Shown: positions 1-64,000 of the stretch, piece after piece
Layout of the letters: the number at the start of each line of letters is the position of its first letter
Numbering within the stretch: the first letter of the stretch is position 1
Origin: a virus
DNA: 64,000 nucleotides
Direction: 5' to 3' (one strand)
Virus record (IMG/VR): IMGVR_UViG_3300036403_000039
Coordinates: 1-64,000 of that record
Notes under the pieces: generated by a model
What the model was told of the DNA's origin: nothing
The model's database searches: none
Seen by the model: the letters and a program-made list of their open reading frames with translations, nothing else
Position numbers and translations under genes: made by a program

Positions 1-480
1 TCAACGACTGGCTGACACCAGCGCCTCGCGTTGCGCCAGCCAGGACGCCGACAACCTTCCACGCAGCAACTGGCTGACACCCACCTCGAGGTGTCCCAAA
101 GCGATGGCTTCGATCAGGTCGGGGGCCAGTTGCGCCAGTCGGCTCATCTTGCTGGCTTGGCCGAGGTCGATGCCCTCGGCTGCCGCGATCTCGGTCATCG
201 AACTGAACCTTCCCTCATCCAGCAGGCGCTGCCAGTGGTGAGCGAGACCGAGCGCCCGTATCAATGGAGTGTCCTGCGCCATCTCACGCACCTGCCGCTC
301 ACGTTGAGCCTCGTCCAGGAATTCCTGCGGCGCGTCCAATGGCGTGATGACCTGCTTCTTCAGACCCCTTCGCACCAGTGTCCAGGGCAGGAAAGTCTCC
401 ATCTGCACGCCGCCAGCAGGCAGCGGCGTCTGGTACGTGATAGGGTCGCCCTTGGCGTGGCCGCGATGCTTGTTGCTCAT
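1..480 (-). CDS. Small HTH protein of recombinase cassette (paralogue A)
   Basis: A 159-residue protein whose stop codon lies exactly at the window edge, so it is complete. Residues about 75-125 contain a run resembling the DNA-binding HTH of ParB/KorB proteins: LLDEG, then a helix around ITAAEGI-type spacing, then LAQLAPDLIEAI. It has the same layout as the next gene upstream (477-848), so the two look like diverged duplicates. It overlaps that gene by 4 bases and is the last gene of the leftward cassette behind the serine recombinase. The role is unknown. Proteins of this type accompany phage and island serine recombinases, so a DNA-binding accessory role is plausible but inferred. Confidence 0.7.
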   Translation of the reverse strand: MSNKHRGHAKGDPITYQTPLPAGGVQMETFLPWTLVRRGLKKQVITPLDAPQEFLDEAQRERQVREMAQDTPLIRALGLAHHWQRLLDEGRFSSMTEIAAAEGIDLGQASKMSRLAQLAPDLIEAIALGHLEVGVSQLLRGRLSASWLAQREALVSASR

Positions 481-848
481 ACGCCCTCCTCAAAACTGGC
501 CATGAGCTGGCGCTGGGCCTGCCAGTCGACCATCAGCCGGTTTCGCTGAAACCACATCAGGGTCAACCGACGCGGCTGCTTGCCCGCCATGAACTGCTCG
601 ACAATGTCTGGGGCCAGCAGGGTCAGGCGCAGCAGTTCGTTGACCACCGAGTGGTGCAGTTTTTCGGCACGAGCGATGGCAGACCCACTTTGCATCGCAC
701 CGGTGTCCAGCAGGTGTTGCCAGTAGAAAGCACGTGCCAGACCATCAATTAGCGTGACGTCATGGACACTGCGTGCGTCGGTGGCCACGCGCTGGACGCC
801 CCGGCGTCGGAACGTCAGGGGCACGAAGGTTTCCATCGAATCGTCCAT
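477..848 (-). CDS. Small HTH protein of recombinase cassette (paralogue B)
   Basis: A 123-residue protein with a start METFVPLTFRRRGV that matches the METFLPWTLVRRG stretch of the downstream paralogue. It also has a similar WQHLLDTG...IARAEKL...LLAPDIVEQ helix-turn-helix-like core at about residues 43-85. The ATG overlaps the recombinase stop (ATGA), which implies translational coupling. It is shorter than paralogue A because it lacks the N-terminal 25 residues or so. No catalytic motif is visible. Function is unknown; DNA binding is inferred from the ParB-like HTH spacing. Confidence 0.7.
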   Translation of the reverse strand: MDDSMETFVPLTFRRRGVQRVATDARSVHDVTLIDGLARAFYWQHLLDTGAMQSGSAIARAEKLHHSVVNELLRLTLLAPDIVEQFMAGKQPRRLTLMWFQRNRLMVDWQAQRQLMASFEEGV

Positions 849-2236
849 CAGGCTTCGACCTCCAGCAGTTCAGCACCAATGCTGTCCGGGGCGAACTCCT
901 CGATCAGCGCGTTCCACCCCACCTCACGCCACTTCACCTTAATCCCTTGCACTTCGCCCGCATGGACGAGGTCGATGCGCTCGATCATCAGATTGGCGAT
1001 GCGGTGGCGCTCGACCGGAAACAATTGATCCCATATGTTGTTGAGCCGTCCCAACGCCATCACGGTGGTGGCCTCATCGATCTGGGCCCCGTTGCGTTGG
1101 ATGTGTCGAACCACCGATGCCACCGTTTCCGGGCTGGTCAGCACCGTTCGGATCTGGGCAACCACCGCCCCCTCAATCTCCGGCGCGGGCAGGCGCTCAT
1201 AGCTCTTGCCCGGTGCGCCGAACCGCGCTTCCGACTTGGACACGTAGTAGTGGTACTTGCGCCCGTTCTTGCGCGAGTAGGTCGGATACATCCGCTCGCC
1301 AGAGGGTGCGTACAGCAGGCCGCGCAGCAAGGCGTCGGTGCGCGACCTGATCTTGGTTTCCACCGATCGGGTGTGACCGTCCTTGGCCAGCACCTCGTGA
1401 ACCCGGCCCCACAGCCCTGGATCGATGATGGCTTGATGCACGCCCGGGTACCAACTGCCCTTGTGCGACAACTCCCCGAGGTAGATGCGGTTGCGCAGCA
1501 GCTTGTACAGGTACTTCTTGTCGATGCGCGTGCCCGCCCGCGTTTGGCCGTCCTGTGTCGTCCACGCCTTGGTCGTGATGCCATCCAGCGTCAGGTTGGC
1601 GGCAATCTGGGTGGGCGAACCGATGGTCAGCATCTCCTCAAAGATGCGCCGCACCACCGCCGCCTCCGCGTCGTTGATGACCAGTAGACGGTTCTCGACG
1701 TCGTAGCCCAAGGGTGGCACGCCCCCCATCCACATCCCTTTGCGTTTGCTGGCGGCGATCTTGTCGCGGATGCGCTCGCCGGTGACCTCGCGCTCGAACT
1801 GGGCGAAGGACAGCAGCACGTTGAGCATCAGCCGTCCCATCGAGGTGGTGGTGTTGAACTGCTGCGTAACCGACACGAACGACACGCCCTGGCGCTCGAA
1901 CACCTCGACCATCTTGGAGAAGTCGGCAAGGCTGCGCGTCAGGCGGTCAATTTTGTAGACCACCACGATGTCGATCTGGCCGCACTCGATGTCGGCCATC
2001 AGGCGTTTCAGTCCGGGACGATCCGTGTTGCCGCCGGAGAAGCCGGGGTCGTCGTAGTCGTCGGCCACCGGAATCCATCCTTCTGCGCGTTGGCTGGCGA
2101 CGTAGGCGTGGCCAGCCTCCTTCTGGGCATCGATGGAGTTGAACTCCTGGTCAAGGCGCTCGTCCGACGACACCCGGCAGTAGACGGCGCAGCGTTTGCG
2201 TGCCTTGGGAGATGCAATTTGTGCAGCGTCGCTCAT
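848..2236 (-). CDS. Serine site-specific recombinase (large serine recombinase family)
   Basis: A 462-residue recombinase that would cut and rejoin DNA through a serine-DNA intermediate. The resolvase domain spans about residues 14-160. It has YCRVSSDE with the likely nucleophile Ser23, the arginine-bearing motif KIDRLTRS, and the long helix start GRLMLNVLLSFAQFE. A recombinase domain follows (PPLGYDV, LLRNRIYLGE). The usual CxxC zinc ribbon is replaced by LLRGLLYAPSGERMYP, as in a subgroup of prophage recombinases. I chose the start at MSDAAQ because it overlaps the DUF2924 stop (ATGA); the longer frame runs back into DUF2924. It probably integrates or excises the prophage, but the target site is not identifiable here. 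Confidence 0.93.
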   Translation of the reverse strand: MSDAAQIASPKARKRCAVYCRVSSDERLDQEFNSIDAQKEAGHAYVASQRAEGWIPVADDYDDPGFSGGNTDRPGLKRLMADIECGQIDIVVVYKIDRLTRSLADFSKMVEVFERQGVSFVSVTQQFNTTTSMGRLMLNVLLSFAQFEREVTGERIRDKIAASKRKGMWMGGVPPLGYDVENRLLVINDAEAAVVRRIFEEMLTIGSPTQIAANLTLDGITTKAWTTQDGQTRAGTRIDKKYLYKLLRNRIYLGELSHKGSWYPGVHQAIIDPGLWGRVHEVLAKDGHTRSVETKIRSRTDALLRGLLYAPSGERMYPTYSRKNGRKYHYYVSKSEARFGAPGKSYERLPAPEIEGAVVAQIRTVLTSPETVASVVRHIQRNGAQIDEATTVMALGRLNNIWDQLFPVERHRIANLMIERIDLVHAGEVQGIKVKWREVGWNALIEEFAPDSIGAELLEVEA

Positions 2237-2685
2237 TGCGCACCTGCCTTGCCGGTCAGGCCGAAGAACAGCGGGCCCGACCAGTGCGTGCCGGTGATCT
2301 GGCGGGCCACGGCGGTCAGGCTCTTGAAGGTACTGCCCTCGTATTCGAACAGGCCGTCGGCGGTGACCGCCACCTTGTGTTCGCGGTCGCCCCATTCGCG
2401 AAGCAGCACCGTGCCGGGCGCGAAGTTGATGTCGCGTGGACGTGCCCGCAGCTTGATCTTGGAATGCTTGGCTCCGATGGCTTCCAGCCGCTGGCGCGTG
2501 TTGTGCGCCAGACCGCCGAAGGCTTCTTCCTGCATCTTGTAGGCGATGCGCGACTCAATGAAGACGCGGTTGGGGTTGATGGGGCGGCTGCTGAAGTACC
2601 GATCCCACACTGGCCACAGCTCAGTGATGGGCAGGCTCGACAGCTCCGCGATCTGCGCGGCGACGGATGCTTGTTTCTCGTTCAT
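2233..2685 (-). CDS. DUF2924 domain protein
   Basis: A 150-residue member of DUF2924, a family regularly encoded immediately before serine recombinases in prophages and islands. Recognisable features are the opening QIAELSSLPITELWPVWDRYF, the RPGT/GTVLLREW-like segment and the C-terminal TGTHWSGPLFFGL. The ATG at 2685 has an AGGAG 8 bases upstream; a GTG one codon earlier is also possible. It ends in an ATGA overlap with the recombinase, so the two are almost certainly co-translated. The biochemical role is unknown; accessory DNA binding in recombination is a guess from context. Confidence 0.88.
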   Translation of the reverse strand: MNEKQASVAAQIAELSSLPITELWPVWDRYFSSRPINPNRVFIESRIAYKMQEEAFGGLAHNTRQRLEAIGAKHSKIKLRARPRDINFAPGTVLLREWGDREHKVAVTADGLFEYEGSTFKSLTAVARQITGTHWSGPLFFGLTGKAGAQ

Positions 2686-2876
2686 CACAACTTCTCCTGT
2701 TGATAGGGGGTTGTATGAACACGCTGGTCGGGCAGGAAGCCAAGGCCAACTTCTCTCTGTTTTGGCGCTTCTGCGACGACGGTGCGGACGATAGCGGCCG
2801 CAAGGATGGCGGTGATTTCACCAGCGCGGGCGCTGGCGGACATCTCCGAGGGAGATGCGAGTTCGAGGTTCTTCAT
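2685..2876 (-). CDS. Short hypothetical protein leading the recombinase cassette
   Basis: A 63-residue open frame starting MKNLELASPSEM and ending in a GLGFLPDQRVHTTP-like tail. Its stop overlaps the DUF2924 start, so it could be a real first gene of the cassette. The tail is encoded by a DNA element that recurs three more times in the window (18004-18078, 19022-19086, 19316-19360) in untranslated positions. The frame may therefore be partly a by-product of a conserved leader. No fold or function is recognisable. Confidence 0.45.
   Translation of the reverse strand: MKNLELASPSEMSASARAGEITAILAAAIVRTVVAEAPKQREVGLGFLPDQRVHTTPYQQEKL
2699..2744 (-). repeat. Repeated intergenic leader element, copy D (diverged)
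   Basis: On the minus strand this reads CTTGGCTTC, 6 bases, then GACCAGCGTGTTC, then ATCAAC just before the DUF2924 ribosome site. It matches the three near-identical copies at 18004-18078, 19022-19086 and 19316-19360 in order and spacing, with a few substitutions. Here it also overlaps the end of the 63-residue frame. Confidence 0.6.
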
Positions 2877-2982
2877 GACGGCTCCGAGGAATTGGAATCG
2901 TCAGAAATAATGAACCTGAACCGTCGGAGAGGATGGCAACGCAGAGTAATCGGAAGAATGAATTGCGCGTTTACGAAACAGT

Positions 2983-3011
2983 TGACTGGCGAACGGCTTG
3001 GATCTATGATT
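2983..3011 (+). promoter_or_regulatory. Sigma70-like promoter of the repressor/protease operon
   Basis: TTGACT at 2983-2988 and TATGAT at 3006-3011 are separated by exactly 17 bases, close to the sigma70 consensus. It lies 37 bases before the HTH gene, placing transcription start near 3018, on top of the CAATTA repeats. Confidence 0.75.
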
Positions 3012-3016
3012 CGAGC

Positions 3017-3038
3017 AATTAACCAATTACGCAATTAG
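3017..3038 (+). promoter_or_regulatory. Three CAATTA direct repeats, likely repressor operator
   Basis: CAATTA occurs at 3017, 3025 and 3033 with an 8-base period, overlapping the inferred transcription start of the HTH gene. The longer string CAATTAACC recurs at 4195 before the next transcription unit. Autoregulation by the XRE protein is the natural reading, but it is inferred. Confidence 0.5.
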
Positions 3039-3047
3039 GATACGACC

Positions 3048-3326
3048 ATGCCTTTCGGAGACTTCATTCGCAAAAAGCGCGAAGAGAAGCAGATCCAGAT
3101 GAATGACTTCGCGCGTCAGCTCGAGATCTCGCCTGCCTACTGGTCACGCATAGAGCGCAACATGGAAAAGCCGCCCAAGGACGAGCTGATCCGCAAGGCT
3201 GCTGAGGTTCTGGGCATCGATCCGGACGACGCTTTCGTCGAAGCCAGTCGTCTGCCGCCAGACATGCGCGAAGATGTGGCCAGCGTGGTGCGGATGTACC
3301 GCCGGGAAGTGACGGAGAAAAAGTGA
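3048..3326 (+). CDS. XRE-family HTH transcriptional regulator
   Basis: A 92-residue protein with a Cro/C1-type HTH at about residues 5-60 (FIRKKREEK, then ISPAYWSRIERN as recognition helix). This is the usual size of small phage repressors. It is followed with no gap by an ImmA-type metalloprotease (stop TGA then ATG), the standard pairing in which the protease cleaves the repressor upon damage or another signal. It probably represses its own promoter through the CAATTA repeats at 3017-3038 and perhaps the unit starting at 4247. It could alternatively be the antitoxin-like half of an HTH-ImmA pair. Confidence 0.88.
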   Translation: MPFGDFIRKKREEKQIQMNDFARQLEISPAYWSRIERNMEKPPKDELIRKAAEVLGIDPDDAFVEASRLPPDMREDVASVVRMYRREVTEKK

Positions 3327-4139
3327 ATGCCGGTTCTGACCCTCGACTACCGGCATTGCGATCGCAAGCGCCCCAAATTCATCAAGCACGTTGAGATCGA
3401 AGCCATCGCCGCTCAGGCCCGCCAGCAGCTAGTTGGCGTCGGCGTTGATGCCATTGCCTTCGATGCTTTGCGGCAGATCGACCGTTTGAAAATCAACAAC
3501 ATCGACTTCGCGCTCGAGGTCAGCACCGAGTGCGATGTGCATGATGAGGATGGCAACCATGTATTCGGGATCTGCGAGTACGACCCCGGTGTTCCGGATA
3601 CGGCGATGGTGTGCGTCTCGCCGGTCGGAGAAAAACTCAGTGAACTGCTTGCCCTCAGCACATTGGCCCACGAACTCGGACACGCGGTGTTCGATGCGCC
3701 AGGCTGGATCATGGATGGCAGCAAGGGGCCGGGACTGTTCGACGCCTTTGAACCATGTGGGCAGCGTGCCTACCGCACCACCACGCCGGACAGCGAACAC
3801 TTGGCGAAAGTGCCAACAGCCCCTGCAGCAGCACTGGCGACAGAAGTGCATTTTGCCGAGCTGCGCGCCAACGAGTTCATGGGGTCACTGCTGGTGCCGC
3901 GCCAACTGTTGAGCACAGCAGCAGAGGAGCTGGCTCCGGAATACAACGTCAGCGTGCATCGTGGGCCTTCGCTTGATCCTGAGATTCCAGGCACCAGCCT
4001 ACACCTCACCGCTACATCCCCCGCCGAAATGGATTTGCTGGAGCGGGCACTGGCCATGCGTTTTGGCGTCAACCCGCGCTTTGTGCAGGTGCGCTTGCAG
4101 CGCTACGGCCTGACCCGACCGGGGGCTGCAGTGCGCTGA
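3327..4139 (+). CDS. ImmA/IrrE family metallo-endopeptidase
   Basis: A 270-residue protein with the zinc-protease signature HELGH at residues 115-119 (preceded by LALSTLA) and the downstream helix AELRANEFMGSLLVP that normally supplies the third ligand. ImmA in ICEBs1 cleaves the element's XRE repressor, so the adjacent 92-residue HTH protein is the expected substrate. An unusually acidic and variable segment precedes the motif. The gene ends 24 bases before a strong intrinsic terminator, so HTH and ImmA form a closed two-gene unit. Confidence 0.9.
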   Translation: MPVLTLDYRHCDRKRPKFIKHVEIEAIAAQARQQLVGVGVDAIAFDALRQIDRLKINNIDFALEVSTECDVHDEDGNHVFGICEYDPGVPDTAMVCVSPVGEKLSELLALSTLAHELGHAVFDAPGWIMDGSKGPGLFDAFEPCGQRAYRTTTPDSEHLAKVPTAPAAALATEVHFAELRANEFMGSLLVPRQLLSTAAEELAPEYNVSVHRGPSLDPEIPGTSLHLTATSPAEMDLLERALAMRFGVNPRFVQVRLQRYGLTRPGAAVR

Positions 4140-4162
4140 ACAACGAACCCCAAAACTTCCGC

Positions 4163-4186
4163 GCCGACCTCGCGTCGGCATTTTTT
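4163..4186 (+). terminator. Intrinsic terminator after ImmA gene
   Basis: A 6-bp stem GCCGAC/GTCGGC with a 5-base loop is followed by ATTTTTT. It closes the HTH-ImmA unit. Confidence 0.8.
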
Positions 4187-4194
4187 GAACCGAT

Positions 4195-4203
4195 CAATTA
4201 ACC
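4195..4203 (+). promoter_or_regulatory. Second CAATTAACC operator-like site
   Basis: An exact 9-base match to the site at 3017-3025, located between the terminator and the start of the next gene. It suggests the same regulator controls the unit starting at 4247. Confidence 0.4.
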
Positions 4204-4246
4204 GTTCGCGCAATCGCGCACATTGTTTCTTAAAGGAGTGGCGTGT

Positions 4247-5641
4247 ATGACAACAACCGAACTGAACAACATCCAATCCAGCAACGTGCCTGCGTTTGCC
4301 GAGACGGAAAATGGCAAACCCCGGACTCGCGGCAAGGACAACGGCCCCAGCACCTTGCCGCTTCTGGAGCGTCTGGTGCACCTCACCCGCAAAGTGCAGC
4401 GCCCGATGCTGCTGCGGGTGCTACTGGAATCGGCGCGTGGTCAGGAACTCCCTGCCGTACAGGCGTTGACCGATGAGGCCAAAGGCTCACTGCCTATTCC
4501 ATCCCGCAATGCGCTGTTCGCACTGGTTGCCGAGATGCAGCCGGAAGTACAGGCTCGCCTCGAACGCGCCGCCGAGCGCATCACATTGCTGGTCGACGAG
4601 TATGGCGCGTTGGCAGTGACGGAGCTGATGGATGCAAGTAGGCCCGATGATGCGGCCATTCTCGCGGCTCCGTCCGACAAGTACAGCCGGGCGCTCTACC
4701 TGTATCTGGAACAGGAGTGTGCGACGTCAGGCTCCGTGAAAAATCGCTTCGAGCACGCCGAACAACGCCAGCAGGTGCTGCGGCATTTCCAGAGCGAAAA
4801 ATACTCCAGCCATTACCTCGGACCCAAAGGTGCGCAGCCGGGACTGGACGGGGCTGCGGAGGAAAGTTTGAAACAACGCTTGGCGGAACTGTTCCCGCAG
4901 GTGAAGGCTGATGACATCCTCGTCGAGCCATTCGCCCATCGGGAAAGTGATGCCCCCGATGCACCGGTGCTGATCTTCACGCTGTCGGCCAAATTCAACG
5001 GCAAGCACATCCATTACCCGAAAATCATCAATGGCGAGGACACCGATGTGGATGACTCGTCGACGATTTATGTCCGCTACTCCTGGCACAGCAGCAAAGG
5101 CGAATTGTCGGTATTCAGTGACGATGAAACCGTGCGGCCCGAACTGGCCAAGGCCTTCCGCGACGTGGTGCTGGGCGGCGATGGCGACATTCACACCATG
5201 CCGATGCGTGAGTTCGACCTCATGGGTTTCTGCACGCCCGCCATCCTGGCCCGGTTCAAGAAAGACCGTATTGCAGGCATTGAATCCATCGACATCAAGC
5301 ACATTCTGATTGCCAACCCCGAAGTGCGTCAGACCACGCTGAAAAACCGGCTGATCGCCCGCCGCGTGGAGAACCCGTTGCTGATCAAGCGCGACCGTTT
5401 CGAGGATCGCAATATTTACGAGGTGGCGGGCACGGTCTATCCGCTCGTCGACCTGACAAATTACGTCGTGAAGCAGGTCAAACTGACCTTCCGGATCGCC
5501 CCGACTGCGCATCGCAAAGTGCACGACGTGACAGTGCAGATCACTACGCCCAACGGGTTCAATGATGGCAAGTTGACCAGGGCCGATAGCGAACTGGTGT
5601 TTGCCCAGCTCATGCAACTTGACTGCGCCCGCCAGTACTGA
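4247..5641 (+). CDS. Unknown conserved-looking protein (464 aa) in repressor region
   Basis: I do not recognise this family. It is a soluble protein without signal peptide or membrane segments. It has a helical N-terminal half (residues about 35-150, many Leu/Glu/Ala) and a beta-rich C-terminal half with stretches such as VRYSWHSSKGELSVFSDDE and DIKHILIANPEVR. The start at 4247 is set by AAGGAG 8 bases upstream; an in-frame ATG 8 codons earlier has no ribosome site. The next gene follows 7 bases after the stop, so the two are an operon. They sit in the lysogeny-control region behind a copy of the putative repressor site, which would fit a lysogenically expressed accessory (for example exclusion or defence) pair. 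That is inference only. Confidence 0.75.
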   Translation: MTTTELNNIQSSNVPAFAETENGKPRTRGKDNGPSTLPLLERLVHLTRKVQRPMLLRVLLESARGQELPAVQALTDEAKGSLPIPSRNALFALVAEMQPEVQARLERAAERITLLVDEYGALAVTELMDASRPDDAAILAAPSDKYSRALYLYLEQECATSGSVKNRFEHAEQRQQVLRHFQSEKYSSHYLGPKGAQPGLDGAAEESLKQRLAELFPQVKADDILVEPFAHRESDAPDAPVLIFTLSAKFNGKHIHYPKIINGEDTDVDDSSTIYVRYSWHSSKGELSVFSDDETVRPELAKAFRDVVLGGDGDIHTMPMREFDLMGFCTPAILARFKKDRIAGIESIDIKHILIANPEVRQTTLKNRLIARRVENPLLIKRDRFEDRNIYEVAGTVYPLVDLTNYVVKQVKLTFRIAPTAHRKVHDVTVQITTPNGFNDGKLTRADSELVFAQLMQLDCARQY

Positions 5642-5648
5642 GGTGGCC

Positions 5649-6566
5649 ATGCTGCATTCGGAATATTTGCTGATGCTAGAGCGTACTCGCAGCCTCGAGG
5701 AACGGCTGTCGTCCGACGATTTGAGTGGACACGCGGCAGATTTCCTCGCTCGGCGCTGGGTGATTGCTGATGGACACCTGACACACATCCTTGTGCCGGT
5801 GCTCGACATTGAGCAGGAGGTCGAGGTTGATGTCGACGATGACCTGCAAACCTACTGCTACCAAAGCCCGGGTTGCCGTGGCCGGGTTGTCACGCGACCG
5901 CTGGCGGATATCACGCTGTACGCGATCAACCTTGATGCTTGGATGGACGAGATCTGCAACCTGCTCGAAATTGAGCCTTCACAGCGGGCACGCCGTCGGG
6001 AGGTCATCGCAGATCACCTCTGGCATTTGGGCAATATCCGAGTGGGCAACACACATCGGCACGCACCGGTTTATCTTGCCCGCCGCATGAATGTTGCAGA
6101 TCAGGACTTGCGGCAAGCACTCCTGAACGCCAAGCGGCCCAGCCAAGGCATCGTGCTGACTGCACACGACGTGGATATCGAACTGCCGAACAGCCACCAG
6201 ACCTGTGGCATCGACAGGTTGCTGGTGAATTCTGGCGGTGACATCACCTATGACGCCGATCTACTCCATCGCTTGCTGAAGGGTATCGCTGCCGATGCCG
6301 ACGATCCGGATGAATATTTCAATGCAGAGATTGGTGAACTGAAACTGGCCTGTCTCCCTGAGCCCAAGACCTTCAAAGGTAAGCAAAAAGAGGTCATTGC
6401 GATGTTCTGGAAGGCGCGCCAGCAGCACAGCCTCAAATGGTCGGAAGTCACAACACGAACCAGTTGCGGCAAAGATCCAGACAGTGTTTTTGGCCCCGAC
6501 TGGTCAGTCTGGCTGGAGCGTATTGAAGGTCAGCGCGGCTATTACCGGCTGCGAACACGGCAGTAA
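5649..6566 (+). CDS. Unknown protein (305 aa) co-operonic with 464-aa gene
   Basis: A soluble acidic protein with no recognised family. It starts MLHSEYLLMLERTR with GAGGTGG upstream. A CYQSPGCRGR stretch near residue 72 might bind metal, but only two cysteines are close together. The central part (SQRARRREVIADHLWHLG) is helical and basic. The C terminus (KTFKGKQKEVIAMFWKARQ, then TRTSCGKDPDSVFG, then WLERIEGQRGYYRL) looks like a winged-helix fold, as in many regulators. It lies directly downstream of the 464-residue gene and is probably its partner. Confidence 0.75.
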   Translation: MLHSEYLLMLERTRSLEERLSSDDLSGHAADFLARRWVIADGHLTHILVPVLDIEQEVEVDVDDDLQTYCYQSPGCRGRVVTRPLADITLYAINLDAWMDEICNLLEIEPSQRARRREVIADHLWHLGNIRVGNTHRHAPVYLARRMNVADQDLRQALLNAKRPSQGIVLTAHDVDIELPNSHQTCGIDRLLVNSGGDITYDADLLHRLLKGIAADADDPDEYFNAEIGELKLACLPEPKTFKGKQKEVIAMFWKARQQHSLKWSEVTTRTSCGKDPDSVFGPDWSVWLERIEGQRGYYRLRTRQ

Positions 6567-6569
6567 ATT

Positions 6570-6621
6570 TCCGGCGATTTTTCCGGAATGCCATCCGGAC
6601 ATCATCCGGATTCATATCCGA
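6570..6621 (+). promoter_or_regulatory. Helically phased array of five TCCGG/TCCGA sites
   Basis: TCCGG or TCCGA occurs at 6570, 6582, 6594, 6605 and 6617, that is every 11-12 bases; three copies are the palindrome TCCGGA. The array lies immediately before the early operon that starts at 6662. Such spacing presents identical sites on one face of the helix, as in operators for cooperative binding. Confidence 0.6.
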
Positions 6622-6661
6622 AGAATGAGCAGTGCCCGTTTAGTTCAAAGGAGCACTGCAA

Positions 6662-6928
6662 ATGGCAAATACCCACCCAACGCGACAATATGGCCACGCA
6701 TCCCGCGTGTCGTCGCCCCCCTCTGCACACCCGTGCATCGCATTGACTGAAAACGAACTGGCGAGCCGCTGGGGACTTTCGGTCAAAACCCTGCGCCGCT
6801 GGCGACAGGAACAGCTCGGGCCGATCTTCTGCAAGCTCGGCGCGCGTGTCACCTACCTGATCACTGAAGTCGAAGCTTTCGAACGGCGTGTCTCGCGCTA
6901 CTCGACCTTCGCTCGTGCGTATCAGTAA
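6662..6928 (+). CDS. HTH (MerR/excisionase-like) DNA-binding protein
   Basis: An 88-residue protein. Residues about 28-80 form a small winged-helix of the excisionase/HTH_17 type: LTENELASRWGLSVKTLRRWRQEQLGP, followed by a beta wing and ITEVEAFERR. The first 25 residues are a polar, proline-rich tail. CAAAGGAG sits upstream. It opens the rightward early operon, directly behind the phased TCCGGA array. It could act as Xis for the recombinase or as early-operon regulator; the sequence does not decide between them. Confidence 0.8.
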   Translation: MANTHPTRQYGHASRVSSPPSAHPCIALTENELASRWGLSVKTLRRWRQEQLGPIFCKLGARVTYLITEVEAFERRVSRYSTFARAYQ

Positions 6929-6939
6929 GGAGGATGACC

Positions 6940-7416
6940 ATGAGCGATCTGACCATCTTCCCCGCCGACATCGCTGAGATGTCCGTCAGCCAACTGGCCG
7001 CTCTGCCGCCCGCGCAGAAAGTCGAGATCGACAAGAACCTCGACGCGGCCATCGACTGGCTCAAGAAGGCGCGCACCAAGTTCGATGCGGCGCTCGACGC
7101 GGCCTACGGTGAACAGGCCCGCGCCGCGCTGCGTGAATCCGGCCGCGATTTCGGCACCGCCCACATCAGCGATGGCCCGCTGCATCTCAAGTTCGAGTTG
7201 CCTAAGAAAGTCAGCTGGAACCAGCAGCAACTGGCCGAAATCGCCGAACGCATCGTGGCGTCGGGCGAAAAGGTCGAGGGCTATCTCGACATCAAGTTGT
7301 CCGTCTCCGAATCCCGCTTCACGAACTGGCCGCCTGCTTTGCAGCAGCAGTTCGCCGCCGCTCGCACCGTGGATTCCGGCAAGCCGTCTTTCACCCTTTC
7401 CCTTGATTCGGAGTAA
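6940..7416 (+). CDS. Conserved phage early protein of unknown function
   Basis: A 158-residue protein with a helical N-terminus rich in Ala/Lys (KNLDAAIDWLKKARTKFDAALDAAY) and a beta-like middle (HLKFELPKKVSWNQQQL). TAAGGAGG lies 6 bases before the ATG at 6940, which decides this start over the ATG at 6934. It precedes the BRO and ATPase genes in an operon with almost no gaps, so a part in phage DNA replication or recombination is likely. No motif supports a specific activity. Confidence 0.75.
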   Translation: MSDLTIFPADIAEMSVSQLAALPPAQKVEIDKNLDAAIDWLKKARTKFDAALDAAYGEQARAALRESGRDFGTAHISDGPLHLKFELPKKVSWNQQQLAEIAERIVASGEKVEGYLDIKLSVSESRFTNWPPALQQQFAAARTVDSGKPSFTLSLDSE

Positions 7417-7421
7417 TGGCC

Positions 7422-8183
7422 ATGAGTGCAATCATTCCTTTCCAGTTCGAAGCGCACGCCGTGCGCGTCCAAGTCGATGAAATCGGGCAACCGTGGTTCA
7501 ACGCCGCCGATGTCTGCGACGCCCTGGAGATGGGCAATCCGTCTCAGGCGATCAAGTCCCATGTCGATGGTGATGATCTCCAGAAATTGGAGGTCATCGA
7601 CAATCTTGGGCGCACACAGCGCGCCAACCACGTCAACGAGTCGGGCCTGTATGCCCTGATCCTCGGTAGCACCAAGGATGCCGCCAAGCGTTTCAAGCGT
7701 TGGCTGACCAGCGAGGTATTGCCAGCGATTCGCAAGACCGGCAGCTACACCGCTCCCGGTGTGATGGCTGCCTTGCCCACGCCGACCCACGACCGCGTAT
7801 CCGCGATTCTGCTGATCGGCGAGGCCGTGGCGAAGGTGCCGGGCGTCAAGCCGGGCATCGCTGCGGCGGCAACCCTGACTTGCATTCAGGTGAACACTGG
7901 CATCACCACCGAGGTGCTGCGCCGCGCGTTGCCGTCGGCCAATGAGCCGATCTGCGCCCTCAACGCCACCCAGATCGGCAAGTTGCTCAACCGTTCGGCC
8001 AAGGCCACGAACCAGTTGCTGGCGGCCTGCGGCTTCCAGTTCCGCAACGACCGGGACGAGTGGGAATTGACTGAGGCCGGTGAAGCGTGGGCCGAGGCCA
8101 TGCCTTACTCGCGCAACGGCCACAGCGGCTACCAGATCCTCTGGAATCCGGCGGTCGCGGAACAACTGAAGGAGGTGGCGTGA
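7422..8183 (+). CDS. BRO-N family antirepressor-like protein
   Basis: A 253-residue protein with an N-terminal BRO domain (residues about 8-105). It has VRVQVDEIGQPWFNAADVCDALE, then a DDLQKLEVIDNLG segment and the closing helix FKRWLTSEVLPAIRKTG. BRO-N domains bind DNA and occur in phage antirepressors. The C-terminal part (about 115-253) has a helical core and a second possible HTH (IGKLLNRSAKATNQLLAACGF). The first ATG at 7416 overlaps the previous stop, but GGAG is better spaced for 7422. It is likely to modulate the repressor or early gene expression. Confidence 0.85.
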   Translation: MSAIIPFQFEAHAVRVQVDEIGQPWFNAADVCDALEMGNPSQAIKSHVDGDDLQKLEVIDNLGRTQRANHVNESGLYALILGSTKDAAKRFKRWLTSEVLPAIRKTGSYTAPGVMAALPTPTHDRVSAILLIGEAVAKVPGVKPGIAAAATLTCIQVNTGITTEVLRRALPSANEPICALNATQIGKLLNRSAKATNQLLAACGFQFRNDRDEWELTEAGEAWAEAMPYSRNGHSGYQILWNPAVAEQLKEVA

Positions 8184-9028
8184 TGTCCCTCCCGATCATT
8201 TCCGCGCAGCAGCGCCTGGCCGAGCGCAAGGGTGTGAAGTTACTGATGCTGGGCAAATCCGGCATCGGCAAAACCACCCGTCTCAAAGACCTCGACCCTG
8301 CCACCACCTTGTTCCTCGACATCGAGGCGGGCGATCTCGCCGTGGCCGACTGGCCGGGCGACACCATCCGCCCGGCATCGTGGCGGGAGTCGCGTGACTT
8401 CTTCGTGTTCCTCGCGGGCCCGGACAAATCGCTGCCGCCAGAGTCGGCGTTCTCGCAGGCCCACTACGACCACGTCATCGAGAAGTTTGGCGACTCGACG
8501 CAGCTCGACCGTTACCAAACCTTCTTCCTCGACTCGATCACGCAACTGTCCCGGCAATGCTTCGCGTGGTGCAAGACGCAACCCGGTGCCACCAGCGACC
8601 GTTCCGGCAAGCCCGATCTGCGCGCCGCATATGGCCTGCTTGGCCAGGAAATGATCAGCGCTTTGACGCATCTGCAGCACGCCCGCGGAAAGAACGTGGT
8701 GTTCGTGGCCATCCTCGACGAACGCCTCGATGACTACAACCGCAAGGTGTTCGTGCCGCAGATCGAGGGCAGCAAAACCAGCCTGGAGCTGCCCGGCATC
8801 GTTGACGAGGTCGTGACGCTAGCCGAGATCAAGGCCGACGACGGCAGCGCCTACCGCGCCTTCGTCACGCACACCGTCAACCCGTATGGCTTCCCGGCCA
8901 AAGACCGCAGCGGTCGTCTCGACCTGCTGGAACCGCCGCATCTCGGCGCGCTGATCGCCAAGTGCGCGGGCGCATCCGCTACGCCCGCCAGCGCCGCCAC
9001 CCCCACACACATCGAATCTCAGGAGTAA
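8183..9028 (+). CDS. RecA-fold ATPase (AAA_24, Sak4-like)
   Basis: A 281-residue ATP-binding protein. The Walker A motif is GKSGIGKTT at residues 24-32, LFLDIEAGD follows at about 45, and the Walker B-like FFLDSITQL lies near 113-120. This is the pattern of phage AAA_24 proteins, including the Sak4 group of RecA-related recombinases that anneal ssDNA with a partner SSB. The next gene could be that SSB, and a Cas4/RecB-like nuclease follows two genes on, so the three could be the phage recombination module. The start at 8183 has GGAGGTGGCG upstream and overlaps the BRO stop. A long Thr/Ala/Pro tail ends the protein. Confidence 0.85.
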   Translation: MSLPIISAQQRLAERKGVKLLMLGKSGIGKTTRLKDLDPATTLFLDIEAGDLAVADWPGDTIRPASWRESRDFFVFLAGPDKSLPPESAFSQAHYDHVIEKFGDSTQLDRYQTFFLDSITQLSRQCFAWCKTQPGATSDRSGKPDLRAAYGLLGQEMISALTHLQHARGKNVVFVAILDERLDDYNRKVFVPQIEGSKTSLELPGIVDEVVTLAEIKADDGSAYRAFVTHTVNPYGFPAKDRSGRLDLLEPPHLGALIAKCAGASATPASAATPTHIESQE

Positions 9029-9033
9029 TCGCA

Positions 9034-9660
9034 ATGACCGCATGGAATGACTTCAACGACGCCGACGCCCAGCAATCCGGCTTCGATCTGATCCCCAAGG
9101 GCACCACTGTCCCGGTGCGCATGACCATCAAGCCCGGTGGCTACGACGATCCCGAGCATGGCTGGGGCGGCGGCTACGCCACCGAGTCCTTCGAGACTGG
9201 TTCCATCTATCTCGCCGCCGAATTCGTGGTCACCGCTGGCGACCATGCCAAACGCAAGATGTGGTCGAACATCGGCCTGCACTCCAAAAAGGGGCCGACT
9301 TGGGGCCAGATGGGGCGCAGCTTCATCCGCGCCGCGCTCAACAGCGCCCGCAACGTCCACCCGCAGGACAACGGCCCACAGGCCGCTGCCGCTCGTCGCA
9401 TCCAGGGCTTCCATGAGCTTGACGGCTTGGAATTCCTCGCTCGCGTCGACATCGAAAAGGACGGCAAAGGCCAAGACCGAAACGTGGTCAAGGTAGCGGT
9501 TGAACCCGACCACCCCGACTACGCCAAGTACATGGGCGTGCCGCCCAAGACCGCGGGCGGCGGCAATTCCGGCGCTCCGGCGCAGGCAGCGGCACCTGTG
9601 TATCAGGCACCGGCACCGCAACGCGCGCCAGTGACGGGCAAACCGTCTTGGGCGCAGTGA
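9034..9660 (+). CDS. Probable phage ssDNA-binding/recombination partner protein
   Basis: A 208-residue protein with a structured core (residues 1-170). It has PKGTTVPVRMTIKPGGYDD, a beta-rich middle, and a disordered Gly/Ala/Pro/Gln tail ending KPSWAQ. Its layout and position behind the AAA_24 ATPase resemble DUF669/DUF2815-like phage proteins thought to bind ssDNA. I see no canonical OB-fold signature, so this is inferred from context. The start follows AGGAG by 8 bases. Confidence 0.65.
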   Translation: MTAWNDFNDADAQQSGFDLIPKGTTVPVRMTIKPGGYDDPEHGWGGGYATESFETGSIYLAAEFVVTAGDHAKRKMWSNIGLHSKKGPTWGQMGRSFIRAALNSARNVHPQDNGPQAAAARRIQGFHELDGLEFLARVDIEKDGKGQDRNVVKVAVEPDHPDYAKYMGVPPKTAGGGNSGAPAQAAAPVYQAPAPQRAPVTGKPSWAQ

Positions 9661-9669
9661 GGGAGGCCG

Positions 9670-10170
9670 ATGAAATGTTGGGTCTGCAAACGACAAGCAC
9701 GCGGCTACGGCCACACAGACGGTCGCTTCAAGACCGGCGATGCACGCCGCTATGTGCTCGACTGGGTGTTCTGCTCACGCCGCTGTCAGGACGCGTTTCA
9801 CGCGCTTTACGGCAATTGGCAACGTGCCAAGGAAGGTCGCATCGACCGGACGGAGGTCGCGATGATCGATCCGTCTGATGTCGAACTGGCCGCCATGCGC
9901 CATTGCCTCAAGGCCTTCGGCGAGGCAGCGGGCGAGATTGGCTTTACCAAACCGCTGGGCGATTACTCCGAAACGGAAGCCCTGCGGGTGATCGACGCCA
10001 TCGTCACCTGCTGGTCGGACGCGATGGTCGCGCACCATGAGTCCACCAAGTTCCCGCCCGTGCGGGGCTTGCCGCCCACGCCCGATCCGCTGGCACCGGA
10101 TGCCGCCAATCCGTTCGCGGATCTGGAGGATGACCTGCCTTGGGATGAACCGAAGGGGAAGAAGCCATGA
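9670..10170 (+). CDS. Zinc-finger phage protein (DUF6511-like)
   Basis: A 166-residue protein beginning with a compact CWVC...CSRRC zinc site (Cys3, Cys6, then Cys36 and Cys40). A helical domain follows (about 65-130) and an acidic tail (NPFADLEDDLPWDEP). It appears to match the DUF6511 phage family, from memory. It lies between the ssDNA-binding candidate and the Cas4-like nuclease, overlapping the latter by 4 bases. It is probably a nucleic-acid-binding accessory of replication or recombination. Confidence 0.72.
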   Translation: MKCWVCKRQARGYGHTDGRFKTGDARRYVLDWVFCSRRCQDAFHALYGNWQRAKEGRIDRTEVAMIDPSDVELAAMRHCLKAFGEAAGEIGFTKPLGDYSETEALRVIDAIVTCWSDAMVAHHESTKFPPVRGLPPTPDPLAPDAANPFADLEDDLPWDEPKGKKP

Positions 10171-10904
10171 TTGACTTTAACTCATCATCGAGCATTTCTG
10201 GCCAGGTCGCCGCCTTGGTCGACGCGGGAATGCAGCAGGCCCGCGCCCGCCAATCCGAGCGCCAGTACCTCGGAGCCTCGCGGCTCGGAGTGGCCTGCGA
10301 GCGTGCGCTGCAGTTCGAGTACGCCAAGGCTCCCATCGACCACGGGCGGGATCACGATGGACGGCTGCTTCGGATCTTTGAGCGCGGCCATGTCATGGAG
10401 GACTGCATGGTCGCGTGGCTGCGGGAGGCAGGCTTCGACCTGCGCACCCGCAAAGCTGATGGCGAACAGTTTGGTTTCTCGGTGGCAGACGGCCGCCTGC
10501 AGGGGCACATCGACGGCGTCATCGTCGGTGGCCCTGATGGATTCGCCTATCCCGCGCTCTGGGAGTGCAAAGCCTTGGGCAACAAGTCCTGGAGTGATCT
10601 GGAGAAAAAAGGGCTGGCCACGTCCAAACCGATCTACGCCGCGCAAGTGGCGATTTACCAAGCCTATCTCGAACTGCACGAGCACCCGGCGATCTTCACG
10701 GCGCTCAACGCCGACACGATGGAGATCTACACCGAACTCGTGCCCTTTGACGCGGCGCTGGCACAGCGCATGTCGGACCGGGCGGTAAAGGTCATCTCGG
10801 CGACTGATGCGGGAGAACTGCTGCCGCGCGCCTTCCATGACCCGACCCACTTCGAATGCCGGATGTGTGCCTGGCAAGACCGCTGCTGGAGGACCCAAGC
10901 ATGA
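10167..10904 (+). CDS. PD-(D/E)XK nuclease with probable Fe-S cluster (Cas4/RecB-like)
   Basis: A 245-residue nuclease. Catalytic candidates are His114/Asp116 (GHIDG) and Glu133-x-Lys135 (WECK), followed by a Q-containing helix (YAAQVAIYQAYL) as in RecB/lambda-exo nucleases. Cys44, with the C-terminal cysteines at 231, 234 and 240 (CRMCAWQDRC), forms the C...CxxCx5C arrangement that holds a 4Fe-4S cluster in Cas4 and AddB. The likely role is to resect DNA ends for the phage recombination module encoded just upstream. It overlaps its neighbours by 4 bases on both sides. Confidence 0.87.
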   Translation: MIDFNSSSSISGQVAALVDAGMQQARARQSERQYLGASRLGVACERALQFEYAKAPIDHGRDHDGRLLRIFERGHVMEDCMVAWLREAGFDLRTRKADGEQFGFSVADGRLQGHIDGVIVGGPDGFAYPALWECKALGNKSWSDLEKKGLATSKPIYAAQVAIYQAYLELHEHPAIFTALNADTMEIYTELVPFDAALAQRMSDRAVKVISATDAGELLPRAFHDPTHFECRMCAWQDRCWRTQA

Positions 10905-11131
10905 ATACCCAAACAACTGAAACCATGATCGATGGCCGTGAAGCCTCCATCGCTCTGCGACTGCCGTATTACTGGTTCCGCGACCCCACGGCACGTTCGC
11001 GCTACCGCATCCCGCACTACGTTTTGGGCGGTTTGATTCGATACCGTTTGTCCGAACTGTCGGAGTGGGCGGCCAAGAGCTCTGCCGTCAAGGAGTGGCG
11101 ACCAGACGATGCACAGGGGGACGACGCATGA
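10901..11131 (+). CDS. Small DNA-binding-like protein
   Basis: A 76-residue protein with overlapping start (ATGA) behind the nuclease. The segment ALRLPYYWFRDPTARSRYRIPHYVLGGLIRYRLSEL resembles an HTH_17-type wing with a conserved WF...R.R.PHY...L stretch, as in small phage proteins that precede primases. It overlaps the primase start by 4 bases, so it is made together with it. No specific function can be assigned. Confidence 0.65.
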   Translation: MNTQTTETMIDGREASIALRLPYYWFRDPTARSRYRIPHYVLGGLIRYRLSELSEWAAKSSAVKEWRPDDAQGDDA

Positions 11132-13413
11132 TCGATTTCAACGACGTGCCTAAATCTCCTGTGCCGGAAAGCCGTGACACCGAGCGTGACGAGATTCGCG
11201 CCGAACTCATGGCACGTCTAGCCGCTGTGCTGATCACACTGTTCCCGGCAGGAAAGCAACGCCGGGGCAAGTTCCTGATCGGTGATGTGTTGGGCAGCCC
11301 GGGCGACAGCCTCGAAGTCGTGCTCGACGGCGATAAAGCCGGACTGTGGACGGATCGCGCCACTGGCGATGGTGGCGACATCTTCGATCTCATTGCACGC
11401 CATTTAGCGCTATCCGCACAAGCTGACTTCAACCGTGTATTGGATGCCGCTGCTAATCTGCTCGGGCGTGCCCGCTCCGCACCGGTTCGCAAAGGCAAGA
11501 AGCAAACCGCACCCGTTGATGAGCTCGGCCCTGCCACCGCCAAATGGGATTACCTCGACGCCACTGGCAAGCTGATCGCTGTCGTGTACCGCTACGACCC
11601 GCCCGGGCAGAAAAAGCAGTTCCGCCCTTGGGATACCAAGCGACACAAGATGGCACCACCCGATCCACGTCCGCTGTACAACCAGCCGGGCATAGTCAGC
11701 GCCGCACAGGTGGTGCTGGTCGAGGGCGAGAAATGCGCGCAGGCCTTGATCGACGCGGGCGTCAATGCCACCACGGCAATGCACGGTGCGAACGCTCCGG
11801 TCGACAAGACTGACTGGTCGCCACTGGCGGGAAAGACCGTGCTGATCTGGCCCGACCGCGACAAGCCGGGTTGGGAGTACGCAGCACAAGCGGCGCAGGC
11901 CGTTCTGGCAGCGGGCGCGAAGTCCTGCCACATCCTGTACCCACCTGAAGAGGCAACGGAAGGCTGGGATGCGGCGGACGCCATCGCCGAAGGCTTTGAT
12001 GTCGCCACCTTCCTAACACACGGCCCACGCATGCAAATGCACGACGTGGCCGATGACGCCGATCCGGTGGTCGGCAGCGACGAGTCCGTTTGGGGCACCG
12101 AAGATGCGCTGGCGCTGGCCTTCACCCGGCGCTACCACCGCGACTGGCGCTATGTTGCGGCGTGGGGGCGCTGGCTGGTGTGGGATGGCCAACGCTGGCG
12201 CACCGAGGACACGCTGGCCGCCACCGACTTGATCCGCAGCGTCTGTCGCCAGGCCGCCGTGCGCGCCGACACCCCCAAGGTCGCGGCCAAGCTGGCCAGC
12301 GCCAGTACGGTTGGCGGCGTCGAGCGACTGGCGCGCGCTGACCGCAGGCATGCCGCCACCACCGACGAATGGGACGCCGATCCATGGCTGCTCAACACTC
12401 CCGGTGGCGTGGTCGATCTCAAGAGCGGCCGCAAGCGTGCGAACGACCGCGCCGACCGGATGACCAAGATCACCACGGCCACGCCGGGTGGCGACTGCCC
12501 GCAATGGATGGCATTCCTGTCCGATATCACGGGCGGCGACGTTGACCTGCAGGTCTACCTGCAGCGGATGGTTGGCTATTGCCTGACCGGCGTGACCAGC
12601 GCCCACGCGCTTTTCTTCCTATACGGCACTGGTGCTAACGGCAAGAGCGTGTTCGCTAATGTCATCAGCACCATCCTTGGTGACTACGCTGCCACCGCCT
12701 CGATGGACACCTTTGTCGAAACGCGTGGTGACCGCCACCCGACCGATTTGGCAGGACTGCGTGGCGCGCGCTTCGTGACGGCCATCGAAACCGAGCAAGG
12801 TCGACGTCTGAACGAATCCAAGGTCAAGGCCATCACGGGCGGCGACAAGATCTCTGCACGCTTCATGCGCCAGGACTTTTTCGAGTACACGCCGCAGTTC
12901 AAGCCTGTCATCGTCGGCAACCACAAGCCTGCCATCCGCAACATCGACGAAGCGATGAAGCGGCGAATGCACATGATTCCCTTCACCGTGACGATCCCGC
13001 CCGAGCGGCGCGATGGACGCCTGACCGAGAAGTTGCTGGCCGAGCGAGACGGGATTCTGGCGTGGGCCGTGGCCGGTTGTCTTGCGTGGCAACGCGATGG
13101 CTTGAAGCCGCCCGCCTGCGTGGTGTCGGCGACCGAGGAGTATTTCGAGGCCGAGGACGCTCTGGGTCGCTGGCTTGATGAACGCTGTGTGCGCGAACCC
13201 AACGCCAAGTCACTGACTGCCGAACTGTTCACTGACTGGAAACAATGGGCTGAGTCCGCCGGGGAGTTCATCGGCGCGCAACGACGTTTCTCCGACCTGC
13301 TCATCACACGCGGGATCGAGAAATGGCGTAACGGCATGGGTGTGCGCGGGTTTCAGGGCATTGGCCTCAAGCATCCACCGATGCCCGCATACACCCCCTA
13401 CGCGGACAACTGA
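11128..13413 (+). CDS. P4-family phage primase-helicase
   Basis: A 761-residue fusion. The N-terminal part has a DnaG-like fold entry (GLWTDRATGDGGDIFDLIA at about residue 70). A TOPRIM domain follows, with VLVEGEKCAQAL (Glu199) and LIWPDRDKPG carrying the acidic metal ligands. The C-terminal half is an SF3/D5 helicase with Walker A GTGANGKS at residues 500-507, preceded by the D5_N region. Such proteins unwind and prime at the phage origin. The ATG at 11128 overlaps the upstream gene. The intergenic stretch that follows contains a long inverted repeat that could be the origin. Confidence 0.93.
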   Translation: MIDFNDVPKSPVPESRDTERDEIRAELMARLAAVLITLFPAGKQRRGKFLIGDVLGSPGDSLEVVLDGDKAGLWTDRATGDGGDIFDLIARHLALSAQADFNRVLDAAANLLGRARSAPVRKGKKQTAPVDELGPATAKWDYLDATGKLIAVVYRYDPPGQKKQFRPWDTKRHKMAPPDPRPLYNQPGIVSAAQVVLVEGEKCAQALIDAGVNATTAMHGANAPVDKTDWSPLAGKTVLIWPDRDKPGWEYAAQAAQAVLAAGAKSCHILYPPEEATEGWDAADAIAEGFDVATFLTHGPRMQMHDVADDADPVVGSDESVWGTEDALALAFTRRYHRDWRYVAAWGRWLVWDGQRWRTEDTLAATDLIRSVCRQAAVRADTPKVAAKLASASTVGGVERLARADRRHAATTDEWDADPWLLNTPGGVVDLKSGRKRANDRADRMTKITTATPGGDCPQWMAFLSDITGGDVDLQVYLQRMVGYCLTGVTSAHALFFLYGTGANGKSVFANVISTILGDYAATASMDTFVETRGDRHPTDLAGLRGARFVTAIETEQGRRLNESKVKAITGGDKISARFMRQDFFEYTPQFKPVIVGNHKPAIRNIDEAMKRRMHMIPFTVTIPPERRDGRLTEKLLAERDGILAWAVAGCLAWQRDGLKPPACVVSATEEYFEAEDALGRWLDERCVREPNAKSLTAELFTDWKQWAESAGEFIGAQRRFSDLLITRGIEKWRNGMGVRGFQGIGLKHPPMPAYTPYADN

Positions 13414-13417
13414 CCCC

Positions 13418-13558
13418 ATGAAAAACACATCGTCTGACGCAGCTGACGCATTTGCACATAACGCTCTATACGCGTGCGCGTGTGCGCGCCTCATGGAGAG
13501 TTTCGACATGCCGTGTCAGCTGCGTCAGACCCGCGCCAAACAAGGACTAACACCATGA
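13418..13558 (+). CDS. Possible short ORF between primase and RuvC genes
   Basis: A 46-residue frame (starting MKNTSSDAADAF) whose stop overlaps the RuvC-like start as ATGA, a hint of coupling. It lacks a clear ribosome site and spans both arms of the inverted repeat, so its open state may be incidental. Confidence 0.3.
   Translation: MKNTSSDAADAFAHNALYACACARLMESFDMPCQLRQTRAKQGLTP
13432..13530. repeat. Perfect 16-bp inverted repeat, 67-base spacer
   Basis: GTCTGACGCAGCTGAC at 13432-13447 and its exact reverse complement at 13515-13530. Each arm contains the palindrome CAGCTG. The spacer includes an alternating CG/TG run (gcgtgcgcgtgtgcgcgc) prone to unusual structure. It lies in the only noncoding gap of the replication operon. 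Confidence 0.85.
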
Positions 13559-14031
13559 CAACTACTATCCTCGCCCTTGATCTGGGCACCACCACCGGCT
13601 GGGCGCTGCGCGACAGCGACGGTCACATCACCAGCGGTTCCGAAAGCTTCCGGCCACAACGTTTCGAGGGCGGTGGCATGCGCTTTCTGCGCTTCAAACG
13701 CTGGCTCACTGAAATCAAGCAATCCTGCGACGGCATCAATTACCTGCACTTCGAAGAAGTACGCCGTCACGTCTCGACCGATGCGGCCCACGCCTACGGC
13801 GGTTTTCTCGCAACGCTTACGGCGTGGTGTGAGCACCACCAGATCCCGTACCAAGGCGTGCCGGTCGGCACGATCAAGAAACACGCTACCGGCAAAGGCA
13901 ATGCGGGCAAGGCGGACGTGATTACGGCGATCCGTGCGCGTGGCCATAACCCAGTCGATGACAACGAAGCTGATGCTCTGGCCCTGCTGAACTGGGCCAT
14001 CGCCCAGCACGCGCTGGAACGGGAGGTGTGA
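13555..14031 (+). CDS. RuvC-like Holliday junction resolvase
   Basis: A 158-residue RNase H-fold protein. ALDLGTTTGWA places the first catalytic Asp at residue 9, YLHFEEV gives Glu67/68, and VDDNEADALAL gives the C-terminal acidic pair (Asp136/137 and Asp140). This matches phage RuvC-type resolvases that resolve branched DNA during replication and before packaging. It is slightly shorter than bacterial RuvC. The position after the primase and before the packaging region fits. Confidence 0.9.
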   Translation: MTTTILALDLGTTTGWALRDSDGHITSGSESFRPQRFEGGGMRFLRFKRWLTEIKQSCDGINYLHFEEVRRHVSTDAAHAYGGFLATLTAWCEHHQIPYQGVPVGTIKKHATGKGNAGKADVITAIRARGHNPVDDNEADALALLNWAIAQHALEREV

Positions 14032-14032
14032 G

Positions 14033-14242
14033 ATGAAAGTGCCAACACCACAATACCGTTGCCCACTGGGACGGCTGCAGCCTGACGTTCAGGACGCAGA
14101 CGTTATCAAGCAACGCGGATGGCGCGACCAGCATATCCTCGTCGTCAATGCCGATGACGAACGTCTGGATTGGATGGAGCGTGAACTGGTGCGCCAGATC
14201 GGCGAGCGCCTCTACGGTGCAGGAGGACGACGCCATGGCTAA
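14033..14242 (+). CDS. Small hypothetical phage protein
   Basis: A 69-residue protein with GGGAGGTGTGAG before the ATG. It contains WRDQHILVVNADDERLDWMERELVRQIGERLYG, a beta-helix pattern without a recognised family. It overlaps the next gene slightly and is part of the replication operon. Confidence 0.6.
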   Translation: MKVPTPQYRCPLGRLQPDVQDADVIKQRGWRDQHILVVNADDERLDWMERELVRQIGERLYGAGGRRHG

Positions 14243-14648
14243 CCGTCGCAACGCGTGGACTATTGAAGACGTGGCCGCGCGCTTCGAGGAGGCTGCCAGT
14301 ACTGGACGACGCTTACCTCCGGTACGTGTGCAAGGCCATTTCAATTGCTGGCCTGCCATCGTGCGCAAGGAGTGGGAGTCATTTGCCGCAGATGAGAAAG
14401 TGTACCGTCCGTTTCCGCCAAGCCCGGATGCCATCGACCGGATGCTGGAAACGATGCAGTGGGTGCAATGCCTGGAAGTCGAGCAGCGACATCTGGTATG
14501 GATGCGGGCGAAACGTTATGGCTGGAGGGACATCACGATTCGATTCGCCTGCGACCGCACCACGGCGTGGCGCAGGTGGCAAAAGGCGTTGGAGACAGTC
14601 ACGACAATGCTCAACACTGCCAACGGGCATCAGGCTTCAACTTCCTGA
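14235..14648 (+). CDS. DUF6362-like HTH protein
   Basis: A 137-residue protein with two helical segments. The first is WTIEDVAARFEEAASTGRRLPPVRVQGHFNCWP. The second is a C-terminal homeodomain-like HTH (VEQRHLVWMRAKRYGWRDITIRFACDRTTAWRRWQ). This architecture matches DUF6362, a phage family found just upstream of packaging genes. AGGAGG lies 8 bases before the chosen ATG. It is a likely late-gene regulator or a DNA-binding packaging accessory; neither is proven. Confidence 0.75.
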   Translation: MANRRNAWTIEDVAARFEEAASTGRRLPPVRVQGHFNCWPAIVRKEWESFAADEKVYRPFPPSPDAIDRMLETMQWVQCLEVEQRHLVWMRAKRYGWRDITIRFACDRTTAWRRWQKALETVTTMLNTANGHQASTS

Positions 14649-14978
14649 GCAACGTAGGGTAATGGGTGATGCGTTTGTCCTTGTCTTGATGCATTTGTCC
14701 TTTTTGGGGACTGCCGGACATGCAACAAAACACCCGGGAGTGGCGTAGTATTTCAGCTATCTTCTGGACAGCGGTGACGGCATAGGAAGTGGCCCAAGGC
14801 AAAAGGGGTCCTTCCTTCCCAAATCGCAATGCGGGGGGCGCGAGCGCGGCATTCGCCTAGCGTCCGACTGCAAACCAAGGTTTGCAGGGTTTGCAGTTTG
14901 CACCCACTCCAGTTCGCACCCAGCACGAGCCCGCCCACGGTTTTTCCGTCGGCGGGCTTTCTATTTGAGGAACCGATT
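14649..14978 (+). other. Noncoding packaging-like region (candidate cos)
   Basis: 330 bases without a gene. It contains two GATGCRTTTGTCCTT direct repeats (about 14668-14702), GGGGTCCTTCCTTCCC at 14805-14820, a GC-rich stretch GCGGGGGGCGCGAGCGCGGC at 14831-14850, a perfect 9-bp inverted repeat CTGCAAACC/GGTTTGCAG at 14868-14887, and TTTGCAG/TTTGCAG/TTTGCAC direct repeats at 14881-14903. A GC-rich core followed by short direct repeats, between replication and packaging genes in a lambda-type phage, fits cosN plus cosB. A hairpin at 14928-14960 ends the region. Confidence 0.45.
14928..14960 (+). terminator. GC-rich terminator-like hairpin before the first methyltransferase
   Basis: AGCCCGCC-c-ACGG, loop TTTTT, CCGT-c-GGCGGGCT followed by TT. 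It has a 12-bp stem with one mismatch and a short T tract. It lies 18 bases before the inferred start of the methyltransferase, so it could also act as an attenuator. Confidence 0.6.
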
Positions 14979-16388
14979 CTGAACACGCTCAACGTCGAGT
15001 ACCGCAAGGTCGAGGCGCTGATCCCCTACGCCCGCAATCCACGCACGCACACGGATGAGCAGGTGGCCAAGATCGCCGCCAGCATCGTCGAGTACGGCTG
15101 GACGAATCCGGTGCTGGTGGACGGCGACAACGGGATCATCGCGGGCCACGGTCGCTTGGCCGCCGCGCGCAAGCTGGGGCTCGATCAGGTGCCGGTCATT
15201 GAACTGGCGCACCTCTCGCCCACGCAGAAGCGCGCCTACGTCATCTCTGACAACCGGCTGGCACTCGATGCCGGTTGGAACGAGGAGATGCTGGCGCTGG
15301 AGATGGCCGAGCTGTCTGAGGCCGGGTACGACCTCGCCTTGACCGGCTTCGAGGATGCCGAGATCGAGGCCTTGTTCGCTGACGACGTGGAAACCGATGA
15401 CGCTGACCAGGAGGCAGGTGCCGACGAGCCGGACGCTGCTGACGATGTGCCGGATGCCCCTGTGGTGCCGGTGTCCTGCACCGGCGATGTCTGGGCCATC
15501 GGGCCCCACCGTCTGATCTGTGGCGACGCCACCGACCCGACCGTCGTCGCCGCGCTGATTCAGGGCGATGCGGCCCGGCTGTGCTTCACCTCGCCGCCCT
15601 ACGGCAACCAGCGTGAGTACACCAGCGGCGGTGTCAAGGATTGGGATGGCCTGATGCGCGGCGTGTTTGCCAACGTGCCAATGGCCGACGACGGCCAGGT
15701 GCTGGTCAACCTCGGGTTGATCCACCGCGACAACGAAGTCATCCCGTATTGGGATGCGTGGCTCGGTTGGATGCGCACGCAGGGCTGGCGGCGTTTCGCT
15801 TGGTACGTCTGGGATCAAGGGCCAGGGATGCCGGGGGACTGGGCCGGTCGCTTCGCCCCGAGTTTCGAGTTCGTCTTTCACTTCAACCGCGCCAGTCGCA
15901 AGCCCAACAAGATCGTGCCCTGCAAGCACGCGGGCCAGGAGTCGCACCTGCGCGCTGACGGGTCGTCCACGGCCATGCGTGGCAAGGACGGCGAGGTCGG
16001 CGGCTGGACACACAAGGGGCAGCCGACGCAGGACACGCGGATTCCCGACTCGGTGATCCGCGTGATGCGCCACAAGGGCAAGATCGGTCAGGACATCGAC
16101 CACCCGGCCGTGTTCCCGGTGGCGCTGCCGGAGTTCGTGATCGACGCCTATTCGGACACCGGCGACATCGTGTTCGAACCCTTCGGCGGTAGCGGCACCA
16201 CCATGCTGGCCGCGCAGCGCACCGGTCGTGTGTGTCGCAGCGTGGAGATCGCGCCGGAGTACGTGGATGTCGCCATCAAGCGCTTCCAACAGAACCACCC
16301 CGGCGTGTCGGTGACGCTGTTGGCAACAGGCCAGTCCTTTGACGAGGTGGTCAATGAACGTCTGGCTACCACGGAGGCCACGCAATGA
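14979..16388 (+). CDS. ParB-domain DNA methyltransferase (first of pair)
   Basis: About 469 residues. The N-terminal ParB/sulfiredoxin-like domain has IPYARNPRTHTDEQ and IIAGHGRLAAARKLG. An acidic linker follows (about 130-165), then an amino-methyltransferase domain with TSPPYGNQ (catalytic DPPY-type motif IV) and FEPFGGSGTTMLAA (motif I, SAM binding), order IV then I as in beta-class enzymes. The open frame extends to 14829, but that would place a hairpin inside the gene. GAGG at 14967-14970 precedes a CTG (14979) that gives the family's usual N terminus LNTLNVEYRKVEAL, so I infer a non-AUG start. It may protect phage DNA or modify the packaging region. Confidence 0.88.
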   Translation: MNTLNVEYRKVEALIPYARNPRTHTDEQVAKIAASIVEYGWTNPVLVDGDNGIIAGHGRLAAARKLGLDQVPVIELAHLSPTQKRAYVISDNRLALDAGWNEEMLALEMAELSEAGYDLALTGFEDAEIEALFADDVETDDADQEAGADEPDAADDVPDAPVVPVSCTGDVWAIGPHRLICGDATDPTVVAALIQGDAARLCFTSPPYGNQREYTSGGVKDWDGLMRGVFANVPMADDGQVLVNLGLIHRDNEVIPYWDAWLGWMRTQGWRRFAWYVWDQGPGMPGDWAGRFAPSFEFVFHFNRASRKPNKIVPCKHAGQESHLRADGSSTAMRGKDGEVGGWTHKGQPTQDTRIPDSVIRVMRHKGKIGQDIDHPAVFPVALPEFVIDAYSDTGDIVFEPFGGSGTTMLAAQRTGRVCRSVEIAPEYVDVAIKRFQQNHPGVSVTLLATGQSFDEVVNERLATTEATQ

Positions 16389-17656
16389 GCGCCTCTTGGT
16401 TTGCCGACAAGATCGAGCAGTGGCCGACTGCCAAGCTGCTGCCCTATGCCCGCAACGCACGCACCCACTCGGACGATCAGGTTGCGCAGATCGCCGCGTC
16501 GATTGCCGAGTTCGGATTCACCAATCCGATCCTCGCAGGAAGCGACGGTGTGATCGTCGCCGGTCACGGGCGGCTGGCTGCGGCGCAGAAACTCGGGCTG
16601 GAAGTTGTACCGGTGGTCGTGCTCGATCATCTGAGCCCCACGCAGCGCCGGGCCCTGGTGATCGCGGACAACCGCATTGCCGAGAACGCGGGATGGGATG
16701 ACGCGATGCTGCGCATTGAGATCGCTTCCCTGCAGGACGACGACTTCGACGTGTCACTGACCGGCTTTGATGCCGATGCGCTGGCCGAATTGATGGCAGG
16801 CGACGAGCCGGATGGCGTCGGCGACACCGATGACGACGCCGTGCCCGAGGTGTCGGAGACGCCGATCTCCCGCCCGGGCGATGTCTGGTTGCTGGGTGGT
16901 CACCGCCTGCTGTGCGGGGACTCCACCGTGGCCGAGAGCTACGACCGGCTTCTCGATGGCGCGCCGGTGGACATGGTCTTCACCGACCCGCCCTACAACG
17001 TGAACTATGCCAACAGCGCCAAGGACAAGATGCGCGGCAAGGATCGCGCGATCCTGAACGACAACCTCGGTGACGGCTTCTACGACTTCCTTCTGGCGGC
17101 GCTGACGCCGACCATCGGGAACTGCCGGGGCGGCATCTACGTGGCGATGTCGTCCAGCGAGCTGGATGTGCTGCAGGCAGCGTTCCGTGCCGCTGGTGGC
17201 AAGTGGTCGACGTTCATCATCTGGGCCAAGAACACATTCACGCTGGGTCGGGCCGACTACCAGCGCCAGTACGAGCCGATCCTGTACGGATGGCCCGAGG
17301 GGGCACAACGTCACTGGTGCGGTGACCGCGACCAGGGCGACGTCTGGAACATCAAGAAGCCGCAGAAGAACGATCTGCACCCGACGATGAAGCCGGTGGA
17401 GTTGGTCGAGCGCGCGATCCGCAATTCAAGCCGCCCTGGCAACGTGGTGCTTGACCCGTTTGGTGGCTCCGGCACGACGCTGATCGCCGCCGAAAAGTCA
17501 GGGCGGCTGGCACGGCTGATCGAGCTCGACCCAAAGTACGCGGACGTGATCGTGCGCCGCTGGCAGGAATGGACTGGCAAGCAAGCCACCCGCGATTCGG
17601 ATGGCGCGCTGTTCGATGATCAGGCGGCGAGCGACTCCTCGGCGATCTCGCAGTGA
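16385..17656 (+). CDS. ParB-domain DNA methyltransferase (second of pair)
   Basis: A 423-residue paralogue with the same ParB module (LLPYARNARTHSDDQ and IVAGHGRLAAAQKLG) and a methyltransferase domain with TDPPYNVNY and LDPFGGSGTTLIAAEKSGR. It overlaps the first gene by 4 bases (ATGA). The two catalytic domains are clearly different (SPPYGNQ versus DPPYNVNY), so they probably recognise different sequences. The ParB-like domain probably binds DNA. Its 3' end overlaps the convergent gene at 17620-17988. Confidence 0.9.
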   Translation: MSASWFADKIEQWPTAKLLPYARNARTHSDDQVAQIAASIAEFGFTNPILAGSDGVIVAGHGRLAAAQKLGLEVVPVVVLDHLSPTQRRALVIADNRIAENAGWDDAMLRIEIASLQDDDFDVSLTGFDADALAELMAGDEPDGVGDTDDDAVPEVSETPISRPGDVWLLGGHRLLCGDSTVAESYDRLLDGAPVDMVFTDPPYNVNYANSAKDKMRGKDRAILNDNLGDGFYDFLLAALTPTIGNCRGGIYVAMSSSELDVLQAAFRAAGGKWSTFIIWAKNTFTLGRADYQRQYEPILYGWPEGAQRHWCGDRDQGDVWNIKKPQKNDLHPTMKPVELVERAIRNSSRPGNVVLDPFGGSGTTLIAAEKSGRLARLIELDPKYADVIVRRWQEWTGKQATRDSDGALFDDQAASDSSAISQ

Positions 17657-17988
17657 ATCACAAAGCCCGTCAGGTAGGGCAAACCGCGCGGGATGCCATA
17701 TTCCTTGCTGGTCTGGCGGCCAATCGTCCAGCCCATCCACTGCCGGGTGGCGGCGTTGATGGCATCTGCAAGGGGCTGACCCCGGTACAGCCCGTTTTCT
17801 ACCTCGTCGGCAAAGTGGCGTCCGTGGCGGCTGTCGAGGAAGACCCGGACTGATTCGAGGGGCTGACCGGTAGCGTTGGAGATGGCGGTCATCGCCAGGG
17901 GCCACGCGGTGCTGGCGTGTTCGTTCATCGTGCCCCAAAAGCCCCAGGCATCGTTCTGGGTGGCGGGCATTTGCTGGTTGGTGTTCAT
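17620..17988 (-). CDS. Hypothetical protein of the three-gene minus-strand cluster
   Basis: A 122-residue soluble protein. The segments WGFWGTMNEHASTAWPLAM, FLDSRHGRHFADEV and a C-terminal GRQTSKEYGIPRGLPYLTGFVIHCEI suggest a small alpha/beta fold, but I do not recognise a named family. AAGGAG lies 7 bases upstream of the ATG. The leader copy A (18004-18078) separates it from the preceding minus-strand gene. Its last 37 bases overlap the methyltransferase gene on the other strand. Confidence 0.72.
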   Translation of the reverse strand: MNTNQQMPATQNDAWGFWGTMNEHASTAWPLAMTAISNATGQPLESVRVFLDSRHGRHFADEVENGLYRGQPLADAINAATRQWMGWTIGRQTSKEYGIPRGLPYLTGFVIHCEIAEESLAA

Positions 17989-18003
17989 CTCTGGCTCCTT
18001 GGG

Positions 18004-18078
18004 GTTGATCGTTGCGACACCCGTAGTAACGCGCTGTTCGATTGAGAAGCCAAGCTGTTCTTGGCCTCTTTCTCAATC
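18004..18078 (-). repeat. Repeated intergenic leader element, copy A
   Basis: Minus strand: a hairpin whose arms are GATTGAGAA and TTCTCAATC with inner CCAAG/CTTGG, ending CTTGGCTTC. GAACAGCGCGTTA follows after 6 bases, then ATCAAC 18 bases later and the AAGGAG of the gene at 17988. See copies B, C and D. Confidence 0.75.
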
Positions 18079-18086
18079 AATTTCGA

Positions 18087-18446
18087 TTACCCGAGACGGG
18101 CCACGTACCGGGCGTAGTCGCCGCCCTCTGGATTCACGTAAAGGTAGGGGCGACCCGGTGCGGTGACCTCGACGCAAGGATAGCCGTCGCCGGTGTCGCC
18201 ACCTTTGCCGCGCAGCCAGTCGCGCGATACCAACAGGCTGCGGGCAAAGGCATCGAACTCGTCGACGGTCAGTTCCTTGGTCTCGGTGACATAGACCTTG
18301 GTCTGACCCTGGCCGCCAACTTCGTCCAAGTCGGCAGGCTTGCGGGCAAACGGCGATCGGACGCTCAGCTCCTCGACCTGGAAGGTGGTGTCGCCAAACT
18401 GCAGGGTGCGCGGGGTGCGTTCGATGGTGATGGTCATGGTGCTCAT
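18087..18446 (-). CDS. Hypothetical protein of the minus-strand cluster
   Basis: A 119-residue protein. The start MSTMTITIERTP at 18446 has GGAG upstream; the longer frame runs into the DUF3489 gene and is spurious. The beta-rich N-terminal half (LQFGDTTFQVEELSV) is followed by a helix (KELTVDEFDAFARSLLVSRDWL), and the protein ends PGRPYLYVNPEGGDYARYVARLG. No family recognised. It is 29 bases downstream of DUF3489 and followed by leader copy A. Confidence 0.72.
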   Translation of the reverse strand: MSTMTITIERTPRTLQFGDTTFQVEELSVRSPFARKPADLDEVGGQGQTKVYVTETKELTVDEFDAFARSLLVSRDWLRGKGGDTGDGYPCVEVTAPGRPYLYVNPEGGDYARYVARLG

Positions 18447-18475
18447 GGATGTTCTCCGGGGTGTTGGCGTTGCGA

Positions 18476-19000
18476 TCAGGCTTCTGCGGCGATCCGGTAG
18501 ACCCGCTCGCTGCCCTGGGCCTTGTCCGAGACGATGGTCAGCCCGAGCTTCTTCTTGAAGGCACCGGCAAAGGTGCCGCGCACCGTGTGCGCCTGCCAGC
18601 CGGTGGTCTCGCAGATCTGCTGCACCGTTGCCCCTTCGGGGCGTTGCAGCATCTGGATCACGGTGGCCTGCTTGCTGTTCTCGCGGGTGCGGGGCTTGGC
18701 GGCCGCCTTTTCTTGCGCCCACGTGGCCTCGGCTGCCGTCACGGCTGCGTCGAGTTCAGGGTCTGCGGCCACTGGCGCAGGCGTTGGCCGGGCGCGCCCC
18801 ATCGCGTCGTAGCCCTCGGCGGCCACGAACCAATGGGTGCCGTCGGATGTGATCAGCGCGCGGTTGAAGAGGCCGTCGAGCACCTTCTTGCGTGCGCCGC
18901 CTTTGATGTTGTCGGGGAACCAGTCGATCTTGCCGTCGGTGTGTTCGAGGGCGTAGGCCAGGATCGCGTGCTGCGACGGGGTCAGTTGTGTGGTGGTCAT
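18476..19000 (-). CDS. DUF3489 domain protein
   Basis: A 174-residue protein. The N-terminal segment (SQHAILAYALEHTDGKIDWFPDNIKGG) and a C-terminal winged-helix (ATVIQMLQRPEGATVQQICETTGWQ, then TVRGTFAGAFKKKLGL) are diagnostic of DUF3489, a family common on proteobacterial mobile elements. The middle is an Ala/Pro linker. AAGGAG is 8 bases before the ATG at 19000. It is preceded by leader copy B. DNA binding through the winged helix is likely; the target is unknown. Confidence 0.85.
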   Translation of the reverse strand: MTTTQLTPSQHAILAYALEHTDGKIDWFPDNIKGGARKKVLDGLFNRALITSDGTHWFVAAEGYDAMGRARPTPAPVAADPELDAAVTAAEATWAQEKAAAKPRTRENSKQATVIQMLQRPEGATVQQICETTGWQAHTVRGTFAGAFKKKLGLTIVSDKAQGSERVYRIAAEA

Positions 19001-19021
19001 TTGCTTCTCCTTATGCAAGGG

Positions 19022-19086
19022 GTTGATGGGGTGACGTGATGAACGCGCTGTTCGGGAGTGAAGCCAAGCGCTATCTGCTTGGCTTC
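19022..19086 (-). repeat. Repeated intergenic leader element, copy B
   Basis: Minus strand: hairpin GAAGCCAAG (9 bases) CTTGGCTTC, then 6 bases, GAACAGCGCGTTC, 14 bases to ATCAAC, then the ribosome site of the DUF3489 gene. It begins 13 bases after the stop of the upstream 65-residue gene. Confidence 0.8.
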
Positions 19087-19098
19087 GAAGGTTCTTGA

Positions 19099-19296
19099 TC
19101 ATTTGTTGGCCTTGTCCGACGTAGCCGTCTTGCGGCCCTGCTCGACGCCCGCGTTGAACGCGGCCTCGAGGGCGTCGCGCAGGCACCAGACCGCCACGTC
19201 GTGGAAATCGAGGCCGTCGGACTTGCGGGTTTCCAGGGTTTCGATGCCCAGCTTGCTTTGCGCGATCTGGGTCAGGAGTTGTTCGAGCTTGTTCAT
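19099..19296 (-). CDS. Small protein (DUF6900-like)
   Basis: A 65-residue helical protein starting MNKLEQLLTQIAQSKLGIETLETRKSD with GAAGGAAGC upstream. The run FHDVAVWCLRDALEAAFNAG appears to match DUF6900, as far as I recall. It is the first gene of the leftward three-leader cluster. The open frame extends 59 codons further upstream across leader copy C without a proper start and is not taken as coding. Confidence 0.75.
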   Translation of the reverse strand: MNKLEQLLTQIAQSKLGIETLETRKSDGLDFHDVAVWCLRDALEAAFNAGVEQGRKTATSDKANK

Positions 19297-19315
19297 TGCT
19301 GCTTCCTTCGATGGT

Positions 19316-19360
19316 GTTGATGACGTCCGTATGAACGCGCTGTTCCAGAGAGAAGCCAAG
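19316..19360 (-). repeat. Repeated intergenic leader element, copy C
   Basis: Minus strand: CTTGGCTTC, 7 bases, GAACAGCGCGTTC, 12 bases, ATCAAC, then the ribosome site of the 65-residue gene. It lies in the 5' leader of the first gene of the cluster and lacks the full upstream hairpin arm of copies A and B. Confidence 0.75.
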
Positions 19361-19413
19361 CTGATTTCGAGTGAATGGCGAACAAATGATTGAAGGGGAA
19401 ACCGGGTCTCAAA

Positions 19414-19941
19414 ATGGGCATCTCGATTCGCGCTTACGCCCGTCACCGTGGTGTGACCGACACCGCAGTTCACAAGGCCATTCGCGCAGGTCGGATCACG
19501 CCGGAGGCTGACGGCACCATCGATGCCGACCGTGCTGACCGCGAGTGGGCGCGCAACTCCGATGCGCCCAAGGCTGGGACGCGCGCCAAGGCTGTAAAGG
19601 CCGCTGTGCCGGAGGGCAGTGGCGACGGGCCTGCAGCTTTACCTACTGGCGGTGCGTCCCTGCTTCAGGCGCGCACGGTCAACGAGGTGGTCAAGGCGCA
19701 GACCAACAAGGTGCGGCTGGCCCGACTCAAGGGCGAATTGGTGGATCGGCCGCAGGCCATCGCCCACGTTTTCAAGCTGGCGCGCTCCGAGCGCGATGCG
19801 TGGCTGAACTGGCCCGCTCGCATCTCGGCGCAGATGGCGGCCAAGCTCAATGTCGATCCGCACACGATGCACGTCGCCCTGGAGGCGGCGGTGCGTGAGC
19901 ATCTGCAGGAGCTGGGTGAACTGCGGCCCAGGGTGGACTGA
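19414..19941 (+). CDS. Terminase small subunit-like protein
   Basis: A 175-residue protein with an N-terminal HTH (ISIRAYARHRGVTDTAVHKAIRAGRI). A Pro/Ala linker follows, then a coiled-coil-prone segment (VVKAQTNKVRLARLKGELVDR), and a C-terminal helix pair with LNWPARISAQMAAKLNVD. This is the plan of lambda Nu1-type small terminases, which recognise cos DNA. It overlaps the large subunit start by 1 base. The TTG at 19390 is a possible earlier start; the ATG at 19414 gives the expected N terminus. Confidence 0.8.
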   Translation: MGISIRAYARHRGVTDTAVHKAIRAGRITPEADGTIDADRADREWARNSDAPKAGTRAKAVKAAVPEGSGDGPAALPTGGASLLQARTVNEVVKAQTNKVRLARLKGELVDRPQAIAHVFKLARSERDAWLNWPARISAQMAAKLNVDPHTMHVALEAAVREHLQELGELRPRVD

Positions 19942-21908
19942 TGCTGGACGTTGAATACGAAGGCGCTGCCGAAGTTGAGCGTGCGTGGCGTGAAGGGCTG
20001 ACACCCGATCCCTTGCTCTCGGTGTCCGAATGGTCGGATCGCCACCGGATGCTCTCCAGCAAGGCGTCCGCCGAGCCGGGTCGTTGGCGTACCAGTCGCA
20101 CGCCATACCTCAAGGCGATCATGGATTGCCTGTCGCCGACGTCGCCGGTCGAGCGCGTGGTGTTCATGAAGGCTGCCCAGCTCGGTGCGACCGAGATGGG
20201 CTCGAACTGGATCGGCTACGTGATCCACCACGCGCCGGGGCCAATGATGGCGGTGTGGCCGACGGTGGATATGGCCAAGCGCAACTCCAAGCAGCGGATC
20301 GATCCGTTGATCGAGGAGTCGGCCGCGCTGAGCGAATTGATTTCGCCAGCACGATCCCGAGACTCGGGCAACACCATCCTGGCCAAGGAGTTCCGGGGCG
20401 GTGTGCTGGTGATGACCGGGGCCAACAGCGCGGTCGGCCTGCGGTCGATGCCGGTGCGGTATCTGTTCCTCGACGAGGTGGATGGCTACCCGCTGGACGT
20501 CGACGGCGAAGGCGATGCGATCTCGCTGGCCGAGGCACGCACGCGAACCTTTGCCCGCCGCAAGATCTTCATCGTCTCGACCCCGACGATCTCGGGGGCG
20601 AGCGCCATCGAACGCGAGTACGAGGCCAGCGATCAGCGTCGGTACTTCGTGCCGTGCCCACATTGCTCGCATCGCCAGTGGCTGCGCTTCGAGCAGTTGC
20701 GATGGGAAAAGGGGCAACCGGACTCGGCGGCCTACATCTGCGAGTCCTGCGATGAGCCGATTGCCGAGCACCACAAGACATGGATGCTGGAGCACGGCGA
20801 GTGGCGCGCGCTGATCAGCGACGGCACGGGCAAGACGGCGGGGTTTCACCTGTCCTCGCTATACAGCCCGGTCGGCTGGCGCAGTTGGCGCGACATCGCC
20901 GCTGCGTGGGAAAGCTCCGTCAACAAGGAATCGGGGTCGGCGGCCGCCATCAAGACCTTCAAGAACACCGAACTGGGCGAGACCTGGGTCGAGGAAGGCG
21001 AAGCGCCCGATTGGCAACGGCTGGTCGAGCGCCGTGAGGATTACCGCGTCGGCACGGTGCCGCCGGGTGGGCTGCTCCTGGTGGGCGCTGCCGACGTGCA
21101 GAAGGATCGCATCGAGGCGTCTATCTGGGCTTTCGGGCGCGGCAAGGAGTCTTGGTTGGTGGAGCACCGGGTGCTGATGGGTGGCACCGCCCGCGACGCC
21201 GTCTGGAAGCGACTGGCCGAATTGATCGCCGAGAACTGGACACACGACTCAGGCGCGGCGATGCCCTTGGCCCGCTTTGCGCTGGACACCGGCTTTGCGA
21301 CGCAGGAGGCCTACGCCTTCGTGCGCGCCTGCCGCGACCCGCGCGTGATGCCTGTGAAAGGCGTGCCGCGCGGGGCCGCGCTGATTGGTACGCCGACTGC
21401 CGTTGACATCTCGCAGGGCGGCAAGAAGCTGCGCCGGGGCATCAAGGTGTATTCGGTCGCCGTGGGCATCGCCAAGCTGGAGTTCTACAACAACCTGCGC
21501 AAGGGCGCGGACGTCAGCGAGGACGGTGTGACCACGTTGTTCCCGGCTGGGTTTGTTCACCTGCCCAAGATCGACGCTGAGTTCATCCAGCAGCTCTGTG
21601 CAGAGCAGTTGATCACCCGCCGCGACCGCAATGGCTTCCCGATTCGGGAGTGGCAAAAGATGCGCGAGCGCAACGAAGCGCTCGACTGCTACGTGTACGC
21701 CCGGGCGGCCGCATCGGCGGCGGGCCTGGATCGCTTCGAGGAGCGCCACTGGCGCGAACTGGAACGGCAACTCGGGATGGAACGGCCACCCGATGAGCCG
21801 CCCCCGATTCAAACATTCGACCCAGAAGAGGCCACCCAACGCGGTGGCCTTTCTGTTTCTGCAACCCCACCACGGCGGCGCGTCATCAAGAGCCGCTGGT
21901 TGTCCTGA
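19941..21908 (+). CDS. terL: Phage terminase large subunit (lambda gpA type)
   Basis: A 655-residue packaging motor and nuclease. The ATPase region has an adenine-binding/Walker A segment FMKAAQLGATE (residues 76-85) and Walker B YLFLDEVDGY (Asp178, Glu179). A CPHC...CESC zinc-like pair lies at about 238-272. The C-terminal nuclease has VGAADVQKDRI and FALDTGFATQEAYAF. The length and motifs are those of gpA-type terminases, which make cohesive ends, supporting cos packaging. It acts with the upstream small subunit and downstream portal. Confidence 0.95.
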   Translation: MLDVEYEGAAEVERAWREGLTPDPLLSVSEWSDRHRMLSSKASAEPGRWRTSRTPYLKAIMDCLSPTSPVERVVFMKAAQLGATEMGSNWIGYVIHHAPGPMMAVWPTVDMAKRNSKQRIDPLIEESAALSELISPARSRDSGNTILAKEFRGGVLVMTGANSAVGLRSMPVRYLFLDEVDGYPLDVDGEGDAISLAEARTRTFARRKIFIVSTPTISGASAIEREYEASDQRRYFVPCPHCSHRQWLRFEQLRWEKGQPDSAAYICESCDEPIAEHHKTWMLEHGEWRALISDGTGKTAGFHLSSLYSPVGWRSWRDIAAAWESSVNKESGSAAAIKTFKNTELGETWVEEGEAPDWQRLVERREDYRVGTVPPGGLLLVGAADVQKDRIEASIWAFGRGKESWLVEHRVLMGGTARDAVWKRLAELIAENWTHDSGAAMPLARFALDTGFATQEAYAFVRACRDPRVMPVKGVPRGAALIGTPTAVDISQGGKKLRRGIKVYSVAVGIAKLEFYNNLRKGADVSEDGVTTLFPAGFVHLPKIDAEFIQQLCAEQLITRRDRNGFPIREWQKMRERNEALDCYVYARAAASAAGLDRFEERHWRELERQLGMERPPDEPPPIQTFDPEEATQRGGLSVSATPPRRRVIKSRWLS

Positions 21909-21925
21909 TTTTCAGAGGAGTTTTC

Positions 21926-22417
21926 ATGAGTCTTGCCACCCGTATCGAGAGCCTGGTCATCCGGGTTGCTCAGGAGTTCAACGACGTTCGCGCGACGGCA
22001 GGCAGTCTGGCCAGTCTGTCCACCAACGACAAGTCGAGTCTGGTCGCCGCCATCAACGAGCTCAAGGCAGCGGTTCTGTCCGCGATGGCCATTGACGACA
22101 ACCAGATCGCCACCAACAGCACCTACTCGTCGAACAAGATCGTGTCGCTGCTGGACGCGCTCAAGGCCGACATTCTGGGTGGGGCCGACGCCGCCTACGA
22201 CACCCTGGTCGAAATCCAGCAGCTGCTACAGAACGGCACCAGCGGTCTGGACGCGATTCTGAGCGCCGTCAATCTGCGCGTGCGCTTCGATGCGGCGCAG
22301 TCCTTGACGGTAGCCGAGCAGCTGCAGGCCCGCACCAACATCGGCGCGGTCGCGGTCAGCGATGTCGGCAACACCGACACCGACTTCGTCGTGATCTTCG
22401 ACGGGGCGCTGGCCTGA
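21926..22417 (+). CDS. Phage fibre-like protein inserted between terminase and gpW
   Basis: A 163-residue protein with AGAGGAG upstream. The beginning (MSLATRIESLVIRVAQEFNDVRA) and the central helix followed by an Ile/Asn/Ser stretch (STYSSNKIVSLLDALKADILGGADAAYDTLVEIQQLL) are typical of the trimeric N-terminal shafts of tail fibres and receptor proteins. It ends NIGAVAVSDVGNTDTDFV, another fibre-like motif. Lambda has no gene at this position, so this is an insertion into the head operon. Confidence 0.75.
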   Translation: MSLATRIESLVIRVAQEFNDVRATAGSLASLSTNDKSSLVAAINELKAAVLSAMAIDDNQIATNSTYSSNKIVSLLDALKADILGGADAAYDTLVEIQQLLQNGTSGLDAILSAVNLRVRFDAAQSLTVAEQLQARTNIGAVAVSDVGNTDTDFVVIFDGALA

Positions 22418-22809
22418 TGAGTCTTGCGTCCAGCATCGCCGCCTTGGCGTCGCGTATCGGCTTCGAGGTCAAAACCAAGATCGACGCCACCCATCCCGGC
22501 ATCGCACGGGTGTGGGTCAGCTTCGGCTACGGGGGCGGTCAGGTCGTGATCGGCAGCGCGCACAACGTCGCCAGCGTGGTGCGCACGGCGGCTGGTCGGT
22601 ACCGCGTGCATTTCGCTGTGGCGATGCCGGATACGAATTACTGCTGGACAGCGCTCGCCCGCAGCAGCACCAACACCGGCCAGCAGCGCTTAGCCCTGGT
22701 GCGTGCCAGCTCCGACCTCAAGACCGCGCAGTACGTCGACATCTCGTGTGCGACGGCGGCGTTGTCGTTTGACGACTCCTCTGAAATCAACCTCGTGGTG
22801 TACCGCTGA
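22417..22809 (+). CDS. Phage protein, fibre tip/decoration-like
   Basis: A 130-residue protein overlapping the previous stop (TGATG). It shares the MSLAS.I..L..RI opening with its neighbour, then forms a beta-rich domain (VVRTAAGRYRVHFAVAMPDTNYCWTA and SFDDSSEINLVVY). This resembles the C-terminal beta-sandwich domain of phage tail fibre tips. It may be the partner of the fibre-like protein upstream. Confidence 0.7.
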   Translation: MSLASSIAALASRIGFEVKTKIDATHPGIARVWVSFGYGGGQVVIGSAHNVASVVRTAAGRYRVHFAVAMPDTNYCWTALARSSTNTGQQRLALVRASSDLKTAQYVDISCATAALSFDDSSEINLVVYR

Positions 22810-23030
22810 TGGCCTACACAGAAGCCCAACTCCAGGCATTGGAGACCGCCCTCGCCAAGGGCGAACACCGCGTTAGCTTCGGCGACAAGACCGTCGAGTA
22901 CCGCTCGGTCGATGAGCTAAAGGCGGCGATCCGCGAAGTCAAGCGCGGCATCCTGGAGCAGGCAGCCGCCACCGGGCTATGGCCGGGTGCGCCGCGCCAG
23001 ATCCGGGTCACGACCTCGAAGGGGTTCTGA
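22809..23030 (+). CDS. Head-tail joining protein (gpW family)
   Basis: A 73-residue protein. LQALETALAKGEHRVSFGDKTVEYRSVDELKAAI is the classical gpW helix-hairpin-helix. In lambda gpW seals the portal and provides the tail-binding surface. It overlaps the portal start by 1 base, as in lambda-type operons. Confidence 0.9.
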   Translation: MAYTEAQLQALETALAKGEHRVSFGDKTVEYRSVDELKAAIREVKRGILEQAAATGLWPGAPRQIRVTTSKGF

Positions 23031-24541
23031 TGGCCTGGTATTCAAAGATCCGCAGCCTGTTCGGCCAGCAGCCCGTCCACGAAGCGGCTGGCCGTGGTCG
23101 CCGCTCTTTGGCTTGGATGCCCGGCAACCCAGGCGCGGTCGCCGCGATGCTGGCGACCAACACCGAACAGCGCATCAAGAGCCGCGACCTCGTGCGCCGC
23201 AATGCCTGGGCGCAGGCCGGTATCGAAGCCTTCGTGTCCAACGCGGTCGGTACTGGCATCAAGCCGCAGAGTCTGGCAGCAGACGAGCGCTTCAAGACCG
23301 ACCTGCAGGCGCTGTGGCGTGACTGGACGGAGGAAGCCGACGCTGCAGGTCAGACCGACTTCTATGGGCTGCAGGCGCTGGCCTGCCGCGCGATGCTCGA
23401 GGGCGGTGAATGCCTGATCCGGCTGCGCCCGCGTCGTCCGGAAGATGGCTTGGTGGTGCCCTTGCAACTGCAGTTGCTGGAGCCCGAGCACCTGCCGATC
23501 AGTCTCAACCTCGATCTGCCTTCGGGCAACGTGGTGCGCTCTGGCATCGAATTCGACAGCCTTGGGCGGCGCGTCGCTTACCACCTGTACCGCTCGCACC
23601 CCGAAGACGGTCGGCTGGCTCCGATGTCGGGCCAGGGCGGGATGGACACGGTGCGCATCGATGCGAAGGAAATCATCCACCTGTTCCGCGTCCTGCGTCC
23701 CGGCCAGATCCGGGGCGAGCCGTGGTTGTCGCGGGCCCTGGTCAAGCTCAACGAACTCGACCAGTACGACGACGCCGAACTGGTGCGCAAGAAGACCGCC
23801 GCGATGTTCGCTGGCTTCGTCACGCGACAGAACCCAGAGGACAACCTGATGGGCGAAGGTGCTGCTGATGGCGATGGCATCGCGCTGGCCGGTCTGGAGC
23901 CGGGCACCTTGCAGATATTGGAGCCCGGCGAGGACATCAAGTTCTCCGACCCAGCCGACGTCGGTGGCTCGTATGGCGAGTTTCTGCGCACGCAGTTCCG
24001 CGCGGTTGCCGCTGCCATCGGCGTCACCTACGAGCAGTTGACTGGCGATCTCACAGGCGTGAACTACTCGTCCATTCGCGCCGGGATGCTGGAGTTCCGG
24101 CGTCGCTGCGAGATGGTGCAGCACGGGGTTCTTGTGCATCAGATGTGCCGTCCGGTTTGGGCCGCGTGGATGAAGCAGGCCGTGCTCGCCGGTGCCATCG
24201 AAGCGCCCGGCTTCGCGCGTGGCGGCCCAGCCCGTCGCCGCCAGTACCTGCAGGTGAAGTGGATTCCCCAGGGCTGGCAGTGGGTCGACCCTGAGAAGGA
24301 GTTCAAGGCAATGCTGCTGGCCATCCGGGCGGGCCTGATGAGCCGCTCGGAAGCCATCGCTGCCTTTGGCTACGACGCTGAGGACGTTGACCGCGAGATC
24401 GCCGCCGACAACCAGCGAGCCGACGACCTCGGCTTGATCTTCGACTCCGACCCGCGCCGCACGTCCAAGGACGGCGGAAGCGCCGAGCCGAACAAGAACG
24501 CTGCAGACACCACGCAAAACAGCGACACATCGTCTGCCTGA
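23030..24541 (+). CDS. Portal protein (lambda gpB family)
   Basis: A 503-residue protein with lambda-type portal hallmarks: RRNAWAQAGIEAFVSNAVGTGIKP near residue 65, IIHLFRVLRPGQIRGEPWL at about 205, and the C-terminal WPQGWQWVDPEKEFKA-like segment. It forms the dodecameric ring at the head vertex. The ATG at 23030 overlaps gpW; the in-frame start at 22979 lies inside gpW. The polar tail (about 460-503) is disordered. Confidence 0.95.
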   Translation: MAWYSKIRSLFGQQPVHEAAGRGRRSLAWMPGNPGAVAAMLATNTEQRIKSRDLVRRNAWAQAGIEAFVSNAVGTGIKPQSLAADERFKTDLQALWRDWTEEADAAGQTDFYGLQALACRAMLEGGECLIRLRPRRPEDGLVVPLQLQLLEPEHLPISLNLDLPSGNVVRSGIEFDSLGRRVAYHLYRSHPEDGRLAPMSGQGGMDTVRIDAKEIIHLFRVLRPGQIRGEPWLSRALVKLNELDQYDDAELVRKKTAAMFAGFVTRQNPEDNLMGEGAADGDGIALAGLEPGTLQILEPGEDIKFSDPADVGGSYGEFLRTQFRAVAAAIGVTYEQLTGDLTGVNYSSIRAGMLEFRRRCEMVQHGVLVHQMCRPVWAAWMKQAVLAGAIEAPGFARGGPARRRQYLQVKWIPQGWQWVDPEKEFKAMLLAIRAGLMSRSEAIAAFGYDAEDVDREIAADNQRADDLGLIFDSDPRRTSKDGGSAEPNKNAADTTQNSDTSSA

Positions 24542-24550
24542 AGGAATCCC

Positions 24551-25780
24551 ATGACCCTGTTGCCCCATTTGGCGGCACGCCTCTACGGTGTGCCGCTGGC
24601 GATCCATCGCCCAAAACTTGATGTGATCCTGGCCGTGCTCGGCCCCCGGATCGGCTTGGCTGACTTGGCTACACCCTCGGCCTTCACGCCGCCCGTGCGT
24701 CCCGCAGCCACCCAGACGACGAAGGTCGCGGTCATTCCAATCCACGGCACGCTGGTGCGACGCACCGTGGGCCTGGAAGCCGAATCCGGCTTGACCAGCT
24801 ACGCCGGTCTCAGCGCGCAGTTGGACGCCGCGCTGGCCAGCCCGGATGTCGCCGCCATCCTGCTTGACGTCGACTCACCGGGTGGCGAGTCGGGCGGCGT
24901 GTTCGATCTGGCCGACCGCATCCGTGCGGCTGCCCAGACGAAGCCGGTCTGGGCAGTGGCCAACGACATGGCCTTTTCAGCGGCCTACGCACTCGCGTCT
25001 GCTGCCAGCAAGGTGTTCGTGTCACGCACCGGCGGCGTCGGCTCGATTGGCGTCATTGCGATGCACGTCGACCAGTCCGAGAGGGATGCACAGGACGGCG
25101 TTCGCTACACGGCGGTCTTTGCGGGCGACCGCAAGAACGATCTCAACCCGCACGAGCCGATTTCCAGCGAAGCCCACGCCTTTCTCAAGGGCGAGGTGAA
25201 TCGCGTCTACGGCCTGTTCGTCGAGACGGTGGCCCGAAACCGGGGCATCGAGGCATCTGCCGTGCGTGACACCGAGGCGGGGCTGTTCTTCGGGCAAGCC
25301 GCCGTTGCCATCGGGCTGGCCGACGCCATCGGCACCTTCGACGACGCCCTTGCGCAGCTTTGCGAATCCGTTTCCCCACTCCCGAAGTTGGCGGCAAGCC
25401 ACTCCGGTCTTTTTAGCAACCCCCAGATGGAGTCATCAATGAATGATCGAACCGACCCCGCTGCTCCTGATCGGCTTGCTGCTGATCCTGCTGGCAGTTC
25501 TTCTCAACAGGCGGCCGCCACCGCCATGACCGTGGCCGACGCGATTGAGGTCGCCCAGACCTGCACCCTGGCCGCGCGCACCGACCTGATCGCAGGCTTC
25601 CTCGAAGCGAAGGCATCACCCGCCAAGGTACGCAGCCAGTTGCTGGCGGCGAAGGCCGAAGCGTCCCCCGAAATCGTCAGCCGCATCGCTCCCGATGCTG
25701 CTGCATCCACGAGCAACCCGCTGCTCGATGCCGCGAAGCAGCTCGCGGCCAAGTCCGCATCACTGAAGAAGGAGATCTGA
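24551..25780 (+). CDS. S49-family head maturation protease with C-terminal scaffold (lambda gpC type)
   Basis: A 409-residue protein. The SppA/S49 protease domain spans about residues 58-290: VIPIHGTLV, DVDSPGG at 107-112, nucleophile Ser143 in DMAFSAAYAL, and the general-base Lys195 in AGDRKNDL. The C-terminal 113 residues are Ala-rich and start at an internal ATG with its own ribosome site, matching the nested scaffold Nu3 of lambda. It processes the portal and scaffold during head assembly. Confidence 0.93.
   Translation: MTLLPHLAARLYGVPLAIHRPKLDVILAVLGPRIGLADLATPSAFTPPVRPAATQTTKVAVIPIHGTLVRRTVGLEAESGLTSYAGLSAQLDAALASPDVAAILLDVDSPGGESGGVFDLADRIRAAAQTKPVWAVANDMAFSAAYALASAASKVFVSRTGGVGSIGVIAMHVDQSERDAQDGVRYTAVFAGDRKNDLNPHEPISSEAHAFLKGEVNRVYGLFVETVARNRGIEASAVRDTEAGLFFGQAAVAIGLADAIGTFDDALAQLCESVSPLPKLAASHSGLFSNPQMESSMNDRTDPAAPDRLAADPAGSSSQQAAATAMTVADAIEVAQTCTLAARTDLIAGFLEAKASPAKVRSQLLAAKAEASPEIVSRIAPDAAASTSNPLLDAAKQLAAKSASLKKEI
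25439..25780 (+). CDS. Nested scaffold protein (Nu3-like), internal start
   Basis: An in-frame internal ATG at 25439 with GGAG at 25429-25432 (7-base spacing) would give a 113-residue Ala/Glu-rich helical protein identical to the C terminus of the protease. Lambda makes its scaffold Nu3 from exactly such an internal start in gene C. Not confirmed by anything other than the ribosome site and composition. Confidence 0.6.
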   Translation: MNDRTDPAAPDRLAADPAGSSSQQAAATAMTVADAIEVAQTCTLAARTDLIAGFLEAKASPAKVRSQLLAAKAEASPEIVSRIAPDAAASTSNPLLDAAKQLAAKSASLKKEI

Positions 25781-25781
25781 G

Positions 25782-26162
25782 ATGCCCACCGTGTTTTCTG
25801 AATCGATGAACTTGGGCGACCTGCTCAAGTACGAGGCCCCGAACCTCTACTCGCGCGACCGCGTCACCGTGGTCGCAGGCCAGACCCTGCCGCTGGGCGC
25901 GGTCGTCGGGATGGTCACTGCCACGGGCAAGGTCAAGCAGATCGACCCCTCGGCCACTGACGGCAGCCAGTACGCCGCTGGCGTGCTGATGCAGGCCGTC
26001 GATGCCGCCCTGGCCGAACGTCCGGACGGTCTGATGGTGGCGCGTCACGCCATCGTCGCCGACCACGCGCTGCAGTGGCCCACCGGCATCACCACCGCCG
26101 AGCAGCAGGCGGCCGTTGCCCAGCTCAAGGCGCTGGGTGTCCTCGTTCGCCAAGGAGTATGA
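25782..26162 (+). CDS. Head decoration protein (lambda gpD family)
   Basis: A 126-residue beta-rich protein. RDRVTVVAGQTLPLGAVVGMVT and the gap before the C-terminal LKALGVLVRQG identify it as a gpD-type trimeric decoration protein that stabilises the expanded capsid. AAGGAG precedes the ATG. Confidence 0.9.
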   Translation: MPTVFSESMNLGDLLKYEAPNLYSRDRVTVVAGQTLPLGAVVGMVTATGKVKQIDPSATDGSQYAAGVLMQAVDAALAERPDGLMVARHAIVADHALQWPTGITTAEQQAAVAQLKALGVLVRQGV

Positions 26163-26164
26163 CC

Positions 26165-27184
26165 ATGCAGAACATCTTCGAAAACCCCGCCTTCTCGATG
26201 TCGGCGCTCACCGCCGCCATCAACTTCCTGCCCAACAACTACGACCTCCTGGGCGCGATGGGCCTGTTTGTCGACAAGCCGCAGCGTTTTCGCTCGGTGA
26301 TCGTGGAAGAGCAGAACGGTGTGCTCACCCTGCTGCCAACGATGCCCCCGGGCTCGCCGGGCACCGTGGGCGTGCGCGGCAAGCGCAAGGTGCGCTCGTT
26401 CACCATTCCGCACATCCCCCACGACGACGTGATCCTGCCGGAGGAAGTTCAGGGCATCCGCGCCTTTGGTTCGGAGACGGAACTGCAGACCGTGGCGGGC
26501 GTGATGGCGCAGCACCTGCAGACGATGCGCAACAAGCACGCGATCACGCTGGAGCATCTGCGCTTCGGCGCGCTCAAGGGTCAAATCCTGGACGCCGATG
26601 GCAGCGTGATCTACGACCTCTACAACGAATTCGAGATCACGCCCAAGGAGTTCGCCTTTGAAATTGCCGATCCCGCCAGCGGGTTCGACGTCAAGAAGGC
26701 CTGTCTGGACGTCGTCCGCTACGTCGAGGACAACCTGCAGGGCGAACGTATGAGCGGCCTGCACGCCTTCGTCGGCGAGGACTTCTTCGACGCGCTCACC
26801 GGGCACGATGAGGTCAAGGCCGCTTACGACCGCTGGCAGGATGGGCAAGCGCTGCGCACCGATATGCGCGCGGGCTTCACCTTTGCCGGGATCACCTTCG
26901 AAGAGCATCGCGGCCGGGCCTTCGCGCCGGGCAGTGCTGTGCGCCGATTCGTCGAACCCGATGAGGGTCACATCCTGCCGCTGGGCACGATGGACACCTT
27001 CGCCACCTACTACGCGCCCGCCGACTTCAACGAGACGGCTAATACGGTGGCGCTGCCGCTGTACGCGAAGCAGGAGCCGCGCAAGTTCGACCGGGGTACC
27101 GATCTGCACACGCAGGCCAATCCGCTGCCGCTGTGCCACCGCCCGGCGCTGCTGGTCAAGCTGGTCATGGGCGCTGGTGTATGA
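26165..27184 (+). CDS. Major capsid protein (Phage_cap_E)
   Basis: A 339-residue protein of the lambda gpE family, with typical segments FTIPHIPHDDVILPEEVQGI near residue 80 and AQHLQTMRNKHAITLEHLRFGALKG near 120. The chosen ATG at 26165 has AGGAG 7 bases upstream; an ATG two codons earlier is less well spaced. It forms the capsid shell with the decoration protein just upstream. Confidence 0.95.
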   Translation: MQNIFENPAFSMSALTAAINFLPNNYDLLGAMGLFVDKPQRFRSVIVEEQNGVLTLLPTMPPGSPGTVGVRGKRKVRSFTIPHIPHDDVILPEEVQGIRAFGSETELQTVAGVMAQHLQTMRNKHAITLEHLRFGALKGQILDADGSVIYDLYNEFEITPKEFAFEIADPASGFDVKKACLDVVRYVEDNLQGERMSGLHAFVGEDFFDALTGHDEVKAAYDRWQDGQALRTDMRAGFTFAGITFEEHRGRAFAPGSAVRRFVEPDEGHILPLGTMDTFATYYAPADFNETANTVALPLYAKQEPRKFDRGTDLHTQANPLPLCHRPALLVKLVMGAGV

Positions 27185-27483
27185 GTCTGGTCGCTCAGAT
27201 CTATGAGTCAGCCGCGAACGCGGGGCTGCTGAAGGAATGCCTTTGGTATCCGTCGAACGGTGCACCATCACAACGGCATCAGGTCGGCTTTGCCGCGCCG
27301 GATGAATCCGTTCTAGACGGCCTGACCTTGAGCACCGACTATGAGATGACCTACCCGGTCACTGCGCTCAATGGCCTTGCTGCACGCGAGGTGGTCGAGG
27401 TCGGTGGATCGTCCTTCCAGGTACGAGACATCCGAGCCGTGGGCGACGGTTCCGAACTCCGCGCCAAGCTGACCCGGTTGTAA
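27181..27483 (+). CDS. Head-tail attachment protein (gpFII-like)
   Basis: A 100-residue protein overlapping the capsid stop by 4 bases. It has QRHQVGFAAPDESVLDGL and a C-terminal beta segment GGSSFQVRDIRAVGDGSELRAKLTRL. These are typical of phage head-tail attachment proteins that bind beneath the connector and receive the tail. Confidence 0.75.
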   Translation: MSLVAQIYESAANAGLLKECLWYPSNGAPSQRHQVGFAAPDESVLDGLTLSTDYEMTYPVTALNGLAAREVVEVGGSSFQVRDIRAVGDGSELRAKLTRL

Positions 27484-27487
27484 CCGT

Positions 27488-27934
27488 ATGGCTGACAACT
27501 CGATCCGCGAGCGGATTCTGCTGGCGGTGATGGCGGCTGCCCGTCCTGCGGCCGAGGGACTCGGAGCCACGCTGCACCGTTCGCCCACGGTGGCTATCAG
27601 CCGCGAGCAATGCCCCGCGCTGGCGGTGTTTCCCGAGTCGGAGTCCATCACCGAGCGGGCCAACGACCGCGTCACACGCGACCTGATTGTCCGCGTCGTC
27701 GCGCTCGCGCGGTCGGTACCACCCGCGTCCCCCGAAACCGAGGCCGACCGTCTGCTCACCGCTGCCCACGCTTCCTTGTTTGTGGACGGCACTTTCGGTG
27801 GTTTGGCACTGGGCATCCGTGAGCAGGAAAGCGAGTGGGAGGTCGAGGACGCCGATGCCGTGGCCGTGGCTCTCCCGGCGCGGTACCGCATCACGTACCG
27901 GACGCTGGCCAATGACCTTTCAACCCTTGGATGA
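27488..27934 (+). CDS. Tail terminator/minor tail protein (U/Z-like)
   Basis: A 148-residue protein in the position of lambda Z/U. An N-terminal helix (IRERILLAVMAAARPAAEGL) is followed by a beta sheet (RDLIVRVVALAR, ESEWEVEDADAVAVALPARYRITYRT), the alternating plan of tail-terminator proteins. Family assignment rests on position and fold pattern. It overlaps the next gene (ATGA). Confidence 0.7.
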   Translation: MADNSIRERILLAVMAAARPAAEGLGATLHRSPTVAISREQCPALAVFPESESITERANDRVTRDLIVRVVALARSVPPASPETEADRLLTAAHASLFVDGTFGGLALGIREQESEWEVEDADAVAVALPARYRITYRTLANDLSTLG

Positions 27935-28140
27935 CCCCTATGACCCAACTTGTCTTGACACGCCCGCACACCCACGCGGGCAAGACGCTTGGCGTCGGTG
28001 ACCGGATCGAGATCGACGCTACATCAGCCGACTGGCTGATCGCGCACGGTATCGCCACGCCGGAGCCGACCGTCCCAGCCTCTGAACCCTTCACTGACCC
28101 TGAACCCAAACCCCTCCAACGCAAGGAACCCAAGCAATGA
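27931..28140 (+). CDS. Small phage protein (DUF7210-like)
   Basis: A 69-residue protein. QLVLTRPHTHAGKTLGVGDRIEIDATSADWLIAHGIA is the compact beta motif of DUF7210 as I remember it. A Pro/Glu tail follows. It overlaps both neighbours by 4 bases. The ATG at 27940 is an alternative start. It lies between tail-terminator and tail-tube genes; its role is unknown. Confidence 0.7.
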   Translation: MTPMTQLVLTRPHTHAGKTLGVGDRIEIDATSADWLIAHGIATPEPTVPASEPFTDPEPKPLQRKEPKQ

Positions 28141-28889
28141 GCACCTATGCCAGTTTTCAAGGCCGCGTATTCCTCGGCAAGCGCGACACCGACGGCCTTC
28201 CAATCGAAGTGCGCTCGCCCGGCAACGTCGCCGAGCTGAAGCTCTCCCTCAAGACCGATGTCCTGGAGCACTACGAAAGCCAAACCGGCCAGCGCTCGCT
28301 GGATCACCGGATGGTCAAGCAGAAGTCCGCCACAGTGAACCTCACCATTGAGGAATTCACCAAGGAGAACCTCGCGCTGGCCCTGTACGGTAATCACGTC
28401 GTCGGCACGCCGGGCACGCTCACCGCCGAGCCGGTGGGCGGTGCAACGCCGATTGCGGGCGACCGCTACTTCCTGGCCCACCCGAAGGTGTCGTCCCTGG
28501 TCGTGGTGGATTCGGCAGGCACGCCCGCGACCCTGGTCTTGGGCACGAACTACACCGCTGACCCCGACTTCGGTGCCATCCAGTTTCTGGATACCACCGG
28601 CTTCACTGCGCCGTTCAAGGCCAGTTACGCCTACGGTGTGGCCACCGAGATCGGCATCTTCACGCAGGCACTGCCGGAGCGTTTCCTGCGGCTCGAAGGC
28701 ATCAACACCGCCCAGGGCAATGCCAAGGTGCTGGTCGAGCTCTACCGCGTGGCATTCGATCCGCTGAAGGAAATCTCCTTCATCTCGGACGAGTACAACA
28801 AGTTCGAGCTGGAGGGATCGCTGCTGGCCGACACCACCAAGCCCTTCGACGCGGTGCTGGGCCAGTTCGGCCGCATCGTGCAACTGTGA
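28137..28889 (+). CDS. Phage tail tube protein
   Basis: A 250-residue protein with a YASFQGRVFLGKR start and ELKLSLKTDVLEHYESQTGQ. The central TVNLTIEEFTKENLALALYG is a signature of siphophage major tail (tube) proteins. The C-terminal half has FKASYAYG and ISFISDEYNKFELEGSLLAD. It polymerises into the tail tube around the tape measure. Confidence 0.88.
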   Translation: MSTYASFQGRVFLGKRDTDGLPIEVRSPGNVAELKLSLKTDVLEHYESQTGQRSLDHRMVKQKSATVNLTIEEFTKENLALALYGNHVVGTPGTLTAEPVGGATPIAGDRYFLAHPKVSSLVVVDSAGTPATLVLGTNYTADPDFGAIQFLDTTGFTAPFKASYAYGVATEIGIFTQALPERFLRLEGINTAQGNAKVLVELYRVAFDPLKEISFISDEYNKFELEGSLLADTTKPFDAVLGQFGRIVQL

Positions 28890-28900
28890 TGGGTGCCGCC

Positions 28901-29302
28901 ATGAGTGATCTGGACACCCTGATTCCGCAGGCGGTCGAACTGGTGATCGACGGTGAGCCGCTGGCCATCAAACCGCTGAAGGTCGGGCAGATGCCCGGTT
29001 TTCTGCGAGCGATCTCGCCGGTGATGCAGCAGCTCACTGCCTCCAACATCGACTGGCTGGCGTTGTTCGGCGAGCGCGGCGACGACCTGCTGTCGGCCAT
29101 CGCCATTGCCGTCGGCAAGCCTCGGGCGTGGGTCGATGAGCTGGCTGCCGACGAGGCAATCCTGCTGGCGGCCAAGGTGATCGAGGTGAACGCCGATTTT
29201 TTTACCCGGACGGTGATCCCGAAGCTCGACGGGCTGTTCGGCCAAGCGAAGCTGCCGCCCATCGTGAAAGCGGTGGCTGGTTTGACGCCGTCCAGCACCT
29301 GA
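28901..29302 (+). CDS. Tail assembly chaperone, G-like (DUF6631-like)
   Basis: A 133-residue protein: VELVIDGEPLAIKPLKVGQMPGFLRAI then a helical half (LAADEAILLAAKVIEVNADFF). It sits between tail tube and tape measure, the position of lambda G. Earlier starts (GTG 28886, ATG 28889) are possible. Near the end lies T TTT TTT at 29197-29203, a perfect -1 slippery heptamer in the right frame; slippage would extend it into the 29203-29502 frame. In lambda G and GT guide tape measure and tube assembly. Confidence 0.78.
   Translation: MSDLDTLIPQAVELVIDGEPLAIKPLKVGQMPGFLRAISPVMQQLTASNIDWLALFGERGDDLLSAIAIAVGKPRAWVDELAADEAILLAAKVIEVNADFFTRTVIPKLDGLFGQAKLPPIVKAVAGLTPSST
29197..29203 (+). promoter_or_regulatory. 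Slippery heptamer for -1 frameshift (T TTT TTT)
   Basis: Seven consecutive T residues placed so that the zero-frame codons are GAT TTT TTT ACC. It fits the X XXY YYZ rule exactly and precedes a stop-free -1 frame of about 100 codons that fills the otherwise empty gap before the next gene. Confidence 0.65.
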
Positions 29303-29502
29303 TCGAGCACGGCCACCGCCTGCAGGACATCCTCGACTACACGTTGGCGCAGGTGCGCGGCTTCGTCGCTGCGACGGCGCGCACCGATGCGGCCCGCGAC
29401 GCTCGGCTGCTGTCCGTGATTGCCATCGGCACGCGCAGCGATGCCCGCCACCTCGACCAAACCCTCGACCGACTCACCGACAAGGCAACCGACCGTGCCT
29501 GA
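29203..29502 (+). CDS. T-like extension of tail chaperone, reached by -1 frameshift
   Basis: From the slippery site the -1 frame is open until TGA at 29500-29502 and encodes WFDAVQHLIEHGHRLQDIL, then a helix-rich, Arg-rich end (DARHLDQTLDRLTDK). There is no good start codon or ribosome site of its own. This matches the GT fusion of lambda. The sequence between 29203 and about 29270 in this frame is low-complexity, so the actual slip could lie slightly later. Confidence 0.6.
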   Translation, partial: YPDGDPEARRAVRPSEAAAHRESGGWFDAVQHLIEHGHRLQDILDYTLAQVRGFVAATARTDAARDARLLSVIAIGTRSDARHLDQTLDRLTDKATDRA

Positions 29503-29507
29503 CGACC

Positions 29508-30152
29508 ATGCGCATTTCCGTTCAGATCGATAGCGCCGCAGCCCAGGCGCAGTTGCGCCGTTGGGGCGGTGAGTTCCGCGATAAGGTCAAGAAGGCGGTG
29601 TCGCGGGCGATTGCCAGCGAGGCGGTCGAACTCAAGCAAGACGTGCGCAGCCACGTCGCCAGCCAGATGGCAGTGGTCAAGAAGTCCTTCCTCAAGGGCT
29701 TCACCGCCAAGGTGCTGGACAAAGACCCGAACCGACTGCCCGCGCTGTACGTGGGTTCGCGCATTCCGTGGTCGGGGATGCACGAGACCGGCGGCCAGAT
29801 TGCCGGGCGGATGCTGATTCCACTGAACGGTCGAGTGGGCCGCAAGCGCTTCAAGGCGCAGGTGGCCGAGCTGATGCGCGGCGGCAATGCCTATTTCATC
29901 AAGAACGCGAAGGGAAACATCGTCCTGATGGCCGAGAACATCAAAGAGCACGACCGGCCACTGGCGGGTTTCAAGCGCCGCTATCGCAAGGCCGAGGGCA
30001 TCAAGCGCCTCAAACGCGGCGCGGATATCCCGATTGCCGTCCTGGTGCCCAGGGTCGTGCTCAAGAAGCGACTCGATGTCGAGCGCTTGGTCGCGGGTCG
30101 CATCCCGCGTCTGGCAGCGGCGGTCGAGAAGCAGATCAGCACGGTGGATTGA
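29508..30152 (+). CDS. Phage tail protein (DUF6441-like)
   Basis: A 214-residue basic protein. The N-terminal MRISVQIDSAAAQAQLRRWGGEF, helix KVKKAVSRAIASEAVELKQDV, and PWSGMHETGGQIAGRMLIPL match the DUF6441 tail family as I remember it. It lies directly before the tape measure, where many siphophages encode a tail completion protein. No enzymatic motif. Confidence 0.75.
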   Translation: MRISVQIDSAAAQAQLRRWGGEFRDKVKKAVSRAIASEAVELKQDVRSHVASQMAVVKKSFLKGFTAKVLDKDPNRLPALYVGSRIPWSGMHETGGQIAGRMLIPLNGRVGRKRFKAQVAELMRGGNAYFIKNAKGNIVLMAENIKEHDRPLAGFKRRYRKAEGIKRLKRGADIPIAVLVPRVVLKKRLDVERLVAGRIPRLAAAVEKQISTVD

Positions 30153-30155
30153 TTC

Positions 30156-33100
30156 ATGGCCAAGCGAATTTCCATCCTCGTCGCGCTCGAAGGGGCCGAC
30201 GAGGGGCTCAAACGCGCTATCACGTCGGCCGAGCGCAGTCTCGGTGAGCTGTCGACCACCGCCAAGACCGCCGGGGCGAAGGCTGCCGCCGGAATGGCCG
30301 AGGTCAAGGCCGGGATGTCGGCCTTCGGCGATCAGGTGGCGACGGCCAAGACGCAGTTGCTGGCCTTCCTATCGATCAGCTGGGCCGCTGGCAAGGTGCA
30401 GGAGATTGTCCAGATCGCCGACGCGTGGAACATGATGTCCGCGCGCCTGAAGCTGGCGACGGCGGGACAGCGTGAGTTCACGACCGCGCAAGCGGCCCTG
30501 TTCGACATCGCCCAGCGCATTGGCGTGCCGATTCAGGAAACGGCCACGCTGTACGGCAAGCTCCAGCAGGCGGTGCGGATGCTGGGTGGTGAGCAGAAGG
30601 ATGCGCTCACGATTACCGAGAGCATTTCGCAGGCTCTGCGTCTGTCGGGTGCATCGGCCTCTGAGGCTCAGTCGTCCCTGCTGCAGTTCGGGCAGGCGCT
30701 CGCCTCCGGGGTGCTGCGGGGCGAGGAATTCAACTCCGTCGTCGAGAACAGCCCCCGTCTGGCGCAGGCTCTGGCCGATGGACTGAACGTGCCTATCGGG
30801 CGGCTGCGCAAGCTGGCCGAAGAAGGCCGACTGACTGCTGACGTGGTGGTCAACGCGCTGATGAGCCAGAAGGACAAGCTCGCCAGCGAGTACGCCCAAC
30901 TGCCGCAGACGGTGAGCCAGGCCTTCGAGCGCCTGCGCAATGCCTTCGGGCAATGGATCAACCGGGTCGATGAATCGACGGGCCTGACCAAGAAGCTGGC
31001 CGAGGCGCTGACCTTCCTGGCCAGCAACCTCGATACGGTGATGCAATGGCTCAAGCGGATCGCCGAAGTTGGGCTCGCGGTGCTGATCTATCGCCTGATC
31101 CCGGCGCTCATCACCGCTTGGCAGACCGCCGGTGCGGCGGCCGTTACCGCCGCCAGCGCCACCGCTGCCGCCTGGACGACGGCGAATCTGTCGGTGTCGG
31201 CAGCCGTGGCCAGCGTCGGCCTGCTCAAGACGGCGTTCGCCGTGCTGGGCGCGTTCCTGGTCGGATGGGAAATCGGGACGTGGCTGTCAGAGAAATTCGA
31301 GATCGTCCGCAAGGCGGGCATCTTCATGGTCGAGATGCTGGTCAAGGCGGTCGAGCAGTTGCGCTACCGCTGGGAGGCATTCGCCGCCATCTTCACGTCG
31401 GACACGATTGCTGAGGCGACCAAGCGCCACGAGGCCCGTCTCGCGGAGATGAACCAGATCTTTGCGCAGATGTACGCCGACGCGACCAAGGGGGCAGATG
31501 CGGCCAAGGGTGCAATGAACACCGCTGCGACGACCGCCGAGGAAATCGCCAAGCGGCTCGAAGCCGTGCGTCAGGGCACACAGGAGGCCGTCGGTCGCGG
31601 CGTCGAGGCCGTCCATAGCGCCCTGGAGAAACTGAAATCCCGCCTCGGTGAGGTCGAGCAGGCTGTCGGCAAGGCCAATCAGACGGTCAACGACGCCACT
31701 GCCAAGATGGCCGAGGCCTACAAGGGCCTAACGTCCATCGTCGAGGCCAACCTGCTGCGCCAGATCGAAGCGGTCAAGGCGCGCTACCAGCAGGAACAGT
31801 CGGCGCTGGAGACATCCAAGCAGTCCGAAGCGGCGCTGATCACCAAGTCGACGCAATTGCTGACAGATGCCCTCACGCAGCAGACAACGCTGCGGCGGCA
31901 GTCCACGACCGACACGCTGAAGCTCATTGACGATGAGTCCAAGGCCAGGATCGAGGCGGCACGTCGCCAGGGCCAGACTGAGGAAGAACGCCGCGCCAAC
32001 GTCCAGCGTGTTGAAAACGACATCCTGGCCACCAAGCGCCAGACGATGACGCAGGCGCTGGCCGAGTACCGGCAGCACATCGACGCGCTCAACGCCGAGG
32101 CCAACCGGCATCTGGCCGAGATCAAACGCATCGAGGAGGAGAAGCGCCAGCTCTCGATGACGACGGAGGAACGTGTCCGCGACATCCGTCGCCAGGGCAT
32201 GACCGACTTCGAGGCCACGGAAGACCGCAAGCGTCAGATCGCCGAGTACCAGGGGAAGGCCCGCGAGGCGCTGGCCAATGGTGAGTTCGAGCAGGCCCGG
32301 CAGCTCGCCCAGAAAGCGATGGATCTGGCCTCGCAGGTGGCCAGTTCGCAAACCAGCGAGGCCAAGCGCGGCGAAGACGCCCGCAAGCAGTCCGAACAGG
32401 CGGTTTCTCAGGTCACCCAACTGGAATCGCAGTCCCGCGACGCCTATCGCAAGCAGGAATACGCGCAAGCCGAAGCCCTGATGCGCCAAGCGGACGCGTT
32501 GCGCGCCGAACTGGCCCAGAAGACCAAGGATTCGGACACCCAGATCGCGCAGGGCAAGGATGGCGTCAACCAAGCCATCCAGCGCATCCGGGAATCAGAA
32601 GAAATTCTCAACAAGACCTTGGATGCCGAAGCCAAGGCTCACCAGACGGCCGCCCAGTCGGCATTGACCGCGCGCGCCCAGATCCAGCAGACCCTCACCC
32701 AGACCGAAAACCAGATCGACCAGATTACGGCCAAGCTGAAAGACGGGCTGAAGGTCACGTTGGATGCCGACACGACGCGCTTCGACAAAGCCATCGCTGA
32801 TCTGGACAAGGCCATCGCCGAGAAGGAATTCCTGCTCAAGATTCAGGCTGACTTGCAAGAGGCCGAGAAGAAGCTGCAGCAGTACGAGCAACTCCTCAAG
32901 GAAGGCAAGACGCTGCCCGTCGATGCCGATGTCTCCAAGGCCAAGGAGGCGTTGGCCAAGCTCAAGCTCTACGCTGACCAGAACTCGCAGTTCGAACTGA
33001 AGGTGGCGACCGAGAAGGCGCAGGCTGCGATCACCAACGTCGAGGGGATGATCAAGGCACTGGATCGCATCCAGACCGAGTCCCGGCATCAGGTCAGCAC

Positions 33101-34199
33101 CAACGCCGATGCGGCCCGCGCCGAGATCATGAGTCTCAACGGGGCCAACACCTCGAGCACGCACACGATCTACGTGCGCAAGGTGGAGGCAAACGCGACC
33201 GGTGGCTTGGTGGGCGCTGGCGTGCGCCGCTACGCCGATGGTGGCGCAGTGGCTCCGGCCTTTCCCAGAATGAGCGGCGGCTCGGTTCCAGGCTCAGGCC
33301 ATCACGACACCGTGCCGCGCACCTTGGATGCCGGTGCCTTCGTGATTCGCAAGGCTGCGGTGCAGAAATACGGCGGCGGTGCGCTCTCACGGCTGGCCAA
33401 CGGTGTCGCCCGATTTGCCGTCGGCGGTCGCGTGATGGCCTTTGGCAACGGTCGATCCCAAGGTGCCGATCCTGATGGCAAGCCGATTGTCCCGAAGAAG
33501 AACCGGGAGGCGGTCGAAGCTCTGAAGATGATCGATCTCGGCCTGCAAGGGATGAACGAGTACACGGGCTGGCTGCAGTGGAACTACGGCGCATCGGTCA
33601 GCCTGGACATGCGTAGCAAGACGATGGAAAGCTACGGCAAGCAGGCCCAGCAGGATCGGCGTGCGCTGGAGGACTTCATCAGCCGCAAGACGCTCACAGG
33701 CAACGAGCGACAGAACCTGGAGCGCATCAAGCAGACGTGGCGGCAGGCGATGGCCCAGCCACTGCTCTGGGGCAAAGACCTGGAGCGCGAGCTGATCGAC
33801 TACATGGAGCAGAACCAGGGCGAGTTCTACCGGCGCGGCGGCATGGCCAAGTCCGACACCGTACCGGCGATGCTCACGCCGGGCGAGTTTGTCGTGAACA
33901 AGGATGCCGTTTCCCGCTACGGCGCTGGCTTCTTCGAGGCGATCAACAACCTGTCCGCCCCGGCGCAAGCCCTGGCTGGTCGTGCGCTCGCGGGCGTTCA
34001 GGGCTTCGCGACTGGCGGTCTGGTGCAGCCAGGTAGCTCGCGGCTGACCCGTCCGGTGTTGGCGACTGATGCCGGGCCCAGCCGCACGGTGCGTGTCGAG
34101 CTGTCCTCGGGCGACCGCAAGGTCAATGCCTCCGTCGATGCGCGCGACGAGTCGCGCCTTCTTCAACTTCTTGACGCTGCCCGAACTCGGGCGGTGTGA
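30156..34199 (+). CDS. Tail tape measure protein
   Basis: A 1347-residue protein. A tape-measure domain lies at about residues 80-270 (MMSARLKLATAGQREFTTAQ, GVPIQETATLYGKLQQA, RGEEFNSVVENSPRLAQALADGL). A hydrophobic Ala-rich stretch follows at about 300-375 with likely membrane-penetrating helices. A very long coiled coil (about 480-970) is rich in Gln/Glu/Lys/Ala. Near the C terminus are two copies of a D(T)VP..L..G.FV..K.AV..YG.G unit (about 1050 and 1230). The length implies a tail of roughly 200 nm by the usual rule. It is ejected with DNA. Confidence 0.95.
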   Translation: MAKRISILVALEGADEGLKRAITSAERSLGELSTTAKTAGAKAAAGMAEVKAGMSAFGDQVATAKTQLLAFLSISWAAGKVQEIVQIADAWNMMSARLKLATAGQREFTTAQAALFDIAQRIGVPIQETATLYGKLQQAVRMLGGEQKDALTITESISQALRLSGASASEAQSSLLQFGQALASGVLRGEEFNSVVENSPRLAQALADGLNVPIGRLRKLAEEGRLTADVVVNALMSQKDKLASEYAQLPQTVSQAFERLRNAFGQWINRVDESTGLTKKLAEALTFLASNLDTVMQWLKRIAEVGLAVLIYRLIPALITAWQTAGAAAVTAASATAAAWTTANLSVSAAVASVGLLKTAFAVLGAFLVGWEIGTWLSEKFEIVRKAGIFMVEMLVKAVEQLRYRWEAFAAIFTSDTIAEATKRHEARLAEMNQIFAQMYADATKGADAAKGAMNTAATTAEEIAKRLEAVRQGTQEAVGRGVEAVHSALEKLKSRLGEVEQAVGKANQTVNDATAKMAEAYKGLTSIVEANLLRQIEAVKARYQQEQSALETSKQSEAALITKSTQLLTDALTQQTTLRRQSTTDTLKLIDDESKARIEAARRQGQTEEERRANVQRVENDILATKRQTMTQALAEYRQHIDALNAEANRHLAEIKRIEEEKRQLSMTTEERVRDIRRQGMTDFEATEDRKRQIAEYQGKAREALANGEFEQARQLAQKAMDLASQVASSQTSEAKRGEDARKQSEQAVSQVTQLESQSRDAYRKQEYAQAEALMRQADALRAELAQKTKDSDTQIAQGKDGVNQAIQRIRESEEILNKTLDAEAKAHQTAAQSALTARAQIQQTLTQTENQIDQITAKLKDGLKVTLDADTTRFDKAIADLDKAIAEKEFLLKIQADLQEAEKKLQQYEQLLKEGKTLPVDADVSKAKEALAKLKLYADQNSQFELKVATEKAQAAITNVEGMIKALDRIQTESRHQVSTNADAARAEIMSLNGANTSSTHTIYVRKVEANATGGLVGAGVRRYADGGAVAPAFPRMSGGSVPGSGHHDTVPRTLDAGAFVIRKAAVQKYGGGALSRLANGVARFAVGGRVMAFGNGRSQGADPDGKPIVPKKNREAVEALKMIDLGLQGMNEYTGWLQWNYGASVSLDMRSKTMESYGKQAQQDRRALEDFISRKTLTGNERQNLERIKQTWRQAMAQPLLWGKDLERELIDYMEQNQGEFYRRGGMAKSDTVPAMLTPGEFVVNKDAVSRYGAGFFEAINNLSAPAQALAGRALAGVQGFATGGLVQPGSSRLTRPVLATDAGPSRTVRVELSSGDRKVNASVDARDESRLLQLLDAARTRAV

Positions 34200-34209
34200 G
34201 TCCATTCCG

Positions 34210-34617
34210 ATGCAACTGAAGAACCTCTCCAATGAGGTGGCCTTGCTGCTGCCCGACGATTTGCTTTGGAGCGATGAGCATGCGTGGTCGCCCGCTGTGG
34301 CGGCCACGTCCTACCTCATCACCGGAGCCTTGCTGATCCAGTCCGCCACGCGGCAAGCCGGTCGCCCGATCACGCTGGTGGGCGCGCCCGATATGGCCTG
34401 GGTCACGCGCGCCACGGTCGAGCTGCTGCGCACGTGGGCGGCAGTTCCTGTCGGCAACACCACTGGCCGCTTTGCCTTGACCCTCAAAGACGGCCGCTCG
34501 TTGACCGTGGCCTTCCGCCACACAGAAACGGCCATCGAAGCCGAGCCGGTGCTGGGCATCCCGGCCCGCGCCGACACCGACTTCTATCGCCTGACCCTTC
34601 GATTCCTGGAGATTTGA
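34210..34617 (+). CDS. Tail-tip-region protein, unknown
   Basis: A 135-residue protein with a start MQLKNLSNEVALLLPDDLLWSDEHAW chosen because the longer frame runs back into the tape measure. It is beta-rich (LTLKDGRSLTVAFRHTETAIEAEPVLGI) and ends ADTDFYRLTLRFLEI. The position after the tape measure corresponds to distal tail or tip completion proteins. No named family recognised. Confidence 0.72.
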   Translation: MQLKNLSNEVALLLPDDLLWSDEHAWSPAVAATSYLITGALLIQSATRQAGRPITLVGAPDMAWVTRATVELLRTWAAVPVGNTTGRFALTLKDGRSLTVAFRHTETAIEAEPVLGIPARADTDFYRLTLRFLEI

Positions 34618-34618
34618 A

Positions 34619-37600
34619 ATGCCGATCCAATCCGGCGACGTGAAACTGCTGAAGTCCGCCGTGATGGCGGATGTGCCCGAGGGCGGTGGCGCGCCCACGG
34701 GCAACACCATTGCCGATGGCGTCTCGAACGCCATCTTTCCTGACATCTCCGAGCTGGATCGCGCCGGTGGCCGGGTCAACCTGCGCAAGTCCTTCGTGTC
34801 GGTGCAGACCGACGACACCGACACCTATTTCGGTGCCAACGTGATCGTGGCCGAGCCGCCGCAGGATGCGCGCGTCAGCGTCACGCTGTTCAGCACCGAG
34901 AAGACCTTCGACACGCGCGAGCAGGCCCAAGTCCGCATCGAGGCATACCTCAACAAGGGCCCCGAGTGGGCAGGCTACTTGTTCGAGAACCACATCGCGG
35001 GCCAGCGCGTTATTCAGCTTTTCCAGCGCACCACCGACACCGTTCCCAATGTCGGCCAGACCTTGGTCTTGATCGAGAACGAGGGCCTGGGCACCCAGAA
35101 GGAGCAGTACATCCGGGCCACCTCGGTGTCCGTCGTCGAGCGCACGTTCACTTACGACGGCGACAAGGACTACAAGGCCAGCATCGTCACGGTCGACATC
35201 AGCGACGCATTGCGCTACGACTTCACCGGCTCGCCTGCAAGCCGCACGTTCACCCGGGCCGCGAACAGCACCAAGACTCGCGACACGGTCGTGGCGGACG
35301 CCGGTACCTACGTCGGGGTGGTACCGCTGACGCAGGCTGCAGCAGTCGGCGACTTCACGATCAAGGGCACCTCGATCTACACGCAGTTGGTGCCGAGCGC
35401 GCAGACCGAGACGCCGATCTCGTTCGTTCCTCCCTACGCGGCCGCAGGATTGCCGGTTCCCGGGGCAGTGGCGGTGAGCTATACGGCCTACCACGCCTGG
35501 ACAACCAGCATCAAATTCAACCTGCCGGGCGGTTGCTTACCCGGGTCGCTGACCATCCAGACCGACGGCATCACGATCTTCGATGACGCGGGTCTGCTCA
35601 AGACCGCCAGCGGGACGATGGGCACCATTGATTACGCCAACGGCATCCTGACCCTGAACTCGGGGACGATGTCGAACGCGAAGGCCATCACCTACACGCC
35701 CGCTGCGCAGATTCTGCGTGCGCCGCAAAGCTCGGAGATCCCGGTCACGCCCGAGTCGCGCAGCCAGTCCTACGTGGGCACGGTCAACCCGGTGCCGCAG
35801 CCCGGCACGCTGTCGATCAGCTACATGGCCCAGGGCCGCTGGTACGTGTTGTCTGACAGTGGCAACGGGTCGCTCAAGGGCCTGGATGCCAGCTATGGCG
35901 CGGGCACCTTCAACAGGAATACCGGAGCCTTCGTGGTCACGCTGGGCGCATTGCCCGACGTGGGCAGTTCGCTCGTGCTGACCTGGAACGTGCCGACGCA
36001 GGAGACGCAGCAGCCGTCGACTACCCTCAAGGCGGCGCAGAGTCTTGCATTGAATCCGCCCGCAGGGACGGCGGTACAACCCGGCTCGCTCACTGTGTCC
36101 TGGGAGTATGGCGGCACCAAGACGGCAACGGCGGCCACCTCCGGCGTGCTGTCTGGTGCGGCCACCGGCAGTCTGAGCGTGGCGCAGAACCGCGTGGACT
36201 TCGCGCCCAATGTGCTGCCAGCGGTGGGCACGCAACTCACCGTGAGCTACGTCGCGGGCCCGAAGCAGGAAGATTCGTTTGCGCATCCGTCACGCAACGG
36301 ATCGGGGCTGTTGCCGGTCACCGCGACCCTTGGGGCCATCGAGCCGGGTTCGCTCGAAGTCGAGTGGAACACTTTCACCGACGAGGCGGTTCTCGGCGCG
36401 TACACCTTCGCTCAATTGCAGGAAATGGGCATCGCCGTGTCGATCTGGCGCGATCCTACGCAGATCGCCCGAGATGATGGGAACGGCGGCGTAGTGCTGA
36501 ACGGGATCTCTATTGGCACCGTCAACTACGCAACCGGTCAGGTGACATTCAATCCGGATGTCTCGATCCGTATCCCTCGCCCGGTCTACACGGCAGTCGC
36601 CATCAACGGCACGGGTCGGTGGCGGTTGAACTACGGTGGCATCTCCTACGTCGATGCGCCATCCCTGTACCCCAACGACGAGTCCGGCTACGTCAAGCTG
36701 CGCTACAACAGCGCGGGCTCGACCAGCAACCAGTCCGAGACCTTCCAGTTCCTCCCGGCCTTTAAGTTGGTGCCGGGTGTGAATGCCCAGGTGGTGACGG
36801 GCACGGTGCTTCTCTCCATCAGTGGGGCGCAGCCGTGGGGCGACAACGGCCAGGGCACGTTGCGCGAATTCACCACCAGCGGCTGGGTCACGCGCGGCAC
36901 GATCAACTACCTGTCTGGGGACGTGGCGCTGACGTCCTGGACGGCAGGAACGAACAACGCCATCACGCGAGCCAGTTGCGTGACCACGGTCGGCGAGAAC
37001 ATTTCAAGCGAGTTCGTCTTCCGCACCGGCGCGGCCCCGCTGCGCCCGGGCTCGCTGTCGATCCAGTACGCCCGTGCGGTCGGCGGCACGCAAAGCGTGA
37101 CGGCCGGAATCGACGGCAAGATCGATGCGACCGGCGTTAGCGGCGGTGTCGACTACGAAACCGGGCTGGTACGGGTTCGCTTCGGCACGATGGTCACTGC
37201 GGCCGGGAACGAGATCCAACCTTGGTACGCCGCCGACCGGGTGGGCACGGACGGCAAGATCTTCCGGCCTGAGCCGGTGGCTGCCTCCAGCGTGCGCTAC
37301 AGCGCGGTGGCCTACAGCTACCTGCCGCTGGATGCCGATCTGCTTGGTATCGACCCGGTGCGTCTGCCCAGCGATGGGCGCGTGCCGATCTTCCGTCCTG
37401 GTGGCTTTGCCGTGGTGGGCCACACCGGCAAGATCACCACCTCGGTCAGCAACGGCCAGACCATCAACTGCGCACGGGTGCGCCTGTCGCGTGTGCGCGT
37501 CGTTGGCCACGACGGGGCGGTGATCAACACCGGGTACTCCGCCGATCTGGAAGCGGGCACCGTCACCTTCATCAACGTGGCGGGCTACAGCCAGCCCGTG

Positions 37601-38182
37601 ACCATCGAGCACCGCATCGAGGACATGGCCGTGGTGCGCGATGTGCAGATCAGCGGTGAGATCAGCTTCACGCGCGCCCTGACGCACGAATATCCGCTGG
37701 GGAGTCACGTCTCCAGCGCGCTGGTGGCCGGTGACCTCTTTGCCCGCGTCAATCTGGTGTTCGACCAGTCGACGTGGAACGGCGCGTGGTCGGATGCCTT
37801 GTCGGGCAGCTCGGCAACAGCGACGTTCAACAACACGCAGTACCCGATCCGTGTGACGAACCGGGGCGCATTGACCGAGCGCTGGGTCGTTCGACTGACC
37901 AACAGCACCTCGTTCGAAGTCATCGGCGAGAACGTCGGCGTGATCGCCACGGGCAACACCAGCGCGGATTGCGCACCCAACAACCCGGCGACCGGCGTGC
38001 CGTACTTCCATCTGCCCGCACTTGGATGGGGCAATGGCTGGGCCACCGGCAACGTGCTGCGCTTCAACACCATCGGCGCGCAGTTCCCGGTCTGGGTGGT
38101 GCGCACCGTCCAGCAGGGGCCGGAGTCCGTGCCCGACGACAACTTCACGTTGCTGATTCGCGGCGACGTGGACACCCCCTGA
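34619..38182 (+). CDS. Very large phage tail protein with repeated beta domains
   Basis: 1187 residues, unlike lambda J in sequence. The N-terminal about 230 residues form one domain (VMADVPEGGGAPTG, FVSVQTDDTDTYFGA). From about residue 390 there are at least four copies of a roughly 80-100-residue unit. Each begins with PGSL(S/T/E)(I/V) followed by a beta strand and contains G..NY.TG.V near its end (around residues 395, 480, 570 and 800). A C-terminal segment ends PVWVVRTVQQGPESVPDDNF. Repeated immunoglobulin-like beta sandwiches in a tail-tip protein fit host-surface binding, but I see no enzyme motif. Confidence 0.8.
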   Translation: MPIQSGDVKLLKSAVMADVPEGGGAPTGNTIADGVSNAIFPDISELDRAGGRVNLRKSFVSVQTDDTDTYFGANVIVAEPPQDARVSVTLFSTEKTFDTREQAQVRIEAYLNKGPEWAGYLFENHIAGQRVIQLFQRTTDTVPNVGQTLVLIENEGLGTQKEQYIRATSVSVVERTFTYDGDKDYKASIVTVDISDALRYDFTGSPASRTFTRAANSTKTRDTVVADAGTYVGVVPLTQAAAVGDFTIKGTSIYTQLVPSAQTETPISFVPPYAAAGLPVPGAVAVSYTAYHAWTTSIKFNLPGGCLPGSLTIQTDGITIFDDAGLLKTASGTMGTIDYANGILTLNSGTMSNAKAITYTPAAQILRAPQSSEIPVTPESRSQSYVGTVNPVPQPGTLSISYMAQGRWYVLSDSGNGSLKGLDASYGAGTFNRNTGAFVVTLGALPDVGSSLVLTWNVPTQETQQPSTTLKAAQSLALNPPAGTAVQPGSLTVSWEYGGTKTATAATSGVLSGAATGSLSVAQNRVDFAPNVLPAVGTQLTVSYVAGPKQEDSFAHPSRNGSGLLPVTATLGAIEPGSLEVEWNTFTDEAVLGAYTFAQLQEMGIAVSIWRDPTQIARDDGNGGVVLNGISIGTVNYATGQVTFNPDVSIRIPRPVYTAVAINGTGRWRLNYGGISYVDAPSLYPNDESGYVKLRYNSAGSTSNQSETFQFLPAFKLVPGVNAQVVTGTVLLSISGAQPWGDNGQGTLREFTTSGWVTRGTINYLSGDVALTSWTAGTNNAITRASCVTTVGENISSEFVFRTGAAPLRPGSLSIQYARAVGGTQSVTAGIDGKIDATGVSGGVDYETGLVRVRFGTMVTAAGNEIQPWYAADRVGTDGKIFRPEPVAASSVRYSAVAYSYLPLDADLLGIDPVRLPSDGRVPIFRPGGFAVVGHTGKITTSVSNGQTINCARVRLSRVRVVGHDGAVINTGYSADLEAGTVTFINVAGYSQPVTIEHRIEDMAVVRDVQISGEISFTRALTHEYPLGSHVSSALVAGDLFARVNLVFDQSTWNGAWSDALSGSSATATFNNTQYPIRVTNRGALTERWVVRLTNSTSFEVIGENVGVIATGNTSADCAPNNPATGVPYFHLPALGWGNGWATGNVLRFNTIGAQFPVWVVRTVQQGPESVPDDNFTLLIRGDVDTP

Positions 38183-38205
38183 TTTCGTAGACAGGAACCA
38201 ATGAA

Positions 38206-39477
38206 ATGACCGACCTGACCGTCAAATACTTCAACAGCGGCATGACCGGCGCACCTCAGATCTCCAACAACTGGGGCGATCTGGTGACGATGCTCGATGC
38301 CTGCCTCGTCAATGGCTTCGCGCTGAAAGCCATCGACACCTTGACCTTCGCCGATGGCGTGGCCACCGCCACCATCACGGCGGGCCACGCATACCAGCCA
38401 CATCAGGTGGTGTTGGTCGCCGGAGCCGAGCAGCCCGAGTACAACGGATCGTTCCGCGTGCTGACAACGACCATGACCACGTTCACCTACGCGGTGACGG
38501 GCACGCCGGTGTCGCCTGCGACGACCACCACGAACCTGAGCGCCAAGGTGGCTCCGCTTGGGTGGGAGAAGCCATTCGCGGGGACGGGCAAGGCTGCCTA
38601 CCGCAGCAAGAACCCGCAGTCACCGCAGAACATCCTGCTGATCGACGACAGTCTCAAGACGCCGGGCTACACGACCACCTGGGCCAAGTGGGCGAATGTC
38701 GGCATCGTGGAAGACCTGGCGGACATCGACACCATCGTCGGCGCGCAGGCCCCCTATGACCCGAACAACCCGACGCAGAACTGGAAGCAAGTTCAAGCTG
38801 GCCAGTGGGGTTGGTACAAGTGGTACCACGGCCGCACCAGCGGCTACGACAACTCTGGTGACAGCGGCGGTGGCAATCGCAACTGGGTGCTCATTGGCGA
38901 TGACCGCCTGTTCTTTTTGTTTTGCACCAATGCTGCCGGATACGGGTGGTACGGGCGCAGCTCGTATTGCTTCGGCGATATCAGCGGCTTCAAGCCCGGC
39001 GACAACTATTGCACCGTGCTCTGCGCTGACGACCTTTACTGGAGCAACAGCAGCAGCGGCTATTCGAGTTACCCGGGGCAGTACAACGGCTACGGGCTGG
39101 TTTCGTCCCTGGACTTCACCGGCAAGGTGCTGCTGCGCAATCACACCCAACTCGGCAATCCCGTCCGGTTCGGACTCACGTCGCTGAACACCAACAACGG
39201 CCAGCAGATCTGCGGTCGGGGCCCGATGCCGTTCCCGAATGGAGCCGACTACAGCTTGTGGCTGTTGCCCACTTACGTGCGGCAGGAGGACGGCCATATG
39301 CGCGGCATCCTGCCCGGGATGCTGTGGATGCCCCAAGACCGGCCCTATAGCGATCAGACCATCGTGGACAACGTGGTGGGTCAGGCGGGCAAGCGTTTCT
39401 TGCTGGTCAGGACGCAGTACAGCTCAGAAACCGAAGGCGCACAAATCGCGTTCGACATCACTGGCCCGTGGAGGTAA
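38206..39477 (+). CDS. Phage tail protein with aromatic, Gly/Ser-rich C-terminal half
   Basis: A 423-residue protein. The N-terminal half has a beta-sandwich plan (TLTFADGVATATITAGHAYQPH, LTTTMTTFTYAV). The second half is rich in Trp/Tyr/Gly/Ser (WGWYKWYHGRTSGYDN, then SSGYSSYPGQYNGYGLVSS), as in carbohydrate-binding phage tail proteins. It lies directly behind the repeated tail protein. Receptor binding is plausible but inferred. Confidence 0.75.
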   Translation: MTDLTVKYFNSGMTGAPQISNNWGDLVTMLDACLVNGFALKAIDTLTFADGVATATITAGHAYQPHQVVLVAGAEQPEYNGSFRVLTTTMTTFTYAVTGTPVSPATTTTNLSAKVAPLGWEKPFAGTGKAAYRSKNPQSPQNILLIDDSLKTPGYTTTWAKWANVGIVEDLADIDTIVGAQAPYDPNNPTQNWKQVQAGQWGWYKWYHGRTSGYDNSGDSGGGNRNWVLIGDDRLFFLFCTNAAGYGWYGRSSYCFGDISGFKPGDNYCTVLCADDLYWSNSSSGYSSYPGQYNGYGLVSSLDFTGKVLLRNHTQLGNPVRFGLTSLNTNNGQQICGRGPMPFPNGADYSLWLLPTYVRQEDGHMRGILPGMLWMPQDRPYSDQTIVDNVVGQAGKRFLLVRTQYSSETEGAQIAFDITGPWR

Positions 39478-39480
39478 GCC

Positions 39481-40566
39481 ATGAGCTACCCGCTGAGCGA
39501 GTCTTTCGCCACGGCTCCGGCGACCGGCTACACCGCAGTCCTGGGCGGAATGTCCGCGACCCACAACAACGTGCAGCAGTCCATCGACATCTCGGCCCCG
39601 AACAGCCAGTCCATCCTGCGCTTCAACGAAACCGCACACGGCGACTTCTGGTTCGAGGCGGACATCGAGTTGTTGACCGACCCGAGCGCCCGCAAGCACA
39701 TCGGTCTGTGGATGACCACCGGCAACGGTTCCGAGGGCTACCGGTTCGCACATATTGACGGTGCCTGGAGCGTGACACGCTGGAACAGTGGTTTCGGCGA
39801 TGGCGCGGCAGTAACGGGCGGCGTCAACGATGGAGCCAAGCCGGTTGCCGGTGTTTCCGACGTGGCCCCGACCTTCAACGTCGGCCAGCGGATGACCCTG
39901 CGCTGCGAGGTCATCGTCGGAGCCTTCGACGCCAACGGTGTGCCGTGGGCCCGGCTGATCCAGTTCAAGGCCGGTGGGGTGCTGATGTTCCAGGTCGGGG
40001 ATGCTGCCTACCGGGGCAAGCTGATCCCGGGCGTGTTCCTGTATGGAGCCACGGCGCGCGTCCACGCCATCGCGGGTGACACGCCGTCAGGTCTGCCCTC
40101 GTTTCCCGCGACCGTCGGCGTGAACGTTGCCGATGACCTGCTGCCGCTGTCCGGTGGACCGACTTCGGTGCTGCCTGATCCCGCCGCCAGCATCGGCGTC
40201 AATGCCGATTGCGACCTGATGCGCCTGAACAGCCCCAACTCTGAGCTGTGGAACCGGGGTGGTGGCTACGACTGGCACTTCCACGCGATTCCGAACGGCC
40301 GCAAGGACATCCACTTCAGCGGCCACGGGGTGATCGTCGGAACCGTGAAGGAGAAGGGTCAGCCCGACCAGCCCCTGGTGCGGCGGGTGCAACTGATCAG
40401 CGAGAACACCCGCGTCCTTGTGGCCGAGACCTGGAGCGACACCACGGGCGCGTACCGGTTCGAGCTGATCGACCCAGCCCAGAGATACACCGTCGTCAGC
40501 TACGACCACAAGCAGATGTACCGCGCCGTGATCGCGGACAACCTTCATCCGGAGATGATGCCGTGA
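39481..40566 (+). CDS. Phage tail protein with two beta domains
   Basis: A 361-residue protein. Residues about 15-200 look like a concanavalin-like beta sandwich (QSILRFNETAHGDFWFEADIEL, TTGNGSEGYRFAHIDG, RMTLRCEVIVGAFDANG). The C-terminal domain (about 285-355) has HGVIVGTVKEKGQPDQPLVRRV and TGAYRFELIDPAQRYTVVSYD, the pattern of a carboxypeptidase-regulatory-like fold used in tail-tip adhesins. It overlaps the next gene by 4 bases. Confidence 0.75.
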   Translation: MSYPLSESFATAPATGYTAVLGGMSATHNNVQQSIDISAPNSQSILRFNETAHGDFWFEADIELLTDPSARKHIGLWMTTGNGSEGYRFAHIDGAWSVTRWNSGFGDGAAVTGGVNDGAKPVAGVSDVAPTFNVGQRMTLRCEVIVGAFDANGVPWARLIQFKAGGVLMFQVGDAAYRGKLIPGVFLYGATARVHAIAGDTPSGLPSFPATVGVNVADDLLPLSGGPTSVLPDPAASIGVNADCDLMRLNSPNSELWNRGGGYDWHFHAIPNGRKDIHFSGHGVIVGTVKEKGQPDQPLVRRVQLISENTRVLVAETWSDTTGAYRFELIDPAQRYTVVSYDHKQMYRAVIADNLHPEMMP

Positions 40567-40958
40567 CCGTTGCCATCACTGTCGAACACAACGAGGCGCG
40601 GCTGGCGGGCACCCTGGCGTTCCTGGATGCGGGCAGCAACCCGGCGCGTCTGCGCATCTACGGCGGCACGCGACCGGCTACACCGGCGACGACGCCGACG
40701 AGCGCGATGCTGGTCGAGATCAGGCTCACCAAGCCTGCAGGCTCGATTGCAGGTGGGCTCCTGACGCTGGCGCAGCAGGAGGATGGCTTGATCACCAGCA
40801 CCGGCGTTGCTACGTGGGCGCGGCTGGTCAATGGCAACGAAGTCACGGCGCTGGATCTGGACTGCAGCGGCACCGACGGCAGTGGCGACGTGAAGCTGGC
40901 CAGCACCAACCTCTATCTGGGTGGGGATGCCCGGATGGTGTCGGCAATCCTGGGGTAG
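40563..40958 (+). CDS. Small tail-module protein (GTG start)
   Basis: A 131-residue beta-rich protein (NPARLRIYGGTRPATPATTP, SAMLVEIRLTKPAGSIAGG). No ATG gives the right frame; the GTG at 40563 overlaps the previous stop (GTGA), which sets the start. Family unknown. It may be a minor tip or baseplate-hub cofactor because it lies between two tail genes. Confidence 0.72.
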   Translation: MTVAITVEHNEARLAGTLAFLDAGSNPARLRIYGGTRPATPATTPTSAMLVEIRLTKPAGSIAGGLLTLAQQEDGLITSTGVATWARLVNGNEVTALDLDCSGTDGSGDVKLASTNLYLGGDARMVSAILG

Positions 40959-40961
40959 ACC

Positions 40962-42980
40962 GTGCCGAGCGCATCCAGCGAATTGACGCTGGCCACCACG
41001 TTGCCAGCACCCGAAGTCCGCATCGCGTTCGGTCCACCTCTTGTCAACCTGCTGTTCGATCAGCCTGCTGCCACCGACGCCAACTTGGTGTTCGGAGCGG
41101 GCTTCGTCGCACCGCGCGACGACGTGGTGGTGCTGGTCAGCCTGCCGCTGCCGGTCGTCTCGATCAAGTTCATCCCGCCAGCGCGGGCCGAACTACTGGC
41201 TGAGCTACCTGCACTGACAGTCAGCACGCTGGTGCTGCGCCCGAGCGTGCCGTTGGATGTGGCGGGCGCAACTCTTCCGGGTGTCGTGTTCTCCGGCGAG
41301 GTCAGGTACTACTCGCGCACGCAGCGACCGACGGTCGGCCAGACAGCGCACCCTTGGCAGGTGGCGAGGCAGACCGAAGATGGTGCCGCGCAGGGCCAGC
41401 AGGACGCTGCCGCAACGCCCGCTGGCTGGGCCGCGTTCTGGCGGCGTACCTTGGGTATTCCTCAAGGCATCGAGCACAGGTTGCCGCCGGTGCTGGCGGC
41501 AGCGCCCGAGCAACGCGGCGCTCGCCACCAGGATGCGACCCGGTTGCAAGATTCGACGTGGTTCGCGCACCAGGACGCCATTCGTTTTGCGGCGGCCCAA
41601 CGCGGTCTGTTCCAGAACGCAGGCCCTCTGCGGAATGCCACGCGGTTCCGGCATCAGGACGGTGATCGCACCAAGCGCGCGGGCAGGGTGTCCCGGTGGC
41701 AAAGCGCTGTGTTGGTTGTACGCGGCCAAGGGAGTGATTTTCAGACTGCACGGCCGCAACTGAAGGGCTGGCGCGGCAGGTATCAGGAGGCGGTTCCGCC
41801 GCCACCGGGCATCAGCCGGTGGGTGGTGCCTGAGCGGCCCGTTCCGGAGCCTTGCTACACGCCCAGTCCGCACCTGCTGTTTGCCGCACTGGCCGCGACC
41901 GATGGGCATCTGCTGTTCCTTTGTGAAAACCACGTCACCCCGCCACCTCCGGATGGTGAGCCGGTGGTCGTTCCTGTTCGGAGGGTCTATTTCGTGATCA
42001 ACAACGTGACCCTGTTCCGCGTGTCCGATGGCGCGCCGGTACCGGTGTTCAATCTCTCGCTGTCGCTCGATGCCTCGTCTTGGGCGTGGGGCTTCGATGC
42101 GGTGCTGCCTGCCAGGGCCGAGGCCCTGGTCGCGCCCGGCAGCGCACCCGGGCCCGTCGAACTCGTGGCCAGCGTCAACGGCACCCCATTTCGCGTGCTG
42201 GCCGAGAGCATCAGCCGCGAGCGCATCTTCGGTGACGCCAGCATCCGCATATCCGGCCGGGGGCGCAACGCCGTTCTGTCCGCGCCTTACGCACCGGTGA
42301 TGACGTTCTCGAACACCGAGGGCCGCACTGCTCGGCAGTTGATGGACGACGTGCTCACGGTCAACGGCATCCCGCTGGGCTGGGCCGTCGATTGGGGCCT
42401 GACGGACTGGAACGTCCCCGCCGGTGCGTTCGCGCAGCAAGGATCGTGGATCGACGCACTGACCGCCATTGCCGGTGCTGCAGGTGGCTACTTGATTCCG
42501 CATCCCTCGGCCCAGAGCATCCGCGTGCGTCATCACTACCCGGTCGCGCCTTGGGAATGGAGCACGGTCACGCCCGACTTCGTGTTGCCCGTCGATGCTG
42601 TCGCCCACGAGTCGCTGCGCTGGTTGGAAAAGCCTGCGTACAACCGCGTGTTCGTTTCCGGGCAGGACGTCGGCGTCCTCGGGCAGGTGACCCGAGCGGG
42701 GACTGCCGGAGAAGTGCTGGCACCCATGGTCGTCGACCCGCTGATCACCGAGGCCGCCGCCGCGCGTCAGCGTGGCATCGCCGTGCTGGCCGACACCGGT
42801 CACCAGCTTGAGGTCAGCCTGCGCCTGCCGGTGCTCGCCGAGACCGGGATCATCGAGCCCGGTGCGTTCGTGGAGTACCAGGACGGCAGCGTCACGCGAC
42901 TGGGCATCGTCCGCGCGACCCAAGTGGAAGCCGGGATGCCCGAGGTGTGGCAGACGCTGGGAGTGCAGGCATATGCATAA
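40962..42980 (+). CDS. Tail-tip hub protein (GTG start)
   Basis: A 672-residue protein. The first 120 residues are hydrophobic beta strands (ANLVFGAGFVAPRDDVVVLVSLPLP). Residues about 130-270 are a charged, Arg/Gln/Asp-rich linker with many HQDA.R/RHQDG.R repeats. The C-terminal 300 residues resemble a baseplate-hub fold (ISRERIFGDASIRISGRGRNAVL, ARQLMDDVLTVNGIPLGW, FVEYQDGSVTRLGIVRATQVE). The start is the GTG at 40962, 3 bases after the previous stop. It is likely to form the tail-tip hub through which DNA leaves. Confidence 0.8.
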   Translation: MPSASSELTLATTLPAPEVRIAFGPPLVNLLFDQPAATDANLVFGAGFVAPRDDVVVLVSLPLPVVSIKFIPPARAELLAELPALTVSTLVLRPSVPLDVAGATLPGVVFSGEVRYYSRTQRPTVGQTAHPWQVARQTEDGAAQGQQDAAATPAGWAAFWRRTLGIPQGIEHRLPPVLAAAPEQRGARHQDATRLQDSTWFAHQDAIRFAAAQRGLFQNAGPLRNATRFRHQDGDRTKRAGRVSRWQSAVLVVRGQGSDFQTARPQLKGWRGRYQEAVPPPPGISRWVVPERPVPEPCYTPSPHLLFAALAATDGHLLFLCENHVTPPPPDGEPVVVPVRRVYFVINNVTLFRVSDGAPVPVFNLSLSLDASSWAWGFDAVLPARAEALVAPGSAPGPVELVASVNGTPFRVLAESISRERIFGDASIRISGRGRNAVLSAPYAPVMTFSNTEGRTARQLMDDVLTVNGIPLGWAVDWGLTDWNVPAGAFAQQGSWIDALTAIAGAAGGYLIPHPSAQSIRVRHHYPVAPWEWSTVTPDFVLPVDAVAHESLRWLEKPAYNRVFVSGQDVGVLGQVTRAGTAGEVLAPMVVDPLITEAAAARQRGIAVLADTGHQLEVSLRLPVLAETGIIEPGAFVEYQDGSVTRLGIVRATQVEAGMPEVWQTLGVQAYA

Positions 42981-43194
42981 CCTCTACGAGCAGTTTCGCC
43001 AACTTATCCCCGACCCGCCGCTGCAGTCTGGCACCGTGATCGACGTCGGCTCTGGCGTGGTCACAGTCGCATTGCCCGGTGGCGGCCGAATCAAGGCGCG
43101 GGGTACTGCAGCCATTGGCCAGAAGGTGTTCGTGCGCGACGACGCCATCGAAGGCATTGCCCCCAGCCTGACGCTGGAAATCATCGAGATCTGA
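42973..43194 (+). CDS. Small tail-tip protein (OB-fold-like)
   Basis: A 73-residue protein overlapping the hub stop. SGTVIDVGSGVVTVALPGGGRIKARGTAAIGQKVFVRDDAI is a beta barrel pattern of the gpV/gp5-OB type that often accompanies hub proteins. It closes the tail module; a terminator follows. Confidence 0.72.
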   Translation: MHNLYEQFRQLIPDPPLQSGTVIDVGSGVVTVALPGGGRIKARGTAAIGQKVFVRDDAIEGIAPSLTLEIIEI

Positions 43195-43217
43195 AACCCA
43201 ACTGAGTTAACCCTGAG

Positions 43218-43250
43218 ACCCGCCCTGATGCTCACGCATCGGGCGGGTTT
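43218..43250 (+). terminator. Intrinsic terminator after tail module
   Basis: ACCCGCCC-t-GATGC, loop TCAC, GCATC-GGGCGGGT followed by TT. It has a 13-bp stem with one bulge. It separates tail genes from lysis genes. Confidence 0.8.
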
Positions 43251-43270
43251 CGCATTTCTGGAGCACGCAA

Positions 43271-43561
43271 ATGAACGCACCGACTGTGACAGGGGGCATG
43301 GTGACCATGCCCAAGGACGAATTCGAAGAACTGCTGGAGCGCGTCGCCGAACGCGGCGCTCGCCACGCGCTGGCTGACGTCGGCCTCGACGGCGAAGACG
43401 CGGCCAGCGACATCCGCGAGCTGCGGGGCCTGCTGGAGGCGTTCAACACGGCCAAGCACACCGCGTGGCAGACGGTGGTCAAGGTGATCACCACCGGCTT
43501 CCTGCTGGCGCTGGTCGCAGGCGCAGTCATCAAGCTCAAGGTGTTCGGAGGTGGCCAATGA
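43271..43561 (+). CDS. Membrane-anchored phage protein (DUF6127-like)
   Basis: A 96-residue protein. Its N-terminal soluble helix (PKDEFEELLERVAERGARHALADVGL) is followed by one membrane segment near the end (VVKVITTGFLLALVAGAVIKL). It matches DUF6127 by layout. It lies at the head of the lysis unit; such proteins may modulate holin timing. Confidence 0.75.
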   Translation: MNAPTVTGGMVTMPKDEFEELLERVAERGARHALADVGLDGEDAASDIRELRGLLEAFNTAKHTAWQTVVKVITTGFLLALVAGAVIKLKVFGGGQ

Positions 43562-44034
43562 TCGAGACATTGCTCGGTGGCCTCCTGGGCGGGGCCTTCC
43601 GTCTCGCGCCCGAATTGCTCAAATGGCTCGACCGCCAAGGCGAGCGTGGCCACGAACTGGCGATGCAAGACAAGGCGCTGGAATTCGAAAAGCTGCGTGG
43701 CGCGCAGCGCATGGCCGAAATCGGTGCGAGCGCCGATGCGGCGTGGAACGTCGGAGCCATCGATGCTCTGCGCGACGCCGTCCGCACCCAAGGTGAGAAG
43801 ACCGGCGTGCGCTGGGCCGACGCGCTCTCAACCAGCGTGCGTCCGGTGATCACCTACTGGTTCATGGCTCTGTATTGCGCGGCCAAGACGGCCGCATTTG
43901 CGGCTGCCGTCACCGCTGGCGCTAGTTGGGGTACGGCCATCCTGCACGCCTGGACAGAAGCCGATCAGGCCCTGTGGGCCGGTGTGCTGAACTTCTGGTT
44001 CCTCGGACGCGTGTTCGACCGGGTGCGTTCGTGA
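43558..44034 (+). CDS. Holin-like phage membrane protein
   Basis: A 158-residue protein. It has an N-terminal hydrophobic stretch (ETLLGGLLGGAFRLAPELL), a charged coiled-coil middle (HELAMQDKALEFEKLRGAQRM) and two C-terminal hydrophobic helices (VITYWFMALYCAAKTAAFAAAV and LWAGVLNFWFLGRVF). The place directly before the lysozyme suggests a holin, although the family is not named. It overlaps both neighbours by 4 bases. Confidence 0.65.
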   Translation: MIETLLGGLLGGAFRLAPELLKWLDRQGERGHELAMQDKALEFEKLRGAQRMAEIGASADAAWNVGAIDALRDAVRTQGEKTGVRWADALSTSVRPVITYWFMALYCAAKTAAFAAAVTAGASWGTAILHAWTEADQALWAGVLNFWFLGRVFDRVRS

Positions 44035-44489
44035 GCGAAGTGCCGAAAACGGCCATCGAGCTGGCCAAGCGATTCGAGGGGTTCCACCGCGTGCCAAAGG
44101 CCGATCCTGGACGTGCGCACCCGTACATCTGCCCCGCAGGGTACTGGACGATTGGCTATGGCCATCTGTGTGATGCGAAGCACCCGCCGATCACCGAGGC
44201 CGAAGCAGATGTCTATCTGGCGCGCGACCTGCAGACGGCGCTCGCCGCGACGCTGCGTTACTGCCCGGTGCTTGCCGCCGAACCCGAAGGGCGGCTGTCG
44301 GCCATCGTGGACTTCACGTTCAACCTTGGCGCGGGGCGGCTACAGACGTCGACGTTGCGGAGAAGGATCAACCAGCGGGACTGGGTCGCTGCTGGGCAGG
44401 AATTGCGCCGCTGGATCTATGGCGGCGGCAAGGTACTTCCCGGCTTGGTCGCGCGCCGTGAGGCGGAAGCGCGCATCCTGTCGGCTTGA
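44031..44489 (+). CDS. Phage lysozyme (GH24 endolysin)
   Basis: A 152-residue muramidase. ELAKRFEGFHR carries the catalytic Glu16, and PYICPAGYWTIGYGH gives Cys34 and Thr40 in the E-C-T triad of GH24 enzymes. No signal peptide is visible, so it needs the holin to reach the wall. The GTG start at 44031 overlaps the previous stop (GTGA). It is the last rightward phage gene. Confidence 0.93.
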   Translation: MSEVPKTAIELAKRFEGFHRVPKADPGRAHPYICPAGYWTIGYGHLCDAKHPPITEAEADVYLARDLQTALAATLRYCPVLAAEPEGRLSAIVDFTFNLGAGRLQTSTLRRRINQRDWVAAGQELRRWIYGGGKVLPGLVARREAEARILSA

Positions 44490-44502
44490 CACACATTGAT
44501 CC

Positions 44503-45393
44503 TCAAGTCCACACCTGATCCAGGTTCTTCGCTGCCAGCAACTTGTCTCGAAGCGCGTAGCGCGACGACTGCATGTTGACCTCGCTGCTCTCCGGGCGCG
44601 GGATCGGAACAATGGCCGTTGCCGCCCCTTTGAACTTGATCATGTACTTGCCCGTGTCGTTGTACGGAACGATGGCGTCAATCTCGGCGATGTGGGTGAT
44701 GGCAGCAACAGGGGCGACCTGATAGGCCGCGATGAACTTCAGTTTCGAGATGTGCTTCGCATTGATCCGCACGGCGAACCAGCAGTGCTCGTTCAGAAAG
44801 CGTTGCTTGAACCCTTCCTCGCGTGCCGGGACAACGATGGTGTCGAACTTGTCGCTCTCAGAACCGACGGGTTGTACCTGATCGCTCGGGTCGTCCTGCT
44901 TGGGCGGCGTGAAGGCGTTGATTCCAAGCATTGGCAGGATCAACAACATATCAGCAAGGAATGCCTGGGCCGTGGCCTTTGCTGCGGGGGCCATCGTCGG
45001 AGCAGTTGGGTTGTTCTTGTTCAGAAGAATGGCCCGGTCGTGCTTTTTGGCCAGAGCAACCAATGCAGATTCCAGGTACTGAACTTCCGTCTTGCCGATC
45101 TTGTGGTTGCGGTCGAAGAAGTAGACGCCCCAAACCCATCCCTCCTTGTTCGAGACGTGATTCTTCAAGCGGTCGCCGACGGGATCAGCCTCGCCGATGT
45201 AGATCGTCTCTTCGGCAGCATTGCCCACAAGGATGTAGATACCGGCCTGGGAGAAGCCAGGTTCCTGCTTCAGCAGGTGGAACAGTTCCCTGTTGAAGAC
45301 GACGCCGTAGCCCGACCAGTTCGACTTGTCGAGGTGGCGAATCCCTTCGGGATCGCCTGTGGTGGCGAACAGCGTGATTGAAAACGGCTGCAT
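44503..45393 (-). CDS. GIY-YIG nuclease family protein at the end of the defence operon
   Basis: A 296-residue protein. The GIY-YIG domain lies at residues about 49-120: GIYILVG (Tyr53), TIYIGEADP (Tyr65, Gly67), Arg75 and Glu108 (QYLESAL), the expected catalytic set. The C-terminal part (about 165-296) has VVPAREEGFKQRFLNEHCWFAVRI, a domain also found in DUF4357-like restriction contexts, with likely DNA binding. It is the last gene of the leftward operon (34 bases after the Res gene) and probably belongs to it. Confidence 0.85.
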   Translation of the reverse strand: MQPFSITLFATTGDPEGIRHLDKSNWSGYGVVFNRELFHLLKQEPGFSQAGIYILVGNAAEETIYIGEADPVGDRLKNHVSNKEGWVWGVYFFDRNHKIGKTEVQYLESALVALAKKHDRAILLNKNNPTAPTMAPAAKATAQAFLADMLLILPMLGINAFTPPKQDDPSDQVQPVGSESDKFDTIVVPAREEGFKQRFLNEHCWFAVRINAKHISKLKFIAAYQVAPVAAITHIAEIDAIVPYNDTGKYMIKFKGAATAIVPIPRPESSEVNMQSSRYALRDKLLAAKNLDQVWT

Positions 45394-45427
45394 AAATTTT
45401 TCCCCGATTCGTTTTTTTACGTGGCTG

Positions 45428-48400
45428 CTACTTCACCAGCTCCATCAGTTTGCCGAAGCTGTTCACCACGTCGTACTTGACGTTCTCGGGAGCGTACTTC
45501 TGGTTGATCTCGTCGAAGAACTTGCGGGCGCACTTGATCTTGGTTTTCTCGATCTCGTTGAGCACCATTGACGACATCGACCCCTTGGTCTCGGCGACGA
45601 AGTACACGTGCTTGACTGTGCCCTCCTTGAACGATACGGCCCAGTCTGGGTTGTAGTCGCCAACGGGGGTGGGTATCAGGAAGCCGCGAGGCAACTTGGC
45701 GTACACGACGACTTCCGTGCAGGTATCGAGCTCCTTCACAAACTCCCGCTCGATCCCGGAATCCGTGATCACGTAGTCGTAGATGTGCCGCTTGAGCTTG
45801 TCACCGGCCTTGCTGAAGTCCTGTTTGGTCTGGCCTGCGGTGAAGATGTCGAGGTCGAATTTGTCCTCCACCGAGTCGTAGGCCAAGTGCTCGATGATCA
45901 TCGTTGCCTTCTGCTCGTTGATCAGTCGAACTGCCTCGGCGATGAAGCTTTCCGGATTGGTGCGGAACTGTGCAAACACCGCGACGCTGATCCCCTTGAG
46001 GATGTCAGCCGTCGTGCGCCGGGTCAGTTGCGTTCCCTCGGCAACCTTCCCGATGAGGTCGTACTTCACGGCTGAGTGGATGGAATGCACATTTTTTTCA
46101 GTTTCGGTGTCTTTGAGTACGAACGCCTCGCCATCCTTTAGCTCGTCATAGGACACTTGTGCAGCCTGCTCACCAGTTTGAATCGTGTATTGCAACGGCG
46201 TTACCCGAAGGCTTTTGTCCAGTTCTGTGACGGCCTTCGTGACCAACTCCGCTGAATCAAAGTCAACGCTGTAGGCTGCTTTGCGATTGATCCGGCTCCA
46301 CAGCTCCTTGAATTCCTGCTTGTCAAAGTTACTGTTGAGCGGGTTCTTCTTGGGGCGACGGTCGTCGGTGATTTCAAACATCTGGCTGTCGCTGAAGACG
46401 CTGTCGATCAGCTGGTACACCTGCTCGGCGTAGGCCTGCAATTCCGGGGGCAGCGGTACCAGGGTGCCTTCCTTCTTTGCCTCGTGGTACGTGCCTGTGA
46501 TGCGGTCGGTGTCATCGCTGTAGTCGTTCTTAAGCAGGTACTTATAGATCTGCTTGGCCAGCTGTGGCGTGATCTCGACATCCCCGGTGGCGGTCTTGAG
46601 AACCTTGCCAGTGAAGTAGGCTTCGTCTGCCACCTTGGGGCGTGCCGACAAGGACTCGCTGATGTCCTTCTGCAGTGCAGAGACGAAGTCTTTGTAACTT
46701 TCGCTGGCCACAACCGTGAGCACGTTGACGTCATGGACGGTGGCCGGATGATCCATTCGGTCGCCAGTCTGGTTGACAGACAAACGCAGACCACGGCCCA
46801 CTTCCTGTCGCCGCGAAATGGTGTTGTCACTGTGCTTGAGCGCACAGATCACGAACACGTTCGGGTTGTCCCAGCCCTCACGCAGAGCCGAGTGCGAGAA
46901 GATAAAGCGTACGGGCTCCTGCAATGACAACAAGCGCTCTTTCTGCTTCAAGATCAGGTCATAAGCGTCCACGTCATCAGACAGCCCGGCACCCTCACCA
47001 CGGGCGGCAACTGCAGGGTCAACGTCACGCTTGGTCTTCTTGTCGATGGAGAAATAGCCCTTGTGTGTCTTGGCTGGGGCGATCTCCTTCAAGTACTTGA
47101 TGTACGGCGTTTCATCCAGGTCAAGCACCTCGTTCAGGTACTGGCTGTATTCCTCTTCGAAGATCCGGGCGTAGTCGCCTTTCTCATCGGCCGCAGCGTA
47201 ATCCCGGTACTTGGCAACTTCGTCAATGAAGAATAGGGTCAATACCTTGATGCCTTGCTGGAACAGCACCTGCTCCTTGTCAAAGTGCGCCTTGATGGCT
47301 TCACGAATCTGGATTCGACGCAGCGCAGCCTCGTTCACATCACCATTGGCCTCGCCGACAAATAGTTCTACACCGTTGGTAAAACTTAAGGTGTCAGTAT
47401 TGGCGTTGATTTCCGACACCACATAGCCGCGATACTGATCTAGACCGCTCGAGAGGTCGAAAAGATTGTCGGTCTTCACCAGTTTGCGCACCACGCGCTT
47501 GATCTCGCCACTCTTCAGCTTCTGTTCAAACTCGACACGCGCCTCTGGGGGCTTCTTGGTCGAAATCTCGATGGACTGCAGGTACAGGTAGGCATTGGTT
47601 CCGGCGAGGCCCTTCACCGAGATGCCACGCACAGCGATCTTCTTCACCAGCTTCTGGTTGTAGGCATCCAACGCGTCTAGCCGGTGGATTTTGTTGTGCG
47701 AGGTCTTGTGGGTAGCCGAATACCGCAGCACCATCAGCGCCTTGAATTCCTCTAAGGACTTCAGGGTGGCAGCACCTTCCATCTTTTGCGGCTCGTCCAA
47801 GATAAGGACAGGGCGGTTGGCGCTGATGACATCAATCGGGCGGCGAGACTGGAAGTCATCGAGCTCGTCGTAGATGCGCCGGTTGTCAGCTCCTCGGGCG
47901 GCAAAAGCCTGGACGTTGATCACCATGACGTTGATCCCCGAATCTGAAGAGAAGCTCTCCAGTTGATGCAACTGCTTGGAGTTGTAGATGAAAAAACGCG
48001 CCTTCTTGCGGTATGTCTCCAGAAAGTGCTCGGCGGTGATTTCCAGCGACTTGGCCACACCCTCGCGGATGGCAATACTGGGCACAACAATGATGAACTT
48101 GCTCCAGCCGTACTGCTTGTTTAGTTCGAAGATAGTCTTGATATAGCAATAAGTCTTGCCGGTGCCCGTCTCCATCTCGATGTCGAGATTGACCTTGCTG
48201 ACTTTGTTCTTCACCAACTCCGTGGATTGCGGCAGATTCTGCTGATGCTGCACTCGGGTGATGTTCTCTAGCACCGCCACATCCGTCAGCTTCAGGTCGG
48301 CGTTCTTGAACCCCGATTCAGCAAAGAGGTCCTCAACCCCCTTCTTGGCCTTGCCTGGATCAATACGGTAACTGATGGCCTCTGGCGAGGCGGGTGGCTG

Positions 48401-48472
48401 ACCTTTGAAACAGTCAACCACGGCCTGTACAGCAGCCGATTGATATGACTGAACTTTGAACTTAAGTTTCAT
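45428..48472 (-). CDS. res: Type III restriction endonuclease Res-type helicase-nuclease
   Basis: A 1014-residue protein. The N-terminal SF2 helicase has METGTGKT (residues 100-107, Walker A) and [10 protein letters not shown] (motif II as DEPQ) near residue 225. A later helicase half contains [14 protein letters not shown] and [17 protein letters not shown] (motif VI). The C terminus contains NPDW...VAETKG (about residues 942-963), a PD-(D/E)XK endonuclease motif as in EcoP15I Res. It follows the Mod gene in the same operon and should cut DNA after translocation when cognate sites are unmethylated. Confidence 0.93.
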
Positions 48473-48508
48473 CGCTTGGCCACCTGCGATTTCTAATTTT
48501 GACTGCAG

Positions 48509-49183
48509 TCAGCATTGATTGACCTTTTGGGATAAGTGTTCCTTGAATTCTTCCTGCGAAACAACTTCATCGTCCGAATCGCTAAACTCAATGTATAGCT
48601 CCGTTGATTCGCGAATAATCTTCTTGGAAACTGTATAGTTCTTGCTCAAATTGGGCTTGATAAATACATATTTTTCAACCGGCTGCATATAGTGAAGTAT
48701 TAGCCAAACGTCTTCGGTCGGATGATTCTTTGCGTAGTTGAGCTTATCCGGCCGAACCCAATACGTTTGACCTCTCATTACCTCGGTCCCTGTGACCTCC
48801 ACTAGCAACACTACTGCTAGGCCTCCGCTTGTTCTTACCTCAAGATCGGGCTTTCCAGATTCCGAAGGATGGCCAGAAATGAATTCTCCGCTATCAGCGC
48901 CAAAGCCAACGATTTCTACAGTTACCCGACCATCTAGTCCTTCGATGAGGCTCTTGACTTTCTGAAGTCTCACTTTTTCTTTTGCCCATGCGCTTTCGCC
49001 GTACGCATGCTTCCAGTGGTGAGTTTCAAGCTCCTTAATCTGATCGCAGCCTATTTGCTGACCAATCTTAATGTTGAGCGCCGGAAATGTTCGTTCCCTG
49101 ATGCTGGTGCAGTAAGCGCCATCAACGTAAATCCAGTAACGCTGACGGTCTTGCTTGAAGACTATGTCGGTTATTTTTGGCAT
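48509..49183 (-). CDS. RecX-like N-terminus with nuclease-like domain, unknown
   Basis: A 224-residue protein between Mod and Res. Residues 1-75 (ITDIVFKQDRQRYWIYVDGAYC, then LNIKIGQQIGCDQIKELE) follow the pattern of the RecX N-terminal domain. Residues about 105-170 contain KPDLEV, then VVLLVEVTGT, then YWVRPDKLNYA, which resembles the spacing of a PD-(D/E)XK or related nuclease core (Asp, Glu and a later Lys), although the E-x-K is E-V-T. I know of no family with this combination. The coding DNA is visibly more AT-rich than the rest of the operon. Confidence 0.7.
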   Translation of the reverse strand: MPKITDIVFKQDRQRYWIYVDGAYCTSIRERTFPALNIKIGQQIGCDQIKELETHHWKHAYGESAWAKEKVRLQKVKSLIEGLDGRVTVEIVGFGADSGEFISGHPSESGKPDLEVRTSGGLAVVLLVEVTGTEVMRGQTYWVRPDKLNYAKNHPTEDVWLILHYMQPVEKYVFIKPNLSKNYTVSKKIIRESTELYIEFSDSDDEVVSQEEFKEHLSQKVNQC

Positions 49184-49233
49184 TTGATTCTCTTCCTGGT
49201 TTGATGGTGGTTCTTGTTAAAAGAAGGAGACTC

Positions 49234-51129
49234 TTACAAGACCTTAATCTCGGTGACAGGAGAGAGCAGCTTGAAGATTTGCTCAACATTTATCTTGACC
49301 GAACTGTCCTTAAACCCGGCATCGCGAAACACAGCGCGCAAAGGCTGTAATTTAGCCAGTTCCTTTACAAATGCCTCGTCGATTCTTCCATCGTCGCTAA
49401 AGCATGCAGCCATCGCATTGCCATCAACGCAGAACACATTTAGCCCACAGATATTCTGAGTGGAAACTGGAAGTCCCAGGTCTACGCCCCAGTCGAGCAT
49501 CACTTGAAAGAGCAGGTCTTCGGCGGTTCGGCCAGTCTTTATGTTGTCAACGAAGAGATCAAGATTTGATTTCTCAAGTGCATCGGGCACGTAATAGATA
49601 TCTGCCATGTTTGATGTGTCAATCTTGAGAACTCTGAAGCCAACGTCTCGATTCCAGCGTTCATTGCGGCCGCCTTGCAGTAGCTTTTTTCCAACGCGCC
49701 GAATTCGCTCCTTGCCGATATCTGCGATGTTGGTGAAGCCCGCTTTTGCCGCCTCACTACTCGGTTCGCATAGCTCTGGTAACTGCACCAATATGAATCT
49801 GGCGTTGCAGCCAGTTTCTGCAGCTCTGGCTAAAATGGCGTGCGCAGTCGTAGCTGAGCCGGAGAAAAAGTCGAGCACGATATCGGACTCATCCGAGAGG
49901 CATTGAGATGCCAGCGAGGACACAAGTTGAGTGGACTTCGGGTGTGGGAATAGCTTTGCGCTGAAAATATCCTGCAGTTCTCTGGTGGCCTGAGTGTTTG
50001 CGGGGGCAATGAGGGAATTGGCGATGCGATCCTCGACCTTAGATACGATCCAGGTTGAAACAGGAACAGTGTCGAATTTGGCCTCATTCTTGAAGCGCTT
50101 TAACATCGGGCGGCCTGAAGCAGTGGCAGGAAAAATTATCCTTCCTTCGGCAATTTTTTCAGCCATTGTCTTTCGGCTGTATGGCCAATATCGACCCTCG
50201 GGGGGCAAAAATTCGTGGCCTCTTTTCGGGTCTTTGATTGGGTAGTGGACGTCTCCGCCAGCTTTTCCCGCACTTAAGTTGTCAGCCTTCCAAGGGCCTC
50301 TCGGATCGTTGTCCGGATTGTTGTATCCCTCGTAGGTTCGTTCAATTCCAGCAAGACGCCCTTTACTCTTTGCATAACAAAGTACGTATTCGTGATCAAC
50401 GCTTGTATTGTCGACCGAATCCATTGCGCCACTTCGGCGTTTCCAGACAAAGCTACAGTAAAAGTTCTGCGAACCAAATACCTCGTCACACACCGCCCTA
50501 AGATTCGATACTTCGAAGTCGTCAATGGAAATAAAAATTACCCCATCATCTGATAACAGGTTCCTGGCGAGTCGCAAACGCGGAAGCATCATGCTCAACC
50601 AGTCGGAGTGAAAGCGACCGTTCGACTCCGAGTTCGCAATTAATCTATTTCCCTGGTCATCGACCTGTTTTGAGCGCTCGAAGTACGACGTGCTATCTTC
50701 GGCGAAATCGTCCTCATAAATAAAGTCGCTACCAGTGTTGTATGGTGGATCGATGTAGATCATCTTCACCTTGCCGAGATAGGTTTCCTGCAATAGCTTC
50801 AGCGCGTCGAGGTTGTCACCTTCGATGAATAGGTTTTTCGTGCTGTCGAAATCCACGCTTTCCGCTCGACAAGGGCGCAGCGTCTTTGCGATTGGGGCGT
50901 TTGCAGTAAGTACCGCTTCACGTTTTCCTGGCCAACTGAGGTGATAGCGTTCTTGCGGTCCGTCGACTACAGAATCAGAAAGTTCCTGTCGCAGTTGGTC
51001 AAAATCCACCGCCAGTTTGGTACAACCATCGTCATCCTTTATTTCTTTGACGCAACCGGGAAAGACATCCCGTAGATGCCTGATGTTGTCCTGTGTGAGG
51101 TTGGGCGAGTGCATTTTTGGTTTTTCCAT
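49234..51129 (-). CDS. mod: Type III DNA methyltransferase Mod
   Basis: A 631-residue beta-class adenine-N6 methyltransferase. IYIDPPYNTGSDF (Asp127-Tyr130, motif IV) comes before VLDFFSGSATTAHAI (motif I, residues 418-431), with the long target-recognition region between them as in EcoP1I-type Mod. The N-terminal helix (NIRHLRDVFPGCVKEI) is typical. It marks host DNA and gives specificity to Res. The base composition is clearly lower in GC than the flanking helicase and Res genes, which suggests separate acquisition. Confidence 0.92.
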   Translation of the reverse strand: MEKPKMHSPNLTQDNIRHLRDVFPGCVKEIKDDDGCTKLAVDFDQLRQELSDSVVDGPQERYHLSWPGKREAVLTANAPIAKTLRPCRAESVDFDSTKNLFIEGDNLDALKLLQETYLGKVKMIYIDPPYNTGSDFIYEDDFAEDSTSYFERSKQVDDQGNRLIANSESNGRFHSDWLSMMLPRLRLARNLLSDDGVIFISIDDFEVSNLRAVCDEVFGSQNFYCSFVWKRRSGAMDSVDNTSVDHEYVLCYAKSKGRLAGIERTYEGYNNPDNDPRGPWKADNLSAGKAGGDVHYPIKDPKRGHEFLPPEGRYWPYSRKTMAEKIAEGRIIFPATASGRPMLKRFKNEAKFDTVPVSTWIVSKVEDRIANSLIAPANTQATRELQDIFSAKLFPHPKSTQLVSSLASQCLSDESDIVLDFFSGSATTAHAILARAAETGCNARFILVQLPELCEPSSEAAKAGFTNIADIGKERIRRVGKKLLQGGRNERWNRDVGFRVLKIDTSNMADIYYVPDALEKSNLDLFVDNIKTGRTAEDLLFQVMLDWGVDLGLPVSTQNICGLNVFCVDGNAMAACFSDDGRIDEAFVKELAKLQPLRAVFRDAGFKDSSVKINVEQIFKLLSPVTEIKVL

Positions 51130-51154
51130 GTTCTTTTCCTTTGGCCGCTAGTAA

Positions 51155-51832
51155 TCAGTGGCTTAACTGTTCAAGTTCTGTTTGAAGTTGTCGCAAGGCG
51201 GCATTGATTTCGACCTTGCGATTAAATTGTTTTTCTTTGGAAAGTCTGCTGGCCGTCTTGTCGACCTCGCGCTGCTTCGACGCAACCAGCTCCACGCGGG
51301 CAACCAAATCGGCAAGACCTTCTCTCCCTCGTGCGGGCAATGGAATCAGCCGCTTCAACAGTTGCTCATACAAACCGCCCAGGTCGAGCGCAAGCGGCAT
51401 TGCCGCACGCTGGGCATCGTTCGGTAGCCAGCCGCAAGCAAAGTACTCGCTCAGCACCCAGCGGCTTACGTCTGTTTCATTGGGGCGCTTGTAGGCCGCG
51501 ACGACTTGCGTTTGTCCATCAAAGCTCAGCTCGAACACGACGGGGAACTGCACAGCCCCATCAATGCAGCGCAGCACGTCTAGATTCAGCTCTGGTGTCT
51601 TGAGCTGAATGGCGAAGACTTGAATCTCTGGCACCCCCGGCTTGGCGGGCAGGTTGATCGTTTCCGGAGCTAGCTTGTATTGCCAGACGATCTGCTCTAC
51701 CTGTTCAACGAACAACTCCTTCAGCCGCGTGTTGGCACCGCTGTGCTCGTAAATCTTGTTCTTTGGCAGGTTGCGTCCAAAAGTGGCTTGCTTGGGGTAG
51801 CTGATGAAGGCCGGATGTGTGGGCTGGCTCAT
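51155..51832 (-). CDS. DUF4391 domain protein
   Basis: A 225-residue protein matching DUF4391: SYPKQATFGRNLPKNKIYEHSGAN near the start, a beta-rich core (VFAIQLKTPELNLDVLRCIDGAVQFPVVFEL) and a coiled-coil end (VASKQREVDKTASRLSKEKQF). This family is found next to helicase-methylase loci in bacterial defence islands; its role is unknown. It overlaps the helicase stop by 4 bases. Confidence 0.85.
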   Translation of the reverse strand: MSQPTHPAFISYPKQATFGRNLPKNKIYEHSGANTRLKELFVEQVEQIVWQYKLAPETINLPAKPGVPEIQVFAIQLKTPELNLDVLRCIDGAVQFPVVFELSFDGQTQVVAAYKRPNETDVSRWVLSEYFACGWLPNDAQRAAMPLALDLGGLYEQLLKRLIPLPARGREGLADLVARVELVASKQREVDKTASRLSKEKQFNRKVEINAALRQLQTELEQLSH

Positions 51833-54800
51833 TCGACCTCCTGAATCACGAGGAAGGTGATCAGTTCGAAGTCATCCAGCCCGGCAATGGTGTTGACCAG
51901 CGCGGTGGTCTTGCCGCCGCTGAAAAGGCTGTCCAGATCCTTCTCTTCCTTCACCTCGATCATCGAGCGGATCGTCTTTCCGAGCAGGTCTGAGTACGCC
52001 TGCATCTTGCGGCCGTCGGCCGTTTCCTTGTTGAATAGGCGGCAGGCATCCGGAATAGGCTGTGCTTGCCCCTTGCAGCAACTGCGCACCAGATCGAGCA
52101 GCCGTTTGACCTCGGTGTGGTCGTGAATCACCTCACCCTCGCGGTTGATGTAGACGAGGTAGTAGGGGTGCAGTCGGTTGTGCAGGCTGACGTTGACACT
52201 TGGATTCAGGTTGCGCAGCGTGAATATCACGCCAGGGCGCAGGCCCAGCTCTGGCTTGGCAGGTACCACGGCGTGCATCCCGCTTGGCATATTGCTCAAT
52301 TCGCCATTGGCCTTGACGTAGTTGAGCAAGTCCATGCGGAAGTCATTGAGCCCCAGGTCAGTGATCGAAACGCCGGTCTTCAGGTCTTCCAGTTCGATCA
52401 CTTCCTCTTGCAGGCGACGCAGTTGCTCCTTGCGGTAGGACACGTCATTGGCTTGTGCGCTCAGCACGTTGTCGTCACCGGTGGCCGTGACGTCGGCAAT
52501 CATCATCCGGCTTTCAACCCGCTCCTTGAGGTTGATGTACTCGTCGAGCGAGATGTCCGGCCAGTAGTTGACCAGCTGGATGCTGGTATTGGGTGAGCCG
52601 ATGCGATCCACCCGCCCGAAGCGCTGGATGATGCGCACGGGGTTCCAGTGGATGTCGTAGTTGATCAGGTAGTCGCAGTCCTGCAGGTTCTGGCCTTCGG
52701 AAATGCAGTCGGTGCCAATCAGCAAGTCAATCTCTGCTGGTTCGTTCGGCAGCACGATGGCCTTCTCCTTCGAGCGCGGCGAGAAGAGGGTGAGCAGTTC
52801 CTGGAAGTCGTAGCTCTTCTTGAGCGTGGACTTCGGGGCACCCTTGCCAGTGACTTTGGCGCTGTGCAGGGCCTGCGTTGCCAGCAGCTCCGGTGCCAAA
52901 TTGGCAAACAGATAGTCAGCGGTGTCGGCGAAGGCCGTGAAAATCAGCACCTTTTTGTTGCCGGGATTCAGCGGTGCTGCGATCTTTCCCAGAACCAGTG
53001 CCTTCAGATGCTGCAGCTTGGCGTCATCAGCAGGCGTGATCTTGTTCATCGAAGCCAGCAAGGCATCAATGATCTCCAGATCGACTTTCAGCTCGTGTTC
53101 CCACGAGGGCAAGTCCATGTCGGCGAGGCTGATCTTGACCTTGCCGCCGATCTCATCATCGCCAAGAGCTGGCAAGTCGTCGTCGTCCGCGTCGAGGTTT
53201 TCCAACTGGTCGGTTAGGTCATCGATGCTGGCGACGTTGCCGGTCTGATTGAATGTGCTGATCTTGGTCAGCGTATTGGTGTGGTTCGCCCGCAGCGACT
53301 GGAGCGTCAAGCGGAAGGACTGAATCGAACTTTCGAGGCGCTTGAGCAGGTTAGTCGTCATCAACGCCTGCAGACTTTTCTCGCGGTCAGCTTGCTTAAG
53401 CTTGCCTTTGCCAGCGACCTGCGTGTCGTACATCTCCTCGTACTTCTTGAGCCGACTCGGCAGGATGTAGCTGATCGGCGCGTAGACAGCGAGCTTGAGC
53501 AGGGACAGTTGCTCGAAGATCTCGTTGAAGCTCATCACATCAGTTCGCTGCGTGAGCGGGCTGTGGAACGACAGGGGCTTTCGACGCTCGGGGAATTGGC
53601 CGATGTCCTTGGTGTCGTAGAAAGTCTGGATGTGCTTACGCGAGCGTGCGATGGTGACGCTGTCGAGCAGTTCGAAGAAGTCAAAGTCCAACGAATCCAG
53701 GATGGCCCGCGCTGTGCGCTCTTCCGGTGGAAGCTTTGCCCATGCGTTGAAGCTGGCCTGCGCGCCACGGAATATGTCCTCTACCGTCTTGCCGGTGCGC
53801 AGCTTCTTGCTGAGGTTCTCGGAGTCACCCTCGTAGGCCAGTGCCAGTTGATTGCGCAGGTCATTGAAGCGGTTGTTCACCGGAGTGGCCGAAAGCATCA
53901 GCACCTTGGTTTTAACTCCCTCCTTGATGACCTTGTTCATCAGCTTCTGGTACCGGGTCTCCTTGTCTTTGTAGGCGTCGTTGTTCCGGAAGTTGTGCGA
54001 CTCGTCGATGACGACGAGGTCGTAGTTGCCCCAATTGATGCGGTTCAGCGGTGTGCCAAACGACTCGCCGCTGGTGCGGCTGAGGTCGGTATGGCAGAGC
54101 ACGTCATAGTTGAACCGGTCGCGGGCAAAGATGTTGGTCTTGAGGTTGCGGTTGTAGTTCAGCCAGTTGTCGGCCAGCTTCTTAGGGCACAACACCAGCA
54201 CGGAACGGTTTCGCAGCTCGTAGTACTTGACGACTGCCAAGGCCGTGAAGGTCTTGCCCAGGCCGACGCTGTCGGCCAGGATGCAGCCGCTGTAGGTCTC
54301 GAGTTTGTTGATGATCCCGGTGGCCGCATCCTTCTGGTAGTTGAAGAGCTTGTTCCAGATGAGCGTGTCTTGGTAGCCCGTGCGGTCGTTCGGCAGGACG
54401 TCCTCGTTGATGTCGTCGAGGAACTCGTTGAAGATGTTGTAGAGCATCAGAAAGTAGATGCTCTCGGGCGAGTTCTCCTGGTAGACCGATGCGATGTGGT
54501 CGCAAATCTGCGCGGTCACATCTTCCAGCTTGTCTGGGTCTTGCCAGATCTGGTTGAACAGACTGAGGTAGGTGGCAGTGAAGGTTGGCTCGTCCATCTT
54601 GTTGACGAGGTTGGAGACTGCATTGCCTTGCTGGTAGCCGAGGTCGACGGCGGTGAAGCCGTGCAATGGCATATAGGCCGTATCTGTGGCGGCCGCCTGC
54701 ACACAGGCGAATTGCTGCATCGGGGCCTTACTGCGATTCGACTTGAAGGTCGCCTTGCGTCGCATCCAGTCAGCGCACTCCTTTGCAATCGCGCGCTGGG

Positions 54801-55098
54801 TCAGCTTGTTGCGCAGCTGAATCTCGAACTCACTCCCGTACAGGCTCCGTTCGCGGTCAGCCTTGGGGATGTGGAACTCCTTGCGTTCCTTGCGAATCTT
54901 GTCCGTGACCTCGTTGGCGACGAACGTCGGCGAAGTGAAGATGAAGTTCAGCTCGTCGATCTTTTCCAGCTCTGCTTTCAGCGCTTCGAACGCGTACATC
55001 GAGAAGCAGGAGGCTGCGATCTTCAGGCGGGCACCGGGCTTGAGCGTCTGCTTGAGGTCGTCGCCGAGCAGGCGGTTGATGTTGTCGATGAGTTCCAT
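51829..55098 (-). CDS. SNF2-type helicase-related protein
   Basis: A 1089-residue protein. The N-terminal about 170 residues resemble the PLD-like region of restriction-type helicases, although no HKD motif is visible. The helicase has ILADSVGLGKT (Walker A, Lys282), VVIDESHNF (Asp365-His368), and a C-terminal lobe with SEGQNLQDCDYLINYDIHWNPVRIIQRFGRVDRIG. Such proteins translocate on duplex DNA. The start at 55098 overlaps the WYL gene by ATGA, so they are co-translated. The first ATG of the longer frame would extend into the WYL gene. Confidence 0.9.
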   Translation of the reverse strand: MELIDNINRLLGDDLKQTLKPGARLKIAASCFSMYAFEALKAELEKIDELNFIFTSPTFVANEVTDKIRKERKEFHIPKADRERSLYGSEFEIQLRNKLTQRAIAKECADWMRRKATFKSNRSKAPMQQFACVQAAATDTAYMPLHGFTAVDLGYQQGNAVSNLVNKMDEPTFTATYLSLFNQIWQDPDKLEDVTAQICDHIASVYQENSPESIYFLMLYNIFNEFLDDINEDVLPNDRTGYQDTLIWNKLFNYQKDAATGIINKLETYSGCILADSVGLGKTFTALAVVKYYELRNRSVLVLCPKKLADNWLNYNRNLKTNIFARDRFNYDVLCHTDLSRTSGESFGTPLNRINWGNYDLVVIDESHNFRNNDAYKDKETRYQKLMNKVIKEGVKTKVLMLSATPVNNRFNDLRNQLALAYEGDSENLSKKLRTGKTVEDIFRGAQASFNAWAKLPPEERTARAILDSLDFDFFELLDSVTIARSRKHIQTFYDTKDIGQFPERRKPLSFHSPLTQRTDVMSFNEIFEQLSLLKLAVYAPISYILPSRLKKYEEMYDTQVAGKGKLKQADREKSLQALMTTNLLKRLESSIQSFRLTLQSLRANHTNTLTKISTFNQTGNVASIDDLTDQLENLDADDDDLPALGDDEIGGKVKISLADMDLPSWEHELKVDLEIIDALLASMNKITPADDAKLQHLKALVLGKIAAPLNPGNKKVLIFTAFADTADYLFANLAPELLATQALHSAKVTGKGAPKSTLKKSYDFQELLTLFSPRSKEKAIVLPNEPAEIDLLIGTDCISEGQNLQDCDYLINYDIHWNPVRIIQRFGRVDRIGSPNTSIQLVNYWPDISLDEYINLKERVESRMMIADVTATGDDNVLSAQANDVSYRKEQLRRLQEEVIELEDLKTGVSITDLGLNDFRMDLLNYVKANGELSNMPSGMHAVVPAKPELGLRPGVIFTLRNLNPSVNVSLHNRLHPYYLVYINREGEVIHDHTEVKRLLDLVRSCCKGQAQPIPDACRLFNKETADGRKMQAYSDLLGKTIRSMIEVKEEKDLDSLFSGGKTTALVNTIAGLDDFELITFLVIQEVE

Positions 55099-56000
55099 CA
55101 AGAATCCGCCTTTGGAGACGTGGCGTAGCCAGGAGCCAGTAGCGCGTTCTTCACGCCGTAAAGTGCCAGATGGTCTTTGAGCCACAGGCGGTATTCGGGG
55201 CCACGCAGGCGGTGGTCGGGGGAGCAGTCGACGCTCCAGCGCCGGAGCATGTATCCAGCAGTAGCGGCCCGAAGCTTCAGTGCCAGCACGCCGCCGGTGA
55301 AGCTGTAGTCGCGTGCCGTGATTTCAGGTCTAGGCTGGTCTGGATGCGGAACCAGTTCGATCTCGACAATCCGCGTCCACTGGATGTCGTCGTCAGGACG
55401 TTCGCCAAGCTTGGGGTCCTCGTCGAGTGTCCTGGGCGCTTCGATCCGAGTGATCACGAAGTCGCGGAACTCTCCGGTCTTGCGGTCGAATGCTCGGACG
55501 TGCCAACGTAGACCGCTGTCCACGAGCGCGAAGGGAACGATCACCCGCTCCGACTCTCCGTTGCTCACCGAGTGGTAACTGATGGCGACCGCACGCTTGG
55601 CGTGGATGGCTCTGCAGATAGGTGCCAGCACGTCCATGCAGGGGCTGCTCAGTGCAGCGGGGGCCTCGCAAGGCAATAGCGGGTGCGAATCACTGTTCAC
55701 GCCATCGCCAAACCCCAACGAAAGTGCCGACAGAACGCGCTGTGGTGCGTGCTCGAAAACCGGCGCGAAACTCTTGCCAATGCGGTAGATCTTGTTGCTG
55801 CCGTCGAACTCAATGTTTTGAGGGGCGACCTCGCGGTACAGGGCCAAGTCTCGCGTTGCACCCGCCGGTGCGACTCCGAATCGGCTAGTGAGATCAGGCC
55901 GTCCGATTTCGCCGATGAAGTACAGCCGGAAGTCGATGTAGGCGAGCCGCTCTCGTTGTGCGTGGCTCAGGCTCTCGACGCGTTGGGGGTGCATGGTCAT
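55098..56000 (-). CDS. WYL-domain transcriptional regulator (BrxR/CapW-like)
   Basis: A 300-residue regulator. An N-terminal winged helix (residues about 15-75: RLAYIDFRLYFIGEIGRPDLTSRFGVAPAGATRDLALYREVAP) is followed by a WYL domain (VPFALVDSGLRWHVRAFDRKTGEFRDFVI at about 180-210) and a C-terminal WCX-like part. This three-part plan is that of BrxR/CapW, which repress phage-defence operons until infection. The start MTMHPQ at 56000 has GAGGAGCGC upstream; an earlier in-frame ATG at 56048 lacks one. It overlaps the helicase gene. A perfect inverted repeat at 56075-56089 is the likely operator. Confidence 0.88.
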   Translation of the reverse strand: MTMHPQRVESLSHAQRERLAYIDFRLYFIGEIGRPDLTSRFGVAPAGATRDLALYREVAPQNIEFDGSNKIYRIGKSFAPVFEHAPQRVLSALSLGFGDGVNSDSHPLLPCEAPAALSSPCMDVLAPICRAIHAKRAVAISYHSVSNGESERVIVPFALVDSGLRWHVRAFDRKTGEFRDFVITRIEAPRTLDEDPKLGERPDDDIQWTRIVEIELVPHPDQPRPEITARDYSFTGGVLALKLRAATAGYMLRRWSVDCSPDHRLRGPEYRLWLKDHLALYGVKNALLAPGYATSPKADS

Positions 56001-56074
56001 GCGCTCCTCAACCGCCGCAAACGACGGAGGGACCGAAACCAACTTCACGTTTGCTCATTCGGGCGCGCCTCATA

Positions 56075-56089
56075 TCATCAAAATGATGA
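56075..56089. promoter_or_regulatory. Inverted repeat TCATCA-AAA-TGATGA, likely operator of WYL regulator
   Basis: A perfect 6-bp inverted repeat with 3-base spacer, about 75 bases upstream of the WYL gene start. BrxR/CapW regulators bind comparable short inverted repeats upstream of their own operons, so autoregulation is a reasonable inference. Confidence 0.5.
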
Positions 56090-56180
56090 CATTATGCGTG
56101 CAGTTTCAGGTTTGAGCAAGCGGCCAAATCGTCGAATCGACGGACTCAGGGCCAAGGCGTTACTATCTGGTTCTGATTGC

Positions 56181-56212
56181 GGACGCGGGTTCGGTTCCGT
56201 GTTTCACCACCA
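56181..56212 (+). other. tRNA/tmRNA 3'-end-like remnant, candidate attachment site
   Basis: GGACGCGGGTTCGGTTCC followed by TTTCACC, A and CCA: from the T-loop G-TTC the geometry (5-base T-stem side, 7 acceptor bases, discriminator, CCA) is exactly that of a tRNA or tmRNA 3' end. GGACGCGGGTTC is also typical of ssrA 3' ends. The T-stem pairing is broken and no 5' half is seen upstream. It lies 166 bases before the P4-type integrase, the normal position for its att site. Confidence 0.4.
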
Positions 56213-56257
56213 AATGCAAGTTTCCACATGTTCCCACATGACCGGAAACACCCCTGA

Positions 56258-56287
56258 AAAGCCCGCCCCGTGCGGGCTTTCTTGTTT
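56258..56287 (+). terminator. Intrinsic terminator upstream of integrase
   Basis: AAAGCCCGC, loop CCCGT, GCGGGCTTT, then CTTGTTT. A perfect 9-bp stem with a T-rich tail. It isolates the integrase from upstream transcription. Confidence 0.75.
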
Positions 56288-56377
56288 CTATACGTTCCTC
56301 AACAGATACACACAGCACGCGCCGCCGTGTATCCTCCGCTGTACCCGCCGCACAGATTGAAACTACGGGGTACACGG

Positions 56378-57604
56378 ATGAAGCGCAGTGAAATCAAACG
56401 TCGCCCGCTGGCAGACACAGTGGTCGCCACCCTTGAGCCGGAAGCCAAGGAGTACCGCGAGCACGACGGCAACAGCCTGTATCTGCGCGTCAAGCCGGAT
56501 GGCCGCAAATCGTGGCAGCTTCGCTACAAGAAGCCCGATGGCAAGTGGTCATGGATCGGCCTCGGCGGCTACCCCGAAGTGGGCGGCTCACTGGCTCGCC
56601 AGAAGGCGGCGGAAATGCGCGGCGATGTATCCCAGGGCCGCAACCCGCTGGCAATGAAACACGCGAGGAAAGCAGCAGAGGCAGAAGCCGCATCCAACAC
56701 CTTCGAAAAGCTCGCCCGCGAGTGGTACGCCAACAAGCGCAAGGGCTGGACGGAAGGAACGGCCGTGCGGACTATCGGCGCACTGGAGCTGCACGTTTTC
56801 CCGGTGCTCGGCAAACGCCCTTTCGCGGAGATTCTGCCCATCGAGTGGATGGAGTTTCTGCGCAACATGGAACAGAAAGGCATCGTCGAGCAGACGAGCC
56901 GCGTGCGGGGCATGTGCCGCGAAATCTACGACCTGGCGCGAGTGACCGGCCGGGCGACGCACAACCCGCTGGAGGGCCTGCACAAGTTCCTACAAACCCG
57001 GCCGGTGGAAAACTTCGCCCATGTATCCCAGGCGGAACTGCCCGCGCTCTTGCGTGCTATTCGGTCCTACCCCAGTGCCACCGACATTCGCATCGGCCTG
57101 CAACTGCTTTCCCTACTGGCCTGTCGACCTTCGGAGCTGCGCGAGGCCAGTTGGTCCGAGTTCGATCTTGATGGAGCCTTGTGGACAATCCCGGCCGAAC
57201 GCATGAAGCGCCGTCGGGAGCATTTGGTGCCGCTGCCTCAACAAGCCGTCGAGCTGCTGCGCGACCTGCACATACTGACCGGCACCTATCCTCTGCTCTT
57301 CCCTGGCCGCAGCGACTCGACCAAGCCCCGGAGCAATACCGTGTTCCTGATGGCGCTGCGCCGACTCGGCTATGAGGGCCGGCAAACCGGCCACGGCTTC
57401 CGGCACATCGCATCCACCACCCTCAACGAACATGGCTTCGATGAAAACCACATCGAGGCCCAGCTATCCCACGTCAAGGAAGGGGTAGCCGGCGTCTACA
57501 ACAAAGCGGTTTACCTGCCCCAGCGCCGGGAAATGATGCAGTGGTATGCCGACCACCTCGACAAGCTGGCCGGCGGTAACGTGGTGGCAATGAAACGCGC
57601 CTGA
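56378..57604 (+). CDS. P4-type tyrosine integrase
   Basis: A 408-residue recombinase. An N-terminal DUF4102/arm-binding domain (residues 1-95: YREHDGNSLYLRVKPDGRKSW) is followed by a core-binding helical domain and the catalytic domain. The catalytic set is Arg250 (LACRPSELR), His339/Arg342 (GHGFRH), His365 (LSHV) and nucleophile Tyr374 (VYNKAVY). P4-type integrases usually insert into tRNA or tmRNA 3' ends, consistent with the remnant at 56181-56212. The ATG at 56378 fits the family; the longer frame passes through the terminator. Confidence 0.95.
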   Translation: MKRSEIKRRPLADTVVATLEPEAKEYREHDGNSLYLRVKPDGRKSWQLRYKKPDGKWSWIGLGGYPEVGGSLARQKAAEMRGDVSQGRNPLAMKHARKAAEAEAASNTFEKLAREWYANKRKGWTEGTAVRTIGALELHVFPVLGKRPFAEILPIEWMEFLRNMEQKGIVEQTSRVRGMCREIYDLARVTGRATHNPLEGLHKFLQTRPVENFAHVSQAELPALLRAIRSYPSATDIRIGLQLLSLLACRPSELREASWSEFDLDGALWTIPAERMKRRREHLVPLPQQAVELLRDLHILTGTYPLLFPGRSDSTKPRSNTVFLMALRRLGYEGRQTGHGFRHIASTTLNEHGFDENHIEAQLSHVKEGVAGVYNKAVYLPQRREMMQWYADHLDKLAGGNVVAMKRA

Positions 57605-57652
57605 CCGTGAAGGTAGGGCGCGAATTCCAATCTCGATCAAGTAGGGACACAC

Positions 57653-58435
57653 ATGGCAATCAAACCCCTGAAACTCAAGAGTTTTGTATCCGAGGAAGAG
57701 GCCGCGCAGCTGCTATCACAGCTCATTGGCGAAGAAGTAAGCAGCGACGACATGGCCGAGTACGCAGCGTCGGGAATTGTGCCGGCCTACATAGCGTTTC
57801 CTTCCGATGGCCGTCCCGGGAAGGGCTTCTATCTACTCAACCAACATGCGGCCATAGATGACTCCATTACGAATGCCCCGCACATGGGGGATTGTACCGC
57901 CAGCCACCTGCCCTACCCTTTCAAGCCTAACTGGCGAAGTATGTTCGTAGATACCAAGGGGAACTTTGTGGCGGCAAGGATTGAGGCCGCCGATGGCAGC
58001 CTCGTGCCCGTGGAGGAAGAGCAAAGTTATCCCAGGATTTACGCCCCGGCAGAGATATGCCAAGTGGCTCAGATTCTCAATGACCCAACTAGCTGCCCCG
58101 AATGGCCCGCTGTAACTCATGCCCATGGCCCCATGTGGATCGACGATTACGGCGACGGCGATAGCGCCGAGGGGCGAATCGTCAGCCCGCACGACTGGCA
58201 CAAGCACCTCCGAGGAAACGCATTGCCGACTACAGCCAGCGGCAGCAAAGGCGAGCGCCGGGTCAATTGGCCGCTAATCGTCGCGGCAATGTGGGAAGAG
58301 CTTCGCGACGAATGGAGAAAGCAGGGAACGCTGGCTGAAAAGATTGGCGAGCGTGGATGGAAGGGGGCGCGAAAGGATGACGTGAATCACGCACTATCGA
58401 AGGCCAATCGAGCGAAAGAAGAGGTAGAGCGATAG
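57653..58435 (+). CDS. Unknown protein downstream of integrase
   Basis: A 260-residue protein without a recognised family. The N terminus looks like a degenerate HTH (SEEEAAQLLSQLIGEEVSSDDMAEYAASG). The middle has conserved-looking aromatic segments (FPSDGRPGKGFYLLNQHAAI, PYPFKPNWRSMFVDTKGNFVAAR) and the C terminus is basic (GWKGARKDDVNHALSKANRAKEE). The position next to the integrase is usual for accessory DNA-binding or regulatory proteins of satellites. Confidence 0.7.
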   Translation: MAIKPLKLKSFVSEEEAAQLLSQLIGEEVSSDDMAEYAASGIVPAYIAFPSDGRPGKGFYLLNQHAAIDDSITNAPHMGDCTASHLPYPFKPNWRSMFVDTKGNFVAARIEAADGSLVPVEEEQSYPRIYAPAEICQVAQILNDPTSCPEWPAVTHAHGPMWIDDYGDGDSAEGRIVSPHDWHKHLRGNALPTTASGSKGERRVNWPLIVAAMWEELRDEWRKQGTLAEKIGERGWKGARKDDVNHALSKANRAKEEVER

Positions 58436-58443
58436 CGTCAATT

Positions 58444-58470
58444 GCAATGCAAGCAAACGCTTTGCATTGC
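58444..58470. repeat. Inverted repeat GCAATGCAA / TTGCATTGC
   Basis: A perfect 9-bp inverted repeat with a 9-base spacer, directly after the previous stop and upstream of the AlpA-like gene. ATGCAC/GTGCAT motifs recur at 58490, 58511 and 58529. Together these look like a regulatory site. Confidence 0.45.
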
Positions 58471-58528
58471 TATGACAGCAGCGGCACGGGTGCATACCTT
58501 GGCGACCCCTATGCACAAAGGCACCTAT

Positions 58529-58783
58529 ATGCACCCGAACCACTCCCATCCAAGTAAAGGTTTAATCCGCCAACTTGCCCTCTGCCAATGGCTCGACGTG
58601 ACCCGTTCCGGCCTCGCCAAGCTCAAGGCGAAAGACCCGACCTTTCCAAAACCCATCAAGGATGGCGACGCCCGCCAGGCTGCCGCCTATTACGTCGTGG
58701 CCGAGGTGGACGCCTGGTTGCAAGCCAAGATTGCAGCGCGGGATAAGGCCCAGGCCGATAGCGCCGAGGGTGCGAAACAATGA
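58529..58783 (+). CDS. AlpA-like DNA-binding regulator
   Basis: An 84-residue protein with an HTH_17/AlpA pattern: RQLALCQWLDVTRSGLAKLKAKDPTFPKPIKDGDARQAAAYYVVAEVDAWLQAKI. AlpA-type proteins act as excisionase or activator of the integrase gene in P4-like elements. The start at 58529 has AAAGG 9 bases upstream; earlier ATGs at 58511 and 58442 are possible but have no ribosome site. It overlaps the next gene by 4 bases. Confidence 0.78.
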   Translation: MHPNHSHPSKGLIRQLALCQWLDVTRSGLAKLKAKDPTFPKPIKDGDARQAAAYYVVAEVDAWLQAKIAARDKAQADSAEGAKQ

Positions 58784-59136
58784 GCGCCCCGAACTACTGG
58801 CGAGAACTGCTCGCCACCCCGGCGGCATCTGCCGTCGACAACCTGTCCGAGCATGCCGAGCGCCTGGAGCGGTTGGCCTGTATTGCCGAGTGCCAGGCCG
58901 AGCGTTTGAGCACTGGCATTGCCGCCATTGGCGAACTGTTGGACGGCGCAACGGGTGCCGGCCATGTCGATGATGGGGTGGCCGTTGCCATTTGCTCGAT
59001 GCTGGCCGCACTGGCGGGGCTGTCGGCAGAGCTGGCGACCGTCACCCGTAACGCGCACGGCACCTTGGCCGGCATACGCACCACCGCGCATCGCAGCCCG
59101 GCAACTCCCCACCTGTCACCCGTAAGTCAGGACTAA
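58780..59136 (+). CDS. Small helical protein of the satellite operon
   Basis: A 118-residue, mainly helical Ala-rich protein (LERLACIAECQAERLSTGIAAIGELLDG, then ICSMLAALAGLSAELATV). No family recognised. Its start overlaps the AlpA-like stop and it ends 3 bases before the toprim gene, so it is part of one operon. Confidence 0.65.
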   Translation: MSAPNYWRELLATPAASAVDNLSEHAERLERLACIAECQAERLSTGIAAIGELLDGATGAGHVDDGVAVAICSMLAALAGLSAELATVTRNAHGTLAGIRTTAHRSPATPHLSPVSQD

Positions 59137-59139
59137 CCC

Positions 59140-60207
59140 ATGAGCTATTTTCAACAGCGCCGCGAGGCGTTGCCGGGATCGGCTTGCCTGAAGAAAACCC
59201 GGATCGTCGAAGACATTCGCGCGGTGGCCGCCGTCGCCTTGCAGCACGCCGCCGCATTGGTGCCGGAGCTACTGCCGGAAGGCACCCGCAAGGGTAGCGA
59301 ATGGGTTGCGCGCAACCCCACGCGAGCCGACCGACAGGCCGGGAGCTTTTCGGTTTCCCTGGCGGACGGACGCTGGCATGACTTCGCCTGTGGTGACGGC
59401 GGCGGCGACTTGGTGTCGCTGGCTGCCTACCTATGGGACGTGAATCAGGCAGACGCCGCGTGCGACCTGGCCCGCCGGTTGGGCCTGCGCCTCGATGCGC
59501 TGGAGGGGCGGCAGGGTACTGGAGACAGTCACGACGATGGCCAGCGGCAGCGGCTGGCGGCGGCAAGGCTGGAAGTCGCGCAGCGCACCGCCCGCGAGGC
59601 CGAGCAGAAACGCCACAAGCAACAGACCGCCGCCGACTTTGCGCGCCGACTTTGGCAGGCCAGCGCCGCCGCCAACCCGGCGCACGCCTATCTGGCGGCG
59701 AAGCGGTTGCACGCCCACGACCTGCGCGAGCATCGCGGGGAGCTGCTTGTGCCGCTGCTCAATACAGCCGGCGAGCTGGTGAACCTGCAACGCATCGGCG
59801 CCGACGGCGGTAAGCGCTTTCTGTTTGGCGGCCAAGTGCTCGGCGCCTTCCACCTGCTGGGCCAAATCGCGCCGGGGCGGCGCCTGTTCGTCTGCGAGGG
59901 TTGGGCGACCGGCGCCACGCTGTTCGAACACTACGAAGGCGCCGACGCCGTGGCCTGCGCCATGAATGCCGGCAACCTGCGCCCGGTGGCCCAGGCTCTG
60001 CGCGCCAAGTACGGCGGCCTGATTGAGCTGGTAATGGCTGGCGATGACGACCGCCTGAGTGACGGCAATCCCGGCCGCACGGCTGCTGATTCTGCCGCCC
60101 TGGCGGTTGGGGCCATGGTGGTGTTCCCCGAGTGGCCGGCGGGGGCGCCGCTGGAGCTGTCCGACTTCAACGACCTGCACTGCTGGGACGCCTCCCATGA
60201 CCGATAG
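59140..60207 (+). CDS. Toprim primase-like protein
   Basis: A 355-residue protein. The N-terminal region has SFSVSLADGRWHDFACGDGGGDLVSLAAYL, the zinc-less DnaG-like entry seen in phage primases. A TOPRIM domain follows at about residues 245-350, with FVCEGWATGATL (Glu253) and MAGDDDRLSDG carrying the acidic metal-binding residues. It likely synthesises primers for the element and overlaps the DUF927 helicase, as these are commonly encoded in pairs. Confidence 0.88.
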   Translation: MSYFQQRREALPGSACLKKTRIVEDIRAVAAVALQHAAALVPELLPEGTRKGSEWVARNPTRADRQAGSFSVSLADGRWHDFACGDGGGDLVSLAAYLWDVNQADAACDLARRLGLRLDALEGRQGTGDSHDDGQRQRLAAARLEVAQRTAREAEQKRHKQQTAADFARRLWQASAAANPAHAYLAAKRLHAHDLREHRGELLVPLLNTAGELVNLQRIGADGGKRFLFGGQVLGAFHLLGQIAPGRRLFVCEGWATGATLFEHYEGADAVACAMNAGNLRPVAQALRAKYGGLIELVMAGDDDRLSDGNPGRTAADSAALAVGAMVVFPEWPAGAPLELSDFNDLHCWDASHDR

Positions 60208-62101
60208 ACCAAACCAACCGGAGCCGGGCGAGGCATTCGGAGCGGTTGGCCAGGGGGAAGCGACGCCCAGCAGAAAGCGGCCGAGCAAACCAAGCAGCAA
60301 GCCGGCACCCAAGAAGCGCAAGGCGAAGATCAAACACCCCACGGTCACACCGGCCCGGCCGAGCTGGGCCACCTATGCCAACTGGGTGCAGACGCGGCAA
60401 GGCCACATCCTGGCCCCGGGCCTCTATTTCCATGGCATCCGCGACGATGCAGAAACCGACACGCTGGTCTGTTCGCCGCTGGAGGTGCTGGCCATCACCT
60501 GCGATGAACGCGGGGAAAACTTCGGTCGGCTGCTGCACCTGCTGCCCAAAGGGGCTAGCGCCTGGAAGCAATGGGCGGCGCCAATGGAGATGCTGGCCGG
60601 CGACGGTGCCGAGCTGCGCGCGGTGCTGCTCAACATGGGTGCGACCATCCCGCACAAGCAGCGGCAAGCGCTGATGGACTACCTGATGAGCAGCAGCCCG
60701 GAACGCCAAGCCATGGCGGCGACGCGCACCGGCTGGTATGGGCCGACGCTGTTCGTCATGCCGCGCCGGGTAATCGGCGGCGGTGACGTGGTGTTTCAGT
60801 CGACCGAGGCCGGCGGCCATGAATACGACACGGCCGGCGACCTGGCCGGCTGGCAAACCGAGGTGGCCGCCCGTTGCCTGGGTAATCCGGTGTTGATTCT
60901 TGCCGTCTGCGCGGCCCTGGCCGGGCCGTTGCTGACCCTGCTCGACGCCGACGGCGGCGGCTTCCATCTGCTGGGCGACAGCTCCAGCGGCAAGAGCATT
61001 GCGCTGGCCGTGGCCGCCAGCGTGTGGGGCAAGCCGCGCGATTTTCTGCGCACATGGAACGCCACCAGCACGGGACTGGAGGGCGTGGCCACGCTGCGCA
61101 ATGACACCCTGTTGGTGCTCGACGAAATCGGCGAAGCCAAGCCCCAGGACGTGGGCGGGATCATCTATGCCCTGGGCAATGGCACCGGCCGCCAGCGTGG
61201 CAAGGTGTCGGGGCTGCCGCGCCAGGTGCAGAAATGGCGGGTCATGGTGCTGTCCAGCGGCGAGCTGACCATGAGCAAGCACATGGAAAGCGCCGGCATG
61301 CGCAGCAAGGCAGGCCAAGAGCTGCGCCTATTGGACGTGCCCACCTATCGCCGCTATGGCGCCTATGACGACCTGCACGGCCTGGGCCTGCCCCATGACC
61401 ACACCAGCGAGGAAGGCCGCAAAGGCGCCGGCCGGGCGTTCGCCGACACCCTCAAGCGCGCGACGGCGCAACACTACGGCCAACTTGGGCCGGCCTTTGT
61501 CGAGCTGCTGGTGGCACGCGAGCCTACGGCCGAGGCCGCCGCCGAGCTGGAAGCCTTGTTCGCCGACATGCGCCAGGGCTTCCCCATCGGCACCGGGCAG
61601 GATGCGCGGGCGGCGGCGCGATTCGCCATCGCCGCCCTAGCCGGCGAACTGGCCATACAGGGCGGTTTGCTGCCTTGGGCGCAGGGCACCGCCATCGCCG
61701 CGATGCGGGAACTGTTCGGCGCCTGGGCCGAGTTCCGGGGCCGTGGTCAGTCCGAAGACGCCAAGATCATGCGGGCGGTGTCCACCTTCATCGACCGCCA
61801 CGCCGCCCGCTTTGCCAACATCGACGGCACGGACGGCGCCGCCGTGCATGACCGCGCCGGCTGGTATCGCGCCCATGGCGACGGCCGCCTCTACCTGTTC
61901 ACCGCGCAGGCACTGGCCGACGCCGCCCAGGGCTTCGACACGCGGCGCGTGCTGGCCTGCCTCGACAATGCCGGCGCCATCGCCGAGCGCGACAACGACC
62001 GCGACGGCCGTCTGACTAAGCGGGTGCGGGTCAAGGGTGAAGGCATTGCGCGGGTCTACGTGGTCAATCCCGCCGCCTTGCTGGCCGCCCTTGAGGAATA
62101 G
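60197..62101 (+). CDS. DUF927 helicase-like protein
   Basis: A 634-residue protein of the DUF927 family. A basic N-terminal tail is followed by CSPLEVLAITCDERGENFGRLL, and an ATPase core with Walker A GDSSSGKS (residues 260-267) and Walker B LLVLDEIGE (about 309). It also has SAGMRSKAGQELRLLDVP. DUF927 proteins are the replicative helicase partner of toprim primases in satellites and integrative elements. It overlaps the primase gene by 11 bases; the start MTDRPN is the first good ATG in frame. Confidence 0.88.
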   Translation: MTDRPNQPEPGEAFGAVGQGEATPSRKRPSKPSSKPAPKKRKAKIKHPTVTPARPSWATYANWVQTRQGHILAPGLYFHGIRDDAETDTLVCSPLEVLAITCDERGENFGRLLHLLPKGASAWKQWAAPMEMLAGDGAELRAVLLNMGATIPHKQRQALMDYLMSSSPERQAMAATRTGWYGPTLFVMPRRVIGGGDVVFQSTEAGGHEYDTAGDLAGWQTEVAARCLGNPVLILAVCAALAGPLLTLLDADGGGFHLLGDSSSGKSIALAVAASVWGKPRDFLRTWNATSTGLEGVATLRNDTLLVLDEIGEAKPQDVGGIIYALGNGTGRQRGKVSGLPRQVQKWRVMVLSSGELTMSKHMESAGMRSKAGQELRLLDVPTYRRYGAYDDLHGLGLPHDHTSEEGRKGAGRAFADTLKRATAQHYGQLGPAFVELLVAREPTAEAAAELEALFADMRQGFPIGTGQDARAAARFAIAALAGELAIQGGLLPWAQGTAIAAMRELFGAWAEFRGRGQSEDAKIMRAVSTFIDRHAARFANIDGTDGAAVHDRAGWYRAHGDGRLYLFTAQALADAAQGFDTRRVLACLDNAGAIAERDNDRDGRLTKRVRVKGEGIARVYVVNPAALLAALEE

Positions 62102-62103
62102 CC

Positions 62104-62868
62104 ATGGCAGACCAGAAATCGTCAACCGGTAAACCCCGGGTCACACCGGGAACAAACCGCCAGGCCCGGCAAGCGCGGGTCTTTGCGGGCGCCGTTGCTG
62201 GGTCACAGACCGGGAACACGCCGGGAACAACCGGGAACAGCGGCCAGACTTTTTGTTCCCGGTGTTCCCGGTCAAAACCATTACCGGGAACAGCTACAGG
62301 CCCCGCCATTGCTGGTTGTTCCCGGTGTTCCCGGTGTGACCCAGGCCAACAGCAGGTATCGCGCGGCAATGGGCCAGCGAAAACGGCGCCGCCCGACTTG
62401 GCGGCCCTGGGCGCATTCGTTCGGCGGTCGCAACCCGTCACCACCATCGCAGAGGCCGGCAGCCCCTCGAACCTGCCCGCCTCGCAGTGGCTGGAACTGC
62501 TGGCCGCCGTGCTGGGCTGTTCGCCTGGCTGGTTGCTTGAAAGCGGGCGGGTGGACGCCGACGACCTCGCCGCGCGCGGCCGTATCAGTGACGCCGCCCG
62601 GCTGATTCGCTCGCACGGCTGGACAACGCCAACGCGCCCACAAACTTCGCCGGCACCGACCACCGACACCAGCACGACCGCAGCAGCGCCGGTGGCCTGG
62701 CAGATGGCCCGCGACACCTACCTGAGCCACGTCATGGCGTGCCGCACCTGTCGCGCCCATCTGCCCAAATCCCCCACGCACTGCCCGGCCGGCGCCGAGC
62801 TGCGCGCGCTGTACGACCGACAAACCACACACCACATCACCCCGACCCTGGAGACTCCCCATGTCTAA
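62104..62868 (+). CDS. Unknown protein encoded across a 9-mer repeat array
   Basis: A 254-residue protein. Residues about 15-80 are encoded by the CCGGGAACA array and are low-complexity (GNTPGTTGNSGQTFCSRCSR, then CSRCSRCD). The C-terminal part (about 110-250) is more normal: SQWLELLAAVLGCSPGWLLESGRVDADDLAARGR looks like a small helical domain, and near the end is a CRTC...C set. The repeat DNA is likely the important feature; the reading frame may have adapted to it. Confidence 0.6.
   Translation: MADQKSSTGKPRVTPGTNRQARQARVFAGAVAGSQTGNTPGTTGNSGQTFCSRCSRSKPLPGTATGPAIAGCSRCSRCDPGQQQVSRGNGPAKTAPPDLAALGAFVRRSQPVTTIAEAGSPSNLPASQWLELLAAVLGCSPGWLLESGRVDADDLAARGRISDAARLIRSHGWTTPTRPQTSPAPTTDTSTTAAAPVAWQMARDTYLSHVMACRTCRAHLPKSPTHCPAGAELRALYDRQTTHHITPTLETPHV
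62146..62334. repeat. Nine copies of CCGGGAACA in both orientations (iteron/origin-like array)
   Basis: Exact 9-mers: CCGGGAACA starts at 62146, 62210, 62221, 62231 and 62284; its reverse complement TGTTCCCGG starts at 62254, 62263, 62317 and 62326. Several copies abut with 0-1 base between them. The array lies just downstream of the primase and helicase genes, as do origins in P4-like elements. Confidence 0.8.
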
Positions 62869-64000
62869 ATCTGTTGCCGTCAGCCTGTCCGAAGCCGTGA
62901 TTAAGCGGCATGCCGGCGATAGCGCTGTCACCCAACTACGCGACACCCAACGCCCGCTCCGCTTTCGCTACCGCAAGAACCGCGAGCGCGGCAGCTTCTA
63001 CGTCGTGACGCGCGCCCAGGGCAAAGAGCGCTGGCACAAGCTCGGCAACTATCCCGACCTCACCGTTAAGGCGGTGTTGTCGGTGCTGCCTAACGTCATG
63101 CAGCGGCTGGCCGTCGAGCCGCAGACGGGCGCGCTGTCTACGTCCGGTTGGTCGACCGTCGGCGAGGTGCTGGAGTGGTATGCGCAGCGCGTCGCGCACA
63201 ATGCCAACCTCAGTAAGAACCGCAAGGCCACGGCGCGCTCGGCGGTGAAATGCCAGCTACTGCCCTGCCTCGGCACGTTGCGTTTGTCAGAGCTGAGCCA
63301 CGCCACCCTAGACACCAAGCTGATGTGGCCGCTGCAATCGCAATACAGCGTGGCGCATGTGCGCTTGGTGTTCGGTGTGCTCAAGGTCGCATTCAAGCAG
63401 GCCGCTAGCCTGGGCCTGATCGGCAAGAACCCAATGGCCGACATGACCTTTACCGACTTCATCAAGACCAAGATCAAGCCGAAAGATGCGCGCTTGCGTC
63501 CGGTCGATTGCGGGCGCCTGCTGGAGCATTGGGCCGCCCGTTACCGTCAAGAAACCACGGCGGTCGCCCTGGCGGTGCTGATGCTGGCCCACGGCACGCG
63601 GATCGGAGAAACCCGTCAAGCCAAGTGGCGGCACTTCGACCGGATCGGCAAGACCTGGCATATCCCAGCCGTCGACACCAAGACCAAGAAAGCCCACACC
63701 CTGCCACTCACCGCCCAGGTGTGCGCGTTCCTGGCCCGCTATCGTGATAGTCAGGTGGCCCGAGGCTATGACGGCGCCTACCTGTTCCCCGGCGTGCAGG
63801 GCCGCCCCTTCAGCGAAATGCAGGCGCAGTTGGCGTTTACCTCATTATCGGGTGAGCAATGGACCAGCCATGACCTCAGAAAGACAGCCCGCACGGCCTG
63901 GGCTGACCTGGGCGTCGATTACCTGATCGGTGAGCTGCTGCTGAATCACGCGCTCAAGGCGCTAGACGTGACCTACATCCACACCACCGCCGAGGCGCAA
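62861..64000 (+). CDS. Second tyrosine recombinase (3' end outside window)
   Basis: 380 codons are present without a stop; the gene continues beyond the window. An N-terminal arm-type domain (RPLRFRYRKNRERGSFYVV) is followed by a core-binding region, then the catalytic residues Arg247 (AHGTRIGETR), His337/Arg340 (SHDLRKT), a His near 363 (LLNHALK) and Tyr372 (VTYIH). All catalytic residues are present, so only a short tail is missing. It overlaps the previous stop by 8 bases. It differs from the integrase at 56378, so the element encodes two distinct recombinases. Confidence 0.92.
   Translation, partial: MSKSVAVSLSEAVIKRHAGDSAVTQLRDTQRPLRFRYRKNRERGSFYVVTRAQGKERWHKLGNYPDLTVKAVLSVLPNVMQRLAVEPQTGALSTSGWSTVGEVLEWYAQRVAHNANLSKNRKATARSAVKCQLLPCLGTLRLSELSHATLDTKLMWPLQSQYSVAHVRLVFGVLKVAFKQAASLGLIGKNPMADMTFTDFIKTKIKPKDARLRPVDCGRLLEHWAARYRQETTAVALAVLMLAHGTRIGETRQAKWRHFDRIGKTWHIPAVDTKTKKAHTLPLTAQVCAFLARYRDSQVARGYDGAYLFPGVQGRPFSEMQAQLAFTSLSGEQWTSHDLRKTARTAWADLGVDYLIGELLLNHALKALDVTYIHTTAEAQ

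Follow-up and report, generated by a model that had tools for sequence, protein, structure and literature searches.

A predicted expanded type III restriction-modification operon with SNF2 and DUF4391 genes in a phage genome

Gene content and phage setting

The window, i.e., the whole 64,000-nucleotide stretch of viral DNA analysed here, carries seven ORFs between a phage lysozyme gene and an integrase gene, which an earlier note made from the sequence alone had described as a defence operon running leftward from a WYL regulator. All seven ORFs and their domains were found as claimed and in the order given there, all on the minus strand, and they form a single leftward operon. The features of the locus are as follows.

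56270-57604: integrase, the neighbour on the operon's other side from the lysozyme (PHROG, 5e-65)
56070-56094, unstranded: candidate operator, palindrome ATRTCATCA-N3-TGATGAYAT upstream of the WYL gene (inverted repeat; core 56075-56089)
55098-56048, minus strand: BrxR-family WYL regulator, the operon's first gene (Pfam WYL, 1.5e-13)
51829-55098, minus strand: SNF2-family ATPase (Pfam SNF2-rel_dom and Helicase_C)
51155-51832, minus strand: DUF4391 protein (Pfam, 1e-56)
49234-51129, minus strand: Mod, type III DNA methyltransferase (Pfam N6_N4_Mtase; PADLOC MTase_III, 742 bits)
48509-49183, minus strand: RecX-like accessory gene in the Mod/Res slot (NCBIfam RecX, 8.9e-5, residues 1-55)
45428-48472, minus strand: Res, type III restriction subunit (Pfam ResIII and RE_endonuc, 7.6e-33; PADLOC REase_III, 1119 bits)
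44503-45393, minus strand: GIY-YIG nuclease-like accessory gene after Res (PADLOC PDC-S14, 1e-49, residues 1-172; Pfam GIY-YIG, 0.0043)
43926-44489: phage lysozyme, operon neighbour (Pfam, 2.7e-32)

The genes are tightly packed. The SNF2 and DUF4391 genes overlap by four bases (ATGA), as had been noted; the 4-base overlap also described for the WYL and SNF2 genes comes to a single base (TGATG) given an ATG start of SNF2, which homologues place at 55098, whereas the mechanical ORF list has a GTG at 55185. The other intergenic gaps are 25, 50, 36 and 34 bases. The lysozyme match agrees with the suggestion that the operon occupies a phage cargo position, and the G+C content of its genes (0.46-0.62 per gene) lies below that of most of the surrounding phage (about 0.59-0.69). 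The closest annotated phages by DNA are Acidovorax phages; because this match covers merely 0.9 kb at 71%, a Burkholderiales host is only a guess.

The methyltransferase, the restriction subunit and the regulator

In type III restriction-modification (R-M) systems one strand of an asymmetric site is methylated, and cleavage occurs 25-27 bp away and needs two inverted sites. The sequence hallmarks of type III enzymes are present in both Mod and Res. Mod is a beta-class enzyme with an intact catalytic motif (DPPY, residue 127) and an FxG-type motif (FSGS, residue 422), and it matched the EcoP15I Mod (4zcf_A, 3.9e-60) and 6k0w_B (2.5e-82); an identity profile showed its central target-recognition domain (residues ~240-400) to be hypervariable, with identity down to 0.20 vs 0.5-0.8 elsewhere. 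Res combines an SF2 motor with a C-terminal PD-(D/E)xK endonuclease, has its GTGKT, DEPQ and PD..ETK motifs intact, and matched the EcoP15I Res (4zcf_C, 1.1e-75). These domains and the homology to EcoP15I support the earlier reading of a defence-type operon built on type III R-M with extra genes.

The BrxR/CapW assignment of the regulator was likewise upheld, by matches to BrxR of E. fergusonii (PDB 7qfz, 1.4e-84, query residues 24-310) and to CapW (9c5g, 2e-33), and we take the protein, on this homology, to be a true BrxR relative. As with the published BrxR/CapW regulators, the homology is near full-length and an inverted repeat lies upstream of the regulator gene, the operator sequence in the window being its own (PMC9122601). 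In that paper the neighbours of BrxR include type III systems, with SNF2 and DUF4391 unmentioned. The palindrome pattern has a single match in the window and none in 100 shuffles, wider 18-nt arms around it span 56063-56101, and its core recurs in the equivalent position ahead of the WYL gene in two other loci (L008 and L131) and partially in three (L002, L014 and L018).

A conserved four-gene core

The earlier note had treated the seven genes as one system. Comparison of homologous loci points instead to a conserved core of four genes, SNF2–DUF4391–Mod–Res, with order kept, to which the RecX-like and GIY-YIG genes are optional cargo; recognisable WYL genes occur in about 15 of the ~110 loci. 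Among 109 DUF4391 loci, SNF2 lies immediately 5' in 102, Mod downstream in 101 and Res downstream in 89, many of the loci lacking the full core being short contigs. On plasmids with a Res of at least 52% identity, 38 of 39 also carry SNF2 and DUF4391. A survey of 399 Burkholderiales genomes identified DUF4391 in 17, each with SNF2 beside it in the same operon (17/17), and a full-length Res match of at least 73% in 10, nine with SNF2 and DUF4391; the tenth is a decayed locus. A Res with neither SNF2 nor DUF4391 (G266) was discounted as a counterexample, its Mod being truncated. The core occurs on plasmids, phages and chromosomes (e.g., L156 on an E. coli chromosome), and it spans Proteobacteria, Mycolicibacterium, Listeria, Enterococcus, Erysipelothrix phage phi1605 and an archaeal (Methanomethylovorans) plasmid. 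In L. cremoris pJM1D, SNF2 is interrupted by IS712. SNF2, DUF4391 and Res also co-diverge (Mantel r 0.91–0.95; null maximum <0.44). The earlier note had allowed that the SNF2/DUF4391 and Mod/Res parts might never occur together and would then be two unrelated systems; we found the opposite, the two parts being almost always together. Nonetheless, because several lineages have an intact Mod-Res without SNF2-DUF4391 (E. coli islands L153 and L155, and L115 on plasmid pHX3), Mod-Res does not appear strictly to need this pair, whose presence on the tree requires five changes.

The SNF2 protein has intact motor motifs (GLGKT, DESH and QRFGR), counts RapA, the RNA-polymerase recycling ATPase, among its nearest solved relatives, and had as its best PADLOC match the C3a139 'HKD+Snf2' model (3.7e-124). 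An active PLD nuclease at its N-terminus was considered and rejected, as HxKx4D is present in only 3 of 113 homologues, of which one (phi1605) is a chance match and the other two belong to a sister system. In this sister system (L125, L126 and L149), beside which no Res was seen, SNF2 has an intact PLD motif (HGKLYHIDD...GSSNFTRRGLG; PLDc_2, 1.9e-10), and an Eco57I-type methyltransferase takes the position of DUF4391. The N-terminal domain of the window SNF2 is the counterpart of the PLD nuclease domain of the sister system, its HxK active site having been lost. The N-terminus of the sister methyltransferase weakly matched DUF4391 (2.9e-4); an hhalign comparison that gave a probability of 4% with a two-sequence methyltransferase N-terminus rose with more loci to E 8.5e-4 and a probability of 24%, below threshold. 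DUF4391 itself is modelled as an alpha/beta domain with a C-terminal helical hairpin (AF2 pLDDT 93.7), for which we identified no structural relatives at E ≤ 1e-3 in the PDB and viral structures; the top matches were to CorA, rejected at TM 0.16. The literature searched names DUF4391 once, in passing, and yielded no function for it. Taken together, the PLD-intact SNF2 and the DUF4391-like methyltransferase N-terminus of the sister system suggest by analogy that DUF4391 couples the SNF2 motor to a methyltransferase, with cutting handed to Res.

Optional cargo genes in fixed slots

The description of one accessory gene as RecX-like holds for its N-terminal 55 residues only; as no RecX repeats follow these, we rejected a full RecX. 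The remainder is PD-(D/E)xK-like (Hjc-type): a Foldseek search with an AF2 model (pLDDT 76, built from a 4-row alignment) matched Hjc (4tkk, 7.7e-4, probability 1.00) and RecX (3d5l), and D113 and E129 are conserved, the canonical Lys of ExK being replaced by Thr131. The protein as modelled thus resembles a RecX-type N-terminal module joined to an Hjc-type nuclease-like domain. The family is very rare, with four loci in IMG/VR, one weak partial match in the 399 Burkholderiales genomes, and none in plasmids. The GIY-YIG-like protein conserves GIY, YIG, R75 and E108, and its PDC-S14 match is limited to the N-terminal half; its Pfam score falls below the cut-off, which that of its relative L095 exceeds.

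Both genes belong to a larger set of optional cargo in fixed slots, the RecX-like gene occurring in 5 loci and only in the Mod/Res slot, the GIY-YIG gene in 5-6 loci and only after Res. Elsewhere the slots are filled by OLD/DUF2130, UvrD-like, SIR2–HerA, YhcG, RhuM or AlbA-Schlafen genes, and the slot families include defence genes or candidates (SIR2-HerA, OLD, YhcG, RhuM and BRO). The prophage contigs L091 and L093 represent a natural swap, in which the flanks (91-94%), SNF2-DUF4391 (91%) and Res (84%) are alike while Mod has been replaced and a RecX-like gene added. Turnover is thus fast in the recognition domain of Mod and among the genes of the two internal slots and the tail.

Proposed function and alternatives

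We consider it probable, from homology and gene order, that a temperate phage here carries an expanded type III R-M system, most likely serving in lysogen defence against other phages and mobile DNA. As in EcoP15I, Mod would mark one strand of its asymmetric site and recruit Res, which would cut DNA lacking the mark. DUF4391 may act as an adaptor between the SNF2 motor and the Mod-Res complex, and the motor, by moving on DNA or stripping bound proteins, could help to find or activate cleavage at unmethylated sites, with Res presumably making the cut. As back-up effectors of the nuclease type, the RecX/Hjc-like and GIY-YIG proteins would be exchangeable for others encoded at these slots, and BrxR may repress the whole operon from the palindrome, with repression relieved on infection. 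More speculatively, and here we are tentative, SNF2 and DUF4391 might be true subunits of a four-protein machine unlike EcoP15I (e.g., with motor-assisted cleavage without two inverted sites), which would derive from a PLD-SNF2/methyltransferase system whose nuclease was abandoned on joining Mod-Res; the operon would then double as a plug-in platform, Mod being exchanged along with a back-up nuclease, and the nested gene would step in once a phage blocks Mod or Res.

It is highly improbable that two independent systems merely adjoin here, one of them type III R-M and the other an SNF2/DUF4391/WYL module: Mod-Res without SNF2 does exist (L153, L155), as do SNF2 relatives with an Eco57I methyltransferase (L125, L126), but among complete loci DUF4391 was essentially never observed without SNF2 and Mod, gene order is invariant, the proteins co-diverge, and the same core is found from proteobacteria to archaea. 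The Mod-Res lineages that persist without SNF2-DUF4391 could also mean that this pair is a control or safety layer (for restriction alleviation, or for resetting stalled complexes) that accompanies Mod-Res but takes no part in attacking phage DNA; the kinship with RapA would suit such a role, as would the report that a type III-linked helicase-like ATPase is not required for methylation and is missing from the active fraction (Murray 2021, PMC8259958). We find this unlikely, in that the intact PLD motif in the same-family SNF2 of the sister system argues for an ancestral attack role, and intact loci that lost the pair speak against a needed safety device. As for the accessory genes, their presence in few loci (about five each), the fast turnover of cargo and the missing ExK lysine of the RecX-like protein would fit passengers without a role, kept by chance between their neighbours. 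This seems rather unlikely to us, given that their slots are always the same and tightly spaced, that several other slot families are defence genes or candidates, and that the RecX-like gene arrived together with a new Mod in the L091/L093 swap.

A further alternative touches novelty more than mechanism. Some type III m4C systems (Eco86II, BspHIV) have a third gene, encoding a helicase-like ATPase, 5' of mod, and are widespread; in the two systems studied the ATPase was unneeded for methylation, and it was undetected in the Eco86II cutting fraction (Murray 2021, PMC8259958). The window system could be this three-gene type with DUF4391 overlooked, its SNF2 being their 'additional helicase-like ATPase', in which case the role of SNF2 would not lie in basic cleavage. 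In both, and in many genomes, mod and res are preceded by a gene for a large helicase-like ATPase that lacks PD-ExK, and L156 provides an E. coli chromosomal example of the window system. By description, however, the two are set apart: their ATPase gene directly precedes mod (in BspHIV only ~140 bp of non-coding DNA intervenes), one extra protein is named and no DUF4391 is reported, whereas in the window, as in almost every locus compared, SNF2 and mod are separated by a DUF4391 gene (roughly 0.6-1 kb), which departs from an ATPase directly 5' of mod with no further subunit. Identity of the two is thus a serious possibility, toward which we do not lean.

Under our preferred reading of an expanded type III system, DUF4391 marks a four-gene R-M lineage that plasmids and phages have carried across bacteria and archaea and that is present in about 4% of the Burkholderiales genomes sampled. 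Such loci are likely to be labelled plain type III R-M by annotation tools, with SNF2 and DUF4391 left outside. If SNF2-DUF4391 does alter type III DNA finding or cutting, the function of the extra ATPase next to many type III systems, a question that Murray 2021 did not settle, becomes testable, and interchangeable defence genes, the RecX/Hjc-like family among them, can readily be drawn from the slots of the operon.

Comparison with known systems

As the earlier note had supposed, no named defence system matches: the gene combination is absent from the PADLOC library, and the literature searched holds neither a name nor a mechanism for the four-gene core. DISARM class 1 pairs an SNF2-like helicase, DrmD, with a methyltransferase, and DrmD matched the window SNF2 below threshold (141 bits, cut-off 610); we rejected DISARM, as the operon is without DrmA, DrmB and DrmC and has Res as its nuclease. 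DrmA helicase, DrmB (DUF1998) and DrmC (PLD) were no protein's best match, DrmA giving only a weak helicase-domain match to SNF2. The DUF499-centred BREX-related systems/Hma are also RM-like, with an N6-MTase and a Swi2/Snf2 helicase that in Type-2 bears an N-terminal HKD nuclease (PMC12839542), but their defining DUF499 AAA+ ATPase matches none of the seven proteins and they too were rejected, as was BREX, whose PglZ and BrxC are absent from the operon. PADLOC C3a139 (HKD+Snf2) and PDC-S14, to which the SNF2 and GIY-YIG genes gave their best PADLOC matches, are single-protein models, and the HKD site is lost in the window SNF2. With classical type III systems (EcoP15I/EcoP1I, Mod2Res) the operon shares a clearly homologous Mod and Res with motifs intact; unlike them, it has SNF2 and DUF4391 as extra core genes ahead of mod, together with nested cargo slots and a BrxR regulator.

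The cargo operon of the window phage

The source record of the window is a 65.6 kb IMG/VR virus, a temperate phage whose genes include those for portal, terminase, tape measure, lysozyme and integrase. The earlier note had described a single leftward operon of seven genes, and this was confirmed, the operon being placed between the end of the lysozyme gene (44489) and the start of the integrase ORF (56270). The features discussed here are:

44503–56048, leftward: WYL, SNF2, DUF4391, Mod (type III methyltransferase), RecX-like, Res (type III restriction subunit) and GIY-YIG-like genes
14829–16388: separate phage gene with ParB_N and N6_N4 DNA methylase domains, which may encode an orphan methyltransferase
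59140–60207: Toprim/zinc-ribbon primase-like gene in the phage replication region (59140–62101), on the integrase side of the cargo
60059–62101: adjoining DUF927 gene

Domain searches upheld each of the gene labels with two refinements: the WYL/helicase overlap, previously given as 4 bases, is 1 base with the SNF2 start at ATG 55098, and the RecX-like label holds for the first 55 residues of its protein, the remainder having no RecX similarity.

Conservation of a four-gene core

With DUF4391 as the sole query, relatives were gathered at 80 loci in genomes, on 22 viral contigs and in a number of plasmid records, and one further phage was added through an SNF2 search. SNF2 lay directly upstream of DUF4391 in 102 of 109 DUF4391 loci, with Mod downstream in 101 and Res in 89, and the order SNF2-DUF4391-Mod-Res was constant; many of the loci lacking a core neighbour are short contigs. 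Reverse tests in plasmids and Burkholderiales genomes were consistent with this association. Among plasmid records, SNF2 (at least 62% identity) and DUF4391 (at least 34%) were found in the same 38 records and Res (at least 52%) in 39, the one outside the shared set being Aeromonas veronii pHX3. DUF4391 scored above the Pfam cut-off in 17 of 399 Burkholderiales genomes, all 17 loci having SNF2 within the same operon as DUF4391 (a GmrSD-type gene separates the two at one locus; one of the 17 is a pseudogene remnant), and 9 of the 10 full-length Burkholderiales Res proteins (at least 73% identity) were accompanied by SNF2 and DUF4391, the tenth coming from a decayed locus. Across 74 complete loci, SNF2, DUF4391 and Res were correlated in their pairwise distances at 0.91–0.95 (permutation maximum <0.44), and Mod was correlated with these three at 0.67–0.71.

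The earlier note had allowed that the SNF2/DUF4391 and Mod/Res parts might be two unrelated systems; they were almost always found together, and co-occurrence, constant order and co-divergence rule out two systems merely lying side by side. The four genes form one system. In the Res tree, the SNF2-DUF4391 module is missing from several Mod-Res lineages (five changes), which suggests that the module is of help to Mod-Res but not indispensable.

The core is present in Mycolicibacterium, Listeria, Enterococcus, Lactococcus, Providencia, E. coli, the archaeon Methanomethylovorans hollandica and Erysipelothrix phage phi1605, and the system is real and widespread. In this Gram-positive phage the complete core occupies 3194–12209, and its DUF4391 gene bears the annotation "methyl-accepting chemotaxis protein". 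Several ~110-kb IncFIB E. coli plasmids (L003 and others) have the core near repA and also carry replication genes resembling those of phages (dnaE, homing endonuclease); this version of the core was found in 10 of 5,426 E. coli genomes. In locus L092 a second SNF2 homologue lies on the opposite strand, upstream of the core operon. In Lactococcus cremoris pJM1D, IS712 interrupts the SNF2 gene and leaves DUF4391, Mod and Res intact, offering a natural test of the need for SNF2 in methylation.

Variable domains and accessory genes

Mean Mod identity was 0.6–0.8 over most of both ends and 0.20 at residues 281–360, the presumed recognition domain. At least one extra gene occupied the DUF4391/Mod or Mod/Res slot in 34 of 74 complete loci, and where SNF2 was 93–97% identical the cargo was the same in only 15% of locus pairs. 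Cargo families hold to their own slots, and PADLOC counts several of them among its defence families or candidates (PDC-S02, S05, S13, S14, SIR2, HerA):

DUF4391/Mod slot: OLD ATPase + DUF2130; 900-residue UvrD-like; BRO (mostly); SIR2-HerA (mostly)
Mod/Res slot: YhcG/DUF1016; RhuM; most AlbA-Schlafen; RecX-like
After Res: GIY-YIG

In the related prophage contigs L091 and L093, both flanks match at 91–94%, SNF2-DUF4391 at 91% and Res at 84%; most of Mod, however, cannot be aligned between the two, and the RecX-like gene is present in L093. A Mod gene can therefore be transferred as a unit with the gene in its slot. The pair shows a natural cassette swap, with Mod replaced and a RecX-like gene inserted.

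The RecX-like protein is rare: it was found at five loci, each on a viral contig (the window, L090, L093, L094 and L095), and in none of 72,556 plasmids. Its AlphaFold2 model (pLDDT 76, from an alignment of four sequences) matched archaeal Hjc Holliday-junction resolvases in Foldseek (E 7.7e-4, probability 1.00), as well as RecX itself. Asp113 and Glu129 of a PD-(D/E)xK site are conserved and the usual lysine is threonine, making nuclease activity uncertain. In the last gene of the operon the GIY, YIG, Arg and Glu residues typical of GIY-YIG nucleases are present, and its L095 relative exceeds the Pfam GIY-YIG cut-off and carries DUF4357. The complete seven-gene set recurs in L095, where a second Mod-like gene accompanies it; L090 lacks only the WYL gene.

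Over almost its whole length the WYL protein is related to BrxR (7qfz, 1.4e-84), with a CapW match at 2e-33. Just upstream of its gene is the palindrome ATRTCATCA-N3-TGATGAYAT, whose core occurs nowhere else in the window (0 in 100 shuffles) and is found again in the corresponding position in loci L008 and L131. BrxR represses via binding to inverted repeats (PMC9122601), and by analogy the window protein likely does the same.

A sister system and the possible origin of the core

DUF4391 is predicted with high confidence (pLDDT 93.7) to form an alpha/beta domain followed at the C-terminus by a long helical hairpin, a fold that had no match among PDB and viral structures. SNF2 homologues of ~43% identity were found in three sister loci:

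L126 (genome G281), 7694–14933: Fic protein upstream; AAA and further genes downstream
L125 (genome G081), 4049–11402: RhuM-like gene downstream
L149, 1676–9068

In their N-terminal domain the PLD nuclease motif is intact (HGKLYHIDD...GSSNFTRRGLG; PLDc_2 1.9e-10), they were seen with no neighbouring Res, and the adjacent gene encodes an Eco57I-type methyltransferase, a pair possibly undescribed as a system. Similarity between the methyltransferase N-terminus and DUF4391 is weak (Pfam 2.9e-4 in L126, under the curated cut-off; hhalign E 8.5e-4, probability 24%). SNF2 proteins linked to type III systems have lost the PLD site: a GSS.F...G.G remnant lacking HxK persists in those of the archaea and the second subtype, and no trace of it is left in the window subtype. 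On the simplest reading, which we infer from these comparisons, a motor-nuclease and methyltransferase pair would have joined Mod-Res and then given up its own nuclease, SNF2 now serving as motor and DUF4391 as adaptor.

Comparison with published systems

In two m4C type III systems, Murray et al. 2021 (PMC8259958) described a helicase-like ATPase whose gene adjoins mod on the 5' side, and they reported it near mod-res in >500 genomes. Methylation did not require this ATPase, and it was missing from the active cutting fraction. Unlike in the present core, no DUF4391 is mentioned in that description, and BspHIV has a 140-bp non-coding gap, so that the architecture differs from that seen here. 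No name for the core was found in the libraries and papers searched. Its main engine is of a known kind, type III R-M, and the core is broader than the classical type III; we regard the system as a type III R-M variant with nested, exchangeable cargo and a predicted role in defence.

Follow-up and report, generated by a model that had tools for sequence, protein, structure and literature searches.

A cluster of short repeats at positions 62146-62334 of the viral DNA analysed here is very probably the iteron cluster of a replication origin, or at least the part of it that binds Rep, in a small, integrating, satellite-like element. This reading is based on the position of the array, its conservation, the geometry of its copies, the homology of the adjacent helicase to the SaPI Rep protein and the covariation of helicase residues with repeat bases; by position, conservation, homology and covariation, the evidence supports the iteron origin proposed in the first-pass annotation. 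Arrays of this kind are already known from SaPIs, Gram-negative PICIs and P4, and on our best reading the novelty lies in a swappable, residue-level recognition code.

The element and its genomic surroundings

The window, i.e. the whole stretch of 64,000 nucleotides that was analysed, derives from an IMG/VR virus record of 65,603 bases. The array is located in an element of ~8-9 kb with two tyrosine recombinases, which probably starts at ~56.2 kb at a tmRNA-type attachment core and whose right end is estimated to lie between 64.05 and 64.9 kb. BLAST homology with the related genome G002 begins at window position 56207, which corresponds to the end of the G002 tmRNA gene. The features of the element are as follows:

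56204..56222, no strand assigned: probable left attachment core (CACCAAATGCAAG...), matching the 3' end of a relative's tmRNA and the sequence after it
56375..57604, + strand: tyrosine integrase with arm-binding domain, start approximate (Pfam Phage_integrase 8.8e-21, Arm-DNA-bind_3 2.7e-18)
58526..58783, + strand: small AlpA/excisionase-like DNA-binding protein, weak assignment (phrog_4745 7e-4, phrog_66 0.008)
59140..60207, + strand: TOPRIM DNA primase (Pfam Toprim_3 3.4e-8; phrog_2249 DNA primase 2.7e-61)
60197..62101, + strand: DUF927 helicase, putative replication initiator (Rep) (Pfam DUF927 6.7e-82)
61748..62098, + strand: winged-helix domain at the helicase C-terminus, proposed reader of the iterons (AlphaFold models; wing hairpin ~61979-62065)
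62104..62868, + strand: open frame over the array, of which only the post-array part resembles the downstream gene of relatives
62861..64000, + strand: second tyrosine recombinase, running past the window end (Pfam Phage_integrase 3e-17; read on in L196)

An AlpA gene is found in phiAH14b at the place corresponding to 58526..58783. As in PICIs, the integrase is situated at an attachment site, and relatives occur at tmRNA and tRNA-Leu genes with flanking direct repeats. In P. composti (G001), a 93% identical module follows tRNA-Leu; it is flanked by direct repeats, and its integrase is a different one. The right-end recombinase (62861-64000) is retained in near relatives, which differ in their left integrase and in their target site. 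No structural genes were recognised in the element, and no capsid or packaging gene in the region 56.2-64 kb; relatives of the element are recorded as small phages or as an integrative plasmid. From its gene content, an integrating element with a primase, a Rep and an origin and with no recognised structural genes may plausibly be labelled a satellite.

The remainder of the window contains prophage genes, including those for the terminase gpA (19941-21908) and the tape measure protein (30156-34199), and a restriction-type region at 45-56 kb. The latter (45428-56048) codes for a ResIII protein with an endonuclease domain and an N6/N4 methylase (Type III restriction-type), adjoined by DUF4391, an SNF2-type helicase and a WYL regulator, and is a defence-like cassette between the prophage and the satellite element. 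Two neighbouring proteins encoded at 14829-17656 each combine a ParB-like N-terminal domain with a DNA methylase domain.

Repeat units, reading frame and arrays in relatives

Nine exact copies of the 9-mer CCGGGAACA/TGTTCCCGG, five on the + and four on the - strand, occur within 62146-62334, the same count and span as previously noted, with several copies abutting (the - pairs at 62254/62263 and 62317/62326) and only 1-2 bases between the members of a + triplet (62210, 62221, 62231). The units of the array are:

62138..62145, + strand: degenerate flanking unit GGGTCACA, exact match, kept in relatives; the slot holds a true copy in L150
62146..62154, + strand: iteron 1, exact copy
62200..62207, + strand: degenerate unit GGGTCACA
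62210..62218, + strand: iteron 2, exact copy
62221..62229, + strand: iteron 3, exact copy
62231..62239, + strand: iteron 4, exact copy
62254..62262, - strand: iteron 5, exact copy
62263..62271, - strand: iteron 6, exact copy
62284..62292, + strand: iteron 7, exact copy
62317..62325, - strand: iteron 8, exact copy
62326..62334, - strand: iteron 9, exact copy
62335..62342, - strand: degenerate unit TGTGACCC

The degenerate units at 62138, 62200 and 62335 flank the groups of copies and are kept in near relatives, L005 differing by a single base. In the 64-kb window, the exact 9-mer is present 12 times, against 0.84 expected from dinucleotide shuffles (maximum 4 in 100 shuffles), the three remaining copies being scattered singles outside the array. 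The array is GC-rich, with at most 45% AT in any 40-bp window, unlike the arrays of many relatives, in which AT-rich tracts are visible.

The translations of the repeats as CSRCSR and GNT/PGTT strings given in the first-pass annotation are correct, and the array does lie within an open frame as stated there, but this frame is not kept in close relatives. Selection on the encoded CSR/GNT peptide would account for the 254-codon open frame with a plausible start that covers the array, and L005 and L006 have this frame open as well. When synonymous codons were shuffled in the ORF at 62104-62868, however, a mean of 0.46 copies (maximum 3 in 1000 shuffles) resulted, against the nine observed, and thus neither protein sequence nor codon usage explains the array. 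The two orientations encode unrelated peptides, and a frame survey found stops within the array in many relatives. Gains and losses of 9-10 bp within the array shift the reading frame among near relatives: in L004 and L007, the frame that opens with the ATG corresponding to 62104 stops just past the array, and the protein downstream is read in a different one. It is accordingly the DNA of the array that is kept rather than the peptide, in line with the earlier suggestion that the protein sequence follows the DNA. Judged from these frames, translation through the array is incidental, and a protein repeat, rejected on the synonymous shuffles and the frame shifts, has next to no likelihood.

All four records with a 96-98% identical helicase contain the array, with eight or nine exact copies in varying arrangement, some gained and some lost. 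The first-pass annotation suggested a check of copy-number polymorphism in relatives, and its reading would have been refuted by relatives that share the primase and helicase and lack an array, of which there are none among these four. More distantly, an array with another motif exceeds shuffles at the same position in 36 of 38 intact Pseudomonas loci whose primase and DUF927 helicase are encoded by separate genes (L011-L015, L017-L039 and L045-L054), an array being called where a 7-mer in the 600 bases past the helicase stop reached a copy number that none of 30 mononucleotide shuffles attained. The two exceptions, L012 and L013, have only 3-4 copies, within the shuffle range. In a class of DUF927 proteins of ~970 residues that is common in Pseudomonas (L056-L084), none of the 29 loci has an array.

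The motif differs between elements and agrees among the copies within one element. Relatives of the window element, with its CCGGGAACA, carry GGGGAACA, GTGGGAACA, GTGGCAACA, AGGGGACA, AGGGAACC or GGGTGACA. Arrays of similar position and copy geometry are also found in Salmonella (GGTAACA in one record) and other Gammaproteobacteria (GCGTTACA, GTGGAACA, CCGTGACA, CTGATACG and GGGGTACAG). Between relatives, the motif changes in nearly all copies at once while the copy positions stay. L015, L143 and L146, with three motifs, have the common pattern +++ - ++ -- + ---, with positions agreeing within ~10 bases, and in L150 (motif GAAGACA) the copies occupy the slots of the window array, including those held by the degenerate GGGTCACA in the window. 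In L189, the downstream array comprises 14 copies of CTGATACG and includes a duplication of a ~150-base block.

Short inverted repeats rich in GC are reminiscent of dispersed REP elements, and a dispersed chromosomal repeat or an assembly artefact might be suspected. A search with two-copy units of three host genomes and a viral contig recovered only the element's own array, on which ground the dispersed-repeat reading was rejected, and the same array is present in five independent records, which speaks against an artefact. Either origin for the array is thus exceedingly improbable.

Covariation of the helicase wing with the repeat motif

The DUF927 helicase matches SaPIbov1 Rep (8tch) and SCCmec Cch (5dgk) both by sequence and by the fold of its AlphaFold model (mean pLDDT 68; C-terminal part mostly 74-85). 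Modelled alone, its C-terminal domain forms a winged helix (pLDDT 79), for which the best Foldseek matches are TcpK on oriT repeats, SaPIbov1 Rep and Cch; the E-values are weak (0.01-0.07), the probabilities 0.99-1.00. Homology of this domain to the P4 origin-binding domain had been expected; the latter is absent among the fold matches listed. TcpK binds a nine-base tandem repeat chiefly by its beta-wing (PMC6137059).

In a first sample, two alignment columns, both within the last 30 residues of the helicase, split GGCAAC from GGGAAC elements. Across 80 helicases, these two are still the sole columns of 743 to have disjoint residues (N versus K/R; Q versus others), both in the C-terminal wing, and motif base and wing residues agree in 19/19 and 61/61 cases. 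Since the columns were picked in the first sample, it is the held-out and tree tests that carry the weight. With the rule fixed before new loci were fetched, the GGC/GGG rule held for 34 of 34 new, non-duplicate loci (wing N...Q with GGC in 10/10, K...S/N/T with GGG in 24/24) and that for the base before GGG for 21 of 21 ([DE]SR[KR] with GGGG in 15/15, KR[HY] with TGGG in 6/6); the new loci are not all mutually independent, and the covariation is shown best for these GGC/GGG and TGGG/GGGG classes rather than for the window's own CCGGGAACA class. The GSRR wing of L101 pairs with CGGG and falls outside the rule as written. On the helicase-core tree, the motif base changes 10 times, and the six independent pairs on supported branches are all concordant (sign test p = 0.031). 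The length of the wing was also considered as an indicator of whether T or G precedes GGG, and discarded: a simple gap test for the indel alone failed to separate the two, which the residue pattern did. Covariation of this kind suggests that the C-terminal domain of Rep may bind the iterons. In the code proposed from these pairings, a wing with N...Q would read GGCAAC and one with K/R and a residue other than Q would read GGGAAC, while [DE]SR[KR] would read GGGGAAC and KR[HY] would read TGGGAAC.

Operators and packaging sites, too, can consist of short repeats in both orientations, and the array could accordingly be conceived of as a transcription operator or a packaging or helper-recognition array unrelated to replication. 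It fits such sites in its bidirectional arrangement of short repeats, but its motif covaries with the DNA-binding wing of the replication helicase itself and the array moves together with the helicase C-terminal domain, leaving this explanation very little probability beside an origin.

That movement is apparent where pairs of elements with 88-91% identical core genes are compared. Where the motif is the same, the C-terminal domains are 89% identical (n=50, minimum 82%), against 74% where it differs (n=43, maximum 79%). Between L050 and L051, identity drops from ~92% to 60-77% across the array and the final 300 bases of the gene, and is back to 85-90% at 375-525 bases past the helicase stop. 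L052 has two successive arrays after one helicase, first of GTGGGAACA and then of GGGGAACA, which is what a half-completed cassette exchange might leave. From these comparisons, the C-terminal domain as reader and the array as its sites seem to be exchanged together. We consider it fairly probable that wing and adjoining array constitute a single specificity cassette that can be swapped and follows a simple recognition code, in which recombination replaces reader and sites in one step, so that satellites change their replication specificity and keep the rest of the replicon. Point coevolution is a possible alternative to a cassette swap. There was no sign that co-resident elements avoid the same motif; two of the ten genomes having two scored elements, compared by eye, share a motif, which is approximately the chance level. 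No free-standing wing domain, as in the PLE origin-directed nuclease, was found in 200 Pseudomonas genomes, where every strong match to the wing domain is fused to a helicase, and no origin-reading agent is thus shown behind the change of motif.

The proposed origin in relation to known systems

In the proposed mechanism, the DUF927 helicase encoded just upstream of the array would act as a self-loading initiator, the C-terminal winged helix of which would bind the 9-bp repeats through its beta-wing. Rep would assemble on both groups of copies, which are oppositely oriented, and open the DNA, and the TOPRIM primase of the element would then prime synthesis after excision. Iteron binding, DNA melting and use of the array as a start site are steps that we infer from the features described above.

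The GC-rich composition of the array, which has no AT-rich melting stretch like that of the Gram-negative PICIs, counts against the origin reading. The start site could lie elsewhere, as the crr of P4 is a cis-required region separate from the annotated origin. The array might on this account be a Rep-binding control site, for copy-number or incompatibility control or as a crr-like helper, with replication starting elsewhere in the element; P4, in which ori and crr are separate and both have the same type I repeats, is a precedent. Even with one mismatch allowed, however, the window contains no second cluster of the motif, and hence none resembling the P4 ori, and the functional origin of Gram-negative PICIs and of SaPIs is located 3' of rep. 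A control site of this kind therefore appears unlikely, and an origin that includes the array remains the preferred reading.

Origins of satellites and small replicons are usually found singly by experiment. As repeat sequence and helicase tip change together across relatives, the recognition code is readable and testable, and with ~90 elements pairing a protein hairpin with the bases it apparently reads, the origin specificity of DUF927 helicases could be predicted from sequence and checked by the exchange of a few residues or nine-base units. A likely replication system is also offered for relatives such as pHS87b, the helicase of which is 40% identical to that of the window. The circular form of pHS87b is ~2-fold more abundant than the integrated form, and its replication genes could not be identified by the authors (PMC4739549). 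Past its helicase (L041 6882-7322), pHS87b has a different candidate array of five GCTAGC palindromes in ~450 bases.

Among known systems, the Gram-negative PICI origins (EcCICFT073, Fillol-Salom 2018, PMC6092414), for which a rep-ori segment replicates a plasmid, share with the window element the unidirectional order of integrase, regulator, primase, rep and iterons, their occurrence in Gammaproteobacteria and the location of several short repeats immediately 3' of the gene for the Rep helicase. They differ in having two iteron sets flanking an AT-rich region (PMC6092414), an arrangement not found in the window, where the array is without a pronounced AT-rich stretch and an open frame extends over it, and the window element has a second recombinase and no recognised capsid or packaging gene. 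With SaPIbov1 Rep and SCCmec Cch, the element shares a DUF927-type helicase that is homologous by sequence and predicted fold. SaPI Rep helicases recognise, through their C-terminal domain, iterons directly downstream of their own gene (PMC7581432), as is proposed for the window helicase, although sequence identity is low (~15% in the fold match), the hosts are Gram-positive and the comparison covers the helicases and the placement of the iterons. The annotated crr of P4 consists of GGTGAACA repeats in both orientations directly downstream of the alpha primase-helicase gene, and this motif resembles CCGGGAACA of the window. P4 differs in its second repeat cluster (ori) and in combining primase and helicase in one alpha protein, where the window element has separate genes and no alpha-type fusion, and no sid, psu or delta genes were found among the element's family matches; the likeness is one of array placement and motif. 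The C-terminal domain has its best fold match in TcpK, which reads the 9-bp tandem repeat of the pCW3 oriT (PMC6137059) in a similarly wing-centred manner but is a conjugation accessory protein rather than a replication initiator, and the match has a weak E-value (0.012). In the RepA-ori of the Vibrio cholerae PLEs, initiator and iterons likewise vary in concert and are exchanged between relatives as one module, which has been tied to a phage nuclease directed at the origin (PMC8263062). The PLE initiator belongs to the RepA_N family, and both it and its iterons are unrelated to those of the window, so that the swapping of initiator-origin modules would here be extended to another initiator family.
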